This document shows, one piece after another, positions 1-64,000 of a DNA stretch of 64,000 bases. Position numbers and translations under genes: made by a program. This DNA comes from Cryptosporidium bovis. Its lineage: Eukaryota > Apicomplexa > Conoidasida > Eucoccidiorida > Cryptosporidiidae. Location: assembly GCA_009768925.2 (NCBI GenBank), contig VHIT02000002.1:186001-250000 (forward strand), written 5' to 3'. Every line of letters begins with the position of its first letter. Positions within the stretch are counted from its first letter, which is position 1. The notes under the pieces are model-generated. The model was not told the origin of the DNA. It did no database searches and was given only the letters and a program-made list of their open reading frames with translations.

Positions 1-494
1 AAAAGTTTTCTTTCCAAAATCCTAACTGTTCTTTTTTCTTTTTAAAAAAATACAATGTAGTAAAAAGTATATTCATAAATACGTTTCCGGTACTTTTAAT
101 GAAAAAATAAACCGGGAAATAAAATCAATTACAATAAAGTTAAGCAGTGTAAGACTAATAAAATAAAAATAAATAGTATTAGATTACATAAAATATTATT
201 GATAGTTTAATAATAAAAGTAATAATATTAATAACAGTAACAATAATAACAATAGTAATAATAATAATATCAATATTAATATTAATATTAATAATAATAG
301 CAATAAAATAATAATTTAGATCAGGAATAAAAGATATATTACTAAAAGAGCGAAGTGAATAAGAAACCCAGTAACACACTACTTGTTATTATTGCTATAT
401 ATACAACTAGAATTAAAGAGATAGAAGTTGATTGAAGGAAAACAAAATATTAAATTGGGAGCTAAAAACCGCTTTATACTAATAATTTGGAAAA
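1..494. other. AT-rich intergenic DNA with trinucleotide microsatellite
   Basis: No gene is supported here. About 200-310 is low-complexity AAT/ATT repeat interspersed with CAA/GTA triplets, typical of replication slippage in AT-rich intergenic DNA. A CGGTAC-type word lies near 87. The only longer open frame is a minus-strand run of Ile/Asn codons across the microsatellite and is not credible as a gene. Confidence 0.7.
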
Positions 495-705
495 AAAGGG
501 AATCCCGACGATAAGCCTTCAGGCTTACTGGCCGGGAGTCCAGCTGATTTGTGTTATAATTATATAAAACAACTCCCGAGCCACTATTAATGGTTTTTTT
601 TAGAGTGACTCGGGATCTCTCTGTTCTTAAAGGTCACCCGGATTAAGGTTTAAAGATCTCTAGTAGATTATCGGCGAGGAAAAGGCTACTTTGACTTTTT
701 TTTGT
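495..705. ncRNA. Candidate structured non-coding RNA
   Basis: A GC-richer island in AT-rich flanks with three clear helices. Stem 1 pairs 503-507 with 533-537 and encloses 512-517/522-527 closed by a UUCA loop. Stem 2 pairs 575-580 with 609-614 and 582-585 with 604-607. Stem 3 pairs 630-636 with 692-698 and 662-666 with 686-690. An alternative helix (534-539 with 572-577) could switch stems 1 and 2. A run of eight T at 696-703 would suit a Pol III stop on the plus strand, but eight T also occur inside stem 2 (594-601), and seven A at 491-497 would give a T-run end on the minus strand, so the strand is unsure. I looked for U-snRNA, U3, SRP and RNase P/MRP signatures and found none that convinced me. 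It may instead be a structured 5' leader of the bromodomain gene. Confidence 0.45.
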
Positions 706-816
706 ACAAGAATTCTAAACAGGATTATATGCATGTTTCCTTTTTTAGGTAAGAGAGATTGAAAGAGAGAAGAACAGTGTATACAAATAAGAGTGATACT
801 TTTTTATTAGATTGTA

Positions 817-3800
817 ATGGAATGGTCTGGGAAGATGGAAGAAAAAGAGGAAGACATTGGACCAAAAGATGAAAATTCAAAGGTATATGAAAATGGAATT
901 GAATTGAAAGAGGTAGATGACGACGAATTGGAAGTTGAGATTGAAGAAGAGGTTGATGAAAATGAATTAGGAGTAGATATTGAGAATGAAGAGGTTGACA
1001 TAGAAATGGATGATGAAGATGATGACAAAAGTGGTTACGAAAGAGAAGATTTAGAACCTCAGGATAGAACTGACGGAGAGGAATCACTTTCCCAGATTTC
1101 AGGAAACCAGAGTGAAACACTTAGAGAAACATCTTCAGGAAAAGCTATTAATACTACTATAGCTGCAACATTAAGTGGATCAGAAGGGACAGCAGGTACG
1201 GCAGGAATGGTGGCGACCAATGTAAACGGAAGCACCACAGGAGTAAGCACTCCAAATGTGGAAATAAAAATACCGAGAGGAAGAGGGAGACCACCTAGAA
1301 ATGCAAATAGAGCGGACATAGGACCTTCAGGATTGGTGAGTATAACATCAATATGGGCAGATGATGACAAGCCAAAGGGCAAGAGAGGCAGACCAAGACT
1401 AAAGCCGATAGTTGAAACAGAAGAGAAAACAAAGGTAGAGACACCGAGTAAACCATATAAAGTTAAAAGACCAAAAGGTCCAAACCATATTCTATTGGAT
1501 ATCATTCACAGATTGTATAAAAGAGACAAACAACAAATATTTGCTGAACCAGTAAATGCAGAGTTTGTCCCAGACTATTATCAGGTTATAAAAAATCCTA
1601 TGGATTTTTCAACAATGAGGAAAAAGGTGCTTAATAATGAATATTTGGACTTTGATTCGTTTAATAATGATATAAGACTTATAATATCAAATTGCTATAC
1701 ATACAATAGAGTTGGTACAATGGTTTATAGAATGGGACTAATACTAGAAGAAACATGGGACAAGAGCATAGAAGGAAGTAAGAGTAGATATGAGCAGTCA
1801 ATAATAAATATAAAGGAGCACGAAGAAAAGAAGAGTGCTGGTGAGGTAATAAGTGATTCTGAATCAGAGGCGCAACCTATATGGGACCAAACACCCACAT
1901 CTCCTCCAACAGGCGATTCCTCCAATCAAAGATCAATGATAACGAGAAGAATGGAGGCGAGACTATCTGGCATAAGCAATCATACACAGTTTACGGGTGG
2001 AACCGGTAGATATGGTGACAATAGAACTGATTCAAGTGTGGTATCAGACAGTATTGGTAGAAGGACAAGCAGTAACTATTCGCACTTGGGTAGCAGTTCG
2101 ATGAATTCGAGATTAAATGGTGGTATTGGTATAAACAATATAGGAAAAAGCTATTCTCAGAATCAACAACCAAAAGGTCCTACATTGGCAAATATTTGTA
2201 GAGGTGATGGCTCTTCCTTAAAAGAGGCTTTGGAGAAACTAAAGGTCGATAGATTTGAACCGTTTAACACTTTATTACGTCAGATGTCAACACAAGCATG
2301 TATTAAGACCCCTACTATAGACGACTGGTACGTTTTTGATAAGCAATTATCGAATATTCAGTATAGAAATTCAGTCAAGAGATTTATAGGTGAGGAAAGC
2401 ATAAAGGCTTTAAAGAAGATTATGGACATAGGAACAGCTTTATTGGAAATAGATCCTCATCCGGAGGTCGCCAAGACACCTTTAAGTGATTTGCGTTTAT
2501 TTGGTATAGATACAGAGGACTTCGCATCTTTCAATCAAAATCTTACGGTAGACAATACTTTTTTATTGGGTGTTGGTGAGAATCATATTAAACTTGCCCT
2601 CTCTCTTCAAGATGAGCATCCAGAGATTGATCTTTCCCCATTAAGGGAGCTTTATATTAAATACACCAAAAACCCACCGCAATCTTCTCTTCACAATACT
2701 CAGTTATCATCTCTACATACTCCACCACCGTCAATTCACACTCCTACATCATCGTTATCCTCATCTTCACTGCAAAGGCAATCTCAATCCAAACAGCTTC
2801 TGATGCAACACCAACAATCCTCTATGTCATCGTCTTTGTTACAACAGTCACAACAACAATCTTTGAATTCTTCTTCAACCTCCCAAATAATGATGGGTCA
2901 AAAAAGTCAGATGAATCAAAACTCTATCCATGCTGCTGCTATAAACAAGGGTTTGACCGGGACCTATGGAAATGGTGTTGGAATGGGTTCAAAGCAGAAG
3001 GGCCTGAATTCTAGTATTTACAATTCCATTCATGATCACAGTAGTCAAAGCCATTCTCACCACAGTCATGGTCATGTTAGTTCCTTTTCATCAAAGAGTG
3101 ACATTCAACAAATAACTTCTTCTAACCACTCCCCATCTAACTCAACTTCCAATGTTATCCCAGATGCAATGTTTGAGTCAAGAAATCAGGGTTTGGTTAA
3201 ATCAATGGTTTCTCCTCAAAATAGTCAAACACGTATGAAAATACAAATGAATAATGGAGTTAGTTCTGGGATGATTAACACTATCAATAATATAGCGGCT
3301 AATTCGTCTAATAATGGCTACTACGATTCAATAGGAGTACCTCATAAGATTCAAAAGACCGAACCATCTCAAAACATTGGTTTGAGACCTATGAGTAATA
3401 CCAATGGAGGCATTTCAGCCACCGCTGTTAACACCCATAATAATAATATTCAGGGTGGAAATGTCATTAGTAGTACTAGTAATACAAGTGCCATGGCAAG
3501 TTATATGAATAACAGTGTTAGCAGCAGTAATATAAACAATATAAATAATAGTAGCGTTAATAATTTTGGAGGTATTGCAAATATCCAACACGGTAACAGT
3601 GCGAATAGTAGCAATTCTGGTGTTAACTATAATGGTTGCACTTCTAGCTCTACAAGCTCCTTAATTGGAATAACAAATAACGGAAAATATTATGGTGGTA
3701 GTGATTTTAGAAACATACCAGAAAAAACAAGTTATTCCCAAAGTTCGATAGGAGTGTCCTATCAACAAAAAGTACAAAACCAAAATGTTCCCCAACAAAG

Positions 3801-4641
3801 ATACCAGCAAATAATTCATCAAAATAAGCAATACCATTCCAATGTTTTTATGAATAGCAGCAGTGAAGGTAATATTATTGATATTAATAATGGAATAGGA
3901 AACAACAAAAATATAAACGGTTGTGATAGCAATGTTACAAATACCGTCGTTGCTGGTAATAGTTGTAGTGGTAGCAATGGTCTTAATAATACCAATATTA
4001 ATGATAATCAAGCTGGTAAGAGTGACTGTCGCAACGCTCATATTAACGGTCAAAACAATATAAACGGAGCTGGTAGTAGTGGTAGTAAGAGCAGTAGTGT
4101 TGGATATGGAAGCTATCAAAATAGCTTTTTATGTGGGAATGAATCTGTGAATATACATGGAATTGTAAGTGACACATCCGAGGCCTCAGCTAGAGGCAAC
4201 ATAAACAAGTTCGGAATTTATCAACAGCGTACTCAAAATTCTCCTCGTAACCAAAATATTCAGTATCAACAACAGAATCACCACATTAATGTTAATATTA
4301 GTGATTGCAATAATGACAATTGCAATATTAGTGGTGGTAGCAAACAGCACAATCTAAACAACAATATTAATCCATTTCAACAACATTCACAGTATAATGC
4401 CCGCAATCATACTCAAAATCATCGTCTACAACAAGTGGGAGGATATCAATATAATTCTCAGACACAAGTTAATCAACAGAACACGCAATATATTCAAAGA
4501 TTCAACAATAACATTCAAACAGGTTCAGTAATTCAGTCTAATAAAGTTATTCACTCTAATGCTCCTTTACATAACAATGAAGGTGGCATTTCCCATACAA
4601 CGGGAATTGTTACATCTTTTATTTTGGATAATAATAATTAG
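817..4641 (+). CDS. Bromodomain and AT-hook chromatin protein
   Basis: Predicted nuclear acetyl-lysine reader of 1274 residues. In order: an acidic Glu/Asp-rich N-terminus (about 1-100), two AT-hook-like basic motifs with the GRGRP and KRGRPR cores (about 150-195), a bromodomain (about 220-330) with a ZA-loop segment around YYQVIKNPMDF and the NCYTYN motif whose Asn binds acetyl-lysine, then a helical conserved segment (about 455-580), and a very long Ser/Asn/Gln-rich tail to the end. The AT hooks suggest minor-groove binding at AT-rich DNA, and the bromodomain suggests binding of acetylated histones. The ATG at 817 is the first in frame and opens directly into the acidic region. The family is known in apicomplexan chromatin complexes; the specific complex here is not identifiable. 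The low-complexity tail is typical of the lineage rather than functional evidence. Confidence 0.85.
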   Translation: MEWSGKMEEKEEDIGPKDENSKVYENGIELKEVDDDELEVEIEEEVDENELGVDIENEEVDIEMDDEDDDKSGYEREDLEPQDRTDGEESLSQISGNQSETLRETSSGKAINTTIAATLSGSEGTAGTAGMVATNVNGSTTGVSTPNVEIKIPRGRGRPPRNANRADIGPSGLVSITSIWADDDKPKGKRGRPRLKPIVETEEKTKVETPSKPYKVKRPKGPNHILLDIIHRLYKRDKQQIFAEPVNAEFVPDYYQVIKNPMDFSTMRKKVLNNEYLDFDSFNNDIRLIISNCYTYNRVGTMVYRMGLILEETWDKSIEGSKSRYEQSIINIKEHEEKKSAGEVISDSESEAQPIWDQTPTSPPTGDSSNQRSMITRRMEARLSGISNHTQFTGGTGRYGDNRTDSSVVSDSIGRRTSSNYSHLGSSSMNSRLNGGIGINNIGKSYSQNQQPKGPTLANICRGDGSSLKEALEKLKVDRFEPFNTLLRQMSTQACIKTPTIDDWYVFDKQLSNIQYRNSVKRFIGEESIKALKKIMDIGTALLEIDPHPEVAKTPLSDLRLFGIDTEDFASFNQNLTVDNTFLLGVGENHIKLALSLQDEHPEIDLSPLRELYIKYTKNPPQSSLHNTQLSSLHTPPPSIHTPTSSLSSSSLQRQSQSKQLLMQHQQSSMSSSLLQQSQQQSLNSSSTSQIMMGQKSQMNQNSIHAAAINKGLTGTYGNGVGMGSKQKGLNSSIYNSIHDHSSQSHSHHSHGHVSSFSSKSDIQQITSSNHSPSNSTSNVIPDAMFESRNQGLVKSMVSPQNSQTRMKIQMNNGVSSGMINTINNIAANSSNNGYYDSIGVPHKIQKTEPSQNIGLRPMSNTNGGISATAVNTHNNNIQGGNVISSTSNTSAMASYMNNSVSSSNINNINNSSVNNFGGIANIQHGNSANSSNSGVNYNGCTSSSTSSLIGITNNGKYYGGSDFRNIPEKTSYSQSSIGVSYQQKVQNQNVPQQRYQQIIHQNKQYHSNVFMNSSSEGNIIDINNGIGNNKNINGCDSNVTNTVVAGNSCSGSNGLNNTNINDNQAGKSDCRNAHINGQNNINGAGSSGSKSSSVGYGSYQNSFLCGNESVNIHGIVSDTSEASARGNINKFGIYQQRTQNSPRNQNIQYQQQNHHINVNISDCNNDNCNISGGSKQHNLNNNINPFQQHSQYNARNHTQNHRLQQVGGYQYNSQTQVNQQNTQYIQRFNNNIQTGSVIQSNKVIHSNAPLHNNEGGISHTTGIVTSFILDNNN

Positions 4642-5774
4642 CTGATTGATTTTTCTAAAATTTCAACTGCTAATTTTATATTCAAAAATAAATAAATAAC
4701 TAAAAATATAGGTAATAATGATAATAAGTACTAGTATAAATTTTGCTTATTGACTTTTAGGGGTGAAGTCCTGCTTTTTTAAATGATTGATTACTTATAT
4801 CCTATCTCGAATCTTTTTTTATAAATAAACTAATTTAGTTAAGCTAGTTAGTTAAATGTTTCAATGGTATTTACTTCATAATAACTGAAAACGGGTTATT
4901 TTTATATAATTGCAACACCCAACGGTTTTAAATAACAATAAATACCGCCGTTGAACACTCCCCACAACTCATGTCTGTTTTTTTTCATAAGTCACATGCA
5001 CGCAATTTTTTTTTGTGACATTAAAAATTGATTCAATAATACTGTATTTATTGTTTTTTGCATTATAACTAATCGTATATTAACACAAATTATTACGTTT
5101 TTTTAAACATGATTTGAAGCATAAACCTTCTCATTGCATAATTTTAAGTTAAAATGCTTCTTTGTGGATATCATTTAACAAGTGGTTTTAATATTTTTTT
5201 TCTTTTTTTCTTAAATGAAAAAATTATTTTGGTTTATAGAAACACGTAATGTAAATTTTTTCTCAGAAAAAGAGGCGGTAAATATAACGCTTCAGTTTTG
5301 TGTGGTTAGTAAAGATAATTGAATAAAGTATAAATAACAAATAAAGAGTAACTTTGAAATCGAGTAAGAAATAAAAGTAGTATAGTACCAATATGTTTAT
5401 GACTGACATCAAAGGTTGGATTATTTAAAAAGATTCTGATATTATTACATAAGTGTCGATAAAGTTGTTATTTAGTATATAAATGTATTTATTTTGTAAA
5501 ATTAAATTATTTAAATATATCATATTAAATAAAAATATATCAGATTACAAAGCTGGCGAGTTTTGGATGATTTGAAAACAACAGTTGTTTTCACGTAGTA
5601 ACGAATAAATGAATATATGAAGAGAACACACAGCAGATATCAAATTTAAATCAATATAATCAGATAAATGGAAAGTAAACATATTTAGATTAAAGCGCTC
5701 TTAAAAGCGATATAAGAAATAGGGATAATATAGTAAAGCTGGTGCAAAATAAATAAATTAAAAAGGAAACGGTA
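4642..5774. other. 1.1-kb intergenic region, same-strand genes
   Basis: AT-rich sequence between two plus-strand genes, so it holds the terminator of the bromodomain gene and the promoter of the coiled-coil gene. A six-base inverted repeat (4920-4925 with 4948-4953) sits in a slightly GC-richer patch ending in a long T run near 4977-4985. No open frame is convincing, and no tRNA or known RNA was recognised. Confidence 0.6.
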
Positions 5775-8700
5775 ATGACACGAGCGCCTTTCCAGTCAAC
5801 CTCTCCACGTAATTTGGAGTTTCTTCCAAGTATGAATAAATTAAGTAACGAGCCAATAGATATAGGAAATGTAACCAAACAGAAGCTTCAGAGACAGCTT
5901 GTGGATCTGAAGAGGAGATCAACAACTAACAATGAGAATAATTCAGTGAAAAATCAATTTCAAGAGAATACCAATGATAATAATCAGGATAATTTACTAG
6001 GAAACAACTACAATGATTTAAACAACGGCTTTTCTGGGATGGGAGTGGTATATGGTCCATCATTAATGCCATCTCATGGCTTAGGACTGAAAATAGGAAA
6101 TGGAGCATCAAATTTACAGGCAGAATTATTATCTTTAAAAAAGGAGTATACACAATTAGAGAGGCAATATTCTCAGGAATTACTAAGAAGAGGTGACATG
6201 GAGATTTTGGAGAAAACAATAAAAGAGCAAAGGGTTCAAATAAAAGAGTTGCAGAGTGAATTATCTGATGAGAAAAGAAGAAATAAAACAAGAGAAATGA
6301 GTATAAAAAATAGGAATATGACTGAAAATGCGACTGCAGAACAATGGAAGGAAAAATATGCAAAATCTGAGCAAGAGAAAAGGATAAAACAAGCGCAATT
6401 AAACGAAAAGGAGAGCGAATGCTTAAAATTATCTAAACAGATAAAAACACTAAATAGTCAGATTGAAGATATTAAAGAGAAGGAAACGCAACTAAAAAAT
6501 AGAATGTTATTATTTGAAGAGGAGAAAAGAAAAAGTGAAACAGGGATGAAAGAGAAGTTATTGAGTAGGATAGATGAATTGACAAGTGAATTGAATAATA
6601 TAAAATCCACAAAAGAAAAAATGAATAATGAAATAATTACATTGATGAACGAGAACACTAGAATAATGGATAGTCATCGTGAAAAGGAAACAACTATGGA
6701 GAATATGAGAATATCAATGGACAATTTGAATAAAGATAATAACGCTATTAATAATGAGAAGATTGAATTAAAGAATAAAATAGATAAATTAAGCGAGGAG
6801 AATAATAATTTATTAAGTGCAATAGAGGAGTCAGATATAACGAAGAAATTACTGGAGAATAACTTACGTGAGTATAAAATTAAAGCTGAAACACTTGAAT
6901 TAGAGAACGAGAAGAAAAATGATATAATATTAGATTTAGAAAACAACAAAGATACGTTAATTAGACAATTGGGCGAGAGAACGCAAAGTAATGAAAGAAT
7001 AAAAAAAAGTTTGGAGGAATTAAGAAAAGAGAAGAGTAGTGCATTATCTAGTATGGAGGATAGAATTAAGATGTTGAATATAAACAAAAGGAAGAGTGAA
7101 GAGAGTATATCTGAATTGACAAGATTAAATCACGAATTATTGAATAAGGTTAAAGAATTAGAGAACAATAGTAATATAAGCGAAATATACGATAAAATGA
7201 TTAAGGAATTGAAAAATGAAAACGAGTCATTAAATGTTAATATAGATGACTTGGAAAGGAAATTGACTGAGACTAATTGTAATAGTGAATTAATAATAGA
7301 AAAATTGAAATGCAAGAACAATAAAATGAGTAGTGATTTAAATGAAATAAGTAATAAATATAAATTATTGAGAAATAACAACAATGCCTTAATATTAAGG
7401 TTAATTAATTATTTAAAAGAAAATCAGGCATCATCTTTAAATGAGTTAGATAATGATCTGACTATTATTGTAAACGATGATAATATTGATCGTGAATATG
7501 ATTTTTCACTGATTACTAAATATATTGATATTATAATAAATGAGTTTGAAAGCATTAATAAAATAAATATAGATAAGGAAAATGTTGTTATTGGTGAAAA
7601 AAATGAGTTAAAGACAATAATTGATGAAAAAGAGAAAGAATTTGAAAAAATGCTTTTTGAGAAGGATAGAGAAATAGAGAGAATAATGAAGGAGAATGAT
7701 TATAAAATCGGAGAGGCAATAAAGGAAAAGGAAGTTGAATTTGAGAGAATAATAAATGACAAAAATCTTAAAATAGAGGAAATAATAAAAGAAAAAGATT
7801 ATGAAATAGGCTTGATAATAGATGAAAAAGAGACAAAATTTGAATCATTGGTAAAGAAAAAAGAAATAGAGTTGGAGAAAACATTAAAAGAGAAAGAGAA
7901 AGAGGTTGAGAGAATAATAAAGGAAAAAGAAATTGAATTTAAAAGAATAGTAAGTAATAAGGATCATCAAATTGAAAAGTTAATTCAAGAAAAAGATCGT
8001 GAAATTGAAACAATTTTAAGTGAAAAGGATAGTGAAATAGGATCTATATTAGAAAGGGAGAAGGAATATAAAAAATTACTGAATGAGAAAGACAACGAAA
8101 TGATGAGAGTATTGAAAGAAATGGATGATGAAAAGGAAAGAATAATTAAATTAAAGGAAGATGAATACAAGTTTAAATATGAAAAAAATAATATTGATTT
8201 GAATGAGGAATTAAGAAACAAAGAAAATGAGATTTTGGACATAATTAAAGAAAAAGAGAAAGAATTTGAACATTTATTAAATGAAAAAGATAGTATGATA
8301 AAAAATATGTCAATAGAAAAAGATCAAGAGATAGAGGGAATTATTAAGGAAAAAGAGAAAGAATTTGAATGTTTATTAAATGAAAAAGATAATATGATAA
8401 AAAATATGTCAATAGAAAAAGATCAAGAGATTGAGGGAATTATTAAAGAAAAAGAGAAAGAATTTGAACATTTATTAAATGAAAAAGATAATATGATAAA
8501 AAATATGTCAATAGAAAAAGATCAAGAGATAGAGGGAATTATTAAAGAAAAAGAGAAAGAATTTGAACGTTTATTAAATGAAAAAGATAGTATGATAAAA
8601 AATATGTCAATAGAAAAAGATCAAGAGATAGAGAAAATAATGAAAGAGAGAGATCACAATATAGAAATGATAATAAAAGGGAAAGAGGATGAAATTAGTG

Positions 8701-9170
8701 TATTGAGAGAGAAAAACAATGAATTAACTGAGAAAATGTTGCTGAATAAGAAAGAATATGATGAGATAATTGAAAAAAAAGTGAAAGAGTATAAATTTAT
8801 GATAGATAATATTCACGAAGAGAATAGAATCGAGTATGAAAGCAATATAAGCAAAATGAGGAATGAAATAGAAAGATTGACAAGTGAGAGGATAGAAACA
8901 AATAAGAAGAACAATGATTATTACAAGGAAATAGCGAGATTGGAAAAAATAATATCTTCAATGGAGTTGGCGAATAAGAATTCAACTGTAAAAGAAATGG
9001 ATGAAAAATCAACACAAGGTAAAATAAACGATAATACTAATTCAGGTATGGAAGTAAAACAAAAATATATACAAAGTCTACAGAATGAGATAAATGATTT
9101 GCGTGATCAAAATATTGAATTAACCGAAAGAATTTCTGAATTGGAGATAAAATTAATGCAAAGTTCATAA
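5775..9170 (+). CDS. Long coiled-coil protein with 33-residue repeats
   Basis: A 1131-residue protein that is almost entirely charged heptad sequence (Glu, Lys, Asn, Ile, Leu) from about residue 110 to the C-terminus, with no signal peptide and no membrane segment. The first 110 residues are non-coiled and polar. In the C-terminal half the sequence becomes a regular EKEKE/EKDxEI pattern, and four tandem copies of a 33-residue unit lie at about residues 823-954. A rod-like cytoskeletal, centrosomal or scaffold role would fit the shape, but coiled coils of this sort are not diagnostic and I do not recognise the protein. The ATG at 5775 is the first in-frame start after stops upstream. Confidence 0.8.
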   Translation: MTRAPFQSTSPRNLEFLPSMNKLSNEPIDIGNVTKQKLQRQLVDLKRRSTTNNENNSVKNQFQENTNDNNQDNLLGNNYNDLNNGFSGMGVVYGPSLMPSHGLGLKIGNGASNLQAELLSLKKEYTQLERQYSQELLRRGDMEILEKTIKEQRVQIKELQSELSDEKRRNKTREMSIKNRNMTENATAEQWKEKYAKSEQEKRIKQAQLNEKESECLKLSKQIKTLNSQIEDIKEKETQLKNRMLLFEEEKRKSETGMKEKLLSRIDELTSELNNIKSTKEKMNNEIITLMNENTRIMDSHREKETTMENMRISMDNLNKDNNAINNEKIELKNKIDKLSEENNNLLSAIEESDITKKLLENNLREYKIKAETLELENEKKNDIILDLENNKDTLIRQLGERTQSNERIKKSLEELRKEKSSALSSMEDRIKMLNINKRKSEESISELTRLNHELLNKVKELENNSNISEIYDKMIKELKNENESLNVNIDDLERKLTETNCNSELIIEKLKCKNNKMSSDLNEISNKYKLLRNNNNALILRLINYLKENQASSLNELDNDLTIIVNDDNIDREYDFSLITKYIDIIINEFESINKINIDKENVVIGEKNELKTIIDEKEKEFEKMLFEKDREIERIMKENDYKIGEAIKEKEVEFERIINDKNLKIEEIIKEKDYEIGLIIDEKETKFESLVKKKEIELEKTLKEKEKEVERIIKEKEIEFKRIVSNKDHQIEKLIQEKDREIETILSEKDSEIGSILEREKEYKKLLNEKDNEMMRVLKEMDDEKERIIKLKEDEYKFKYEKNNIDLNEELRNKENEILDIIKEKEKEFEHLLNEKDSMIKNMSIEKDQEIEGIIKEKEKEFECLLNEKDNMIKNMSIEKDQEIEGIIKEKEKEFEHLLNEKDNMIKNMSIEKDQEIEGIIKEKEKEFERLLNEKDSMIKNMSIEKDQEIEKIMKERDHNIEMIIKGKEDEISVLREKNNELTEKMLLNKKEYDEIIEKKVKEYKFMIDNIHEENRIEYESNISKMRNEIERLTSERIETNKKNNDYYKEIARLEKIISSMELANKNSTVKEMDEKSTQGKINDNTNSGMEVKQKYIQSLQNEINDLRDQNIELTERISELEIKLMQSS
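8241..8636 (+). repeat. Four tandem 99-bp repeats within the coiled-coil gene
   Basis: Units begin at 8241, 8340, 8439 and 8538, each encoding 33 residues that end in an IEKDQEIEG-type segment. Differences between copies are few (for example His, Cys, His or Arg at one position; Ser or Asn at another), so the array expanded recently. A fifth, diverged continuation starts at 8637. The 33-residue length is not a multiple of seven, so perfect heptad register is not kept between units. Confidence 0.9.
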
Positions 9171-9589
9171 TTAATAGGAAACTAATACTGATAAATTAGT
9201 GTATTATTGCTGTTTTTTTAATATTTCTTTTTTTGTGTAAATATTTGTGTTTGGTATAATAGATTCTATAGTTGTCAATATTATAATTCTTTTTACTTTA
9301 ATAAAAAAAATTAGAATAGACAAAAAAGCATGAATAATTAGATGATCAAGGTGCATGTATGATCTAGGGCGCAAGTGAGAGGTTATTAAAAAAAATGTGA
9401 ACTATGGGTAAAAATTGGTGTTTGAAAGTACAGCAGGAAAGATTTATTATATAATAAACAATATATCACATTGTAAATAGTATAAAGTAACTAAAAACAT
9501 TGGTGTTTGTATACAAGTAGTAGACAGAATCTCGGTATTTTACAAGAATAGTATTGAATTGTAAAATATATATTTTTGTGTTGGATAAG
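9171..9589. other. Intergenic region before the FPL-domain gene
   Basis: About 420 bases between two plus-strand genes. It contains one TGCATG word (near 9352) and nothing else that I recognise. An open frame continues upstream from the chosen start of the next gene to 9554, but its first codon is TTG. Confidence 0.6.
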
Positions 9590-12500
9590 ATGTGGGAAAG
9601 GAGCTCAGTTGGTGAAACAAAAAAACGATATGGATATGATGACTTTATTAATATATGTTTAATGATAAAAAATTATTATGAGGAAAATGGATACAGGAGT
9701 GGAAAGGCGGAAAATAAGAAAGTAGAAGTAAATCAAGTTGTTGAGGGAATAAGGACAGTGGCAGAAATACTGATATGGGAAGATCAAAACAATGAAACTT
9801 TGTGCTTTGGATATATTTGTGAGTACAATGTAATAGATATTCTTGTATATTTGATAATAGAGAGAGATATTGAATTTAAAATAAGAATACAGTCACTTCA
9901 AACAATATCAATACTTTTGCAGAATATGGGAAATATGCAGACATTGTACTATATATTAAGTAAAAGCGTGATACCTGTATTATTAAACAATACATTTAGT
10001 AGTTATGAAATAAGGAATATAAGGAATAATGACTCATTGGATTTGGAATCAAATATAGTTGCGATAAACAAAAATCAAGAGGAGTACGATGAACTGGTAT
10101 CATATTACATAGTACTATTAAGAACGCTTGCACTGAGATTAAATAATGATACGGTGAGGCTTTTTTACGATGAAAATAAGTCAGAATTTCCATTATGGAC
10201 AAATTCGTGTCATTTTATAAATTATAGTGATCAAATGATAAGAAACATCAGCAGGAATGTAATATTGAATATATTGGAAAACAAGAATGATTCAATAAAT
10301 GCTTATGTAGTTTATGAGGAGATAAGGCAGTATAACTCAAAGCAAATGGAGGAGATCATGAAAAAGTTGGGTGAGGAGGATATTGATTTCAAAATGAGAG
10401 TAGAAAAAATGCTAAAAATAAATGGATTATTAAAGGAAGAAACAAGAGTGATTGAAGATAAATTAAGCACAAAGAGTATAAGTAATCAAAATGTTTTAGA
10501 GGAAAATATTATATCTGATAATATAACTGATGGTTGTGGACTTATACAAGCAATAACATCTAATTTTGTGAGACAAATATACGAATTAACTGAATTTGTA
10601 GAAAGTAATGGTTTGGAATGGCCAGAAATAGAGGAATATATGTTTAAGTTGCTCGGGTTAAGTGAGGAAAACTGTTGTTTCAGAGACGAAATGTATGAAT
10701 GTGGCGATATGGAGGATTGCTCAGCTCCATATTCTTCATCTAACTATTATGTGACTCCTATAAAGGCAACTTCTCCAATAACATTCTCATACTCGGAGGT
10801 AAATTCGCCTGAGCCGTATAGTTCTCCAGTGGTTAATCAATTAAGTGCAAGTTTCTACGAAAGTTCGATAAAACCATTAAGACAGTTTTTAGATCGAATA
10901 TATGAGACACTAGAACTTATAAATGAAATAGTTTCGTTGAACATAAAGGTTATAAACGCATTAATGTTTGATTCACTGTTAAAGTATATATTTAACATGG
11001 TAATATTCCAAAATATATCAATAATAATACATAGTATAAGTCAATGCATGGAGGAAAGGTCTGAAAGGAATAACAAAGAGAATTTGTCACTTAGAATATA
11101 TTTGTACCTAGCATACCATATAATTTCGTATTTTTACCAAAACAACTACAATTTGAGATACAATGATATCATAGATAAAATATGGAAGGCGTTCTTTGAT
11201 TTTGGAAGAAATGATCACTTCTTCGGAAATATATTTTCAACGTTGATTAACTATGTGAATAATGACTCGGAGTTCGTGTTAATTTTTGGTTTAATAGATT
11301 TGAATTTAAATCATTATTGCATTAGTAGAGTTGGATCTGTGTATGAAAATAATCCATTTATTACGCTAGACAATTATTCTTATAGCGATGTTAATGTTGA
11401 TTGCCAAAGTATGGAAAGCAGTAATAATGAGAATGATATAAAAGAAGACAATATACAAAAATACGTTCCCAATTTTGTACACAGTTTTGTGGACAACTTT
11501 ATGAATTATTTCCAGTACAAGAAACACATTCAGTGCGATATAGTGAAAGAAATTGAAATGGAAAATAGAAAGGACATATATAATGTCGATATTGAATTTA
11601 ACACTGGTCTGGGTATATTTAGGAGGCATAGATATAGTAATACTCCCGGCAATAATACATCAAAAAGAAGCAATTCATTGCCTGCAGGCTGCATTGTCTC
11701 AGATACAGTAGAGTCAAATAGTAGTATTATTTATAATGGCACAACTGCTAACAGAGATAGAAGCCCCAGATACAATTTAGATTCAATATTGACATTATGC
11801 AGAAACTACAAGAGAATCCATTTTGACTTCGAGAGAGCAGTTCATACTTTAGATATGAAACTAAAGAATGAATTGGAGGTATTTTATTCTAAAATAAACT
11901 GCGAAAATGGCAACAGAAGGTGTGGATACATGTTGTACATTGTACAGTTTTTTGAAAAGATTATTTATGTCTCGAATTTCAATAGTAGTGAAACTAATAT
12001 AAGACCTTTTTGCTTGTTAATCATATCATTTCTCATTTCTGATATAGTCAAAAAAATGAGAGAGTGTGTTTGGTTTTGTGGGAAAGAGGAAGAAAATAAG
12101 ACTGAGAATTACGTCAAAGTGGAGATTTCCAGTGAAAAACCAAAAAGTTTTATAAACAAAGAAAACGAATTTGAAATAGGGGTTGCTTTTGAGAGTGTGT
12201 TAAGTTCGTTTTTAAAGTACTACAAACTGCTGACACTAAGAAGTATAAACGATATATTGAAAAAAGATTTGATTACAGATGTAAACTATAGTTTTTATGA
12301 AAAAATGGGAAATATTAACTATATAATTTGCGAACACTTTTTTGAATGGAAGGAAGAGGATGAACTCTTGATCACAAAATTATTTGAAAATAAAAACAAT
12401 AATAGAACATTCATGTGGATTCACAATGCAATTTCGAATCATTGTAGTTTAATAGGAATGGGAAAAAGAGTAAGTTGTGGCAGAAATCAAGGCAAAAGTA

Positions 12501-13588
12501 ACAACTGTTGCAAAGTTAGAAAATACATTTGGAATTTGATAGATACCTATCCTTTTTTAAGGTGGTTCCCGAATACGATATCTGTTCAAGTTGATAGTAG
12601 TGACAACAGATCGATCTATATTGATAGATTAAGAAGTAATTATAACAGTTATCAAATACTTGAGAGACTGAGTAGGGAAACAGCAAGCAAAGGCCCTGAA
12701 ACTTTTAGTTGTGATGAAGAATCAAATGGTTTAAGTAACGAGAATTCCAACATGTTTTCCAGTGTTGATAACAATACTGGTAAAAACACTTTCGCCAATA
12801 TCAGTAAAGCTAGTGATATTAATAATGATGTTGGAGTTGAGATAGATAAAGGTATTAATCATATCGGCTGTAATAGTTTTGTTAATGACACTATTGTGAT
12901 TGGCAACAATTTGTTGCTGGAGGAGAAAAACAAAATAAGAATAACACTTGATAACAGATTCTATAGGGTAACTATATTGAGAGCAAATAGCAACAAAAAG
13001 CAACACAATAATATGAGTAAAATAAACAGTATAGTAATATTTGATAATGAAAATAAGCGTTTGTTATTTACAACAACTGGAAATAATAACAATAATAATG
13101 AAAAGAGAGTAAGTACAATACTGGTCTGCAAATTCTACTTTAAAGAATGTAAACCTGTTCCAATAGTGACTAGATCACACAAAGTAACTAGATATCTCGT
13201 GGGGTTGCTAGTTAGATACAAAAGAGAAGAGTTAAAACATCATGTATATCTAAGGGACATAATGTACGAATTGCCTCATAGAGACGAGTTATTGAATTCA
13301 CCAAACGTATCTAGAGGTGCAATTATACAAACAAAAAAAAGCAACAATAAAATGATGTGTCATTTGAACAATCTATTATTGCCTATTTACACAAGATACA
13401 ATTTAAACAAAGATGAGTTATTTATAAATAATAATTTGAATTACAGCGACTATGCTTTATATATGGAATTCGAAAGTAAAAAAAAGTTACAAGACTTTAT
13501 TAAAAGATTAAATAACCTGAGAAAAGATATTATCATTGATGACGTCTACAATACTCATTCTAATATTTATAACGATGTACAAGTTTAA
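9590..13588 (+). CDS. FPL-domain protein, CLEC16A/GOP-1 homologue
   Basis: Protein of 1332 residues. Residues about 50-229 match the FPL domain that defines the CLEC16A/GOP-1/Ema family: an AEILIWEDQN motif, the LQT.SILLQN helix, the LYYILS segment, and then LALRLNNDTVRLFYDE leading to a SRNVILNIL helix. In animals and plants this family acts on endosome maturation, mitophagy and endolysosomal trafficking. The remaining 1100 residues are poorly conserved, with Asn-rich inserts, and may include helical parts of the CLEC16A body. The start is set at 9590 because the longer frame begins with TTG. No signal peptide or membrane span is seen, so a peripheral cytosolic protein is inferred. The domain call is strong; the cellular role in the parasite is inference. 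Confidence 0.8.
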   Translation: MWERSSVGETKKRYGYDDFINICLMIKNYYEENGYRSGKAENKKVEVNQVVEGIRTVAEILIWEDQNNETLCFGYICEYNVIDILVYLIIERDIEFKIRIQSLQTISILLQNMGNMQTLYYILSKSVIPVLLNNTFSSYEIRNIRNNDSLDLESNIVAINKNQEEYDELVSYYIVLLRTLALRLNNDTVRLFYDENKSEFPLWTNSCHFINYSDQMIRNISRNVILNILENKNDSINAYVVYEEIRQYNSKQMEEIMKKLGEEDIDFKMRVEKMLKINGLLKEETRVIEDKLSTKSISNQNVLEENIISDNITDGCGLIQAITSNFVRQIYELTEFVESNGLEWPEIEEYMFKLLGLSEENCCFRDEMYECGDMEDCSAPYSSSNYYVTPIKATSPITFSYSEVNSPEPYSSPVVNQLSASFYESSIKPLRQFLDRIYETLELINEIVSLNIKVINALMFDSLLKYIFNMVIFQNISIIIHSISQCMEERSERNNKENLSLRIYLYLAYHIISYFYQNNYNLRYNDIIDKIWKAFFDFGRNDHFFGNIFSTLINYVNNDSEFVLIFGLIDLNLNHYCISRVGSVYENNPFITLDNYSYSDVNVDCQSMESSNNENDIKEDNIQKYVPNFVHSFVDNFMNYFQYKKHIQCDIVKEIEMENRKDIYNVDIEFNTGLGIFRRHRYSNTPGNNTSKRSNSLPAGCIVSDTVESNSSIIYNGTTANRDRSPRYNLDSILTLCRNYKRIHFDFERAVHTLDMKLKNELEVFYSKINCENGNRRCGYMLYIVQFFEKIIYVSNFNSSETNIRPFCLLIISFLISDIVKKMRECVWFCGKEEENKTENYVKVEISSEKPKSFINKENEFEIGVAFESVLSSFLKYYKLLTLRSINDILKKDLITDVNYSFYEKMGNINYIICEHFFEWKEEDELLITKLFENKNNNRTFMWIHNAISNHCSLIGMGKRVSCGRNQGKSNNCCKVRKYIWNLIDTYPFLRWFPNTISVQVDSSDNRSIYIDRLRSNYNSYQILERLSRETASKGPETFSCDEESNGLSNENSNMFSSVDNNTGKNTFANISKASDINNDVGVEIDKGINHIGCNSFVNDTIVIGNNLLLEEKNKIRITLDNRFYRVTILRANSNKKQHNNMSKINSIVIFDNENKRLLFTTTGNNNNNNEKRVSTILVCKFYFKECKPVPIVTRSHKVTRYLVGLLVRYKREELKHHVYLRDIMYELPHRDELLNSPNVSRGAIIQTKKSNNKMMCHLNNLLLPIYTRYNLNKDELFINNNLNYSDYALYMEFESKKKLQDFIKRLNNLRKDIIIDDVYNTHSNIYNDVQV

Positions 13589-13872
13589 CGATATAGAATT
13601 GTCATTGATAGTCTAAATACCTGATATAGCAGCAATCATTATTTGTCAATATTATCAAAATGTGTTTATTTAATTATAGGATTAAATAATGAGTGTGTTG
13701 GTGTATGCATTATTGTAAAGTGAAATAGCATTATTAGCACCAACATGGTAGATAGTGTTATCGGTAGTGATCTAATCTAATAATGAAATCCAATACCTTA
13801 ACAATATGAAAAAACAAGGCTGCAAACGATGCGAAGCATAATCATTAATAAACAAGCAAATTACTTTTATAT
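13589..13872. other. Convergent 3' intergenic region
   Basis: About 280 bases between the tail-to-tail FPL-domain and helicase genes. AT-rich, expected to hold both polyadenylation regions. Nothing else is recognised. Confidence 0.6.
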
Positions 13873-16800
13873 TTAGACTAAAAAGTTTAATAGCTGAATA
13901 ATATCGTTAAAGTCCTTGAGATCAAAATCCCTTATTCCAGAACAAGCATTGAAATTAGTTACAGAATCGTTATCATAATCCGAACTAGTTAATTTTAAAG
14001 ATACGTATTGCGTCAAGTCTTGAATGACAAATCTAAAATACCAAATAATACTTTGAATTAAACCGGGGCATTGAAGTAATATCCAGTCATCTATAAGAAT
14101 GTAGTTTGTATTACAATCAATATTATCCCTATTTTTGCCAACTTTCATCTTATTTAACAAAGATGTTGGATTGATTTCTAGAGTATTTGACGAAAATAGT
14201 AATAGTGAGTACATTGAAGTAGGTATTGGAAAACGTAGAATAGTATTCTTATTATTGAATGATTTAAATAAGCTTAAATACATAATACAATGAAAAGTAC
14301 CAACATCGTACATTCTATTGAATATAGCACTTGTTTCTGATAAATATACACGATTTGTTTCGTCGGATTCCAAAACTATATTATATGCCTCTCTTTTGCT
14401 TAAAGGATCTTCATTTAGTATAGACAAAAACGGATAATTAAACACTCTATTCATGTTTGTCTTGTTTTTTATATATAAAAACAGTTTGTTAAATTTAATG
14501 GGTTCTGCGAATTTTCCGCTTGCTTTACCAATATATTTTATTTTTCTGGGTAATCTTATGCAAGATACATTTGGGTATAAAGATATTGCTATGCAATTTT
14601 GTATGATATTCCATCTCGAAAACAACATATTTTCATCCAAATAGTCATTATTTTCTGTATCTCTAATATTTAATATCCTAGTAAAATGTTTTATTGTCTG
14701 ATAAACCGTCTCCATTTTAGACAAATCCAAGTATTTTGCATCAAAAGGTAACCTGCATTCATTCATGAAAGACAAATCAACATTCACATTTCTAATATTG
14801 TTTTTCGACTGTAATCTTCTATTCTGATTATTTACCACATAATAATTATAAACTTTAATAAATGTCATGTAATCACAATTAATGTTTATACTTTGAATAT
14901 TGTCATTTACATTATTCTTGTCAAATTTCCACGGAATATCACATGTTAAGAAAGAAGCAATCACTATTAAAGGTTTGATGCAATTGAATATTAAGCCGTA
15001 CAAGAAGAGTATACCAATGTTTATATCAACCGGCCACCTGCTTAATAATTTACCTAGTGGGGTAATGGAAAATAGATCATCTAACGCACCATAACTACGT
15101 AGTGACAGCAATGATGTTTCTATTGAATACAGTTTTGGTGGTGTAAAAAAATCCCCAAGTGAATTTAATAATTCTATTATCTCAAAAGATTCATTTAAAC
15201 TTCCGAAATTTGGTAACTTTAATTTGCTATCACTATCCTTCCGAGTTGTTTCATTTTTATTATTCCTACTTTGTATAAAGCAAAGTATGTCCAGTATTAT
15301 GTGCTCAACCGGCAGTCTAAGTATCTCCGGAGTGATCTCTAAAGGCTGATTAACTAAATCTTCTTCTTTATATAGTCTAAAGCACTTTCCAGGAGATGTT
15401 CTACCTGCCCTACCCATTCTTTGTTGAGCAGAAGATTTTGATATAAAAACCTCCTGAAGTGAGGTTATGTGCTTCACCGGGTCATACATAGATATTCTAA
15501 CCCTTCCCGTATCTATTACATATCTAATATCCTCTATAGTCAAAGAAACTTCTGCTATATTTGTTGACACTATGACCTTTCTCTTATTCTTCATCGGCTT
15601 AAATATTTCCATCTGTTGGGAATAGTTCAAGTTTGAATGACATGGCAGTGCATATAGAGGTAGTGTTGGAGACTTGTTGTCGTCCAAATCTACGTCACTT
15701 TCTTCTTCATTTAGTAATCTTACTAAATTATTCACATCACTTATACCACCCAAAAATATGAGCACTGAACCTTCACTTTTGCCCAAAGATTGTATTATTG
15801 AGATAATGTGATCTCTCAATTTTAATATATCCAATGGTTTGCATATTCTTATATTTCCATATAGACCATTTGAGTTGCCACTATAATTTTCACAGACAAA
15901 ATTGTCGTCTTCATACTCCAATTCAGAATCATTCACCTTATTATTAAAGTATTTATTGGTAAATGGTAAATATTCAACTTCTATGGGAAATGGAGTCCTT
16001 CCAGGTAAATTCATTGTTGATATTGTAAGTCTCCCACCACAGTTTATGTTGTTTGATCTGTTAAAGTAATTCACAAACTCTGCAACATCTATTGAAGCAC
16101 TCATTATTACTAATTTAATGTCTCTCCTAATGAATATGATCTGTTTCATAAAATAAAGCAATAAATCAACTTCCAATGATCTCTCATGCGCTTCATCTAG
16201 AATTAATATAGAATTTAACGGAATTCTTAATTCGTCCATATTTTTACTGCCACTTGAGTCAAACTTTGGTGAATCGCTTAATTCAGATCTTATAATATTG
16301 GTCAGTATTCCATGTGTACAGTAAATCAGTCTGGTGTTCGTTGTTACTTTGTGATCTAATCTAACCGAGTATCCCACTAAATCGCTCATTATTAAGTCAT
16401 CATTATCTGCTTTTCTCTGTGTAGCTCCATCAACGACAACTTCCGCACTACTTAATTCACTAGAAACTCTTTTTGAAACCGAAATAGCGGCTAATCTTCT
16501 AGGTTCTGTACAATATATCATACTACTCTTGTTTTCATCGTGTTGTGTTATTCCCTCATAAAGTAATATGGGAATTTGTGTGGTTTTCCCACAACCCGTT
16601 TCCCCCTTAACTACTAGTATTTGCGATGTCTTCAGTTTGTTTACTATATCTTCAGCACTTCTACTTGCAGACAAATTGAAATTTCTCCGAACCCTGATTA
16701 TGTTCCCTTTAACTGTCCTTTTTTGGTCGTTCTTTACTCTTTTAATCATATCACTACCATTTTTGTCACTGTCGCCAATTATGTTCAATTTCTTGCCCAA

Positions 16801-18321
16801 TAACTCACTTATAAAATCATTCTTATTTTCATCAGAATGTAAATGGCCTTCTTTTACATACTCTAAATCACTATCATTACCGTTTCCCTCTTTTTTGCGG
16901 TCTTCATCAGAATTACTAACATCCTCCTGATCATTCCAGTCTTCTTCTGTTCTTCTGTAACCTTTAACCTCAATTTGAGTCTTTTTTGGAGATAACAGTG
17001 GAGGAAGTTCATTCTCATTTACATGCAACGAAAGCCACATAACACACATCCAAGCAATATAATATATTGGAAAGTGGGACACACTTACTTCAGTGACGAT
17101 ACACAAATTTGAGGTATTAAAATAGTCCACATATATTTTGCTCTTTTCATGACTATTAATTATTTCATTAAATAAACAAACCAACTCATTGTTTAATGAT
17201 GACATTATTAATTTGTTTTTTTGATCAAATTCCTTTAGTAGTAAGTCCAAAGCAGTTTTAGATTTGTCAAACTTGAATCCTGAATTCTCAATCAACTTTA
17301 CAATTTTGTCCTTTTCTCCAATATCAACGCCGAACCAGTAACTTAACTTCACGTTTATATACTTGGTACTCCCATTAACACCAACATTATTCCTTTTTAA
17401 TATAGCACCTATTTCACTTTCTTCGCCGTTAACATCCTTGCTTTTTAGTTTAAATGAAACAAGTTTAGGCCTTGATATTGCTGAATCCGGTATACCTGTA
17501 AATTCACTGCATCCGTCGAATAACCATGAATTAAAGCTATAGGACTTTGATAGCATTGGTATATGCTTTTTTATTATATTTATCGTCTTCGTTCTTGTAT
17601 TCAAACTCATAGACAGTGTTGGTATTTCCATCTTTTCCTTATATTTGCTCATCTCCAATTTATTCTTGCTTTCTAATTGCTTTTTTAGTTCCACTTCGCA
17701 ACTCAATGTCTTTTCTTTTTTTGTTATGTATTTGTTCCTTCTTGTCACTAATGGAGTACTTGTATCCATTGACTTCCACGCTACATCCATTGGAGCTGGA
17801 AGTAACTTGTAAAGTGGTCTAGATCCTTGCAGATGTTTTAGTGCAAGTAATGCTGCATAATTCTGAGCCAGTTCCATATTCTCAAAGGATTCGTTTGTCT
17901 CAAATATCATCTTGTTCTCTTCCTTTCCCTTTGGATCATCCAATACTATACTGTATCTGTATTTTCCATTCTCACATGACAGCGTATTGTACTTTGGTTT
18001 TGGCCTTTTCTCCTTTTGTGTATAGTTATGAATAAGGTTTTTTGGTGTTCTCATGTAGGGTTTCATGTCGAAGAGTGGAACCTTCTTAACTACTTCATTA
18101 CTGTTGCCATCTTCTTTTATTAATAATACATCTCCTTTTCTATTTACCATTGTTTTCAATCCTGATTTGTCGCAAATGTCATTGCTACTAGTGGTTTTGT
18201 CTTTCTTATGGTTGTTTTTACTACAACTGCCATTACCATTGTCTTTGCTGTTTTTATTTCCACCAACACTGTATGTATTGTTCCCACCCCCACAAATATT
18301 CACATTTTTTTTGCTTTTCAT
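13873..18321 (-). CDS. DExH-box RNA helicase, DHX29/DHX36/DHX57-like
   Basis: A 1482-residue superfamily 2 RNA helicase. A Gly/Asn/Lys-rich N-terminus is followed by a double-stranded-RNA-binding-like fold at about 110-180 (the NMELAQNYAALLALKHLQG helix). The helicase core starts near 545: motif I GETGCGKTTQIP (about 570), motif II DEAH (about 706), motif III SAS (about 738), motif V TNIAEVSLTI (about 920) and motif VI QRMGRAGR (about 965). Winged-helix/HA2 and OB-fold regions follow to the C-terminus. The layout (dsRBD-like N-terminus then DEAH core) resembles DHX29, DHX36 and DHX57, which act on structured RNA in translation or decay, rather than the spliceosomal Prp2/16/22/43 group. Which of these is orthologous is not decided. 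An Asp/Asn-rich insert of about 60 residues lies between the two RecA domains (about 790-850), and the N-terminal 70 residues are low complexity. Confidence 0.85.
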   Translation of the reverse strand: MKSKKNVNICGGGNNTYSVGGNKNSKDNGNGSCSKNNHKKDKTTSSNDICDKSGLKTMVNRKGDVLLIKEDGNSNEVVKKVPLFDMKPYMRTPKNLIHNYTQKEKRPKPKYNTLSCENGKYRYSIVLDDPKGKEENKMIFETNESFENMELAQNYAALLALKHLQGSRPLYKLLPAPMDVAWKSMDTSTPLVTRRNKYITKKEKTLSCEVELKKQLESKNKLEMSKYKEKMEIPTLSMSLNTRTKTINIIKKHIPMLSKSYSFNSWLFDGCSEFTGIPDSAISRPKLVSFKLKSKDVNGEESEIGAILKRNNVGVNGSTKYINVKLSYWFGVDIGEKDKIVKLIENSGFKFDKSKTALDLLLKEFDQKNKLIMSSLNNELVCLFNEIINSHEKSKIYVDYFNTSNLCIVTEVSVSHFPIYYIAWMCVMWLSLHVNENELPPLLSPKKTQIEVKGYRRTEEDWNDQEDVSNSDEDRKKEGNGNDSDLEYVKEGHLHSDENKNDFISELLGKKLNIIGDSDKNGSDMIKRVKNDQKRTVKGNIIRVRRNFNLSASRSAEDIVNKLKTSQILVVKGETGCGKTTQIPILLYEGITQHDENKSSMIYCTEPRRLAAISVSKRVSSELSSAEVVVDGATQRKADNDDLIMSDLVGYSVRLDHKVTTNTRLIYCTHGILTNIIRSELSDSPKFDSSGSKNMDELRIPLNSILILDEAHERSLEVDLLLYFMKQIIFIRRDIKLVIMSASIDVAEFVNYFNRSNNINCGGRLTISTMNLPGRTPFPIEVEYLPFTNKYFNNKVNDSELEYEDDNFVCENYSGNSNGLYGNIRICKPLDILKLRDHIISIIQSLGKSEGSVLIFLGGISDVNNLVRLLNEEESDVDLDDNKSPTLPLYALPCHSNLNYSQQMEIFKPMKNKRKVIVSTNIAEVSLTIEDIRYVIDTGRVRISMYDPVKHITSLQEVFISKSSAQQRMGRAGRTSPGKCFRLYKEEDLVNQPLEITPEILRLPVEHIILDILCFIQSRNNKNETTRKDSDSKLKLPNFGSLNESFEIIELLNSLGDFFTPPKLYSIETSLLSLRSYGALDDLFSITPLGKLLSRWPVDINIGILFLYGLIFNCIKPLIVIASFLTCDIPWKFDKNNVNDNIQSININCDYMTFIKVYNYYVVNNQNRRLQSKNNIRNVNVDLSFMNECRLPFDAKYLDLSKMETVYQTIKHFTRILNIRDTENNDYLDENMLFSRWNIIQNCIAISLYPNVSCIRLPRKIKYIGKASGKFAEPIKFNKLFLYIKNKTNMNRVFNYPFLSILNEDPLSKREAYNIVLESDETNRVYLSETSAIFNRMYDVGTFHCIMYLSLFKSFNNKNTILRFPIPTSMYSLLLFSSNTLEINPTSLLNKMKVGKNRDNIDCNTNYILIDDWILLQCPGLIQSIIWYFRFVIQDLTQYVSLKLTSSDYDNDSVTNFNACSGIRDFDLKDFNDIIQLLNFLV

Positions 18322-19194
18322 TCTTACTTTTATACTCTAAATACAAGGCCTCAAGCTGTTTTACAGTACTCGTTTTTTCTTAATTGTACATACAGTTCAA
18401 ACTGTTACCGGTACTACATATCCTTATTTTAAATCAAATTCGGTGCAACTGTCTATTTACTGTTTGTTATTTATTAATCCATTAATGAAATATAAAGCGA
18501 TATATTGTCCTTGGCTTAATTTCTTCACTTCTTGCCTTGTATACAAAAAAAGAAAAATAAGTATTCTTTCAAAGGTAAACCTTTAACTCCAACACGGCAT
18601 AGTAAAAACAAACATTACCCGCATTTTCATTTTATATCAATTTAACTTATTTCTTAATTTACACAAGAAACTAACACATTTCACCCAAATTCCTGGAAAA
18701 CAAATCCATCTATTGTAGAATCTTTTCCAAAACCTTTGTTCGTAATATTTTTTCCTTCCCCAATTCTTGTGATCCTGTAAAATAACATCAGGTACCTTAC
18801 ACCGGCACAACAGATTTTCGGATCTATACATAATTATCAGCAAATAAAGTAAACTTTTAATTGTTAATCAATATTTTCACGTGTATTTGTATTTGATTCA
18901 AAACAAAAAAAAGAGGACATTTTTACCTTATGATAGTTATATTAGTCAATGTATTTTAATTAGAACTAGTGTATACTCGAGATACGAAAGAGGATACAAT
19001 AGAAAAGTGGCCACAGCTTTCTAATATTTAATTATTCAATTTAAAAGTGAAATAAAACAGAGCTTCCTCACGATCTGAAACTACGTTTAAAAGTTCAAGA
19101 GGAAACATTTGTTTAGCTTCACGATTCACTTCAAAGTACGAATAGATGGAACAAGACATTTTGTAGGTGAAATCCTTTCCTCGAATATTTTGTG
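18322..19194. other. Intergenic region between two minus-strand genes
   Basis: About 870 bases that must contain the helicase promoter and the end of the RING-ligase gene. It includes two short minus-strand frames (one listed separately at 18637-18831, and a 43-codon frame at 19028-19159) that could be exons of a small split gene, but no splice arrangement joined them convincingly. A GTAAAA donor-like word and a GATTAAC branch-like word lie between them at about 18855-18930. Confidence 0.5.
18637..18831 (-). CDS. Possible small basic protein, unrecognised
   Basis: A 64-codon frame starting at the ATG at 18831, rich in Trp, Tyr, Phe, Cys and basic residues, including the segment WGRKKYYEQRFWKRFYNRW. 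The composition is less AT-driven than random frames nearby, which is the only reason to list it. No family was recognised and no signal peptide is present. It could be a single exon of a spliced gene, or chance. Confidence 0.2.
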   Translation of the reverse strand: MYRSENLLCRCKVPDVILQDHKNWGRKKYYEQRFWKRFYNRWICFPGIWVKCVSFLCKLRNKLN

Positions 19195-22100
19195 TTATTT
19201 CTTTGTACTGCATATTGCACATCTGCTTCTATATCCGGGATTCATATTCGTACAAAGCATACACCTCCACTTTGGAGCATTTTCTCGTTTAGTCTTTGTA
19301 TTTTTGTTATTTTCTATTTTAACCGGAAGTGAAGGAAAGTTGTTAGGGTTTTTCACATCCGGTGTATTTGGTGATGGCGTGTTGCAAGACGAAACAAAGT
19401 TTTTATTGTTGTGACTTTTTATGTCATCATTAGAAGAATTACTGCTAATGTTGGTTTTTTTAACTACAGAAGATAAAGTAGTCTGAGGGTGCGAGATAAC
19501 TTGGCCACTAGAAGCAAACACTGTTTTAGGAGCAGAGCTGTTATAAAAAGAGTGAGTATTTACCTTAGACCAATTATTACCTGTTCCGAGATTTCCAGTT
19601 AGCTTAACAGAGTTAGAATTCACACCTGCAATTCCATTATAAATGTTGTTATTACTACCAATATAGCTAACAGCACTGTTTCCAGGCGTCTTGTGAGAAA
19701 TGACTCCAGAACTAGCACTTACAACCCTTGGAAGATGATCGTTGGAGGATTCGCCAATAGAAGATGCAGTTTCGCCAAAAACATCTCCATTTCTGAGTGA
19801 TAGCTCCCTATTTTTTTCTTTCAGTATATAATTTGAATCACATAAAGTTTCCATACACGATTTACAGTAAATATGTATTATCTCAATGTCGTAGATGCAT
19901 ATTTTATTTAAGGCCTTTGAACATATGTTCAACCATTGCTTGCTTAGTATTATGTCACTTCCTATAGCTCCCTTGTAAGTCTCCATTCTCCCTCCGTCAT
20001 TTTTGCTAGTTGGTTTTTCATTTCCTTCTTTACAACTGAAGTCTGTATCCAATCCTTCAATTTTTCGATATGAACCATTGTTACTGCCGGCTGCAAGCCT
20101 GTAATATGGAGCTCTCAATCCAAGGATTCGTTCAATAGTGTTGGCTGAAGTCACTATATTACTTGTGTGTTGGTATAAAGATGAAAGAGCACTTATTTCT
20201 GTTATAGTTTGAGAGAAATTCAAGAGTTTAAATTCGTCACGTATCTTGTTTCTTTCATTTTCAACCAGAATATAATTTTCATGGTTTTCCTTGTTTAGAA
20301 GGAATTTGTCCTGTATCTTAGGCCAACAAATATTTAAAAACGAATAAATAGATTCAAGAAATGTTATTTTTGATGATATAATAATATCTTCAGGTCTAAT
20401 TAGTTTTTCAAATATAACGTACTTTTTCTCTACAACTTTCGCATTTCGTGTGTCTTCCTTATTGCCAACTTTGTTTATGTCTCCATCTATATCCTCATTC
20501 CCTTCATCAATAATGGAAAGACCTTCAAAAGTTAACTGATTTTCCAAACTACCAAATTTGAATCTTGGAATGTGCCCATCTGTTGTTCCTCTTTCCATTA
20601 ATGTTCTATTATGATCGCTACTACTAACATCCTTGTTTTTCTTTGTAACAATGTAAAGTTTTTGAGTTTGTATCTCATCTCTTACCAATATGAGAGAATC
20701 AAGTAGTTCTTTTCTATTATTCATTTTGGGAAGACCCAAAATAAGTGATGCAAGCAACATTGATGCGATGTCCGAAGATAATACAGACCAATCCGTCTCT
20801 TTGATTAGTATTCTGTCAATAAATTGACTTGGAATCTTTTTACCACCGTTGTTATTTCCGTCTAAAGTTACCAAAATAGGTTCGTGAATAGGTGAAAAGT
20901 AGTATTTAATAGCATTAGGAGACGTAGATATAGACTTAAATTCTCTCTTAATTTCTTTCAATGTACCAACATTTCCACTCTTCCCAACATTAAAGGAACC
21001 ACCCCAAAGTAATAATATTATTTCCGTAATAAATAATCTTGGAGAAATTTCACCATTTAGATATCCAGATCCTATCTTTCTTATCATTCTTGGAATCATC
21101 TCGTTGTTAATATATAATCTATTTATTGTATTCAGACTCCATTTACCTAGGTCTCTGCACTTTTCCTCTAAACCCAACTGTATAGCCAAATCGTCCCTTA
21201 CTATTTGTATACACTTACTCAAGTCGTTTGTAAGCATTGATCTCCATAAAATAGATTTGTCCTTGCTCATCTTAGAAAGTGATTCATTGCTTGACTCGTC
21301 TAGTGAGTAAAGAGATGGTGTTGGTGTGTTAAGTACTTGAGAAATGTCAGTGCTTCCCAAATTAGAATGTGAGAGAGGCGCAGTGGTATAATTAGAAGGT
21401 GTGGAGGAAGAAGTTGGGACTCCGCAACCACTGTCATCAACAAGCCTCCTTTGCGTTTGTTGTCTATAACTAGTTACTGCAATAGGTACTGTAATGTTTC
21501 CACGTCTGTCAGCAGCGGAATGATGCGTTGCTCTGTGAAAAAGCAGTTCCGATTCATTTTCGAATACAATAAACATGCAATTCTCGTGTTCACATGGGTA
21601 ATGTTTCTTTTTCCAATGTAGTTGCAGAGATGCGTAGTCCTTGTAAACATATGTTATTCTAGGAATACCATCAGAGTTTCTTTCATCATCATTATCTAAT
21701 TCCGACTCCAATTCGGCATTGCTCCTCTGTTTATTGCCTCTCTCATTTAAGATGGAGTTTTCCTTCTCCTCACATATCGTGCAAGAGAAATGCTCGTTTT
21801 TGACATGATCCGAAAAGTCCTCCTTATCTAAACACCAAACTCTGCATATTGGACAAGATATATGTGGAAGTATGGGAGGTTTTAAATGCATCTCACCCTT
21901 AATCATGTGCCTTTTTATGTCTTTAATGGCAAACAGGAAGTGTTCTGGGAGCAACATTGTTTTCCTTTTTTCAATACATACATGACAACATCTAACACGA
22001 TGCTTTTGAAACAAATGCTCTCCCAACGATCTTATGTCTTTATATAATGGTTCATTTTCGTTACCTGTTTCAATGTATCGAATATAATCTGGCCTACAAT

Positions 22101-22668
22101 TAGGGTACCAACATCTATATTCTAATATTTTTTCAAGATACCATTTACAGGCATATGATTCATAGTAAACCTTGTATATATCACTAAATAAATCATTATC
22201 CATATCTTTTTCCTTTGGGTGTTTTAGCATAACACTAAAATCTGAGTTCTCACTATTAATATTATCACCGTCTCCCTTGCTACTAGATCCAATAGATCCA
22301 TCCATTATATAATCAAAATAAACTGAATTCGATGTAATGTATGCATATTCTATCATCTTCTTGCAAAATGGGCACTCCTTGTTTTTAAGTAAAAATCTCA
22401 ATCTCAACATACAACACCAACATATTGCATGTAAGCATTTTAGAGAAAAATCTATTCCAAATACAACCAAATCATTCATGCATATTCCACACTGCCTAGA
22501 TTTTTTGCAAGATGTATTCACTGTTTTATTACTGTTCTCTCTAAAGCTCGACTCACCATACACATTTTTTCCATTAAATTTGTTTTCTGAGATCTTTAGA
22601 TCTATCCATTGCTTTATGTCCCTTCCAAATAACTTTAGTTCTCCCTTTAATCCCGTCTTTTTGTTCAT
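19195..22668 (-). CDS. RING E3 ubiquitin ligase, Hel2/ZNF598-like, with RanBP2 zinc finger
   Basis: Protein of 1157 residues. A C4-type/C3HC4-like RING at about 60-102 begins CGICMNDL and ends ECPFCKK. It is followed by several zinc-finger segments at about 210-390 (HVCIEKRK, CPICRVWC...HVKNEHFSC, CEHENCMF...HRATHH). This order of RING then C2H2 array is the hallmark of Hel2/ZNF598, the ligase that ubiquitinates small-subunit proteins on collided ribosomes and starts ribosome-associated quality control. Long Ser/Asn-rich linkers follow. The last 25 residues are a RanBP2-type zinc finger (WRCMLC..MNPGYRSRCAIC), which is not part of yeast Hel2 or human ZNF598 as I know them. Collision sensing by this protein is family knowledge, not shown here. 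Transcribed head-to-head with the 23082 gene. Confidence 0.8.
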   Translation of the reverse strand: MNKKTGLKGELKLFGRDIKQWIDLKISENKFNGKNVYGESSFRENSNKTVNTSCKKSRQCGICMNDLVVFGIDFSLKCLHAICWCCMLRLRFLLKNKECPFCKKMIEYAYITSNSVYFDYIMDGSIGSSSKGDGDNINSENSDFSVMLKHPKEKDMDNDLFSDIYKVYYESYACKWYLEKILEYRCWYPNCRPDYIRYIETGNENEPLYKDIRSLGEHLFQKHRVRCCHVCIEKRKTMLLPEHFLFAIKDIKRHMIKGEMHLKPPILPHISCPICRVWCLDKEDFSDHVKNEHFSCTICEEKENSILNERGNKQRSNAELESELDNDDERNSDGIPRITYVYKDYASLQLHWKKKHYPCEHENCMFIVFENESELLFHRATHHSAADRRGNITVPIAVTSYRQQTQRRLVDDSGCGVPTSSSTPSNYTTAPLSHSNLGSTDISQVLNTPTPSLYSLDESSNESLSKMSKDKSILWRSMLTNDLSKCIQIVRDDLAIQLGLEEKCRDLGKWSLNTINRLYINNEMIPRMIRKIGSGYLNGEISPRLFITEIILLLWGGSFNVGKSGNVGTLKEIKREFKSISTSPNAIKYYFSPIHEPILVTLDGNNNGGKKIPSQFIDRILIKETDWSVLSSDIASMLLASLILGLPKMNNRKELLDSLILVRDEIQTQKLYIVTKKNKDVSSSDHNRTLMERGTTDGHIPRFKFGSLENQLTFEGLSIIDEGNEDIDGDINKVGNKEDTRNAKVVEKKYVIFEKLIRPEDIIISSKITFLESIYSFLNICWPKIQDKFLLNKENHENYILVENERNKIRDEFKLLNFSQTITEISALSSLYQHTSNIVTSANTIERILGLRAPYYRLAAGSNNGSYRKIEGLDTDFSCKEGNEKPTSKNDGGRMETYKGAIGSDIILSKQWLNICSKALNKICIYDIEIIHIYCKSCMETLCDSNYILKEKNRELSLRNGDVFGETASSIGESSNDHLPRVVSASSGVISHKTPGNSAVSYIGSNNNIYNGIAGVNSNSVKLTGNLGTGNNWSKVNTHSFYNSSAPKTVFASSGQVISHPQTTLSSVVKKTNISSNSSNDDIKSHNNKNFVSSCNTPSPNTPDVKNPNNFPSLPVKIENNKNTKTKRENAPKWRCMLCTNMNPGYRSRCAICSTKK

Positions 22669-23081
22669 TTAAGCCTATTACACCACAAACTTCCCACTTA
22701 ATTATATATTTAAGAAAAAAAGGTTAACCAAAGGTCAGATAAAGTAGTTATGGTATAGTTTATATGAACTTCTCACTTCTTCGGCTTACTATATTCTCCT
22801 TTGTTAATCCTTTTTACCCTTTATTTCACCTTTTTTTCTGTTTAATTTTACATTTTTTAATTTAAACTAGGCGGGTCCCATATTTATCGGCAGTTTTTTT
22901 CGGTCTTGTACCTAACCTCGCAAAAACGTTAAATAATACCAAAAACATAACTTTAAGGTTTTGTTAGTCTTTCACGCACTAATTTTGTTATACAGACTCA
23001 AAATTTGGTCGACTTAGCAATTTGTCTGCACTTTAATCTGTGCTTAACGCTAATGATGATGGTTTATACTTGACCAGTTAA
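22669..23081. promoter_or_regulatory. Divergent promoter region with E2F-like GGCGGGTCC
   Basis: A 413-base head-to-head intergenic region serving the RING ligase (minus) and the CIR_N protein (plus). A GC-rich word GGCGGGTCC stands out at 22870-22878. The same nine bases occur at 30635-30643 upstream of the cyclin gene. It resembles half of an E2F-type site but is not the strict consensus. Confidence 0.4.
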
Positions 23082-23771
23082 ATGTACATAAGAAAAATAA
23101 GTAATAAGGCATCTATATTCCTAAACCATAAACATTTCCATCCTGGAAACTCCAAAAACAGAGAGAAGTTATGGCTGGCCGAGGAGAAGAAAAAGGAGGA
23201 GGAGCGGAAACAAGAGGAACTTTTAAAAAAAAGAAAAAAGGAGCTCGAAATTGAAGAGTTAAAAAGGGAGTTTAAAAAGTCCAGCAGAGATTTAAGGGGC
23301 TTGGATTCGAATCGCACTTATCCTATTTCAGAGATTGAAAACGAAACAAACGGTGGTGTATTTGATAATGAAAAAATTAAGAACATTTTAATGAATAAAA
23401 AAGGATTATCTTCTTTATCATCGTCTTCCTCTCTTTCAGAATCCTCTACATCCATCCCTAATAAGCCACTTTCCAAGTCAAAGTTGTACGCTGAAGATGT
23501 TTTTTTGAACAACCACCAATCAGTCTGGGGCTCTTACTTCGACTTGGAGACACACAAATGGGGATACAGATGCTGTAGAAACACGAATAGAAACTCAGTT
23601 TGCAACCGTAGATTCAATGATAATAAAAACACTAATTCAAATGTCTTAGAAAAGCACAGTGATAATTGTCTACATAAGAATGACGCAAAACACACTGGAC
23701 AGAAAAATAAATTCAAAGGGAAACAGTACAAGGGAGTATCGGAGTTTTTAAACATACTCAAATCAACTTGA
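23082..23771 (+). CDS. CIR_N-domain protein with Slu7-like motif, probable splicing factor
   Basis: A 229-residue protein. Residues about 14-60 fit the CIR_N domain: a short N-terminal leader, FLNHKHFHPGN, then a REKLWLAEEKKKEEERKQEE helix, as found in CIR1, Cwc25 and related spliceosome-associated proteins. Residues about 146-170 carry VWGSYFD...KWGYRCC, which resembles the C-terminal WGS.Y...WGY.CCH motif of the step II splicing factor Slu7. The combination points to a nuclear pre-mRNA-splicing role. A Ser-rich linker joins the two parts. The protein is far shorter than Slu7 and lacks an obvious CCHC knuckle, so it is not simply Slu7. The ATG at 23082 puts the CIR_N motif at the usual distance from the N-terminus. 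Confidence 0.6.
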   Translation: MYIRKISNKASIFLNHKHFHPGNSKNREKLWLAEEKKKEEERKQEELLKKRKKELEIEELKREFKKSSRDLRGLDSNRTYPISEIENETNGGVFDNEKIKNILMNKKGLSSLSSSSSLSESSTSIPNKPLSKSKLYAEDVFLNNHQSVWGSYFDLETHKWGYRCCRNTNRNSVCNRRFNDNKNTNSNVLEKHSDNCLHKNDAKHTGQKNKFKGKQYKGVSEFLNILKST

Positions 23772-24598
23772 CATATATCAAGGTCATAATTGCAGTTAAC
23801 TTACGTATAATCAAGAACAAAATGATGAAGGAAACACAAAAAACGGTCTAAATAATATATAATGCACCTATCAGCATGCTTGGATTTTTTTCACTAAATT
23901 AAATCTTGCCTCTCTATTTAAGGCAATTCTTCACGTCCATTAACGCCATCACTTGAAATAGGCTGTTCACTTAGTAAATGTACACAGAAATTCAAATGGT
24001 TCTCTTTTTGCGACAAAGATCGTGAAATCTACACACCTGCTTTATTTTTTGGCTCATACTACAGACTTGCCCAGCTAAGTTAAAATATATGCATCCTTTC
24101 AAACTTATTTTATTACTCCTTGTAAATGTGTGTATATATGCTCTTTTTCATTAACCTGAACCTAAACCGTTAAACTTCTTTCGTCTCGCTTTTATCTTTG
24201 CCTCGCATTATTTTATTTTTAGATTTAGCATTCGCCTTTTCAGTATTGTTCCAATGCAAGGGCGGGAAACATATGCGGGTACCAGATGTCTCCACAATAC
24301 AAAAAATATATAAAAAAGCATGTTAATATAAATAAAAGATTCTATAGAATATAAAAGCCATTGAATTTCGTTTGCCAGAAAAATTTGTCCTTTTTTCAGA
24401 TACAATAAGATGGAAGGATCGGTGCAAAAACAACAGTTTTGAGTGGTGAAGAAGGCGAAAATAAAATCAGTGAGCAGCAATAGCTAAAAGTTTATTTAAA
24501 GTATTGAAATACGAATTAACGGAATAGTAGCAGCACAGATACACTTTTGAGGTATATAAAGGCCTTTACGTGTGAGTTATTTCCTGCTTGAGATTAAC
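23772..24598. other. Intergenic region before atypical kinase gene
   Basis: About 830 bases between same-strand genes. It contains a strict E2F-type word (listed separately), a TGCAT word near 24089 and a TATATAAA word at about 24553-24558, some 45 bases before the kinase ATG. A hydrophobic minus-strand frame at 24208-24480 starts with TTG and is not accepted as a gene. Confidence 0.55.
24261..24269 (+). promoter_or_regulatory. E2F-type site GGCGGGAAA
   Basis: GGCGGGAAA matches the canonical E2F/DP half site (complement TTTCCCGCC). It lies about 330 bases upstream of the atypical kinase ATG in otherwise AT-rich DNA. E2F-type motifs are known to be frequent upstream of Cryptosporidium genes, but binding here is inference. 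Confidence 0.45.
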
Positions 24599-27109
24599 AT
24601 GAATTTTGGGAACATTAACGGAGCAGATGGGTTGGATTCGATTGGCAAACTAGTAAACTATTCCAACTACAGCTCGTCTGGAATTTCAACAGTAGCCTCA
24701 CTTCAAAGTTGTGATACTTCTTTATTTGGGGACCAGTTTTGTTCAATATCAGAGGCGGAGTTAGTAGGGAGAAGCATTCATGACAGTAGGGAATTCGGAT
24801 TTTTGGAGAAAGTCAAGTGCGAGGATTCTTTAAATAAAGATTCATTGAGTGGTATTGGAGGTTTAGCTGGAACTAGTATCTGGAATGAAAAACAAATTAA
24901 CAACAATATAAGTTACCCAGGTAACTTTCAGGGAAACCTTGGCATTAAGGTCCTTTATAGATGCGATAAGTCCGACCATCTAGATAAAAGTGTGAAAAAG
25001 GAGAAACTTGGTGGTACCATAGGATTGCCTATGAGTATAAGAAGTGGTGAGAGTTGTGTTATAACTGTAAATGATAGGAAAATGTGTGTAATTCCAAGCA
25101 TTAAATTGTGCAAAGACACGTTTTCAATTCCAACGCATTTTAAGAACTCTGATGAATTGGTTAATTACTATACAGGTAAAGTATTGAGATCATCAGATTC
25201 ACTCTACTACATAGAGAAAAAATTACAACAGGCTTTATATGGGGCTGTATTTCTTGCTTATGAGTTAAATAAAATTGAATTATCATCTTCATTTGAATTT
25301 AACCTTTCTGACCCCAATTCATTCCCAATAGACAGCACAAATCAAGACGAAAAAATCAGTTTTAGATATGATAGAAAAAAAGATAGAATCGCTATTAAAG
25401 TATCAAGTATGAGTCTTAAAAAAAGAAAACCGACATTAAAAGAGGACATTGAAGCAGAAGTTTTGTATTCAAATAAAATGAAGGGACACAAAAATGTGTT
25501 GGAGTATTCTGAAATTTGGCAAGATAGTTTTAAAAATATATATGTTAAAATGGAATACGCAGAGTATGAAGATTTGTTTGAAGTAATGAAAAAAAGGAGA
25601 AAACCACTTACTGAAAATGAAGCAAGGTGGTTGTTTACCCACATTTTTTCTGCAGTAACATATCTACATAGTAATTTAATGGCAATGAGAGATTTGTCCC
25701 TAGAAAACGTCCTTATGTTCAACAGAGAGCCGAACTTTTTTGGATTTTCTGAAGATATGAATGTACATGGAATTATCAGACCTGGGGATACTATAATGTA
25801 TCCAAAAATAACAGATCCAGGTCAGGCATGTGAAATTAAAAGAGAAAAAAAAGATATTGTGGTCTCAAATCTTTGGAAGGTACATGTTATAAATCCAAGA
25901 GACAGTGGATATCAACTTCAAAAAGTTGAATTTTTGTTTGGAAAGTCCTTTAGACCTCCAGAAGCCTACTCCATAGGATCTTATTATGACCCGACTAAGG
26001 TTGATGTTTTTTGTCTGGGTTGGATGCTTTTGTATACTCTAACAAAGTATCAGCCTTTCGAAACATGTAGACTGGTTACAGATAATGTAAATGACAAAAA
26101 GTACAATAATGAGGGATTTATAAATAACATTTTTGAAAAAATTATTGGAAATAACAATAAAAATTTACCTGTAGGTGAAAAAAAGTATGTTCCCAAAGAT
26201 GAAAATTGGTCATATATTTATAATGGAAGGGTTTATGATCTTTTTAGGAAAATAAAGGCAACAAGACTCTCTCCAGAGGTTCTTCATCTTATTGAAAATA
26301 TGCTTAATCCTAACTTCAAAGAAAGATTCTCAATGAATAATGTCTTAGAACATCCCTGGTTAAGTAATTCTTCTCTAAACAGTAATTCCGTACTTTCTCC
26401 TATTATGTCATCTACAATTCTTGTTCCACAAAAACAAATTGTTCATAAACACAAACAGGTAAACAACATTGTTAAGCCGTCCGTATTTTTTGAAAAAATA
26501 GATGGAAGAGGTACAAACAATAACAAAGGTCCGAAAAAAAGTGATATTAGAACAAACAAACAATCCTCGAACAACAATTTACCTTCGGATAACACTGGAT
26601 CTAAAAATACCAAACTTGTATCAAACTTTATTATTAATAAAGGAAAAGAATCGTCTCAAATAATAAATAATGAACGTTTAAATTCCATGATAAAGAGAAC
26701 AAATGATAAACTTAAAGTCACCAGAATTAGTTTGCCTTCCTCATTGCAACTTTCCCCACCATCTTCATCATCTTCGTTTTCAAAAAAAGATCAGGACATT
26801 GAAATAATTGCAAAAATGCTAGACAAAAATTGCATTAATAACGATCAGTCTGAATTTAAAACTCACGATCAAACGAAAATTCTTAGTGACAATAAAAAAC
26901 ATTCTAACGAAATCTCCCAACAGGCAATTAATGATTTAAATAAATGTCATATAGAGATTGGTAAAATGAATAAGAAAAAGGTCTTTTTGTTATCACAAAT
27001 GAAATCACCTGGAATAAATTCTAAGAAGTCGATTCATATTAAAAAAAAAATTGAACACAATTTCATTTCTGATTTATGGTCATTCATTTCCGGAAACAAT
27101 ACTAACTAA
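24599..27109 (+). CDS. Atypical protein kinase with variant HRD and DFG motifs
   Basis: Protein of 836 residues from the ATG at 24599; the frame extends to 24572 but only with a GTG. A non-conserved N-terminus of about 190 residues leads into a kinase domain (about 210-575). Visible elements are a reduced Gly loop (YGAVFLAYE), the beta-3 Lys in RIAIKVS (K267), a catalytic loop MRDLSLENVL (D365 and N370 kept, His of HRD replaced by Met), a DPG in place of DFG (D406) after an insert of about 20 residues, RPPEAY in place of APE, and a conserved helix-F segment KVDVFCLGWML. Lys, catalytic Asp, Asn and metal Asp are all present, so activity is possible. The tail is Asn/Ser-rich, ending in a basic stretch. 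No standard kinase family fits well. It lies tail-to-tail with a cyclin gene, which may be coincidence. Confidence 0.75.
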   Translation: MNFGNINGADGLDSIGKLVNYSNYSSSGISTVASLQSCDTSLFGDQFCSISEAELVGRSIHDSREFGFLEKVKCEDSLNKDSLSGIGGLAGTSIWNEKQINNNISYPGNFQGNLGIKVLYRCDKSDHLDKSVKKEKLGGTIGLPMSIRSGESCVITVNDRKMCVIPSIKLCKDTFSIPTHFKNSDELVNYYTGKVLRSSDSLYYIEKKLQQALYGAVFLAYELNKIELSSSFEFNLSDPNSFPIDSTNQDEKISFRYDRKKDRIAIKVSSMSLKKRKPTLKEDIEAEVLYSNKMKGHKNVLEYSEIWQDSFKNIYVKMEYAEYEDLFEVMKKRRKPLTENEARWLFTHIFSAVTYLHSNLMAMRDLSLENVLMFNREPNFFGFSEDMNVHGIIRPGDTIMYPKITDPGQACEIKREKKDIVVSNLWKVHVINPRDSGYQLQKVEFLFGKSFRPPEAYSIGSYYDPTKVDVFCLGWMLLYTLTKYQPFETCRLVTDNVNDKKYNNEGFINNIFEKIIGNNNKNLPVGEKKYVPKDENWSYIYNGRVYDLFRKIKATRLSPEVLHLIENMLNPNFKERFSMNNVLEHPWLSNSSLNSNSVLSPIMSSTILVPQKQIVHKHKQVNNIVKPSVFFEKIDGRGTNNNKGPKKSDIRTNKQSSNNNLPSDNTGSKNTKLVSNFIINKGKESSQIINNERLNSMIKRTNDKLKVTRISLPSSLQLSPPSSSSSFSKKDQDIEIIAKMLDKNCINNDQSEFKTHDQTKILSDNKKHSNEISQQAINDLNKCHIEIGKMNKKKVFLLSQMKSPGINSKKSIHIKKKIEHNFISDLWSFISGNNTN

Positions 27110-27365
27110 ACGACTTAATGACACCTATTTATATTTCTTATGCACATCTTAATCTATATTATTGTTATAGAAATGTTAACTCATATATATCCATTTGTTG
27201 TTATATTGTTGATCATCAATGCTATGCATAATTACATCTATAAGTATTTCTGTTTAACACAGACACTCATTCCTTGAAGTGCATCTACATGAATAATCAC
27301 CAACTGCAAAAGTCAGTTTTTGTTACCAATATTGAACTTCTCCATGTAATATTTTATCTTCCCGT
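27110..27365. other. Convergent 3' intergenic region
   Basis: A 256-base AT-rich spacer between the tail-to-tail kinase and cyclin genes, expected to carry both 3' ends. No other feature seen. Confidence 0.6.
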
Positions 27366-30300
27366 CTATCTTAACAACTTTGCATTTATTAGTGAGTTTA
27401 TACTAAAGCCATTATTATTCTCTCCAATACTACTTCCATTCGTAGATAAGGATAGAGATGAATCTTTAGATCTCAATAAATTACTTATTGGATTAATTAT
27501 CTTACTCATTGAAAAAAGTGACGACTCCTTTGCTCCATTTAAAACAAAAGAAGGACGATTCTCAGTTGATATTGAACTTGATCTCCTTTGGACTGTCTTC
27601 TCATTTCCATTATTGTAACTGAAATTGCCCCATCTGTTATTACTTAAACCAGCAAAGTTAATGTTGCTGGCATTTCCACTCATTCCAACTCTAGTTGAAT
27701 TTAGCATTTGAGTTTTCGGATCCAAGGATGGAAAATCAGATCTCGAAGATAATGGTATGCTTGTTTGAGGTGTAACGATAGATGAGGGATTATTTGTTCT
27801 TAATCCCAACTGTCTATAAGGTCTCTGAAGAGATACACCACCTGGTCTTCCTACAGACAAAGATCTTACCTGCCCCCCGTTATTTACAAAATTGTTACTA
27901 GTCATATTTTTACCTGTTACAGTATTCCATATATTAGAAAATATTGATTTGTCTGCATCTACTAGTGTTTTTTTTGTATTATTATTTAAAGCACTTATAT
28001 TTTGTGAATTTGACATCGAATTTAAACCAACTCCGTTTCTTTTAAAATGTAATGTTCTTTCTGTAGACGATGATCTACGTGATAACAAGTTGTTCATTTC
28101 GTTTATTCCATTGAATGGAATTTTTTCTAAATTTAACACATCATTGCTTCTATTTCTGTTTGTTTGAATTGGATTTATTGCTGAGTCTCCAATATTATGG
28201 TTATTTATTTGTGGTGGGACCGAAACATTTCTAATTTGATTGGTTTGTTGCACAACTCTTTTATTATTTTCCTGATCTGCATCATTACCATTACTCAAAT
28301 TACCTCCGTTTTTTGTTGTGTTTACATTTAACCTATTATTTGAAGAGAATCCAAATGTTCTTGTTATTGATGTTAATGCAGAAGATACTGTATTTCTTGC
28401 ATACGAAAATAATCCATCTCTTCTCAATGTTGGTTGAAATGTATTACCAATATCGATTTTATTAGAATTGAATCCACGATTTTCTGAACTTGAACGTTTT
28501 ATTGAATTTAAATTTCTTGAACTCAAAAACCCACCACCTAAAGCCCCTTTTCCATTTGACTCAAATTTTTCCTGTTGATGTGACAATGTGGAGTAAGAAG
28601 GTCTTCTTTCAAACAATGAATGTGGATTCGAACTCATTCTTATAGTATTATTGTTATCTCTTCCTCTTTCAATATTCGTGGGAGATAATACTGGACTTCT
28701 TGTTCCTTGTTTACTTCCATTTTTTTTTAATATATGATTATCAGGTGTCATCGATCTCGGATAAATCCCTCTAATTATTTGATTAGTACTATTACTATTC
28801 AAATTAACATTGTTAAATAACACGGGTTTTGATGGCAATTGCATATTGCTATCTATTAACCTTTTGTTGTTTGAATTTATTACGTTGTGAACATTTTGTT
28901 TAGAATTTAATTGAGGATTTGAGCCTGAATTTCTCATAAAATTGTACATTGCAACATTCGAATTATGATTTATTGCCTTATTATTACGAGCAATATTTAT
29001 CATTGAATTAGGGTTATATACATTTACACCGTTATTTGTATTTATGGAAATCGGATTCCTTATTTTTGGATGAATACCAGCATTTCTGTAAAATGACAAA
29101 CTTCTGGAAGGCAATTGCGGTTGAACCATTCCCATCCTATTATCGCTACTTAGTGAAATGTTGTTAATACTGCTATTTTGACTTGAAACTATTTCAGATT
29201 GGTTGGTATTGCGTATATTAAATGGCGTTGTTCTTTGATTTTGGGTATAACTATGATTTCCAATATCTATGTTTGCCACAAATTCTTTTTTTAGATCGCT
29301 AGACATTAAAGTTTTACTTGCATTAAAACCTCTATTAGCTGATATCGCAATTTCCGATTCTTTATTTTCAAATTCTTCTTTATAGTCGTAAATCTTTGTT
29401 TTGGTATTTGTTTCACACAAATCCTCATAACAGTATGATTGATAAAATCCAGAACTTATAACTTTATCCATAAGTTTTTTATTTAACTCTTTTTTTAATA
29501 TTTTAGAAATATGCTTCTTTATATTTTCCAAATCAAACTCAAAGTTCCAATTTGAACTTACTGAAAAAACCAACTCCAAATATTTTATCATTCTTGGAGA
29601 AATGAACCCAACTATTCCTGACAAATCACCACTCTTTACACAATTATCATCCCAAAGTTTATCTGATATTATCAGCGATATCACAAATATTGGTCTCCAA
29701 TTGTGTTGGCAAATCAATATATTGGATTTTTTTATCAAGTTATCCATATTTATAATTGCCATTACAAAACTTGATATGTTAAATCCGCCTATATAAAGCA
29801 AGCTAAGCACGAAATCAAATAACTCATTTATGTTAATCTCCGGTGTTTTGCCAAACCTGAATAAATCATTCAAAGCTTTATTGCTACTTTTCATGAAAAC
29901 TCTGTAAGAAAATAAATATTTATCTTTTTCCTCATCTTCATCTTCCTCATCTTCCTCATCTACATCATAGTTTTCGTTATAATTATTAAAATTTTTTTCT
30001 TCCTCCAACTTTACTCCAAAATCTTTATTTTCATTACCAGTATTCCCTTGGTAACCGTCATTTCCACATCTACTTCCCTTGTAATCTATACTAGTTTTGT
30101 CATTTTGACTTCCTTTCACATTGCTAGTAATCATGCAGTTAGAAAAATCATAATGATTTGTTTTTCTTCCCCTTAAACACCTTTCAATTCTCGGATAAAT
30201 ATTATTCTTGTACATATAATAGATTAGTGGTTCGTAAAAACTTTCAAACAATTTAAAATTGTTATTTTCTTTTTCACACAGTGATAACTTAAAATCCAGA

Positions 30301-30425
30301 TATTCATCAGATACATTTTCAACAATCTCACTCAAATAAACCAAATTTCCACATATTAATCTGCCCAAGTCACTCTCCCACTCATAAGAACTTATTTCAT
30401 TTTTTGGATCTTCCATACGGTACAT
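27366..30425 (-). CDS. PHO80-like cyclin with long Asn-rich tail
   Basis: Protein of 1019 residues. After an acidic low-complexity insert (about 140-170), residues about 185-305 form a cyclin box of the PHO80/P-type: FVLSLLYIGGFNISSFVMA, then the DNLIKKSN helix, and the diagnostic ISDKLWDDN...G.ISPRMIKYLELVF segment. PHO80-type cyclins bind and activate CDK-family kinases. The remaining 700 residues are Asn/Ser-rich with scattered basic patches (RRSSS, RSLS) that look like phosphorylation-prone linkers. The start is at 30425; a second Met three codons in (MEDP) could serve instead. The kinase partner is unknown; the adjacent atypical kinase is not an obvious CDK. No signal peptide or membrane span is seen. 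Confidence 0.7.
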   Translation of the reverse strand: MYRMEDPKNEISSYEWESDLGRLICGNLVYLSEIVENVSDEYLDFKLSLCEKENNNFKLFESFYEPLIYYMYKNNIYPRIERCLRGRKTNHYDFSNCMITSNVKGSQNDKTSIDYKGSRCGNDGYQGNTGNENKDFGVKLEEEKNFNNYNENYDVDEEDEEDEDEEKDKYLFSYRVFMKSSNKALNDLFRFGKTPEININELFDFVLSLLYIGGFNISSFVMAIINMDNLIKKSNILICQHNWRPIFVISLIISDKLWDDNCVKSGDLSGIVGFISPRMIKYLELVFSVSSNWNFEFDLENIKKHISKILKKELNKKLMDKVISSGFYQSYCYEDLCETNTKTKIYDYKEEFENKESEIAISANRGFNASKTLMSSDLKKEFVANIDIGNHSYTQNQRTTPFNIRNTNQSEIVSSQNSSINNISLSSDNRMGMVQPQLPSRSLSFYRNAGIHPKIRNPISINTNNGVNVYNPNSMINIARNNKAINHNSNVAMYNFMRNSGSNPQLNSKQNVHNVINSNNKRLIDSNMQLPSKPVLFNNVNLNSNSTNQIIRGIYPRSMTPDNHILKKNGSKQGTRSPVLSPTNIERGRDNNNTIRMSSNPHSLFERRPSYSTLSHQQEKFESNGKGALGGGFLSSRNLNSIKRSSSENRGFNSNKIDIGNTFQPTLRRDGLFSYARNTVSSALTSITRTFGFSSNNRLNVNTTKNGGNLSNGNDADQENNKRVVQQTNQIRNVSVPPQINNHNIGDSAINPIQTNRNRSNDVLNLEKIPFNGINEMNNLLSRRSSSTERTLHFKRNGVGLNSMSNSQNISALNNNTKKTLVDADKSIFSNIWNTVTGKNMTSNNFVNNGGQVRSLSVGRPGGVSLQRPYRQLGLRTNNPSSIVTPQTSIPLSSRSDFPSLDPKTQMLNSTRVGMSGNASNINFAGLSNNRWGNFSYNNGNEKTVQRRSSSISTENRPSFVLNGAKESSLFSMSKIINPISNLLRSKDSSLSLSTNGSSIGENNNGFSINSLINAKLLR

Positions 30426-31325
30426 ACAATAAACACTTTATCAAAAACCTTCGAAAATACTAGACTAATTATTACACAACCTATATATTTGACTCTTGAT
30501 ACTACTTATTTATTATTTATATTATCCCTAATGACATCAATTAGTCATTCCAATCCCTTAATTTCTTTTTTTTTATTATCGTCTTTTTAAGAATACATGC
30601 CTTTTGTGCAAGGCGTCTTTTTTTATTTTCAAGTGGCGGGTCCACGTAACGCCTCGTTTTTTTCATATCATTTCAAGACCTATTTTTCACCTCCACATGA
30701 TGAAATAAGAAAAAATAAAATAAACTTTAAAGGATGCATCTTTTGTTTAAACTCATTAAAAAGTTTGTCATTTTTATACTTGGGCAAAGACAACTGCCTT
30801 TTTACCCACATAAATAATATTTTTACATGCATGCAATTCCCTTTCAGCCTAGACATACACACAATGGCAACACAGTGGGGAAGAGGGCGAATACAGAAGT
30901 AGCAATAAAAAATAAACAGTAGTGTTATTTAATAAATTTGTTTGAACTAGAATTAGTTGGTTTGTATCAGAGAAAAGTCACCTACTTTATCTACTTTAGT
31001 GAAGGCTTTCGTTCCCTTAATCACTTAAACCCTCTGTTTTTTGCTTCTCACAGACAATATCACTGCATTAGAAGTATAGTGGGATATCCTATAATATTTC
31101 AAAATATAAAATGAAAGTGAAGTAGCTGTTTTAATATAGAATTCCCTCCCAAAATATATTTCTGGTGTCTTATAAACTCTTAAAGGAGAACATCTAAAAA
31201 ATCGTGTTTATAGCTTCAAAATAAGAAACCAGAGGTAACATGTGCTCTATCTGTTCTCGTTAATATTTAATCACCACCTATTGATGTTTGGAACAGGAAA
31301 ATATTGTAGACCTGAACTCTTATCT
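30426..31325. promoter_or_regulatory. Cyclin upstream region with GGCGGGTCC and TGCATGCA
   Basis: A 900-base spacer between same-strand (minus) genes. GGCGGGTCC at 30635-30643 and the perfect palindrome TGCATGCA at 30828-30835 lie about 210 and 400 bases upstream of the cyclin ATG. TGCATGCA is a known apicomplexan AP2-domain binding motif. A plus-strand 101-codon frame at 30597-30902 lacks any protein-like feature and was rejected. Confidence 0.45.
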
Positions 31326-31931
31326 CTATTCAGCAGTTGAGATAGGGGCAGAAGTGGAGGTAGATGTGGTTGTAGAAGGAATAGTAAGTGGAGTCATCTT
31401 GAACTCCATGATGTTGGTTACAAATTGCAAAACTACATCTATAAGGTCTATACAAATGCCTTCAGTACCCTTTTTCACTTCTTCATTTTTCCTAGTCTCT
31501 AACTTCTGTTTAATACTTTCCAGGCAATGCTTGCAACTTTCAGTACTATTTATGCAATCCTTCAAACATTGAGTAATACTTTTTAGCAGTTCAAACAACC
31601 ATTTAAGGAGTTCTTCACAAACTTGATAATTAGTTTTGAGTTTCTCTAGTAATTCAATAAATTTGCTCACTTTTGTAATTGATATATTCAATAATAATAC
31701 TTGTCTACTATTCGGTCTAGAAGAAACATCAGGTGTTGGGGGTAGAGGTGGAGGTGGAGGTGGTGTGTTTAGAGGGGTCTCTCCAGAATCTAAATTAGAA
31801 TTACTCTTATCTTCTGACCTAATTCTCAACAAAGAATAGGGTTCCACCAAGAAAGAAGAATTTTCATTTGATGTACCAAAACTGAGTAATGTAAAGATAA
31901 ACACCAATAAAATACCCTTCATTTTTTTCAT
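31326..31931 (-). CDS. Secreted Cys-containing helical protein with Ser/Thr tail
   Basis: A 201-residue protein with a clear signal peptide (MKKMKGILLVFIFTLLSFG). After a short Ser/Asn region and a proline run (about 51-60), residues about 75-165 form an amphipathic helical domain with about seven Cys (CEELLKWL, CLKDCINSTESCKHCLES, GICIDL), so disulfide bonding is likely. The C-terminus is a short mucin-like Ser/Thr/Pro tail. No family was recognised. It is followed in the same direction by the cyclin gene and preceded by another secreted-protein gene, and its upstream DNA carries an E2F-type palindrome plus three TGCATG words, suggesting stage-regulated expression. Secretion is well supported; function is unknown. 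Confidence 0.75.
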   Translation of the reverse strand: MKKMKGILLVFIFTLLSFGTSNENSSFLVEPYSLLRIRSEDKSNSNLDSGETPLNTPPPPPPLPPTPDVSSRPNSRQVLLLNISITKVSKFIELLEKLKTNYQVCEELLKWLFELLKSITQCLKDCINSTESCKHCLESIKQKLETRKNEEVKKGTEGICIDLIDVVLQFVTNIMEFKMTPLTIPSTTTSTSTSAPISTAE

Positions 31932-31993
31932 TTCAAAAATGGATAATTAAAGTGGTTAATTTCTAAAAAAAGAACTAAATGATCTATAAAATG

Positions 31994-32003
31994 TTGGCGC
32001 CAA
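31994..32003. promoter_or_regulatory. E2F-type palindrome TTGGCGCCAA
   Basis: A perfect ten-base palindrome 63 bases upstream of the ATG of the 201-residue secreted protein. TTGGCGCC(A) is a known over-represented E2F-like promoter motif in Cryptosporidium. Confidence 0.6.
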
Positions 32004-32035
32004 TGTTGTATATTGGCTATTTCCTATTTGGCTTT

Positions 32036-32085
32036 TGCATGTCTACATGCAGGTACAGTCGGTAGTACCCTGAAGGGTATGCATG
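32036..32085. promoter_or_regulatory. Cluster of three TGCATG/CATGCA words
   Basis: TGCATG at 32036-32041, CATGCA at 32046-32051 and TGCATG at 32080-32085, all upstream of the 201-residue secreted-protein gene. TGCATG is the core of the apicomplexan AP2 motif; three in 50 bases is well above what AT-rich DNA would give by chance. Confidence 0.55.
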
Positions 32086-32198
32086 ATAAATATCTGCAAT
32101 TTTGTGTTCAAATAAGTTTTAATTTTAAGCGAGTCGTCTTTTTATTTTCATGAAAGCATTAAATTGTCAATTTATTGTATACAGAACCTATTTTTACA

Positions 32199-34160
32199 CT
32201 ACTTTTTTTTCACTCTGATTCTGCATAACATTACCTCCAAAAAGGCTCTCTCTAAAACAGTCTTGTATTCGTAAACTAAATGTGGTTTGGGTCTCTTTCC
32301 TTCTTTATAAAGATGAAAAAAATTTGATTCTCTTATTACCAGTTCTTGAACAAGTTTAGACAATCTTTTGCATGAATTATATTCTTCAGGAGTAAATCCT
32401 AGTCTGCCCATAATAAACCTAACATGCTCAGATAATTCATCGGTTTTTTCTGCTTTAGTTTGGTCACTTACTGCATCATCTTCACCAGATTCTTTTTTTA
32501 AAACCATATCTAAATTAATAATAGTTTTTGTCATATTCTTATCAGTATTGTTGGTGTAATTTACACCCTTTCCTCTAATCCCCTTCATTAAAGTTAATTT
32601 TGGGCTTTTGGTTACAGGCTTACTTGAAAAAATGTTCTTGTCTATCAAAAAATCAAGTATTTTCTCACTTTCATCAATTTTTGCCTCTTCCGATTCAGAT
32701 TCTTCATTATTACTGTCCCGTTCATTATAATCATTCAGTGACTTTATCTTGGTAGAAATATTATTAATGTCATTATCCTCAAAAGTGTAATCTATATTCA
32801 ATTCAGATAATATTTGAATGAGTGCGAACATTAAAGTTGATTGTTTTTTAGAACACATAAAAAGTTCTTCAAAGCTCGCTTCCTCCTCGTAAAGTCTAAG
32901 ACATCTTAGAATAGCAGTGAGGTACCTCCCATAAAGCTCAGAAAGATGTTTGTTTGCTTTTAATACACTTTCCTTAACTATAATATATTTCAGCGGTCCT
33001 CCAATGTGTTTTTCTATCTCAAGGGCAACATCAGTGGGAAACATTGGCTCCCTACTAAGAATTCCTCTGGACCTTTTTTGTAGTTTAGAGTCTTTCGAAG
33101 CTTTATTTTGTTTTTTATTTTGTATACCCATTTGACCTTTACCACCCAATTTACTTCCCACTTCGTTTCCAAAATCCTTTGTTTTATATGCGGAATTCTC
33201 ATATCTGTCCACTTGTTTCCTTTTAATCCCTTCAATAATATCTGATATTTCTTTCTTTCCCAAACTTTCTATTATGCCCTCCAAACTATCTATCAGTGAA
33301 TTACCTTTTGAGAAATTCAATTCTTTGTTTTGCTCTCCTGTTTTCTTTTCCCTGTCTATCACATCACTTTTAATTGCCATTCTTCTTGTAAATTTCTCGT
33401 TTCTATTAAAATCCGACGAAAACCTATCATCTAAAAAGCGTAGATGTTGGAATCTAGTCATGCGACTTTCCAAAAAGTCTCCTCCTTTTAATTTTAACCT
33501 GTTCATCTTTTTGGTATTTTTTCTATCTTCCAACATCCTAATATATTTCTGTGGAAGATCTTTATAATCAAAACCTAAGTCCAACTTCTCAATAATATCC
33601 TTATCCAACTTCTTTTTGGGTTCTGGTTGGGTATATACCTGTCCCAAATCCTCAAAATTGTTTCCCTGAAAATCTATTCCTCTATCACCATTGTAACCTC
33701 TAAATCGATTTGAATCTATCAAACCATCCAAATAAATATCTCCCCATCTGAACCTCACATCCCTAGGTATTCTGTTCTCATTTCTATATGTAAATCCTGC
33801 AGTTGTACTTTTAATATTATCCCACTTGTTCTTCGCAGTCCTCAGGGTTTCAGCAGCTTCTTCTAGATCAAATATTGCATCATCAAACTCTTTCGAGTCA
33901 CCGTCAAGTCCAAGCAACTTCATGTCAGAAAACTTATTCTGTGCCAACAAGTAATTAAATATTGCAATTTGTAATAATTCCTTCAATGTTCTCTCCAATT
34001 CAATCCCTCTGTTAACATTTATCCTCATGTATCCTTCCTGAATCTGAGAAAATGAAACCTTCAAATTAGTTGACATTCTCTCATTTTTATTGCTTAGACA
34101 CAGTATGTAATATGTCAATATTAAAATAGTAACCCTTGTTAGTTTTCCTAAGATATTCAT
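32199..34160 (-). CDS. Secreted or membrane-anchored protein, unrecognised
   Basis: A 653-residue protein with a hydrophobic N-terminal segment (residues about 7-23) that reads as a signal peptide or anchor. The rest is polar and mainly helical with many Lys/Asp/Glu. A moderately conserved-looking helical part covers about 370-460 (GGPLKYIIVKES..., LRCLRLYEEEASF), followed by an acidic low-complexity linker and a second helical part near 570-653 ending in the basic IRVKKK. Only a few Cys are present. No family was recognised. It shares a divergent promoter region with the DXO-like gene at 34733. Confidence 0.7.
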   Translation of the reverse strand: MNILGKLTRVTILILTYYILCLSNKNERMSTNLKVSFSQIQEGYMRINVNRGIELERTLKELLQIAIFNYLLAQNKFSDMKLLGLDGDSKEFDDAIFDLEEAAETLRTAKNKWDNIKSTTAGFTYRNENRIPRDVRFRWGDIYLDGLIDSNRFRGYNGDRGIDFQGNNFEDLGQVYTQPEPKKKLDKDIIEKLDLGFDYKDLPQKYIRMLEDRKNTKKMNRLKLKGGDFLESRMTRFQHLRFLDDRFSSDFNRNEKFTRRMAIKSDVIDREKKTGEQNKELNFSKGNSLIDSLEGIIESLGKKEISDIIEGIKRKQVDRYENSAYKTKDFGNEVGSKLGGKGQMGIQNKKQNKASKDSKLQKRSRGILSREPMFPTDVALEIEKHIGGPLKYIIVKESVLKANKHLSELYGRYLTAILRCLRLYEEEASFEELFMCSKKQSTLMFALIQILSELNIDYTFEDNDINNISTKIKSLNDYNERDSNNEESESEEAKIDESEKILDFLIDKNIFSSKPVTKSPKLTLMKGIRGKGVNYTNNTDKNMTKTIINLDMVLKKESGEDDAVSDQTKAEKTDELSEHVRFIMGRLGFTPEEYNSCKRLSKLVQELVIRESNFFHLYKEGKRPKPHLVYEYKTVLERAFLEVMLCRIRVKKK

Positions 34161-34709
34161 TAATGCCTCTAATAATACAATCTAGCCCTTTGAACTAACT
34201 TATTTCAGAAAATTTCATTTCCTTGTTTTCTTAAAAAAATATTACACCTGCTATTCTATTACCTTTAAATATAGGTACCTTTTAAATCAAAAAAAGATTC
34301 AGCATTGGCGCCATACTGTTCGTTTTAAATTAAATAGATTTTCATTAGATAATGGAGGTCAAAATACTTAAATGACGAATACTGAAACAAAGATTGTTTC
34401 TATATGTTTCCCTCTAATCAAATGAAATTGATGAACCAATTTTCAATATCAAACCCAACCAGTTTTCAACTACTTGAGTTCTATCTCCAATTATCCCTTT
34501 CAGAGCTAAATTCTTGAGGGTAGAAGAGTAACAAAGTAGAAAGAATACAATTTTACAACGAGAAGTTATATATCAATTAGATTTTTCAATGCATGCAACT
34601 TATCCTCTATTTTCAGTCTCACATCGTGCCATTTTTATTAGGCAAAAAAATGACATGGCGCCAAATACTTAATGGGATAACGAAGGAAGGAGTTAATAAT
34701 AGATAAAAG
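34161..34709. promoter_or_regulatory. Divergent promoter with two E2F-type sites and one AP2 site
   Basis: Head-to-head region between the 653-residue secreted protein (minus) and the DXO-like gene (plus). TTGGCGCCA lies at 34305-34313 (about 145 bases from the minus ATG), TGGCGCCAA at 34656-34664 (about 70 bases from the plus ATG), and the palindrome TGCATGCA at 34590-34597. The arrangement gives each gene its own E2F-type site, with an AP2-type site closer to the plus-strand gene. Confidence 0.6.
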
Positions 34710-34724
34710 ATGGCGTCAATGTGA
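34710..34724 (+). other. Short upstream open reading frame
   Basis: ATG at 34710 opens a four-codon frame (Met-Ala-Ser-Met-stop) that ends eight bases before the main ATG at 34733. If the transcript starts upstream, ribosomes would have to reinitiate or skip it, so it could lower translation of the DXO-like gene. Confidence 0.35.
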
Positions 34725-34732
34725 AATTTAAC

Positions 34733-36085
34733 ATGGAAGGAAGTGAATTTGTGTTTACTTTTGATGAAATAAGGAGGTTAGTTTTGGAGAAAACAAAAAA
34801 TAGTAAGGAATACTTGCCAAAGATAGAATTTTTAGAGCATATATGTTCTTACTCAACCCCGGCAATTTCGGTTACAAGTAACGTTGAAGAGGGAGAAAGT
34901 GCCTATTTTGACACCTTAATAGTACCAGCACTTCCAAGATCGCTGAAAACTGAGAGAAATTTGAAGAATCTTTATTGCAGATTCTCGTATTCAAATAAGC
35001 CTTGCTCAATATCGCCTCCGACTCATTATAAAATCTTAAATGACATATTTAAGTACAATGTTCCAAAAGAGATTAAAATGTATGCAGATAGATTTTGTTT
35101 GAGAAAGCTTATAGACTATTCTTTGGGAGCACCTGAATCTGATATTCCAGATATATTGATCTCTACTGCGATATCTCTATCAGACAATGGAGAGCTAATT
35201 TCAAATGAATACATTCATCTCATCCCAATTAATATAAAGGAGGGTTTTCCAAGTGTGGGATTTCAATTTGAGACTTTTTTAACCAGAAGTGAGATAGGAA
35301 TAGGCCCCAACCCTTCAGCGGCTTTAAAGCTCGTTGACTCTTGTCTTGTTATAGACCAAATATCTATCGGCGATTTTAAATTAATCAGGAGGTGTGAAAT
35401 AGATGCAGTGGGAAGGTCCCATGTTTTTGGACCTTCTGCTCACAGAACTGAACAGGATGAGTACAGAAGCACTTTAAATTGCGAAAACTGGACCGAAAAA
35501 ATTATCGAGAATCCATCTGATAATGTGGAAAAAAGACTTAATCCTCCGGCAAGACTTATTATCTCTGATAATTTAAAGTCTTCTAAAATTGTTCCAGAAG
35601 ATAGGGTTGAAATAAAGTCAATTTCTTGTAGAAATACCCACAATTTTTCATGGACATCTGTCTATTTTCAAATGCTGTTGGGGTGCACTCCTACTCTTAT
35701 TAGAGGATGCCACAATAGGGGATTTTTTCAAAGGGGATCTATCTCATCCTATCACATTTCTAGAGTGAAAGAGTATTCAGATAAAGAACCACCGTATTCA
35801 CAAAAATGTTTTGGGGAAGATCTCTTGGAGAACTGCAATTTGGACAAGAACTCCTTGGCAATAGCCTTCTCTGAAGTGATACTTAGATATATTTGTGAAG
35901 ATCTTATTAAAAATAAGATATCCGACTTTATTTACTCTTCAGAGGGTCCAGGAAACCATTTTGTGAACATTACACTTAGGAAGAGAGATCAAGAGCTGGT
36001 ATTTAAACTTTTGGATAAAAAAGATAAATTTCCCGATATTTCTGGACCAATAAACAATTGGGTTTCTTACTGTTCAGAAACTTAG
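34733..36085 (+). CDS. DXO/RAI1-family decapping nuclease-like protein
   Basis: Protein of 450 residues; the frame runs to 34721 with a GTG, so the ATG at 34733 is chosen. The call rests on the spaced acidic residues of the DXO/RAI1 active site: Glu180 in FQFETF, Glu222 and Asp224 in CEIDAV, Glu293 in VEIKS, followed by VYFQMLLGCTPTLIRGCHN, which parallels the conserved helix and strand after ELKT in DXO. The 42-residue gap between the first two Glu matches that of mammalian DXO as I remember it. Family members remove incomplete or NAD caps and degrade the RNA. An insert of about 50 residues separates CEID from VEIK. Alternatives are an unrelated fold with chance matches; overall similarity elsewhere is weak. 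Confidence 0.6.
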   Translation: MEGSEFVFTFDEIRRLVLEKTKNSKEYLPKIEFLEHICSYSTPAISVTSNVEEGESAYFDTLIVPALPRSLKTERNLKNLYCRFSYSNKPCSISPPTHYKILNDIFKYNVPKEIKMYADRFCLRKLIDYSLGAPESDIPDILISTAISLSDNGELISNEYIHLIPINIKEGFPSVGFQFETFLTRSEIGIGPNPSAALKLVDSCLVIDQISIGDFKLIRRCEIDAVGRSHVFGPSAHRTEQDEYRSTLNCENWTEKIIENPSDNVEKRLNPPARLIISDNLKSSKIVPEDRVEIKSISCRNTHNFSWTSVYFQMLLGCTPTLIRGCHNRGFFQRGSISSYHISRVKEYSDKEPPYSQKCFGEDLLENCNLDKNSLAIAFSEVILRYICEDLIKNKISDFIYSSEGPGNHFVNITLRKRDQELVFKLLDKKDKFPDISGPINNWVSYCSET

Positions 36086-36294
36086 TTCTTATTTGATTTT
36101 CCATGTTTTTACTAATATTATTTAAGTATTTATTTTATTACTTCTGATACTGATAAATCAGGAATATACGGCTCTTTACAATGTCACTTTTCCTTTCACT
36201 TTTTCATGTGTTAACACATTTCCCGAACCCTGTCTAGGATTTTCAACGGAGCAAATAGTGGTTTTTTAGAATCTTTAAAGGATTTAACTGGAAC

Positions 36295-37688
36295 ATGAAA
36301 ACGGATCAAACAAACAAGGCGAAAAATGAGTGTGAGCAAGACAAAAAAAAAGAGAAGAGGGAGAAATTCCCAAGGTATATTGCGGAGAAAATCTTCTCTA
36401 GAGATGGAATAACTCAGATATATTTTTTAATCATAGTATCTCTACTGTTTAACATGGGAATTGGACTCTACTACTGTGGAAAAAACATGAAAAATGACTA
36501 TAATATAGTATCAAATATCATTTTTGAAATGGATAAAAATTCTAATGGTAACAATAGTGGGTATCCTAAAAGAATGAATATACTTGACAGAGAATCTGAA
36601 CCGGACCAGACTTTAAGAAGAATAGAAACTTATGGGAATAGTTCGAAAAACGAAACAAAATTAGAACAGAGAAAAATCTCGAGTTTAGTTCAACCTAAAA
36701 TAAATTTGATGCCAACTTGTTTATATTCAAAAAAATTTCCGGACAATTTGGGTTTAAATGAGTTACTGTTTTGGAATGCATCCTCCGACAATTATATATA
36801 TTGGTGTTATAAAAATGAGACTGATTCCTTTTTAATTCTAACTTTTAGTAATCAATTCCCTGATGTTTCCCTTAGAAACACGCCTTTCTCCTTTGTAAAC
36901 GAGGACCAACCTATCATTGCTTCTTTTCAGAACTATCTCAAACACGAAAATATGGTAGAACCATCATCTGATCACAAAATTCTTGCATTTGGAGAAAACA
37001 GCCTCCCTCCATATTGGTACATGAATTGGAGAAGTTCAGACAAGAAGGATTTGTTCAGACCTTCATTTCTCCCATGTCTAGGAAGTCTGTACACATACAG
37101 GGACAACGACCTTGCGAATTTTTTTGAGACAAAAAATGTTATTTATGCTTGTAACTTCAAAGTTTACATTGAATCACAACCTGAACCAAGATCAGAATCT
37201 TTTAAGGAGCAAAAGACAATGAATATAATCTCAGACAGCACCTATTTAGAAATAGACAATGTCCCGTTTGTCAAAATTAGTGAAGGTAAGTCTCCTCTAT
37301 GATGAATTTCGCCGAGTTTCATACACTAACTTTTAAAGATTACTATACCTCCTTTGTGAGGGGATCTAAAAATATCCTTTTTAGGTTACATATAAATAAG
37401 TGCATATACGGAACTTCAGGAGAAGAAGTATGGGTAATTAGCTATTCAAAAGGTATTTCTGTCTCAAAAAATAAATCGTTTTGCAAAGAAAAGTCCTCCT
37501 GGATTTCATTTTCAACTAATCCCATTCTATTATCTAATTATAGCATTGAATCAGGAGACTGGAAGTCACGTATTGAAAATGATAAATTCGGACCATCAAA
37601 AGGTATAATAAAAAACAAAACGTGTTATGATAATTGGTGGACAACATATGGAGGAGTACCTTCAAAACAATTTGTTCCTTTAAGTTAG
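36295..37688 (+). CDS. Type II membrane protein, two exons, unrecognised
   Basis: Exon 1 is 36295-37285 and exon 2 is 37339-37688, joined through a 53-base GT-AG intron to give 446 residues. Without splicing, the first frame stops at 37302 after GTAAGT. The basic N-terminus (residues 1-40) is followed by one membrane span (about 45-62, IYFLIIVSLLFNMGIGLYY) and a long ectodomain or lumenal domain with about ten Cys and many aromatic residues, ending WWTTYGGVPSKQF near the C-terminus. Positive residues before the span predict an N-inside orientation. No known family was recognised; CDC50 was considered, but there is no second membrane span. Confidence 0.7.
37286..37338 (+). other. 53-nt spliceosomal intron
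   Basis: Donor GTAAGT at 37286-37291, branch-like CACTAAC ending at 37330, and acceptor AG at 37337-37338. Splicing joins a one-base codon remainder (G) to AT to make GAT (Asp), and moves reading exactly into the downstream 3' frame. An ATG at 37299 inside the intron made the 3' part look like a separate 129-codon gene. Confidence 0.8.
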
Positions 37689-37948
37689 AAACCATTTAGT
37701 TGACTAGCAATTCCTTGATAGTTTTGTAATGAATTAGTTTGTGTGTGATGCTACATGGTCTATTTGGCAAGATCCAAATTACGGTATAATAAGATCACAC
37801 ACAGCGTATAAAAATTTGGCACACACAAATTTACTATGAGACTTGTAAAGATTTTGCAATAGTAAATTTTATATTAGAACAATTAATCTGTTTTTTGGTT
37901 TCACTGAAATGTAAAGAGTACTAATAACAAAGAAAAGAAAAAACCAAG

Positions 37949-40702
37949 ATGACAGTGGCTACATCTAGCAGGAGAAACTCAAGGAGAACAAGCGTTTCCT
38001 CTGAATCTGGGTTGTCAAACAATGTAGCTTCCTCAAAACCAAAAAATTCCTATATTCAAAAGAATTCAATAACAGGATTTGGAAGCTTGTCTGGAGGACA
38101 AAAGTTGAGAAATAGTGGTTTTGGATGCAATAGTGATAATCGAGCATATCTTACACAAAATAGTGTAATGGATGACATTGGGAAAAAATCCAATTCTGTT
38201 GAGTGGATTCTAAACCCAAACATTTACAGTTACAAGGAACTAAAGGGACTCATTGAGTGTGAAAATGAGCATCGTGGAGAAAACTCTTTGAGAAAGTACT
38301 CTACAGGAGCATCTAAAAGTTCAAATGGAAAAAGTATTCGTCAGGTAATTTCCTCAATAGTAAGGGGAGGTTCTTCAAAAATGAAAAGCAGGAGTGCATC
38401 TATTGAGACCTCCGGGATAAATGAATTCAACAAAGACTCAGAAAATAGTGGAGCTCGAATAGAAGCCGAACTTTTAGATCTCGGGAACAAATATAATAAT
38501 AAAACAATTGCTTTATCTTCTCCAAACTCAAACTCAATATCTTATCCACTGTCGAATGAATCTTCATCTCAAATTCAGAATTATGGAAAATCCTTGCCTT
38601 TTATTAAATCAAGTTCTAAAAATGCTCATAGTGGCTTTGGAGGAGGTGATAATTCGCCAATCGAATCTATATCTAATACTAATACAGGGGAAACAGTGCC
38701 AGTACTAACTGGTGCGCCTATACAAAAATCAATATTAACACAAAAGGATGTGTTGGACCTCAGAAACAAACTTGATAATGTACTTTTAACTGAAGATAAT
38801 TTCATAAGATCTTCCTTGTGTTCCTTCAAGCAATTTGACAAAGATAAAGACGGAAACATAACTATAGATGAGTTGTTGGATCTCTTAACTACTTTAGGAG
38901 AGCACTTGGCACTTCCACCAATAAACAGAAAAATAGTCGCAAATGAGATCTCGATTAGGTTAAACTCAAATACAACAGTTGACAGTAGTGCAACCGAGAA
39001 CAAGATGCTCATTAGTTTTCCTTTCTTTTTAAAATATTTTTTGAGTGTTTTAACTACAATCAGGCAGAAGCACTTCGGATTAAACAGATCATCTTATATA
39101 ATCCAAAATAAATCAGTTAGAAAACACCTGGTTCATGAAGATGACATAAATGATCTTTACACATTTCACTACCAACTCGGAGCAGGCACGCATGGTGAGG
39201 TTTATTTAGTAACAGAAAATTATACAAGACAAAGAAGATCGTGCAAGATTGTGGACAAAACAAGATGTAGCAGAAAACTAGACGAAATTGACCAAAAAGT
39301 TGAGATATTGAAACAACTAGATCATCCAGGGGTCATCCATACATATGAAGTATATGAAGATAAGTTAAATCTTTACATAATCCAAGAATACTGTTCAGGT
39401 GGCAATTTATTTCACTCATTACAGGATGCTATTCAAGGGGGATTTAGGTTTTCAGAGTACCATGTTTCTAGAATAATACAACAAATATTGCTTGGAATTC
39501 GTTATTTGCATCTTAAAAGAGTTGTACACAAAAATCTCAAGCCTCAAAACATTTTACTAACAAATTCTTTTGGAAGTGGAAACACCTCAATTAAACTCTC
39601 AGACTTTGGACTTTGCGAGATTTTTAATAATTGTTTACCTGTTTCTGGTAATTCTTCAACTAAAGAAGAGGAAGACAATAATTTGTCTCTAGAAAACATT
39701 GGGTCTCTCGAGTACAGAGCCCCTGAAATTATTAATAACCAGACCTTTTCTTATAGTGTAGATGTTTGGGCTACGGGAGTGATAATGTATACTATAATAA
39801 CGGGTTTCCACCCATTTAAAGGCAAAAATTCGGAGGAAACAAAATTAAATATTTGCAGGGGTGAACCGTGCATAGAAAAGATTATAGGAGTATCTAGTGG
39901 ATGTAAAGCACTTTTAAAAAGAATGCTGGAAAAAAACCCAAGAGACAGAATTACTGTAGAAGAGGCCCTAAGTCACGACTGGTTTTCCATTTCATATTCA
40001 AATTTCAGTGAGGTTGATATTGGAGCTCCTCTTTTAACTCATTTGAGAATTTACACAAAACAGTCCGATTTAAGACACCTCCTAATTCACATGCTATCGC
40101 ATCAGCTTGCTCTTGATACTACCCAAATCAATATGGTAACAAGTATATTCCGTTCCTTAGATACCAATAATGATGGAGTACTTTCAATTCAAGAACTTAT
40201 AACTGGATTGAAAAAGCTCGGAGTCACATCTAGGGAGTCTTCGCTAATTTCTAAAGCTATGGATGTGGATGGAAACGGGTTAATTTCCTATAGTGAATTT
40301 ATTTCTGCTTGCTATATCTGGAGACAAAACGAAATAAGGCATCTTAAATCATTCTTCATGAAAATAGACAGAAATAATGATGGCAAAATAGACAGAAATG
40401 AGTTCAAACAATTACTTAAAGCCCAAAAGTCCAAGTTACTTTCTAATATTACTAGGAGCTTTTCATGTATTAGAGAGACCAATCACAGGACAATTCTTCC
40501 CTCTTCAAACCAAGGAGTATATACAGAGTGGGATGCAGTCCTGGACGAGATAGACTCAAATAGAGACGGCGAAATTGACTGGAATGAATTCTGCAGCTTT
40601 ATAGTAGAATACTTTCAAAACTCAAGAGAGTCAGTTAAAGCTGCTTCCTCTCTCCCCAAAACTAGTGGTACTTTTGCTCCTCAACTTCCTTCAACTAATT
40701 AG
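37949..40702 (+). CDS. Calcium-dependent protein kinase-like protein, probable pseudokinase
   Basis: A 917-residue CDPK. A Ser/Asn-rich N-terminus is followed by an extra EF hand at about 290-310 (FDKDKDGNITIDE), a kinase domain at about 405-680, and four C-terminal EF hands (DTNNDGVLSIQE, DVDGNGLISYSE, DRNNDGKIDRNE, DSNRDGEIDWNE). The kinase has a usual Gly loop (GAGTHGEV), the beta-3 Lys in SCKIVDK (about 430), DFG and APE. The catalytic loop, however, reads HKNLKPQN, with Asn529 (codon AAT at 39533) in place of the catalytic Asp. That substitution normally abolishes phosphotransfer, so this is likely a calcium-binding pseudokinase or an unusually slow kinase. No N-terminal myristoylation Gly follows the Met. 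The domain order with an EF hand before the kinase is known in some apicomplexan CDPKs. Confidence 0.9.
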   Translation: MTVATSSRRNSRRTSVSSESGLSNNVASSKPKNSYIQKNSITGFGSLSGGQKLRNSGFGCNSDNRAYLTQNSVMDDIGKKSNSVEWILNPNIYSYKELKGLIECENEHRGENSLRKYSTGASKSSNGKSIRQVISSIVRGGSSKMKSRSASIETSGINEFNKDSENSGARIEAELLDLGNKYNNKTIALSSPNSNSISYPLSNESSSQIQNYGKSLPFIKSSSKNAHSGFGGGDNSPIESISNTNTGETVPVLTGAPIQKSILTQKDVLDLRNKLDNVLLTEDNFIRSSLCSFKQFDKDKDGNITIDELLDLLTTLGEHLALPPINRKIVANEISIRLNSNTTVDSSATENKMLISFPFFLKYFLSVLTTIRQKHFGLNRSSYIIQNKSVRKHLVHEDDINDLYTFHYQLGAGTHGEVYLVTENYTRQRRSCKIVDKTRCSRKLDEIDQKVEILKQLDHPGVIHTYEVYEDKLNLYIIQEYCSGGNLFHSLQDAIQGGFRFSEYHVSRIIQQILLGIRYLHLKRVVHKNLKPQNILLTNSFGSGNTSIKLSDFGLCEIFNNCLPVSGNSSTKEEEDNNLSLENIGSLEYRAPEIINNQTFSYSVDVWATGVIMYTIITGFHPFKGKNSEETKLNICRGEPCIEKIIGVSSGCKALLKRMLEKNPRDRITVEEALSHDWFSISYSNFSEVDIGAPLLTHLRIYTKQSDLRHLLIHMLSHQLALDTTQINMVTSIFRSLDTNNDGVLSIQELITGLKKLGVTSRESSLISKAMDVDGNGLISYSEFISACYIWRQNEIRHLKSFFMKIDRNNDGKIDRNEFKQLLKAQKSKLLSNITRSFSCIRETNHRTILPSSNQGVYTEWDAVLDEIDSNRDGEIDWNEFCSFIVEYFQNSRESVKAASSLPKTSGTFAPQLPSTN

Positions 40703-40951
40703 TTTTTTTCTATCCTTTGTTTTTAACAAATAATAAATTATTTCTTTACTTCACATATTTTATTTATCTTAATGCACTATTGAGTGGGGAGATGCCACAT
40801 GCAAACAAAATCTGCATGTAAGCATGCAAACTGCATTCCTACATTAATGTGCTTTAGAAATCTTTTACACCCCATAGTCATTTCAAGTTACGTGAATTTG
40901 CTTATTTAACACATATTTCCGTATATATTTGGTTATAACTCACCAAAAATG
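40703..40951. other. Convergent 3' region carrying an AP2-motif cluster
   Basis: A 249-base tail-to-tail spacer between the CDPK-like gene and the giant gene. Unexpectedly it holds CATGCA at 40798-40803, TGCATG at 40813-40818 and CATGCA at 40823-40828, plus TGCAT-like words near 40831. Such motifs usually sit in promoters. Confidence 0.5.
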
Positions 40952-43900
40952 CTATTCTAGATCAATAATTTCACCTATATGAGTAATTTCAATCTTTCCA
41001 TGATTGAGTTTCTTCGAGTTCACTGTAAGAGGGAATGACAGTCCAGGAACAAATGGTTTATTATCCGAATCACAGTCAATGTATGGCCATCTAAATGAGA
41101 CTCTAATGACTCCAGAGTGTCTGACTCTCCAAAATCTTTGTAATGTTTCAAAGAAATCCTTTTCAAGAAGGGTCTTGTCAGCTTCGGTTAGTTGCAAGTT
41201 TGGATTATTCTTCTTATTATATTCAGTGAATCCGCTTCTTGAACGTGCCTCTGAGAGGAGTTCATCGAATACACCTGATCGTGAAATGGGAAAGTTTCTA
41301 TTATACGCCTCCAAAATTTTGATAAGCTGAACATCAGATGGATCAGCGGCATTTAATGAATGTTTTCTTGAGAATTCATTCCAAGAAACCTTAATGAAAT
41401 TAATGAAGTTAAACTCATGGAAAGAGATTCCATTAAATGAGTAATTTGGTAAGAGCCACGGTAACTCCTCACTAGTGCAAACAAAAGGTTTAGAGAATGC
41501 AATCTCGAATACTCTAGAAAAGTCTGTTATATCCCCTTCAAAAGAGCCATAAATTCTTTCTAGAATAAACCAGTCATGAAGAGAAACAAACTCACTTACA
41601 AGTCTTGGAGTAGCTCTCGTGGCAGGAATAAATTCGAGTATTACAAGAGCTTTTGTGTATGGTGATACATTGGTGCCCTCAGAGGTTGGCCAAAAATGTT
41701 TAGCTATGACTCCACATTTAGAGTCTGAGAACTCTTTTAATATTTTAGGTAGGGATTCGATTCCTGTAGTTGAAGAGAAGAATCTCCTTGCAAGTTGGCA
41801 AATGAATTTACTGTAATAAAATGTATTTTTTTGTGTGCCATCTAGGATTTCCAAGTCTAATGGTACATGTCCAAGTTGATCCAAAACATTAACCAAATCT
41901 ACAGTATTTTTATATTCCGATTCTGGAACTCTATCATTGACGGAGAATATAATCTTCTCTGTTATGTAGAAGGCATCTAAAAGCTGGAATACCTTATAAA
42001 ATTCTATTTTTCCGAAGAAAAGAGAAATGTGTGGGGTCGACTCAAAAATATCCATGGTAGTCAAACTTGAAAAGAATTTAACACATTCATCAATAGATAT
42101 TCCTTTAACTCCGCCATAAGGTTTCGTTGAAACATTAGCAAACATATAAAATGCTGCTGCCCTGTTTGCAATGTGAACGGAAATTCTATGAAATTTATCC
42201 TTAAAAATGAGATAACCATCCTTAACATAACCAAGAGAATCAAGTAGAGGATTAATTGGACTTTGTTTTTTTATATTTAAGCCTGAAACTAAGAGAAATC
42301 CTGAATAGGAAATAGGATTATATTTAAATGGTGTCTTTTTTTTATAGCCTTCCAAGGAATATAAAAGAGTAAGATCAAATTTTGATGTTTTACTCCTTAC
42401 AATTAGAGACATAAATTCCTTGCATTTATTTGAAAAAGAAGGAAGAATATCGCAAATGAGAATCGGTGATAATCCAAATGTCCTAAAAACTATATTTTTT
42501 AGATGGCTGTAATCTCCAAGAATTTCGTTCAACGAAGAGGGATTAAAATCAATTGGTGAATCAACGAGACCCTTGTTATTCTTTTCTAAATCAAGACTTG
42601 TAATATTCGAGTCATATTTAGGCCAGGAACCACGAGACAATTCTCCAAGAGTCGAAGTAACTTTTTCCAAAATGCGAACTAGGATATCACTTGAAAGGTC
42701 ACCAATATCAATGTTCATCTCCAAAAGTGAATTCAGTATAGTATCAGAAATGCAATTCAAAGACTCAATTGTTACAAAACCACAATGAGAAATCCTAATA
42801 AGAATTCCTGGAATTGCAAAGTTTATAGATGCTGGAATATTAAGAATGAATTTGTTAGTTTGTTGATTAATAATGCAATTCAACGATAATAATATGAAAA
42901 GAAGTCCATTAATATCTATCACATAGTTTTCAAGGATAGGACTGTAAACAAATCCGAAATATGTATCAATTAATGTTCCATCCAACTGTGAAGCCAATCC
43001 TATTTCAGGAATGGTGCTGAATATCGGAGGTCTTTTATGAAATTTATGTAAATTTAGGCAATCCAGTATTAAATTTTCCGAAGAGCTAAACACATTAATG
43101 CGTGAAACGAAGAAATAATTGCTGGATAGAGACAATATCTCTCCATTGGTTAGATGAATTCCCATTTTTCTTAATGACAAAGTCACTCTTGAAACAATAT
43201 CATCAAATTCAACATTAAATGGATCATAAAGAATGCATTCTTTCAAAACATCAAGCCTTTTTAGAAAATCAAATGACACTTTATTAGCTTTCTTTTTACT
43301 AAGGAAGCGAATACCACCAACAAGTCTTCTTGCAGCACAACCTTGATCAATTCCCAATAGTATACGAATTAAAAATGTTTCAAAATCAAGCATACTTTTT
43401 ATTTTCATTGAGAAAATTGATTTATCATTACCATATAGTTCATACATATTGATCCCGTTAACGTCCAATACTATAATCATAAGAGAACGAAGCAAATCAA
43501 TTGTATGTTTGAAGTTAGGAGTCCCCAAAATAGGCGCAATCATTTCAACATAAAGACTATCATATTGCCTTAATGAAATATCATCGTTACCAGAAGATAC
43601 CTTAATATCTTCAAAATAAAATTCCTCATCAAGAAAACCATAAAGAAGCTTTGAGTTGGAAAAGCTCTCAGAATCAAAATAGTTTAAGTGTTGAGATATT
43701 TCAATAATATATTTGTGAATGGCTTCCGGATGTAGACCAAGAAAAGGAGCCGATATAAGATCTGGTCTATCGCGAGCCCAAACTTCAATTACACAAGTGA
43801 ATTGTTTAAATAATGAAAAATTATCCAAAAGAATAGAAACATCTGGAATAGTAAAGGTTATAGAACTCCTTGGCCTTGCAGAAAAGTACTCTTTGAGCTT

Positions 43901-46900
43901 AAGAGTTAAGTATTCTATCATATTCTTCTTAGCTTGAGACTCAAATGGTGAAGTTGGCCAAACCTCCTTTTTAACTTCACAACTTTTTAGTAAACTTTCA
44001 TCTTTATAGATTGGAATGTTGTCAAGTAAGCTGACGCAAGTGCCAGTTTCATGTAATTCTCTGATGGAGAGATAGCCAGTTCTTACAAGCAATTCATCCT
44101 CAAACTTGCAAAAAGCTGTTACAATCTCCGAAGCAATATCTTTATTTACTAGTTTTGTTAAGGTATAAATAAAAGTATTAAAACTGACAGGGAAGAAGTC
44201 AACACCATCATAACGAATTGTTTCAAACATAATTAAAATACTACTAAAGTTGTTGATTATAGTAAGAATAATCGGGTCTCTATATATTTTTTTATTCAAA
44301 CCCCAGAAACGAATAAGCCATTCTCTAAAAAGTACTGCTCTATTTAAAATACCAACTTCAATTCCATTTAGCTCCGCAAATATAGAATTTGTAATTACTC
44401 CCGAGGGGAAAGACACATTTATACCAAGTTCAATGACAGAATTCATCTCTTCTCTAAGCAAAAATGGATTATATTTTAAAGTGTACAATCGGGAAATTTG
44501 TCTTTGAAGAAATACATTACCTTGATCTAAATGAGACAAATTATCATTTGGGACATGAACCAATTCATCTACATTAATTGATGAGAATCCATTTACCCAT
44601 GGCTTTTGCAATGAACCAGTAATAATTCCACTGTACTCGGAATGATTCTCCAAAAATTTTTCTCTCAAAGTGTTATCATTAAGAAGCTCATTTTCTATTC
44701 TGGAATCAAACAAGTTCTGAGTCTTTGGTCCTATTATTGAATATATTATTTCTTTCACAGGGTCTTCCTCTTGATGATTAATTCCAATTTGAGAAAGATC
44801 ACTAAAATCAACAGTCTTGGAAGCATGGAAAAGAGAATTTATAAATCCTCCGAGACTGGCTCTAGAAGAAAAAGCAACATAAGCCTGATTGCCAATGCTC
44901 TTCCTTACATTATCAACGAATAGGTTATATATAACATTTACTTTTTGAATATTTAGATCACCAAGAGAGTACTTATTATTCGTAGATATCACTCTGAGCA
45001 AGGAATTTGGAAGAGCTTCACCTCTTGAGTTATAATCTGCAACTCTAATCACGTTTTCAAGACTTAACAAATTCATATATGGGAAGGCCAATTTTAGTTT
45101 CTTAGCATTCTTGTTAATAAGGACGCTTATGAAGAATAGAATAAATGAATAAACATAATTGAATGTTGAAACATGGAGGAAGAGGAAATCTCCTAATTTT
45201 TTTCTTACAATATCTGGAATTCCAATAAGACCTCTGGCCTGATCTAAAACTACGATTCCGAAGAAGGATTCATACCAAATAGAACATTGAATAACATCAT
45301 TATCAAATTTGTTGAGGAATTCAATAAAATTCTCCGTAGATACAACTCTGAGATTATCCAATTCAAGGATCACATTAATAAGAGCATTTAATGACCTCCC
45401 AGAAAGTTGTTTAAGATCACTAAAAGCTAAATTTAAAGAAGACTTGTTTCTTGGAAGGAAGTAAGAACTTGTAAATTCTGCCAAAATTCTTGAAAAATGC
45501 TTTGAAAATAGCAAACAGAACTTATTGAATTGAATATAACTGAGATCTTGAGCGTGATACTTAGATATACCATGGACTCTAACCGCATCTAAAACATTAA
45601 CCCCCTTTAACAAAGCACTAACCACCTGATCAAAAGAAAAATAAATAGAAATTACTGAATCGGAAGGAACTTCAGAATCTCTTAAAGCCAAAAAGAAGCT
45701 CTTTTTAACCAAAGAGAAAATGTTTGTCTTTGACTGGTCGCTTAAATCAAAAGCAAAAGGTCTGCAAATATCTAAACTTAAGGATCCAGCGGAATTGGTG
45801 TTCGAACTAGATAACCCTGGAATGCAGGTAAAATCAAGTAACTCCAAATTAACAATTCTAGACAATGGATTACCATATTTGAAAAATCTGTAAAAGTTTT
45901 CTGGAGATAAGAAATCATTAATATCAGCATAACGATCAATTAGCTTAAGCTGAGCTTCTTCGATAATATACGCTGCAAGGGAATCAAAACTTGCACCGAT
46001 AGAAGGTGCCTCGAAGAATCCTCTAATGGAATTTTGTGATTCCAAATTGCTCCAAACGTAAAGAAGATAAGCGAGATTATCCTTTTCCAGAGTAAAATAC
46101 GATCCCAAAAAGAAAGTTGATGGAATCAATGTTGTTGGGTAAAATCTTGGGCCTGCTGCAAAATATTCAGAAATAAGTCTAAATAAATACTGAGCAAGAT
46201 TGTTAGAGCACACTTCATCTAGGTTGCTGTAAACCAATTTACCACTTGGTTTTGGAATAGTTGGTACCTTGAAGTCTAAGTAAATTGCATGAATAGCATT
46301 CAGCATCCCAAGATCTGAATAAGCCTCGTATATATTAGAGGCACCGGTAAATTCAATGGCCTTATCTTCAGAATCGAGGAACCCAAGAAGTAGCAACCTG
46401 AGATGATCATTTCTAGAATATCCCTTAAATTTACCAACTATACGATTATAAAATTCCTTGAATAGAACACTAATATCTGTAGAAAGCTTTACCCGGTCAA
46501 ATATTTCTGAAAGGAATTCAATGCTTGAAAAAAGAGAACCCAAGAAAAAATCATTCGAATAGAAATTAAGTTTATCCCAAGTATACAACCACCAATATAA
46601 AAAGAAGACTGCCCTATTAACTCCGTGAACAAACCTGCCATTTAAATAATTTCCAGGAATAACGTAGCGATAACCATCAGAAACCTTCTCAACAAATTTA
46701 TTTACAACTGCATCAGAATCTTCATTACTTGAATCACCAAGTCTTATATATGAACAAACACCGCTTCTGCAAACATTCGTGAGTATAGGAACGGTTATTT
46801 TAATTTTTGAAGAATACTTTTCTACCAAGCTATTTAGAGTTTCTAGAGGAAAATTGGAAGCCAATTCTCGAGTAGACAGTGGTTTTGAGAGGAAGTAATG

Positions 46901-49900
46901 ATCATGTGGTTTTAGTTGTCTATTTGGATTACGTTGAGAATATCCCGAAGAAATAACTGAAGCCCTACTTTCAGGAGAAATGAAAAGAGAGATCTCCTCC
47001 AAAACACCTCTTGCATTTATTCTACATAAAGAAGTCTCTTCGAGTGTATTAAGTCCAGAATGTCTGTAATTTGGATAATCCGAAAGCTTAATAGGCGTGA
47101 AATTCACAGGTTTTAAGTCTTCAACAATAACTACATTCTTATCAAAGAATGAAGTAATTGCCAAAGTACAAATGTTCATATTACCAAAAATAACATCAAT
47201 TGGAGTGTTTGCATCATATTCGTCATAATAACTTGAAATTATTTCAACTATTTTTGCCTCGAAAAGATCAAGAATGAGATCGAGATCATTTTTCTCTGAA
47301 GAAGTTATGGTAGCGAAACCAGGTAAATTTCTGAAAACGGAGGTAACCAAAGGACGGAAATAGCCCTGCTCAAATCCAGAAATTCCGCAATATCCGCTCC
47401 AAGTTAAGTGTTCTGTAAGAAAATTAGGAGTAAATGATTTAAATCTACCAGAGTTCTGTGGGGACTCAATAATTCTTCCAATAAATAAACCAGCAGAAAG
47501 AAGAATGTTGCAAGCGGAAGTTCTAGTAACGTATAAATTGGCATTTAAAGTCTTTAGATCAGATATTTGGTTATGTTGACGTTGAGCTACAGAGAATAAA
47601 CTTGAAGTATGAAATATTGGAACGTCAGGAGAAATCGAATGTAAGTGAGCCTTTGATTGAGGTACATAACTGTATGAGAATTCAGAATTGAGTGAAAATA
47701 TAAAGGACCACCTTTGAATCATTTCATTACGTACGCTCTCTGGGAAGAAACCACCTGCCAAAGAATCTGCAATTACTATTGAAAATAGACTATGTGCCGT
47801 TGAAATAGACCCTCTATTAATTGTTAACTCATTTAAATATGTTATTAATACACTAATAGACTTCGCAAAAATGGCACACAATTTATTTCTCAAACTTGCA
47901 TTAATCCCTCCAAGAATGGAATTAAAATTGACTCTAGCCGATTCCAAGAAGTGCTGACCAATTGCGTAACTAAAGGAAATATTATAAAGATCTTTTCTCT
48001 CATATTTAATATCAAATCCAATCTTTTCAGAGGCGTAGTTAAGTGCAATCTCAACTAAATCTCCGAATCTAGTAAGTCCCGTTTGGAAGAGATCATTTTC
48101 TTTGACAATTGAATGCAATATGGTCCAACTAAAATTCAACTCAGATTCTATTTCTTTGTCTTTTAAAATAGAAGTAATACTTCCAATAGGCGATCCATAA
48201 TAAATATAATCATCCTCAAAGTGAAGTGTTATATAAGTGCCATCTACCACATCTGTTTGTGGAAGAACATTAAGGATAAAATTAGACAATCCTGGAGCTG
48301 AAGCACCTAAAGAAGGAGCCGATACATAGGGGCTTCCTTCACCAAAAATATTTGAAATCAACAAATTCAAATTATTAATATCTCCCGAAAAATTTATAGC
48401 CAAATTATTTAGTCGAGGGATACCTATTGTTGGCATATTTCTTGGAGAAGAAGCATAATACTCAGCAACTATTCTCTCCAAATACTCGAGGAAATGTACT
48501 CTATCATGAGTTATTTCAGTACCACTATCCCTCTCTGCAGCTCCTGCCTTCGTCGATGGAACAAACGGTACAAAGTCTAAGTGACTAATTAAAGCAAATT
48601 GAGGAGGAGTCCCACCAAATTCTTGAAATCTACCAATGATTCTTGTCCCCCTGTAAGCTTCTTCTAAAGTTGCTGCGGAGGGAGATAATGACATAAGAGC
48701 AGCACGTTCATCACTTATGAACGTTTCTGCAATTATTTCAAATGCCGTATCTTTAAGTCTAATTGGATGTTCGGCAGTAACATCCCACAATAAAAGCCCA
48801 AGAATCTTATGATCTTCAGAATAACCTAAAGTATTAAAAATACCAATAAGTCTATTTACACTCTGAAAATCCCTGCGAAGAAGCGGATCTTTGTTTGCAA
48901 ATGAAATTCTTGGGAAAACTGAGTTCCACCAAACTCTAAAGGCTTGCAAACGATTTATTATTTGTGTTGGTGTAACCATGCCGTCAGAACTTCCATATGG
49001 TTTAATACCTCCATTAGATGGATCCAAAACACCAATATCCAAAGAAGGGTTGAATATACCTTCAGCGATTTTGTACTTGGATGGATCCAAAATAACTTCA
49101 CCCTCCTCTGTTATAGAAACCACACCAATACTTTTTAACTCCTCATCTTTAAGTTGGAATATGAAGGGTGGCAAGAGTCTTTTCTCAGTAATCATTAAGA
49201 GAGCAGCTCCTATGGAATCAGAGGAAATCGAATTCAGCTCTGTAAGAAGCGATTGAATGGTGGATTCAATATCACGAAGAAGATTTTTTGCAGACTCATC
49301 GCTAACTGTTTGTCCTCCAAACTCCAAAAGAAGATTTTTGTATTCCAAATTGAGTCTTTCTATTTCAGAAATAATTTCCTTGATTCTTCCATCACTTTTC
49401 TGATCTCCAGTTATAGCTACACCTGGAATATCTTCTATAGGTCTTGAAATTGGACCTGAAATAAGACCTTTTATTCTTCTAAACTGAAAACCAGATAAAA
49501 GATGATCAACCCATGGAATTAACATAAATACTTTAATATTCTTAAGCCAGGTATTCTCTTTAATGTATTTAACAAAAAGGCTTCCATCTAATCCCAAAGA
49601 TAAGAATACTTTTTTATCCTCCAAATCAGGTGCAATTGCCCAATTTAATAGATCGATTAAAATCCTTTGTTCTGATTCTCCAAAAAAGAATAATCTGTTT
49701 ATAAATCCCAAAGCCACCTCTGCCAAATTGATTGATCCATCTGTAATTTCGCGTTCAACAACATTATCAAACGCTGGAAGAAATGACCAAATAGTTCTTG
49801 GAATGAAGAGTCTTCCCTGTACAAATCCATAGTTTGGAGTAGAAAATATCTGAGTCAAATCTATATTTCTAGCAACAAGGAAGAACTTTTCATAGAAGAA

Positions 49901-52900
49901 ATACGAATCAAACGCCATGGAAAGCATTTCAACAAGAGTACCTTCTAAAATTAAGCCTTTATTATTTAATATAAGATCACGAATTCTTGACTTTGTTGGA
50001 TTTGAGGTTGGAGGAATGCTATCCAATATAGTTCTGATTTCTGCCTTATTAAATTTAGGGATCACGTGAAATTTATGAACAAAATAAAGTTGAATCCACT
50101 GATAAATGTATTCAAACCTATTTTCTTCCACTGAAGGAGATGCATTGATTGGTTTAGAAGAATAGACCAAAGTATTCCCTATGTTGTTAGCAAGATTTCC
50201 AAGCGTTTGTTGAGGATCAACCAGTAACTCCCAACCGTCGAGCCCGTGAACTGCAAGCTTAAATCCTTGGGAATAAATGATTGTATTAAAGGTGGCTCCT
50301 TCATCAACAATACTCAAGTCAAGCATATCCGGCAATACTCGTTCTTCATAATCAATCCACTCTCCAGCAAGAACATCAATAATGGAATCAGAAAAGTATT
50401 CTGAACTCAAAGTTTGTCTCATTTCAGCAATAAGAGCAAATTTAGATCCATCTACACATCCCAAAAGAATTTTGTTTGCTTCCTCTGATGTAATAAACTT
50501 TATATTCTCATCAGAACCATGAGCATTTAATCTATTATTTATAAATGCTTGGAATGTAAAAAGCCTTTGAGTGGACTGACTTGTATCAAAGTTGTAAAAA
50601 TAGTTCCTCGAAGTAATAACAGAAGTTATTTTTTTAAAGTCAATATCAAGTTCAATATAATATCTTCCTTGCACATATTTGGCATGAGGATATTCATAAA
50701 GAGCTTCCAAGAAATTATTTAAAAGTTCTTTCGAACTGAGTTCTTCATTCATTTCAGAATAAAACAAACCAAGTTCAAATTCAATGAAAGACTTAAGCAA
50801 TAGGTTTAATTGATTCGAATCTATCCCAGGAATTTGCACAAACAATGAGAGATCTGAATTTTCATTAATAGCTCCTCCCAATCCATTATAAAAGGAAACT
50901 GCTGAGATATGATAAAAAACTCCAACTCTCATAAGGCACTCCTCAACAAAGGCAGCTGCAAAGATAAATCTATTTTGAACCCAATTTGGTTGAGTGTTAA
51001 AAGCGTAAAACACCTCTTGTTTATGTGATTCTCTAGTTGGAATACCAAGAGCCAATGACTTTGGAGTGACTGTTTCAAGATAACTTGGTGCAGGGAATTC
51101 AGGAACCGAATAAAAAACTTCACGTTTTTGTTTCACTGTTCCTTCAAGAGGTGCTAATTTTTGTCTTTCGTGTTTAATAAAGTGAGAAAAAAGGCTTTCA
51201 ACTTTAACAGGAATATTTTTATGTCTTTCCTGCAAAGTAGCTTTAATTGCAATACTCCATTTTATTCCGGGATGCTTATTACGATATCTATGTGCACCAC
51301 AAAGCTCTTCAATCGTAATGAGATCTCGAACTGTACCTGTTTTAATGAGCCTTTGATTCATAACTTCCATCATAGAACAAAGACGATTTAATTGATTTGC
51401 CTTTAAACCATTACAATCATTAAATAAGACAGAAACAACGCGTCCCAAGTAATCGAGAGTACCTATTTCTTTCCATATTCTCATTTTACTAGATATTGGT
51501 AATCCTTTAATATCCATTTGACGCATCTCAACAATAGCTGATCCTGGACCAAACACATCAATAATGCTTTCTTTTCCAAGTACAATTGGACCTCTTTCAG
51601 AACAACCAATAACATCCATGCATATTCCTTCTAATTCTTCTCTCTGAGAATGAGTTAAGGGTTCATAATGAGTAATTCCAATTACGGTTGAAACTATCTC
51701 AGAGCATTGCTCAATAGTTCTTTCCTCCTCTAAAAGATTAAGAATGATGTAGATCATCGACATAACTTCATCTCTCGCTATAACAATTCCCATTCTCCCT
51801 TCAATCCTTTCTTTAAGAATTTCACCCTTTTCCCTATAAATTGGAAGTAATCTCGATTCGAAAGAATTATCTTTCGGATATACGGAAAGATGGAAGAAAT
51901 TACTTATCTCAATAGCCGACATTTGCTTGGATTTGTTGTCAGCTCTGTGTCTTGGTAACTGAAGAAAATAATTCGTCAAGTCTCTAACCCTATCTAAAAT
52001 CCCATTTCTGTCCTCCATTCTACCAAGTATAACATCATTCTGTAATACGGCCCCGATAATGTTCACAAATTGTGTTCTTGTTCTCATTCCACTATAAATA
52101 TGAAGAAGAATCCTTAACATTAAACAAGAATCTTGAATGTTAACAAACTGCCCCAAAATATCACTAAGCCTTCTTGCAAAAGGCAATGCCAATCCCACAA
52201 ATTGAGATGGAGTTATTCTTATCTCTCGATTCTCATATGCATTCTTCGCTGAACTAAAGAGAGATGCACATTCACTAGTCTTTCTAAATGGACTTGTTGC
52301 GATCTTTGGAAAATATTTACCGTGATAGGGATTCAAGTTCCTATAAGTTCTTCTTTCCTTGGGATCCTGCCAAATATAATCCTTAACTCCAGGTACAAAA
52401 CTCAAAAGCTCTTTCATTGTTTCTATTGATTTCAATGAATGAGACGAGGATAAAGATGATGTAGATGAGGAAGACGACTTCTTGGATTTCTTTTTTGCAC
52501 CTGTTTTGTGCTCGGATTTTTTTTTATCGAGATCAACCTGTATTCCAATATCAATTTTCTTACTACCGGAAGACTTTCTTTTCTTCTTTTTTGTTCGATC
52601 TAACTTAACGCCAACACCTGCCGAATCTCCACCATCATCTTTACCTGACTCCTTGCTTGTAGCAGATTCATATGACTTGCTTGTATGCCTTGACTTCTTC
52701 GATCTTTCCACTCCAGATCCAGAAGACGACTCTGAATCATCGTATCTCATTCCAGGTACCGGATATCTCGGCAAACTCGCTGTATCTGGGTATTTCGCTG
52801 CTCTTACACGATCTACTTTTGAAAGTTTTTGTGCTTCTTTACCTTGAACAAATAAACCCCAACCATTTTTATAATTTATGTTATTATCTTTGCTATAATT

Positions 52901-53008
52901 ATTATGTAAGTTGTATTGTAATCCTATATATAAAAATATAAATATTAACGACCTCTTTCCAACACCAAATACACCAAAGGGTGTTCTGGTAATTTTCAAA
53001 GATTTCAT
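40952..53008 (-). CDS. Giant secreted modular protein, unrecognised
   Basis: A single uninterrupted frame of 4018 residues. A hydrophobic segment at about 19-34 after a basic start reads as an uncleaved anchor or signal peptide. Residues about 70-190 are Ser/Lys-rich low complexity. From about residue 195 the chain is continuous folded-looking sequence, rich in Phe, Leu and Ile, with few Cys. By eye it contains long-period repeats. An NRA..F..W motif occurs near 1350, 2129, 2887 and 3610. An EY[FY]..xPR motif occurs near 1513, 2278, 3036 and (degenerate) 3735. An APS[LI]G motif occurs near 1563, 2333 and 3086. The period is about 720-780 residues. The short C-terminal tail has no anchor. Known giant apicomplexan secreted proteins with EGF, TSP or LamG domains show none of this; no domain could be named. 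Confidence 0.75.
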   Translation of the reverse strand: MKSLKITRTPFGVFGVGKRSLIFIFLYIGLQYNLHNNYSKDNNINYKNGWGLFVQGKEAQKLSKVDRVRAAKYPDTASLPRYPVPGMRYDDSESSSGSGVERSKKSRHTSKSYESATSKESGKDDGGDSAGVGVKLDRTKKKKRKSSGSKKIDIGIQVDLDKKKSEHKTGAKKKSKKSSSSSTSSLSSSHSLKSIETMKELLSFVPGVKDYIWQDPKERRTYRNLNPYHGKYFPKIATSPFRKTSECASLFSSAKNAYENREIRITPSQFVGLALPFARRLSDILGQFVNIQDSCLMLRILLHIYSGMRTRTQFVNIIGAVLQNDVILGRMEDRNGILDRVRDLTNYFLQLPRHRADNKSKQMSAIEISNFFHLSVYPKDNSFESRLLPIYREKGEILKERIEGRMGIVIARDEVMSMIYIILNLLEEERTIEQCSEIVSTVIGITHYEPLTHSQREELEGICMDVIGCSERGPIVLGKESIIDVFGPGSAIVEMRQMDIKGLPISSKMRIWKEIGTLDYLGRVVSVLFNDCNGLKANQLNRLCSMMEVMNQRLIKTGTVRDLITIEELCGAHRYRNKHPGIKWSIAIKATLQERHKNIPVKVESLFSHFIKHERQKLAPLEGTVKQKREVFYSVPEFPAPSYLETVTPKSLALGIPTRESHKQEVFYAFNTQPNWVQNRFIFAAAFVEECLMRVGVFYHISAVSFYNGLGGAINENSDLSLFVQIPGIDSNQLNLLLKSFIEFELGLFYSEMNEELSSKELLNNFLEALYEYPHAKYVQGRYYIELDIDFKKITSVITSRNYFYNFDTSQSTQRLFTFQAFINNRLNAHGSDENIKFITSEEANKILLGCVDGSKFALIAEMRQTLSSEYFSDSIIDVLAGEWIDYEERVLPDMLDLSIVDEGATFNTIIYSQGFKLAVHGLDGWELLVDPQQTLGNLANNIGNTLVYSSKPINASPSVEENRFEYIYQWIQLYFVHKFHVIPKFNKAEIRTILDSIPPTSNPTKSRIRDLILNNKGLILEGTLVEMLSMAFDSYFFYEKFFLVARNIDLTQIFSTPNYGFVQGRLFIPRTIWSFLPAFDNVVEREITDGSINLAEVALGFINRLFFFGESEQRILIDLLNWAIAPDLEDKKVFLSLGLDGSLFVKYIKENTWLKNIKVFMLIPWVDHLLSGFQFRRIKGLISGPISRPIEDIPGVAITGDQKSDGRIKEIISEIERLNLEYKNLLLEFGGQTVSDESAKNLLRDIESTIQSLLTELNSISSDSIGAALLMITEKRLLPPFIFQLKDEELKSIGVVSITEEGEVILDPSKYKIAEGIFNPSLDIGVLDPSNGGIKPYGSSDGMVTPTQIINRLQAFRVWWNSVFPRISFANKDPLLRRDFQSVNRLIGIFNTLGYSEDHKILGLLLWDVTAEHPIRLKDTAFEIIAETFISDERAALMSLSPSAATLEEAYRGTRIIGRFQEFGGTPPQFALISHLDFVPFVPSTKAGAAERDSGTEITHDRVHFLEYLERIVAEYYASSPRNMPTIGIPRLNNLAINFSGDINNLNLLISNIFGEGSPYVSAPSLGASAPGLSNFILNVLPQTDVVDGTYITLHFEDDYIYYGSPIGSITSILKDKEIESELNFSWTILHSIVKENDLFQTGLTRFGDLVEIALNYASEKIGFDIKYERKDLYNISFSYAIGQHFLESARVNFNSILGGINASLRNKLCAIFAKSISVLITYLNELTINRGSISTAHSLFSIVIADSLAGGFFPESVRNEMIQRWSFIFSLNSEFSYSYVPQSKAHLHSISPDVPIFHTSSLFSVAQRQHNQISDLKTLNANLYVTRTSACNILLSAGLFIGRIIESPQNSGRFKSFTPNFLTEHLTWSGYCGISGFEQGYFRPLVTSVFRNLPGFATITSSEKNDLDLILDLFEAKIVEIISSYYDEYDANTPIDVIFGNMNICTLAITSFFDKNVVIVEDLKPVNFTPIKLSDYPNYRHSGLNTLEETSLCRINARGVLEEISLFISPESRASVISSGYSQRNPNRQLKPHDHYFLSKPLSTRELASNFPLETLNSLVEKYSSKIKITVPILTNVCRSGVCSYIRLGDSSNEDSDAVVNKFVEKVSDGYRYVIPGNYLNGRFVHGVNRAVFFLYWWLYTWDKLNFYSNDFFLGSLFSSIEFLSEIFDRVKLSTDISVLFKEFYNRIVGKFKGYSRNDHLRLLLLGFLDSEDKAIEFTGASNIYEAYSDLGMLNAIHAIYLDFKVPTIPKPSGKLVYSNLDEVCSNNLAQYLFRLISEYFAAGPRFYPTTLIPSTFFLGSYFTLEKDNLAYLLYVWSNLESQNSIRGFFEAPSIGASFDSLAAYIIEEAQLKLIDRYADINDFLSPENFYRFFKYGNPLSRIVNLELLDFTCIPGLSSSNTNSAGSLSLDICRPFAFDLSDQSKTNIFSLVKKSFFLALRDSEVPSDSVISIYFSFDQVVSALLKGVNVLDAVRVHGISKYHAQDLSYIQFNKFCLLFSKHFSRILAEFTSSYFLPRNKSSLNLAFSDLKQLSGRSLNALINVILELDNLRVVSTENFIEFLNKFDNDVIQCSIWYESFFGIVVLDQARGLIGIPDIVRKKLGDFLFLHVSTFNYVYSFILFFISVLINKNAKKLKLAFPYMNLLSLENVIRVADYNSRGEALPNSLLRVISTNNKYSLGDLNIQKVNVIYNLFVDNVRKSIGNQAYVAFSSRASLGGFINSLFHASKTVDFSDLSQIGINHQEEDPVKEIIYSIIGPKTQNLFDSRIENELLNDNTLREKFLENHSEYSGIITGSLQKPWVNGFSSINVDELVHVPNDNLSHLDQGNVFLQRQISRLYTLKYNPFLLREEMNSVIELGINVSFPSGVITNSIFAELNGIEVGILNRAVLFREWLIRFWGLNKKIYRDPIILTIINNFSSILIMFETIRYDGVDFFPVSFNTFIYTLTKLVNKDIASEIVTAFCKFEDELLVRTGYLSIRELHETGTCVSLLDNIPIYKDESLLKSCEVKKEVWPTSPFESQAKKNMIEYLTLKLKEYFSARPRSSITFTIPDVSILLDNFSLFKQFTCVIEVWARDRPDLISAPFLGLHPEAIHKYIIEISQHLNYFDSESFSNSKLLYGFLDEEFYFEDIKVSSGNDDISLRQYDSLYVEMIAPILGTPNFKHTIDLLRSLMIIVLDVNGINMYELYGNDKSIFSMKIKSMLDFETFLIRILLGIDQGCAARRLVGGIRFLSKKKANKVSFDFLKRLDVLKECILYDPFNVEFDDIVSRVTLSLRKMGIHLTNGEILSLSSNYFFVSRINVFSSSENLILDCLNLHKFHKRPPIFSTIPEIGLASQLDGTLIDTYFGFVYSPILENYVIDINGLLFILLSLNCIINQQTNKFILNIPASINFAIPGILIRISHCGFVTIESLNCISDTILNSLLEMNIDIGDLSSDILVRILEKVTSTLGELSRGSWPKYDSNITSLDLEKNNKGLVDSPIDFNPSSLNEILGDYSHLKNIVFRTFGLSPILICDILPSFSNKCKEFMSLIVRSKTSKFDLTLLYSLEGYKKKTPFKYNPISYSGFLLVSGLNIKKQSPINPLLDSLGYVKDGYLIFKDKFHRISVHIANRAAAFYMFANVSTKPYGGVKGISIDECVKFFSSLTTMDIFESTPHISLFFGKIEFYKVFQLLDAFYITEKIIFSVNDRVPESEYKNTVDLVNVLDQLGHVPLDLEILDGTQKNTFYYSKFICQLARRFFSSTTGIESLPKILKEFSDSKCGVIAKHFWPTSEGTNVSPYTKALVILEFIPATRATPRLVSEFVSLHDWFILERIYGSFEGDITDFSRVFEIAFSKPFVCTSEELPWLLPNYSFNGISFHEFNFINFIKVSWNEFSRKHSLNAADPSDVQLIKILEAYNRNFPISRSGVFDELLSEARSRSGFTEYNKKNNPNLQLTEADKTLLEKDFFETLQRFWRVRHSGVIRVSFRWPYIDCDSDNKPFVPGLSFPLTVNSKKLNHGKIEITHIGEIIDLE

Positions 53009-54772
53009 CTTTATTTCCTAATTTTCCTTTCCCTTCCTAATTATTTCACATATAACAATTTTTTTCTCTACTAAACCCTAAAATATACACTGTTTACCTT
53101 GTGTTCCAATTTCTATTCTCGTTTATAATTTTGTTTCAAAATTGCTGTATCAATTGTGTTTGTTGTTTTCTCACCAATACCAGAAGTGTGAAACAATAAA
53201 CCCTGAATATACCTGCTATTTTTTAACTTATTATATGACAATAAAAATTAAACAAGTATATTTTTTTGCCAATCGGCTTCTTATTAATATTATATTGTAA
53301 CTCGAGACACCGATTATTATCCTAAATGATAATCACCCTTTTACCTTGTCCTGCTCATACATCCACAAATTAAAACTTAAATTCTAACAAAAAAGATAAA
53401 TAATAAAGAAATATATTATAATCACTTAGCTCCCATTTAATATTTACATATAATAATTATAATTAGATACCCTTTTTCCGCCACATGTATTTTTTTCCAA
53501 AGTATCCTTTAATTATGTGGGGTCTAAAATCTATGCTTACCGCCTTTATACGCATATACATGTGATTTGCACATGCAGTAACCAACCCGCAGAAAAACTT
53601 TTTTTAATGAATATAAAGCATGTTGAACAAAATAAAAATCTGGGTAAGAACTGTTTGAGTATTAGAATACAATGATTCTATATTTTTGAAGACATTGATT
53701 TAAAGATTAATTATTGCATTTTTTTCTTGTGCTAACACCGGAGGAAACCGACAAAATGGGGACTTAAGGAGCTCAGACTCTCCCTGGTACTCTACGATAT
53801 TTAGACATTTCCCACCTGTTATTGATTTATTACTTTGCAATTTTAGAAACTAGGTCGAAAGTAAAAGGTACTCAAATGACGAGAGGCATTAAAAATATAA
53901 AAGAGCTTTTAATCCTTTTCCGTAAATAATTGGAGTGAAAAGTCACATAAATCATACTAAGATGACATAGTAGAATATACTATTTAATTGAATCGTCATC
54001 AATTACCTACCACACTTCTAGTATGCAGTATTATTAAGGCCCCTTGTAGGTTCGCCAAACTGTACTCAATATTAAAAAGTGTTACAAAGGAACAAATAAT
54101 AAGCCATTGGCCCTCAACTGAATGTTATCATTAATTACGATATTCATAAAGCACATAGTTAAGACTATTCTCGATTAGTGAATCAGTTCTGAATTTTTGA
54201 TTTAAACATTTTAAGCATTAGATGAAAAGAAAGTAGATAGAAGATAGTCGAGTCTAACTATAAATAAGGAATAGTGAGCTATGGCAACAATGTTACCTCG
54301 GTACTAAAGCTTAATACCACTACACAAGGCAAGTGGGAAAACGCTTTTCCTTTCTCTCTGCACCCCGCCCCACCCCACTTCACCTCCGTCCATATATTGT
54401 CCCACAAATGCATACTATTTGTTAATTATACCGTGAAATTCAGCCAACATCACATGTTTTCTCAACTAAAGGTCTGCAGCTTAGTATACCTACATGATTT
54501 ATACAATTTATTTATGCACTAACAACATTTTTGTTTGCATGCTTTATTTCCTTTACACTTGCCGAGAATTGGAGATTCTACTGCGTCTGGAGTATGGGCG
54601 CCTAGATTAACTATTTAATTAAAAGATCTGATATGTTCACCCATTTTAATTTTTTATTGTTTGTAAAAATCACTGTTTGAGTTTTTACTTGCTTTATTTT
54701 TAGCAAACTATATTTTACTTATTCCAGGATATATATTTTTTGTTTATATTTGCTTTTCTTTACTTGTAAGAT
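53009..54772. other. 1.76-kb divergent intergenic region
   Basis: Separates the giant gene (minus) from the heptapeptide-repeat gene (plus), the longest gene-free stretch in the window. It contains CATGCA at 53572-53577, TGCATGC at 54536-54542 and GGCGCC at 54597-54602, the last two being 230 and 170 bases upstream of the plus-strand ATG. A GC-richer patch at about 53738-53815 has local self-complementarity but no recognised RNA. A plus-strand 82-codon frame at 54274 begins with GTG and was rejected. Confidence 0.5.
54536..54602 (+). promoter_or_regulatory. AP2-type TGCATGC and E2F-like GGCGCC words
   Basis: TGCATGC at 54536-54542 and GGCGCC (in TATGGGCGCCTA) at 54597-54602, upstream of the secreted heptapeptide-repeat gene. 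The second site departs from the full TTGGCGCCA consensus. Confidence 0.4.
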
Positions 54773-55423
54773 ATGAAGGTATATACAGTCTTTGCATTAC
54801 TTTTATTACTTGCAGTTACCACAAATGCAGTGAGAATCAGAAATGGTAATCTTGGTGGTAGATTGGAACCAACGGTTGGTGATGAACAAGGCGATCATGG
54901 AAATGATGATGGAAACAATGGTGTTGAACCATCAACAACTCCAGGTAACGGAGATGGTAATGATGAATCATCTAGTTTGGAAACAACTACCACTACTACT
55001 ACTGCTGCACCAAAACCAAGACAATCAATTAAGGATAGATTATATGATTTCTTTGGATTCGGAGGTCATAAACCCTCTAAGCAACCTGTTAAGAGTGGTG
55101 AGCAAGGTGAAGATGGTGAAAAACGTGATGAGGATGGTGAAAAACGTGGTGAGGATGGTCAAAAACGTGATGAGGATGGTGAAAAACATGATGAGGATGG
55201 TCAAAAACATGATGAGGATGGTGAAAAACATGATGAAGATGGTGAAAAACGTGATGAAGATGGTGAAAAACGTGATGAAGATGGTGAAAAACATGATGAG
55301 GATGGTGAAAAACGTGATAAGGATGGTGAAAGACAAGATGGCGAGGAAGATGAAAAACAAGATAGAAACAGTGGTGATAAGCATGGAGCGAATGACGGAA
55401 AACAAGGTGACGATGGTTTTTAA
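54773..55423 (+). CDS. Secreted heptapeptide-repeat protein
   Basis: A 216-residue protein with a strong signal peptide (KVYTVFALLLLLAVTTNA), an acidic Gly/Asn-rich segment, a mucin-like Thr run (about 70-78), a short conserved-looking segment SIKDRLYDFFGFGG (about 84-97), and then eleven tandem heptads of the type EDGEKRD/EDGEKHD/EDGQKRD (residues about 113-189). The tail is also charged. It is highly hydrophilic and likely secreted and antigenic. No family was recognised. Copy number of the repeat is expected to vary between isolates, as for other Cryptosporidium repeat antigens. The upstream DNA has AP2-like and E2F-like words. Confidence 0.8.
   Translation: MKVYTVFALLLLLAVTTNAVRIRNGNLGGRLEPTVGDEQGDHGNDDGNNGVEPSTTPGNGDGNDESSSLETTTTTTTAAPKPRQSIKDRLYDFFGFGGHKPSKQPVKSGEQGEDGEKRDEDGEKRGEDGQKRDEDGEKHDEDGQKHDEDGEKHDEDGEKRDEDGEKRDEDGEKHDEDGEKRDKDGERQDGEEDEKQDRNSGDKHGANDGKQGDDGF
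55109..55339 (+). repeat. Eleven 21-bp tandem repeats
   Basis: Minisatellite with unit GAGGATGGTGAAAAACGT plus GAT, each unit coding seven residues. Variants alternate CGT/CAT (Arg/His), GAA/CAA (Glu/Gln) and GAG/GAA. Because the unit is a multiple of three with no stops in the other frames, overlapping frames stay open through it in both directions. Confidence 0.9.
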
Positions 55424-56225
55424 AGATAAGAAAGTAAAGATTTTAAAATTCCTGCTTTTCTATCACGATTCGATATTATTAAAAAAGATCGTTTGCTCAA
55501 ATAGAGATTTTCTTCTTAATCTCACCTGGACGGTGTTTCTTTCTAGGTAAACAAGAGTAATTATTTGAAAGAATGATTCGTTTTTAGTTATGGAGGAGTG
55601 ACAAGTTGATCTAGAGAATAATACTCGGTATTTAAGTTAGTCTTTTTCAACACTCCCTTTTTATTTTGTCAGCATTTTTCCCTGTTTTAAAGTACGCTTT
55701 TTCCCATTTACTTTTTAGTTTGTGCAATGAGAAGGGTTGCTCTGAATGTAGTGTGAACTGGTTTCTGAAGCCCCCTTGATCAGAGAACAGCGCGAGCCGT
55801 CCCTTGGGTATACCAATGTGAAAGTGGAAAATTACGATTAAATATGTATGCAAACATCTAATCTGAAAATTACATTCAAATATTTAAAACTCAACTTATA
55901 TAATCACAAATTAAAGTTTGTTGCATGTCCATGTAAAAAAAGTTAAAAATGGGCGGCAAAACACTATATTGGAGTGGGATGATATTTTTTCAAGGGCCCG
56001 GGTATCTGATAATGCACTGGTAAAGATCCGTTATAACTCGTAGTTCATGCAAAAATCTGGATTTTAATTGTTAACAGTAAAATGACAATAATGGAAGATT
56101 GAGATACTTTTTATTAATTTTAAAATTATATTTTCATTTATTTTATTGTAAATAAATATTAGTAACAATAATTATTAGTTATATATCTATATATATACAC
56201 ACATTAAACTAGTGCAAAATAGACA
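55424..56225. other. Intergenic region before the Cys/Lys-cluster gene
   Basis: About 800 bases between two same-strand secreted-protein genes. It contains a structured GC-richer patch (listed separately at 55732-55805), TGCATG at 55922-55927, and a TATATATA-rich tract just upstream of the next ATG (about 56180-56205). A 68-codon minus frame at 55647-55853 overlaps the structured patch and has no protein-like support. Confidence 0.5.
55732..55805. ncRNA. Candidate small structured RNA element
   Basis: Nested helices in a GC-richer patch: 55732-55736 pairs with 55801-55805 (AAGGG/CCCTT), 55740-55745 with 55780-55785 (CTCTGA/TCAGAG), and an inner hairpin pairs 55760-55764 with 55768-55772. The shape is one long arm with internal loops, not a tRNA: there is no T-loop consensus. 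No transcript evidence and no known family; the strand is undecided. Confidence 0.25.
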
Positions 56226-57995
56226 ATGAAACAATTTTTATTCAAGTTATTGTGTTCATCGCTTCTCCTTCTCTTCCGAATTAACTTAAAGTTTGGTGGA
56301 GTAAACGGTGCGAAAATAGAACCTAGAGGAGTTAATTTAGAATCAGAATCAAAAAGCACAGAAATAACAAGTCAGAGATGTGTATTTGAAACACTACAAA
56401 GACTTACATTTTCAAATGGTAGACTACCACCTAAAGTTACAAGGAAAAAAATAAGCGATGCTGTTACAAGTTGTATGGAGTCTTTCGGTAATATAGTATA
56501 CCCTTCTGTAATAGAAGAAACATTGTATTTAACACTGGGACAATATGGACATATATCGCAAGTTAATGTGGATAAAACATTGGAATTTATAAATGATGTA
56601 CAGATTAAAGTGGATTCTGAAGTTAAATCATATTCACACATTTATTCATTGGCACAAGTTAAAAGTTTTTGTAATATATATGAAAAATTTTTATTATTAT
56701 CATTTGATAAAAATTACTTTAATTCATTTTTACCAGAAGATAGTGAGAGATGTGAAGAATTATTGAAGAGGATTAAACAAAATGCATTTTACTCTTATTG
56801 GAAAAGAGGAGGAATAGTTGTAGACCAGGCACAACCAGTTGTCGATGATATTGTTCCGAAAGATCCACCTGTAGCTCCTTATGTTCCTCCACAAATAACG
56901 CCTACTACTACTACCACCACCACCACTGCTACTACTACTACCATTATGTCACCAACTATTCCAGAGAACACAAAATCTGAACGTTCACTATCATCTCATC
57001 CACCACCACCTCCAGATCCAGAAATAAATGTTAATGTGCTAAGTAATCCCGAGAGAAGTGATGATAACTCTCTTTCTGAAAAATTAAGAAAAGAAATTGA
57101 ATTATTAGAGAAAGAGCAACTTGAGGAAGAAATTGAGGAGCAAGAAGAGAGTGGATGTTGTGGATGTTGTGGTTGTTCCAGCTGTAATAAGTCAAAGAAG
57201 AAAAATAAGAAAGAGACAAATATTATTATTATATCTGATGGCGATATTGAAAGAGAAGTTGTGGAAGATGATGATTCATGCTGTACATGTGGTAAAAAGA
57301 AAAAGAAAAAAGACCATATTGACGACATCCTGGAGGAAAAAAATAAGGATGATGATGGTTCATGTTGTGCATGTGGCAAGAAAAAAAAGAAAGATGAGAA
57401 AAATGATAATCTTGATGACTTCCCAGGAGAGGAAGAAAATGATTCATGTTGTTCCTGTTGTAAAAAAAGAAAGAAAGATAAGAAAAAAGATGATATCGAT
57501 GAAATTTTAGACGAGAAAAATGAAAAAGATTCGTGTTGTGCATGTTGTAAAAAGAAAAAGAAAAAAGACCATATTGACGACATCCTGGAGGAAAAAAATA
57601 AGGATGATGATGGTTCATGTTGTGCATGTGGCAAGAAAAAAAAGAAAGATGAGAAAAAGGATAATCTTGATGACTTCCCAGGAGAGGAAGAAAATGGTTC
57701 ATGTTGTGCTTGTTGTAAGAAAAAAGGCAAAGTTGATGTTGTCCTAGAGGAGGAAGAAAATGATTCTTGCTGTTCATGTTCTAGCAAAAAAAAGGAGAAA
57801 GAAGAGGATTCTTGTTGTTCATGTTCTAGCAAAAAAAAGGAGAAAGAAAAGGATGAATACAACGAAAACTTAACCAGTGTTGATGAAGAAATTAAGAGAT
57901 TAGAGAGAGAATTAGCTGAGGCCGCTGCTGAAGACTCTGATTCAGAAGGTTCATCTTGTAGTTGTTGTGGTAGGAAGAGTAAAAAAAAGTTATGA
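56226..57995 (+). CDS. Secreted protein with Cys-cluster/poly-Lys repeats
   Basis: A 589-residue protein with an N-terminal signal peptide (about 1-30). Residues about 50-195 are a non-repetitive helical domain with four to six Cys. A mucin-like Thr stretch (about 223-240) and a proline run follow. From about 310 the chain alternates acidic segments with clusters of the form SCCxCxxKKKKK: about eight Cys clusters each followed by a Lys run. CCxCC clusters may bind metal, be palmitoylated if cytosolic, or crosslink by disulfides if secreted; the signal peptide favours the last. No family was recognised. The gene carries a recent internal duplication (listed separately). Confidence 0.75.
   Translation: MKQFLFKLLCSSLLLLFRINLKFGGVNGAKIEPRGVNLESESKSTEITSQRCVFETLQRLTFSNGRLPPKVTRKKISDAVTSCMESFGNIVYPSVIEETLYLTLGQYGHISQVNVDKTLEFINDVQIKVDSEVKSYSHIYSLAQVKSFCNIYEKFLLLSFDKNYFNSFLPEDSERCEELLKRIKQNAFYSYWKRGGIVVDQAQPVVDDIVPKDPPVAPYVPPQITPTTTTTTTTATTTTIMSPTIPENTKSERSLSSHPPPPPDPEINVNVLSNPERSDDNSLSEKLRKEIELLEKEQLEEEIEEQEESGCCGCCGCSSCNKSKKKNKKETNIIIISDGDIEREVVEDDDSCCTCGKKKKKKDHIDDILEEKNKDDDGSCCACGKKKKKDEKNDNLDDFPGEEENDSCCSCCKKRKKDKKKDDIDEILDEKNEKDSCCACCKKKKKKDHIDDILEEKNKDDDGSCCACGKKKKKDEKKDNLDDFPGEEENGSCCACCKKKGKVDVVLEEEENDSCCSCSSKKKEKEEDSCCSCSSKKKEKEKDEYNENLTSVDEEIKRLERELAEAAAEDSDSEGSSCSCCGRKSKKKL
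57292..57696 (+). repeat. Two near-identical 150-bp direct repeats, 255-bp period
   Basis: The block at 57292-57441 recurs at 57547-57696 with essentially one base difference (AAATG versus AAAGG in the GAGAAAAA.GATAAT stretch). Each encodes a KDHIDDILEEKN...SCCACGKKKKK...LDDFPGEEEN module. A further short duplication of about 45 bp (DSCCSCSSKKKEKE) lies at about 57760-57850. Confidence 0.9.
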
Positions 57996-58637
57996 TAAAA
58001 TTGCCTAAATGTAGACATAATATCATAAGTGAACATTGTTGTCATATGTATTTTGAAAATACACTATTTACATTTTCTGATATTTTATTCAACATAAACG
58101 AAGAGAACCAACAATATACAAGGCAAACATAACAAATTCTCGATATACAAGATATCCTACATATTCACTACATTTTAAAAGCAGTGAGGGAAAGAAAAGC
58201 TAATTCTCCTGGTAAATACCGAAATTTTGTTCAAAAAGACAACAATTATTTGTTATTGTACTTTTTAATTACACTGGTAAAGAAAAATAGTCAATAAAAT
58301 GCTGCATTTAATGTGGTAGATAAACCTTATCTGTAGCTGTCACTAACACTATCCTAAATACTTTACATATAAATAATTTGGTATTTCCAATTTGAGAATA
58401 GAAGGTTCAAAAATAATAAAAAAAATAATTTAAAACCTATACAATAAAATAAACAGTAATATTAAACAATAGTTGTGTAGTTGCCACTGTAATTTTCCTT
58501 TCCATGAATACACTATTCTTTGCTTTATGATTTTTACTAAAATACGAGGATTAATTAATACCAGAGGTAGTAAGTAGTAAAAATGGAAACGGTTTAAAAT
58601 TACAAAAACTTGAAGATGAGATTAACCGAGACAACTG
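57996..58637. other. Convergent 3' intergenic region
   Basis: About 640 bases tail-to-tail between the Cys/Lys-cluster gene and the kinase-like gene. AT-rich; no open frame, motif cluster or RNA structure stood out. Confidence 0.6.
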
Positions 58638-61600
58638 TTATTGTTGAAATACTTTTGAGATGTCGGCGATCGGTGGTAATTTAATATCAAAAGCAACTGT
58701 TCCATTTTGATCGTACAAAACCCTTTCTTCCCTTTTACAACCCAAATTGTACGCTTGATTTTTTCTTTCGTTTAAGAATCCCAATCCGCCTTGAGGGGGA
58801 GTTTCATCAATAGGAGATTGAATCTCGAGATGTTTTTGCGCATATTCAATAAACTCTTGAGAAATTTCTAAGGATGTTTTGTTTTGAAATAATAGTTCTT
58901 GTTCATTAAACATATCAAGAAATTCATTATGTAAATAATCAGATATTTCAATGTAGTCCCACATTTTGCAAGTATTTAGGTTGAATTCGTCCGTTCTCTC
59001 TCTAAACTCTGTGTCAATGTTGCTGAAAAATATACATTTAAAAATTTGAGAATTACTTCTCAGTATTTTGTTTTTTCTAATAATAATGTATATAATGCTT
59101 TTAAGCAAAACAGGAATTGAAGAAAAGTCAACAGTCTCGAGACCACCACTGTTGTCTTGAATCTTCTTTACAAGGTCCTCAATTTTTGAGATTAATTGTT
59201 TGCATACTATTTTAACAAACCAATTGGACCTTCTCATTTCAATCGATGAGTTAAACTTGACATTTGAAAGACTAACAACCGCTTTTTTAAGAGACGAAAT
59301 GGGATCCAGGGAAGTAATTATGAGTTCCGTGAAAATATTCTGAAGATCAATCTGGTCTATGGACTCTTGAGGACAAATATGAGTAATTGAATCAAACAAA
59401 TTCACAAATTTAGCTCCACTTGTATTGAATATTCTAAAATTTCTGAGTTTTCCAATTTTAGTATGAAAATCAGCACCATCGAGGTTACTTACTGTCATTT
59501 TTTTGAGTGAAAAATTACAAATTATAGGTACAGTATTCATCTTATTTTTAATATCAATGCTTGAAATTTCGTCATTTAAATAGTTAACTGATATATCAAA
59601 ATCCCCCTTTCTCCTAAATTCTCTCAAGAAATCAAGCGACATGAATGCAAGGATCATTTGATAAGAATGAGACTTTAGTAAGTTGTCTACTAGTGCCAAT
59701 ATTAGTGTTGAATGAGATATCCAAGTCAAAGAATGAGTTTCGTGAGGAAAATTGGATACTTTTTGCATTACAGTTGTAAAACGAACATTTGGAGGACTTT
59801 CAATAAAAAAAACATTCTCAGATAAAATACCCATTTGAATTATACTCGTTATTTGTTTAGAAAGGTCACTCTTTTTTTTAGAAAGAGGTAAGTAAATCAA
59901 ATTGGGATTGTCACTCCTGAGATCTGCAGTGCTTTTATCTTCATTTACGAATTTCAACCTAGATTCGATCATGTTAACACTGTTTTTTGAATGGAAGATA
60001 TATACCTTTGGAAATATGAAGTCAAGTGTCTTTTCACCAAAATATTTTTCAAATTTTTCGGTGGTGGTTGTGTTGAAGTCATTGTAAATTATCCCATTTA
60101 AGTTTCTTAGTTTTGTTTCTGATTCCCAAAACAATATTGAATCTTTCCTGTGCTTCTTAATTATTTCAATTGCCTGTAAATTAAAGTCTTTTGTGTATTT
60201 AGATGTATCATTGATGCTAAAATACTCAAGAACGTCGTTGAAAACAAACTCATTTTTGGAATTATCTATAAATGTTTGGTTTGTGTCTAAAAATAGTCTT
60301 CCGTCTACAATCAATTTTAGAGTGCTCGTTTCTGTACTCCCGTTGAGTTTTCCTGAACATATCCAACCAGTTTTAATAATACCATCATCTGTACTATGCG
60401 AGTTGAAAATGCAGGGATTCAACAATTCAGAAAATTTTTCCGTTTCATTAGAATGGCTTTTTAGTTTTACTAAATAATAAGCTATTGGACCGTCTCTTGT
60501 TATTTTGTTAAAATTAATATCGCCACAGTCTACCTCAGACTTGAATCTCGTACAAAACGTTATTATTCTCTGTAAGGCCGCCAACCCCATTAGTTCTATA
60601 ATGATCCTCTCAAACTCCATTGAGATCTTATTGTTTATGTCTACTGAACAACTTGATGATTGTTTATCTTCACCCGCAGTTTTATTATAATCTCCATTTA
60701 ACTGTGAAATTTCCATCCAATTCAACATTCCGGATGAATTACTCTCTTTTGAGTAGCCTTTTGAACCAAAAACTATCTCCGGTTTCCTCTTTCTCTTCTT
60801 GTCCACAGATATAGAAACAAAATCCAAGTCTGCTTCTCTTTCGGGACCTTTTTTATCATATTTATTCACAACTATTGAGGAAATCTTGTTTGAATTCAAA
60901 AAAGTGTTCTGACTGGATACTAATTTTGAATTTAAGTTAATTATGATATTAGAACCCATCGAATTTAAAATCATTTCCAGATTCCTCTTTCTGTTCATTT
61001 CCTTAACTTCTTTCAATTTTTGCACCAAGAAACCCCATTCTCCCCACTCTGTTTCATTAAAATCGGTATTTGAAGGAATATACTCCAATACTTCATTTGA
61101 CACATCATTTCTTGTAATATTAAGGGCCTCACTCTGGTCTATTTTGCATTTAACCATCTCGGAATTGGAATAAAGATCATTAAGTTCCTGTTGATAACTC
61201 TCCACACTTCCATGTTCATATACTTTTGGTCTGTGAGACAGTTCTAAATATTCACAGGCCTTTTTTGAGTAAATGATATTTGAAAGCCAGGAACAAGGCA
61301 ATGGATAAGAGGAAGATGAGGGTTTTATAGAGGATGTACCTGGCCCATATTTAAGATAATAATAGGAAAAGCAAGGTTTAATTATATCATCTTTTCCAAC
61401 AATTCTTAGATATTCCTTCCAATTGTCTGAAAAAAGTCTAATTTTTTCGCCAATACCTTCTTTTATATTGAATGATTCAAAATTCTCGGATTTGAGCAAA
61501 TTTTCAATGTTTGACACACTATCGCCACTACCGTTACCAAAAAGCCACCCTGAAACCAACTTGTTCTCATAGATCACAGACAATGTCCCATTCTGTTTCA

Positions 61601-63020
61601 GATACTCCTGAAATATATGATAAGTCTTTAAAAGTGTGTTTGGAATTGAAATAATGTTGTTTAAAAAACGGGAGGAAAAACTTTCCGCATCAGAAAGATA
61701 AACTGGACATGGATGTGTAGCCATAAATTTGTCAATAGGCACTGGAAAATCCGATTCCATTATTTCAACCGCATCTTCAAGATCTATAATTTTGAGGTCG
61801 TCATAAATATTTATGTTAATCATATCAAAATAAGATAAATTATATAATCCAGTTGTTGGGTCTTTGTATTTGTCTGGCAACTTAACTAAGATGTTCCCCT
61901 GGTGGAAATCACAGTGAATTTTAAATGATCTCTGGCGCATCCACCTTCCTCGAGAGAAATCTGCTTTTTGTTCAGGATAGTATGACCTTCCACCTCTATG
62001 AAACAAGTCCATTAGATACAGAAGTCTCCTGAATAAATTAAGTGAAAAAACTATGCTTTTGTTAGTAATGGAATCCAACCAATTGTTCATTGTGTCCTCT
62101 AGGAACATAATCTTGGACTTAAATGATAATGGCATGCCGTTGTCTCCGGAATTTCTAGTATAGTTGCTTACAAAATTCTCCAAAACACCCCCTATCTCGC
62201 TCTTGAAGTATTTTAGAGTGCTATTAACGCTAGTTAGTTTATATATAATTGAAGAGAAAGAAGGACCCTCAATAAATTCCATGAGTAAAAGATCATTTGC
62301 TAACATTTTCCTTTCCGGATTTACAAAGACACTGTAAATCGAAGGATGGAGTCTAACTCTGGCAGAGCCGTAAGTATTGGAAGCAATCCTTGAATAAACT
62401 ATAAGCTCATGGTTAAAGTGATATAGAAAATCGCTTGTTCTTCCATCAACTTTCATAACTAATTTAAGGGGAAATTCTCCAACTTTTTTTGATCTAAGGC
62501 ATCTCACTCTCAAAGAAGACTTTGTTCCAAGTTCATATACACATCCAGAAAAAAGTTCAAAACCATCTCTAGACCGTAAATCATATACAGAACTATCATC
62601 TTTTTCTATTCTTGCAAATATGGTTGACGCTTCCTTTCCTTGAGAAGATATCAGTATATCATTGGTTTCCGGATCTAGGGGGCACTTTATGATTCTGGAA
62701 AACTGTCTGCAAATAGATTTTATCCTTATAATACTGCATTCTCTGTAAATTTGACTCAAATTCTTGTATCTTCTAAAGAATATTATAGGTGCGTACCAAA
62801 CGTTATTCTGTAGCTGTGGAGTTAAACACTCGCTTAGGTTCCTAATCTGATCCAAAGTCGTTACCCTATTTTTCTCCGGAAAGACCAGATCACTTTTGTC
62901 ACCAGAAAGTTCATTCCTATACAGCCCATAAAGTATTTTTCCATCTACATGTCCTGGATGAACACATTCATTTAGAGAAAACTTTGTTAATAGCAATATT
63001 AGGGGCCAAACAACTCTCAT
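58638..63020 (-). CDS. Secreted kinase-like protein with a second, degenerate kinase-like domain
   Basis: A 1460-residue protein with a signal peptide (MRVVWPLILLLTKFS). The N-terminal half (about 130-640) holds a protein-kinase-like fold of the aminoglycoside-phosphotransferase type: a beta-3-like LKLVMKVDGR (K near 189), an HELIVYSRI helix, LMEFIEGPSF hinge, the catalytic-loop motif HCDFHQGNILV (about 367-377), and IIDLEDAVEI (about 410) in the place of DFG. The C-terminal half seems to repeat it: LKLIVDGR without the Lys, NEFVFNDVLEYFSI, and DFHTKIG where HCDFHQGNI would be, so the second copy is probably inactive. The closing segments of both halves also match (KACEYLELSH and CKMWDYIEISD). 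Between them lies a basic linker. Secretion of a phosphotransferase into the host interface or secretory lumen is inference. It is not a classical ROP kinase. Confidence 0.7.
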   Translation of the reverse strand: MRVVWPLILLLTKFSLNECVHPGHVDGKILYGLYRNELSGDKSDLVFPEKNRVTTLDQIRNLSECLTPQLQNNVWYAPIIFFRRYKNLSQIYRECSIIRIKSICRQFSRIIKCPLDPETNDILISSQGKEASTIFARIEKDDSSVYDLRSRDGFELFSGCVYELGTKSSLRVRCLRSKKVGEFPLKLVMKVDGRTSDFLYHFNHELIVYSRIASNTYGSARVRLHPSIYSVFVNPERKMLANDLLLMEFIEGPSFSSIIYKLTSVNSTLKYFKSEIGGVLENFVSNYTRNSGDNGMPLSFKSKIMFLEDTMNNWLDSITNKSIVFSLNLFRRLLYLMDLFHRGGRSYYPEQKADFSRGRWMRQRSFKIHCDFHQGNILVKLPDKYKDPTTGLYNLSYFDMININIYDDLKIIDLEDAVEIMESDFPVPIDKFMATHPCPVYLSDAESFSSRFLNNIISIPNTLLKTYHIFQEYLKQNGTLSVIYENKLVSGWLFGNGSGDSVSNIENLLKSENFESFNIKEGIGEKIRLFSDNWKEYLRIVGKDDIIKPCFSYYYLKYGPGTSSIKPSSSSYPLPCSWLSNIIYSKKACEYLELSHRPKVYEHGSVESYQQELNDLYSNSEMVKCKIDQSEALNITRNDVSNEVLEYIPSNTDFNETEWGEWGFLVQKLKEVKEMNRKRNLEMILNSMGSNIIINLNSKLVSSQNTFLNSNKISSIVVNKYDKKGPEREADLDFVSISVDKKRKRKPEIVFGSKGYSKESNSSGMLNWMEISQLNGDYNKTAGEDKQSSSCSVDINNKISMEFERIIIELMGLAALQRIITFCTRFKSEVDCGDINFNKITRDGPIAYYLVKLKSHSNETEKFSELLNPCIFNSHSTDDGIIKTGWICSGKLNGSTETSTLKLIVDGRLFLDTNQTFIDNSKNEFVFNDVLEYFSINDTSKYTKDFNLQAIEIIKKHRKDSILFWESETKLRNLNGIIYNDFNTTTTEKFEKYFGEKTLDFIFPKVYIFHSKNSVNMIESRLKFVNEDKSTADLRSDNPNLIYLPLSKKKSDLSKQITSIIQMGILSENVFFIESPPNVRFTTVMQKVSNFPHETHSLTWISHSTLILALVDNLLKSHSYQMILAFMSLDFLREFRRKGDFDISVNYLNDEISSIDIKNKMNTVPIICNFSLKKMTVSNLDGADFHTKIGKLRNFRIFNTSGAKFVNLFDSITHICPQESIDQIDLQNIFTELIITSLDPISSLKKAVVSLSNVKFNSSIEMRRSNWFVKIVCKQLISKIEDLVKKIQDNSGGLETVDFSSIPVLLKSIIYIIIRKNKILRSNSQIFKCIFFSNIDTEFRERTDEFNLNTCKMWDYIEISDYLHNEFLDMFNEQELLFQNKTSLEISQEFIEYAQKHLEIQSPIDETPPQGGLGFLNERKNQAYNLGCKREERVLYDQNGTVAFDIKLPPIADISKVFQQ

Positions 63021-63888
63021 CTTCAGTAGAAACCCAAGTTTTCACCTCCTTTCATCTCCAATATAATCCGAATATCTTGCTTTGTACTATTTAACCCACG
63101 TTTCTAATCTTCCATTACAACCTTTATTTTAATATTAAAACTGTCAATTTTTGTGATCCACAAATTTTACCGCAAAACCAAGACATTACTATTCACCGCC
63201 ACTATAATTTATCTTTTAGCTCCATCTTTAAGATTCTCGTTTTACGCTTTTTCATAGTTTTTTCCTCATATTATTATTTTACCCTAAATAACTTTTAAGC
63301 ACTCATTCCATTGTCTCAATTTCATCTGTTACTTTTCCACGCCATCATCTCGATCTTCTTGTTTCTTTTTGTCTGGATAACAAGATTTCCACATTCAGGG
63401 GACACATGCACTGTTTGCCCACACTACCTTACCGCAACACTCAAATTATTATAACAGTTACCTTGTGATCCATTTCCATCATTTCCCCGTGTCATTCAAG
63501 TTTTAGCTTTGGTTGGAAACTCAGTACCCGTTTTAAGATCAACAAAGTCCGAAAACGAGCGAATTAATGCCGGGAAAGTAGTGCAAATACCCGAATCGAA
63601 ATGCAGGTACCTTGAGTGTTTTATTCCGTCTCATATTAACTGACACATAGAATATATGAATCAAGGAAATAAGTTTGACCAAAAAGTTTTATAATCCAGT
63701 AAAATATTAATTTTTGTCACATTTTTTTAATTTTTATCCTCTCAAGGGACAAAAAGATTACGTACTGTACACATAAAATAAAAAAGAATATATATTTTAA
63801 TATCACCGGTACTTGTAATTTTAGTTAATAAATTGAAATAAAATAAAAATAAAGTTTTAATTAGAAATTTTAAGTATAGAAGGGAGAT
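63021..63888. other. Divergent promoter region
   Basis: About 870 bases between the kinase-like gene (minus) and the truncated secreted-protein gene (plus). Contains ACATGCA (about 63404), CCGGGAAA (about 63570), a weak E2F-like word, and GGTAC words at about 63606 and 63807. No gene is supported. Confidence 0.5.
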
Positions 63889-64000
63889 ATGTTTAGATTG
63901 AGAAAGTCAAGGGAAGAGTTGATCTATAAGATCACATTTGTACTGAACATACTAATTTTTTGGGTGTTCTCAAGTTCATTTGGTAGGTTAACTTGCAAAA
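63889..64000 (+). CDS. 5' end of a secreted-protein gene, cut by the window edge
   Basis: ATG at 63889-63891 opens a frame that is still open at the last base (37 complete codons). The translation begins with a basic MFRLRKSREE, followed by a hydrophobic segment FVLNILIFWVFSSSFG, a good signal peptide or signal anchor, and then RLTCK. This is consistent with the surrounding run of secreted-protein genes. Product unknown because the body lies outside the window. Confidence 0.6.
   Translation, partial: MFRLRKSREELIYKITFVLNILIFWVFSSSFGRLTCK

What the first reader, a model, noticed from the sequence alone, without database searches (positions are those of the whole stretch)
40952..53008. 4018-residue secreted protein made of ~750-residue repeating modules
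One uninterrupted 12-kb frame with an N-terminal signal, no nameable domain, and three motifs (NRA..F..W, EYF..xPR, APS[LI]G) recurring in the same order and at the same offsets (about 150 and 200 residues) with a period of roughly 720-780 residues. This implies an ancient tandem duplication of a large unknown globular domain, so it may be a new extracellular or secretory-organelle fold family.
Basis: partly seen in the sequence, partly recalled or inferred. Interest (0 to 1): 0.75.

Follow-up and report, generated by a model that had tools for sequence, protein, structure and literature searches.

The report
Giant secreted Cryptosporidium helical-repeat protein family
A gut parasite of cattle carries a gene for a very large, secreted-type protein built from repeated helical blocks, and it belongs to a small family of three such proteins seen so far only in the parasite genus Cryptosporidium.

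Summary
One minus-strand frame (53008..40952, 4018 aa) encodes a protein with a hydrophobic N-terminus, no Pfam or PDB relative, and three modules of about 730-780 residues, proven by profile-profile comparison (R1/R2 E~1e-27, R2/R3 E~6e-18). A fourth copy (NR at 3615) has weaker support. The organism is Cryptosporidium bovis. Ten relatives align end to end (nine named, all Cryptosporidium, gastric species included). A tree groups modules by copy, so the duplication predates that radiation.

New here: it is not an orphan. The same genome encodes two further secreted-type paralogs (2356 and 1056 aa) sharing its conserved N-terminal domain, and all three carry helices starting NR-x6-[FWY]: seven invariant NR sites in this protein (six with the aromatic), six such in the second, one in the third. 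AlphaFold models of modest confidence are all-helical strings of small bundles with no convincing PDB match, so 'one large globular domain' is probably wrong and 'new fold' is unproven.

Most likely role (inferred): a giant lumenal scaffold released from a secretory organelle and laid down at the host-parasite interface. Localisation was not testable here.

The parts
40952..53008 (-). Whole reading frame, 4018 aa, stop included
   Evidence: relatives
52904..53008 (-). Residues 1-35: hydrophobic N-terminal signal-like segment
   Evidence: hydropathy
52424..52903 (-). Residues 36-195: Ser/Lys-rich linker; PRYPxPGMxYD motif (80-90) invariant in the 8 sequences of alignment A1, less so in the gastric species
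51509..52354 (-). Residues 219-500: N0 domain shared by all three paralogs; residues 190-660 are the best conserved part (50-97% identity)
51029..51496 (-). Residues 505-660: first NR unit (NR at 541), directly after N0; NR aligned in all three paralogs
50693..50995 (-). Residues 672-772: second NR unit (NR at 679), may be the start of a diverged module R0
50054..50131 (-). Residues 960-985: third NR site (NR at 963), invariant
46673..49006 (-). Residues 1335-2112: module R1 (NR 1352, EYY, APS)
44423..46672 (-). Residues 2113-2862: module R2 (NR 2131, EYF, APS)
42233..44422 (-). Residues 2863-3592: module R3 (NR 2889, EYF, APF)
40955..42232 (-). Residues 3593-4018: partial, diverged module R4 (NR 3615)

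Best explanation
What it is (shown by sequence): the largest member of a three-gene family of secreted-type proteins in C. bovis; relatives of two of the three were found in other Cryptosporidium (the third was not searched). Layout: signal-like segment, linker, conserved N0 domain, NR unit, then in the giant further NR sites and three to four copies of a ~750-residue module that were duplicated before the sampled species diverged. How it works (inferred): it enters the ER, is stored in an apical secretory organelle, and after release acts as a non-enzymatic structural scaffold, a long chain of small helical bundles whose shared N0/NR surfaces let the three paralogs or other interface proteins assemble, most likely in the genus-specific layers between parasite and host cell. 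Repetition gives length and many binding sites, not catalysis. Shown: frame, conservation, modules, paralogs, absence of known domains at the thresholds used. Predicted: all-helical multi-bundle architecture. Inferred: secretion, organelle, interface location, scaffolding.
For: Repeats and age. Paralogs: the N-terminal region hits the C23 frame at E 2.5e-14 and the C2 frame at E 1.4e-7 in the own genome, reciprocal; profile-profile L8 580-914 vs 219-542 prob 98.2, E 5e-14; N0a profile hits L7 at E 2.6e-14 and L8 at 3e-10, best of 63 controls 0.93. NR sites: 7 of 15 NR dipeptides are invariant in 11 of 11 sequences, although only 142 of 4017 dipeptides are; aromatic at +8 in 6 of 15 NR here (6 of those 7), in 6 of the 7 NR of L7 that can be scored (an eighth is too near the end), 1 of 1 in L8, 4 of 48 in 16 other window genes. 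L8's unit ranks the four module starts first among 19 segments of the giant (68, 33, 33, 19% against at most 1.6%), over the full unit for R2 and R4, over 14-22 residues for R3 and R1. Five cysteines of N0/first NR unit are invariant in the three paralogs, as expected of a disulfide-forming lumenal protein. All-helical models. No enzyme or adhesive domain by Pfam or PDB sequence.
Against: Nothing here shows localisation, expression, secretion or partners; no paralog interaction was tested. The N-terminal hydrophobic stretch of C. bovis is short, and one internal stretch (3362-3380, 2.0 over 19 residues) is as hydrophobic as a membrane span, though neither C. meleagridis nor C. muris has a listed peak there. 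The strongest conservation, in N0, could equally mean a binding or enzymatic role.
Confidence: 0.45

Rival explanations
1. Invasion adhesin or ligand: stored in micronemes or the rhoptry and exposed at the apex to bind a host receptor, with repeated modules giving avidity.
For: Secreted type, repeated modules, strong conservation of N0; its tail-to-tail neighbour is a CDPK whose first residues match the CpCDPK9 primer, and that kinase is reported mainly in the apical region of sporozoites.
Against: No known adhesive domain, no C-terminal membrane span among the hydropathy peaks listed; neighbours need not share location.
Confidence: 0.2
2. Structural protein of another compartment, such as oocyst, residual-body or crystalloid-like stores, not the host interface.
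For: Large, repeated, secreted type; one paralog has a collagen-like Gly-Pro tract.
Against: Cys-poor overall (39 Cys in 4018), unlike the Cys-rich oocyst wall proteins (recalled).
Confidence: 0.15
3. Resident of the secretory pathway that escorts or packs cargo into organelles (a lumenal sorting scaffold).
For: Fewer N-glycan sequons than the reversed motif suggests transit of the ER lumen (18 against 36; 8-14 against 34-36 in three gastric species), while 17 other window frames are even (186 against 189, summed).
Against: No ER retention tail: it ends IIDLE; no depletion in the C. meleagridis and C. tyzzeri proteins (33 against 33, 34 against 32).
Confidence: 0.1
4. Enzyme with an unrecognised helical catalytic domain, N0 being the active part.
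For: N0 and the first NR unit keep invariant Cys, Arg, Asp, Glu, Gln and Asn in 9 of 9 rows from three paralogs.
Against: Invariant residues spread over the whole stretch; no convincing fold match to an enzyme.
Confidence: 0.05

Closest known systems
Relatives annotated as hypothetical, uncharacterized or 'putative integral membrane protein' (C. xiaoi RS030_6870, C. ryanae FG386_003701, C. ubiquitum cubi_02799, C. muris CMU_033260, C. meleagridis and others)
   Same: Same protein along its length, 29-94% identity
   Different: No function, domain or repeat is given in the names returned; hydropathy of the C. meleagridis protein shows one peak over 1.6, at the N-terminus
Paralog L8, C. bovis FG379_000366 (1056 aa); relatives named 'signal peptide-containing protein' in C. 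hominis and C. canis
   Same: N0 domain followed by one NR unit
   Different: Short; collagen-like Gly-Pro-Met tract; no 750-residue modules. Its NR unit resembles the module starts more than the giant's own first NR unit
Paralog L7 (contig C23, 2356 aa, unnamed)
   Same: N0 domain, NR unit directly after it (E 6.6e-6), six NR-x6-aromatic sites in all
   Different: No 750-residue modules detected; a second stretch like the first NR unit at 1648-1704
Cryptosporidium interface proteins DG8, SG4, CP2 (PMC13241007, PMC12782386; passages seen)
   Same: Works-like comparison only: secreted Cryptosporidium proteins at the parasite-host interface
   Different: Different proteins by size (DG8 predicted 90 kDa, SG4 ends at residue 789, CP2 80 kDa and disordered); no sequence comparison was made
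Cyclin-box-like folds and P. falciparum P113 (9lpt)
   Different: Below the level that the tool itself regards as meaningful for helical bundles; no sequence hit; the published P113 N-terminal domains are lectin-like and mainly beta (passages of PMC7482062)

Membership tests
N0/NR-helix family proposed here | N0 domain detectable by profile | tested here: met
   prob 98.2; E 2.6e-14 (L7) and 3e-10 (L8); best of 63 controls 0.93
N0/NR-helix family proposed here | NR directly following N0 | tested here: met
   N and R invariant in 9 of 9 rows from three paralogs and NR 541 in 11 of 11; in L8 the profile match stops at NR
N0/NR-helix family proposed here | Hydrophobic signal-like N-terminus | tested here: inconclusive
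   hydropathy and reading only; no dedicated predictor available
Any Pfam-A family | Score above the curated cut-off | tested here: not met
   best NBD94 13.4 bits against cut-off 25, MCM_WH_arc 12.7 against 26.1; scans of module and N0 members gave only E 0.023 or worse
Reticulocyte-binding homologs (NBD94, PF16830) | NBD94 domain above cut-off | tested here: not met
   E 0.11, 13.4 bits, cut-off 25, residues 1213-1254 only
Cyclin-box-like fold | Cyclin box recognised structurally | tested here: inconclusive
P113 helical region | Structural match well above background | tested here: inconclusive
Rhoptry, microneme, dense-granule or small-granule proteins | Localisation to the organelle | not testable with these tools
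   no localisation data could be read; supplementary tables were not available

The most novel reading that the evidence does not exclude
N0 and the NR-x6-[FWY] helical unit are a new domain family invented in the Cryptosporidium lineage, and its three secreted members, the giant as backbone, build a part of the genus-specific attachment or feeder interface for which no protein architecture is known.
Probability: 0.22. Interest if true: 0.8.

Novelty: new variant of a known kind. Interest (0 to 1): 0.5.

Why it matters
Cryptosporidium lives in a niche of its own, with an interface whose electron-dense band is described as composed of unknown parasite proteins (passage of PMC13241007). A conserved three-member secreted-type family with a giant modular member is a concrete candidate set. 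The 459-residue N0-NR piece of the smallest paralog is a tractable structural target, and the shared signature makes the family searchable in gregarines and other relatives.

Full report
Observation. The finding gives no strand; the frame is on the minus strand, 40952..53008, ATG, 4018 aa, with the plus strand closed. The genome holding the window has 9.06 Mb in 43 contigs; a protein read from it (L8) is 100% identical over the searched part to C. bovis FG379_000366, so the organism is Cryptosporidium bovis. Residue i begins at 53008-3(i-1) and runs downwards.

Conservation. Two searches, with the protein and with its alignment, returned 10 relatives in all; nine are named and all nine are Cryptosporidium, including the gastric C. 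muris, C. andersoni and C. serpentis; the tenth is unnamed. Lengths are 3800-4162 aa and identities to the window protein 29-94%. Conservation is uneven: residues 190-660 keep 50-97% identity, the rest 23-95%, the first 190 residues 24-88%.

Repeats. A lag scan of the single sequence peaks at 765, 759, 1524 and 779 with scores 72, 64, 63 and 55; five shuffles reach at most 41. Pieces of R1 and R2 searched against the own genome find other modules at E 1.2e-5, 2.2e-8 and 7.1e-4. Profile-profile comparison of 400-residue tiles gives R1/R2 at E 5.5e-29 and 1e-26 over 1351-1727 vs 2130-2514, R2/R3 at 6e-18, R1/R3 at 1e-16, and the later halves 1831-2173 vs 2614-2931 at 6e-9. Hence R1 and R2 repeat over nearly the whole module; R3 is secure over its first ~240 residues. 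Sixteen putative units compared in all 120 pairs put same-position units of the modules on top, b-b, a-a and c-c (E 2e-19 to 8e-7). In an alignment of 33 module copies (3 copies, 11 sequences) 13 columns are the same in 33 of 33 rows: N37, R38, F42, W45, D59, E120, Y188, T198, P202, G244, G375, N401 and N523 of the R2 piece.

Age. A tree of the first ~245 residues of R1, R2 and R3 in 11 sequences (33 rows) separates the copies: R1 support 99/98, R3 100/99, R2 only 63/76. The program warns of long branches meeting. The copies therefore predate the split of intestinal and gastric Cryptosporidium.

Family. Searching the own genome with residues 195-1340 found two further frames: C23:219356-220495 (E 2.5e-14) and C2:157949-158662 (E 1.4e-7). 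They belong to L7 (2356 aa) and L8 (1056 aa), both with hydrophobic N-termini on reading. Reverse searches return the giant (E 7.6e-16 and 1.5e-7). Profile-profile: L8 580-914 vs residues 219-542, probability 98.2, E 5e-14. NR follows N0 in all three: N and R are invariant in 9 of 9 rows of A5, as are five cysteines at giant positions 247, 295, 435, 532 and 570. After NR the first unit of the giant is recognisable in L7 (E 6.6e-6) but not in L8. The L8 search returned L8 itself and five relatives: C. ryanae, C. hominis, C. canis and two unnamed. Module R2 finds no other gene in the genome at E<=1. No other window frame matches the family profiles better than shuffled frames do, for the two profiles that were checked against shuffles.

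NR helix. The giant has 15 NR dipeptides; 7 (541, 679, 963, 1352, 2131, 2889, 3615) are identical in 11 of 11 sequences, whereas only 142 of 4017 dipeptides, 28 of 248 N and 35 of 188 R are. An aromatic residue eight positions after N occurs in 6 of those 7 and in 0 of the other 8. In L7 it occurs in 6 of the 7 NR that can be scored (binomial P 2e-5; no other offset from 3 to 20 exceeds 3); in the giant offsets 5 and 13 come close (5 each against 6, P 0.005 for offset 8). L8 has 1 of 1; 16 other window frames have 4 of 48. A profile of the module starts finds L7 712-819 at E 0.002 and L8 905-1008 at 0.0057, best of 78 controls 0.27; with slightly different borders 0.017, 0.019 and 0.013, best of 114 controls 0.093. 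These are suggestive only, as larger shuffles of window frames reach 0.0058 with the iterated profile. L8's unit compared with 19 segments of the giant ranks the four module starts first, including the doubtful fourth at 3597-3711; the R2 and R4 matches cover the unit, the R3 and R1 matches only 14 and 22 residues. I cut the segments around the modules.

Secretion. A hydrophobic N-terminal stretch can be read in all 11 sequences printed. Hydropathy over 19 residues was listed for three: C. meleagridis peaks only at the N-terminus, C. muris at the N-terminus and twice inside, C. bovis only inside (3362, 2613, 2913, 408), so the internal peaks are not consistent. N-glycan sequons are fewer than the reversed motif here (18 against 36) and in gastric relatives (8-14 against 34-36), not in C. 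meleagridis or C. tyzzeri (33/33, 34/32); 17 other window frames sum to 186 against 189. A hint only.

Context. Tail to tail lies a CDPK (37949-40702) whose first residues MTVAT match the forward primer printed for CpCDPK9, cgd7_1260, in PMC8875172 (passages seen). If gene order is kept, the C. parvum ortholog is the next gene. cgd7_1270 is named in PMC8552020 among 61 genes said there to evolve neutrally (passages seen); whether that is this gene is unverified. Five flanking frames also begin with hydrophobic segments.

Reading. Secure: a real, ancient, modular giant and a family of three secreted-type proteins in Cryptosporidium. Predicted: helical multi-bundle. Inferred: structural scaffold at the parasite-host interface. 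It may work like, but is not shown to be, one of the known interface proteins (DG8, SG4, CP2; passages of PMC13241007 and PMC12782386 seen; abstract and outline of PMC13419397 seen).

Noticed in passing
window 58638-63020 (-): 1460-aa secreted-type frame with the motif HCDFHQGN, like the catalytic loop of aminoglycoside/choline kinases (motif recalled), but no Pfam or PDB hit above noise.
   Followed up: partly
window 31326-31931 (-), 32199-34160 (-), 54773-55423 (+), 56226-57995 (+), 58638-63020 (-): Five further frames with hydrophobic N-termini lie around the giant: a neighbourhood rich in secreted-type genes.
   Followed up: no
L008:3763-6933 (-): Paralog L8 carries a collagen-like Gly-Pro-Met tract (residues ~247-294, Pfam Collagen 13.2 bits against cut-off 27.2) before its N0 domain.
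   Followed up: partly
L007:3215-10000 (+) and L009:3-785 (+): Paralog L7 has a second stretch like the first NR unit at residues 1648-1704 (E 0.0066, best of 63 controls 0.91), hinting at an old internal duplication there too.
   Followed up: partly
window 40952-53008 (-): N-glycan sequons are fewer than the reversed motif in the bovis/xiaoi/ryanae and gastric proteins but not in C. meleagridis or C. tyzzeri; a clade difference left unexplained.
   Followed up: partly
window 37949-40702 (+): CDPK9-like kinase with kinase domain and C-terminal EF hands and a long N-terminal extension, neighbour of the giant.
   Followed up: partly
window 9554-13588 (+) and 817-4641 (+): A frame with a PF09758 FPL domain (E 5e-41) and a bromodomain protein.
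   Followed up: no
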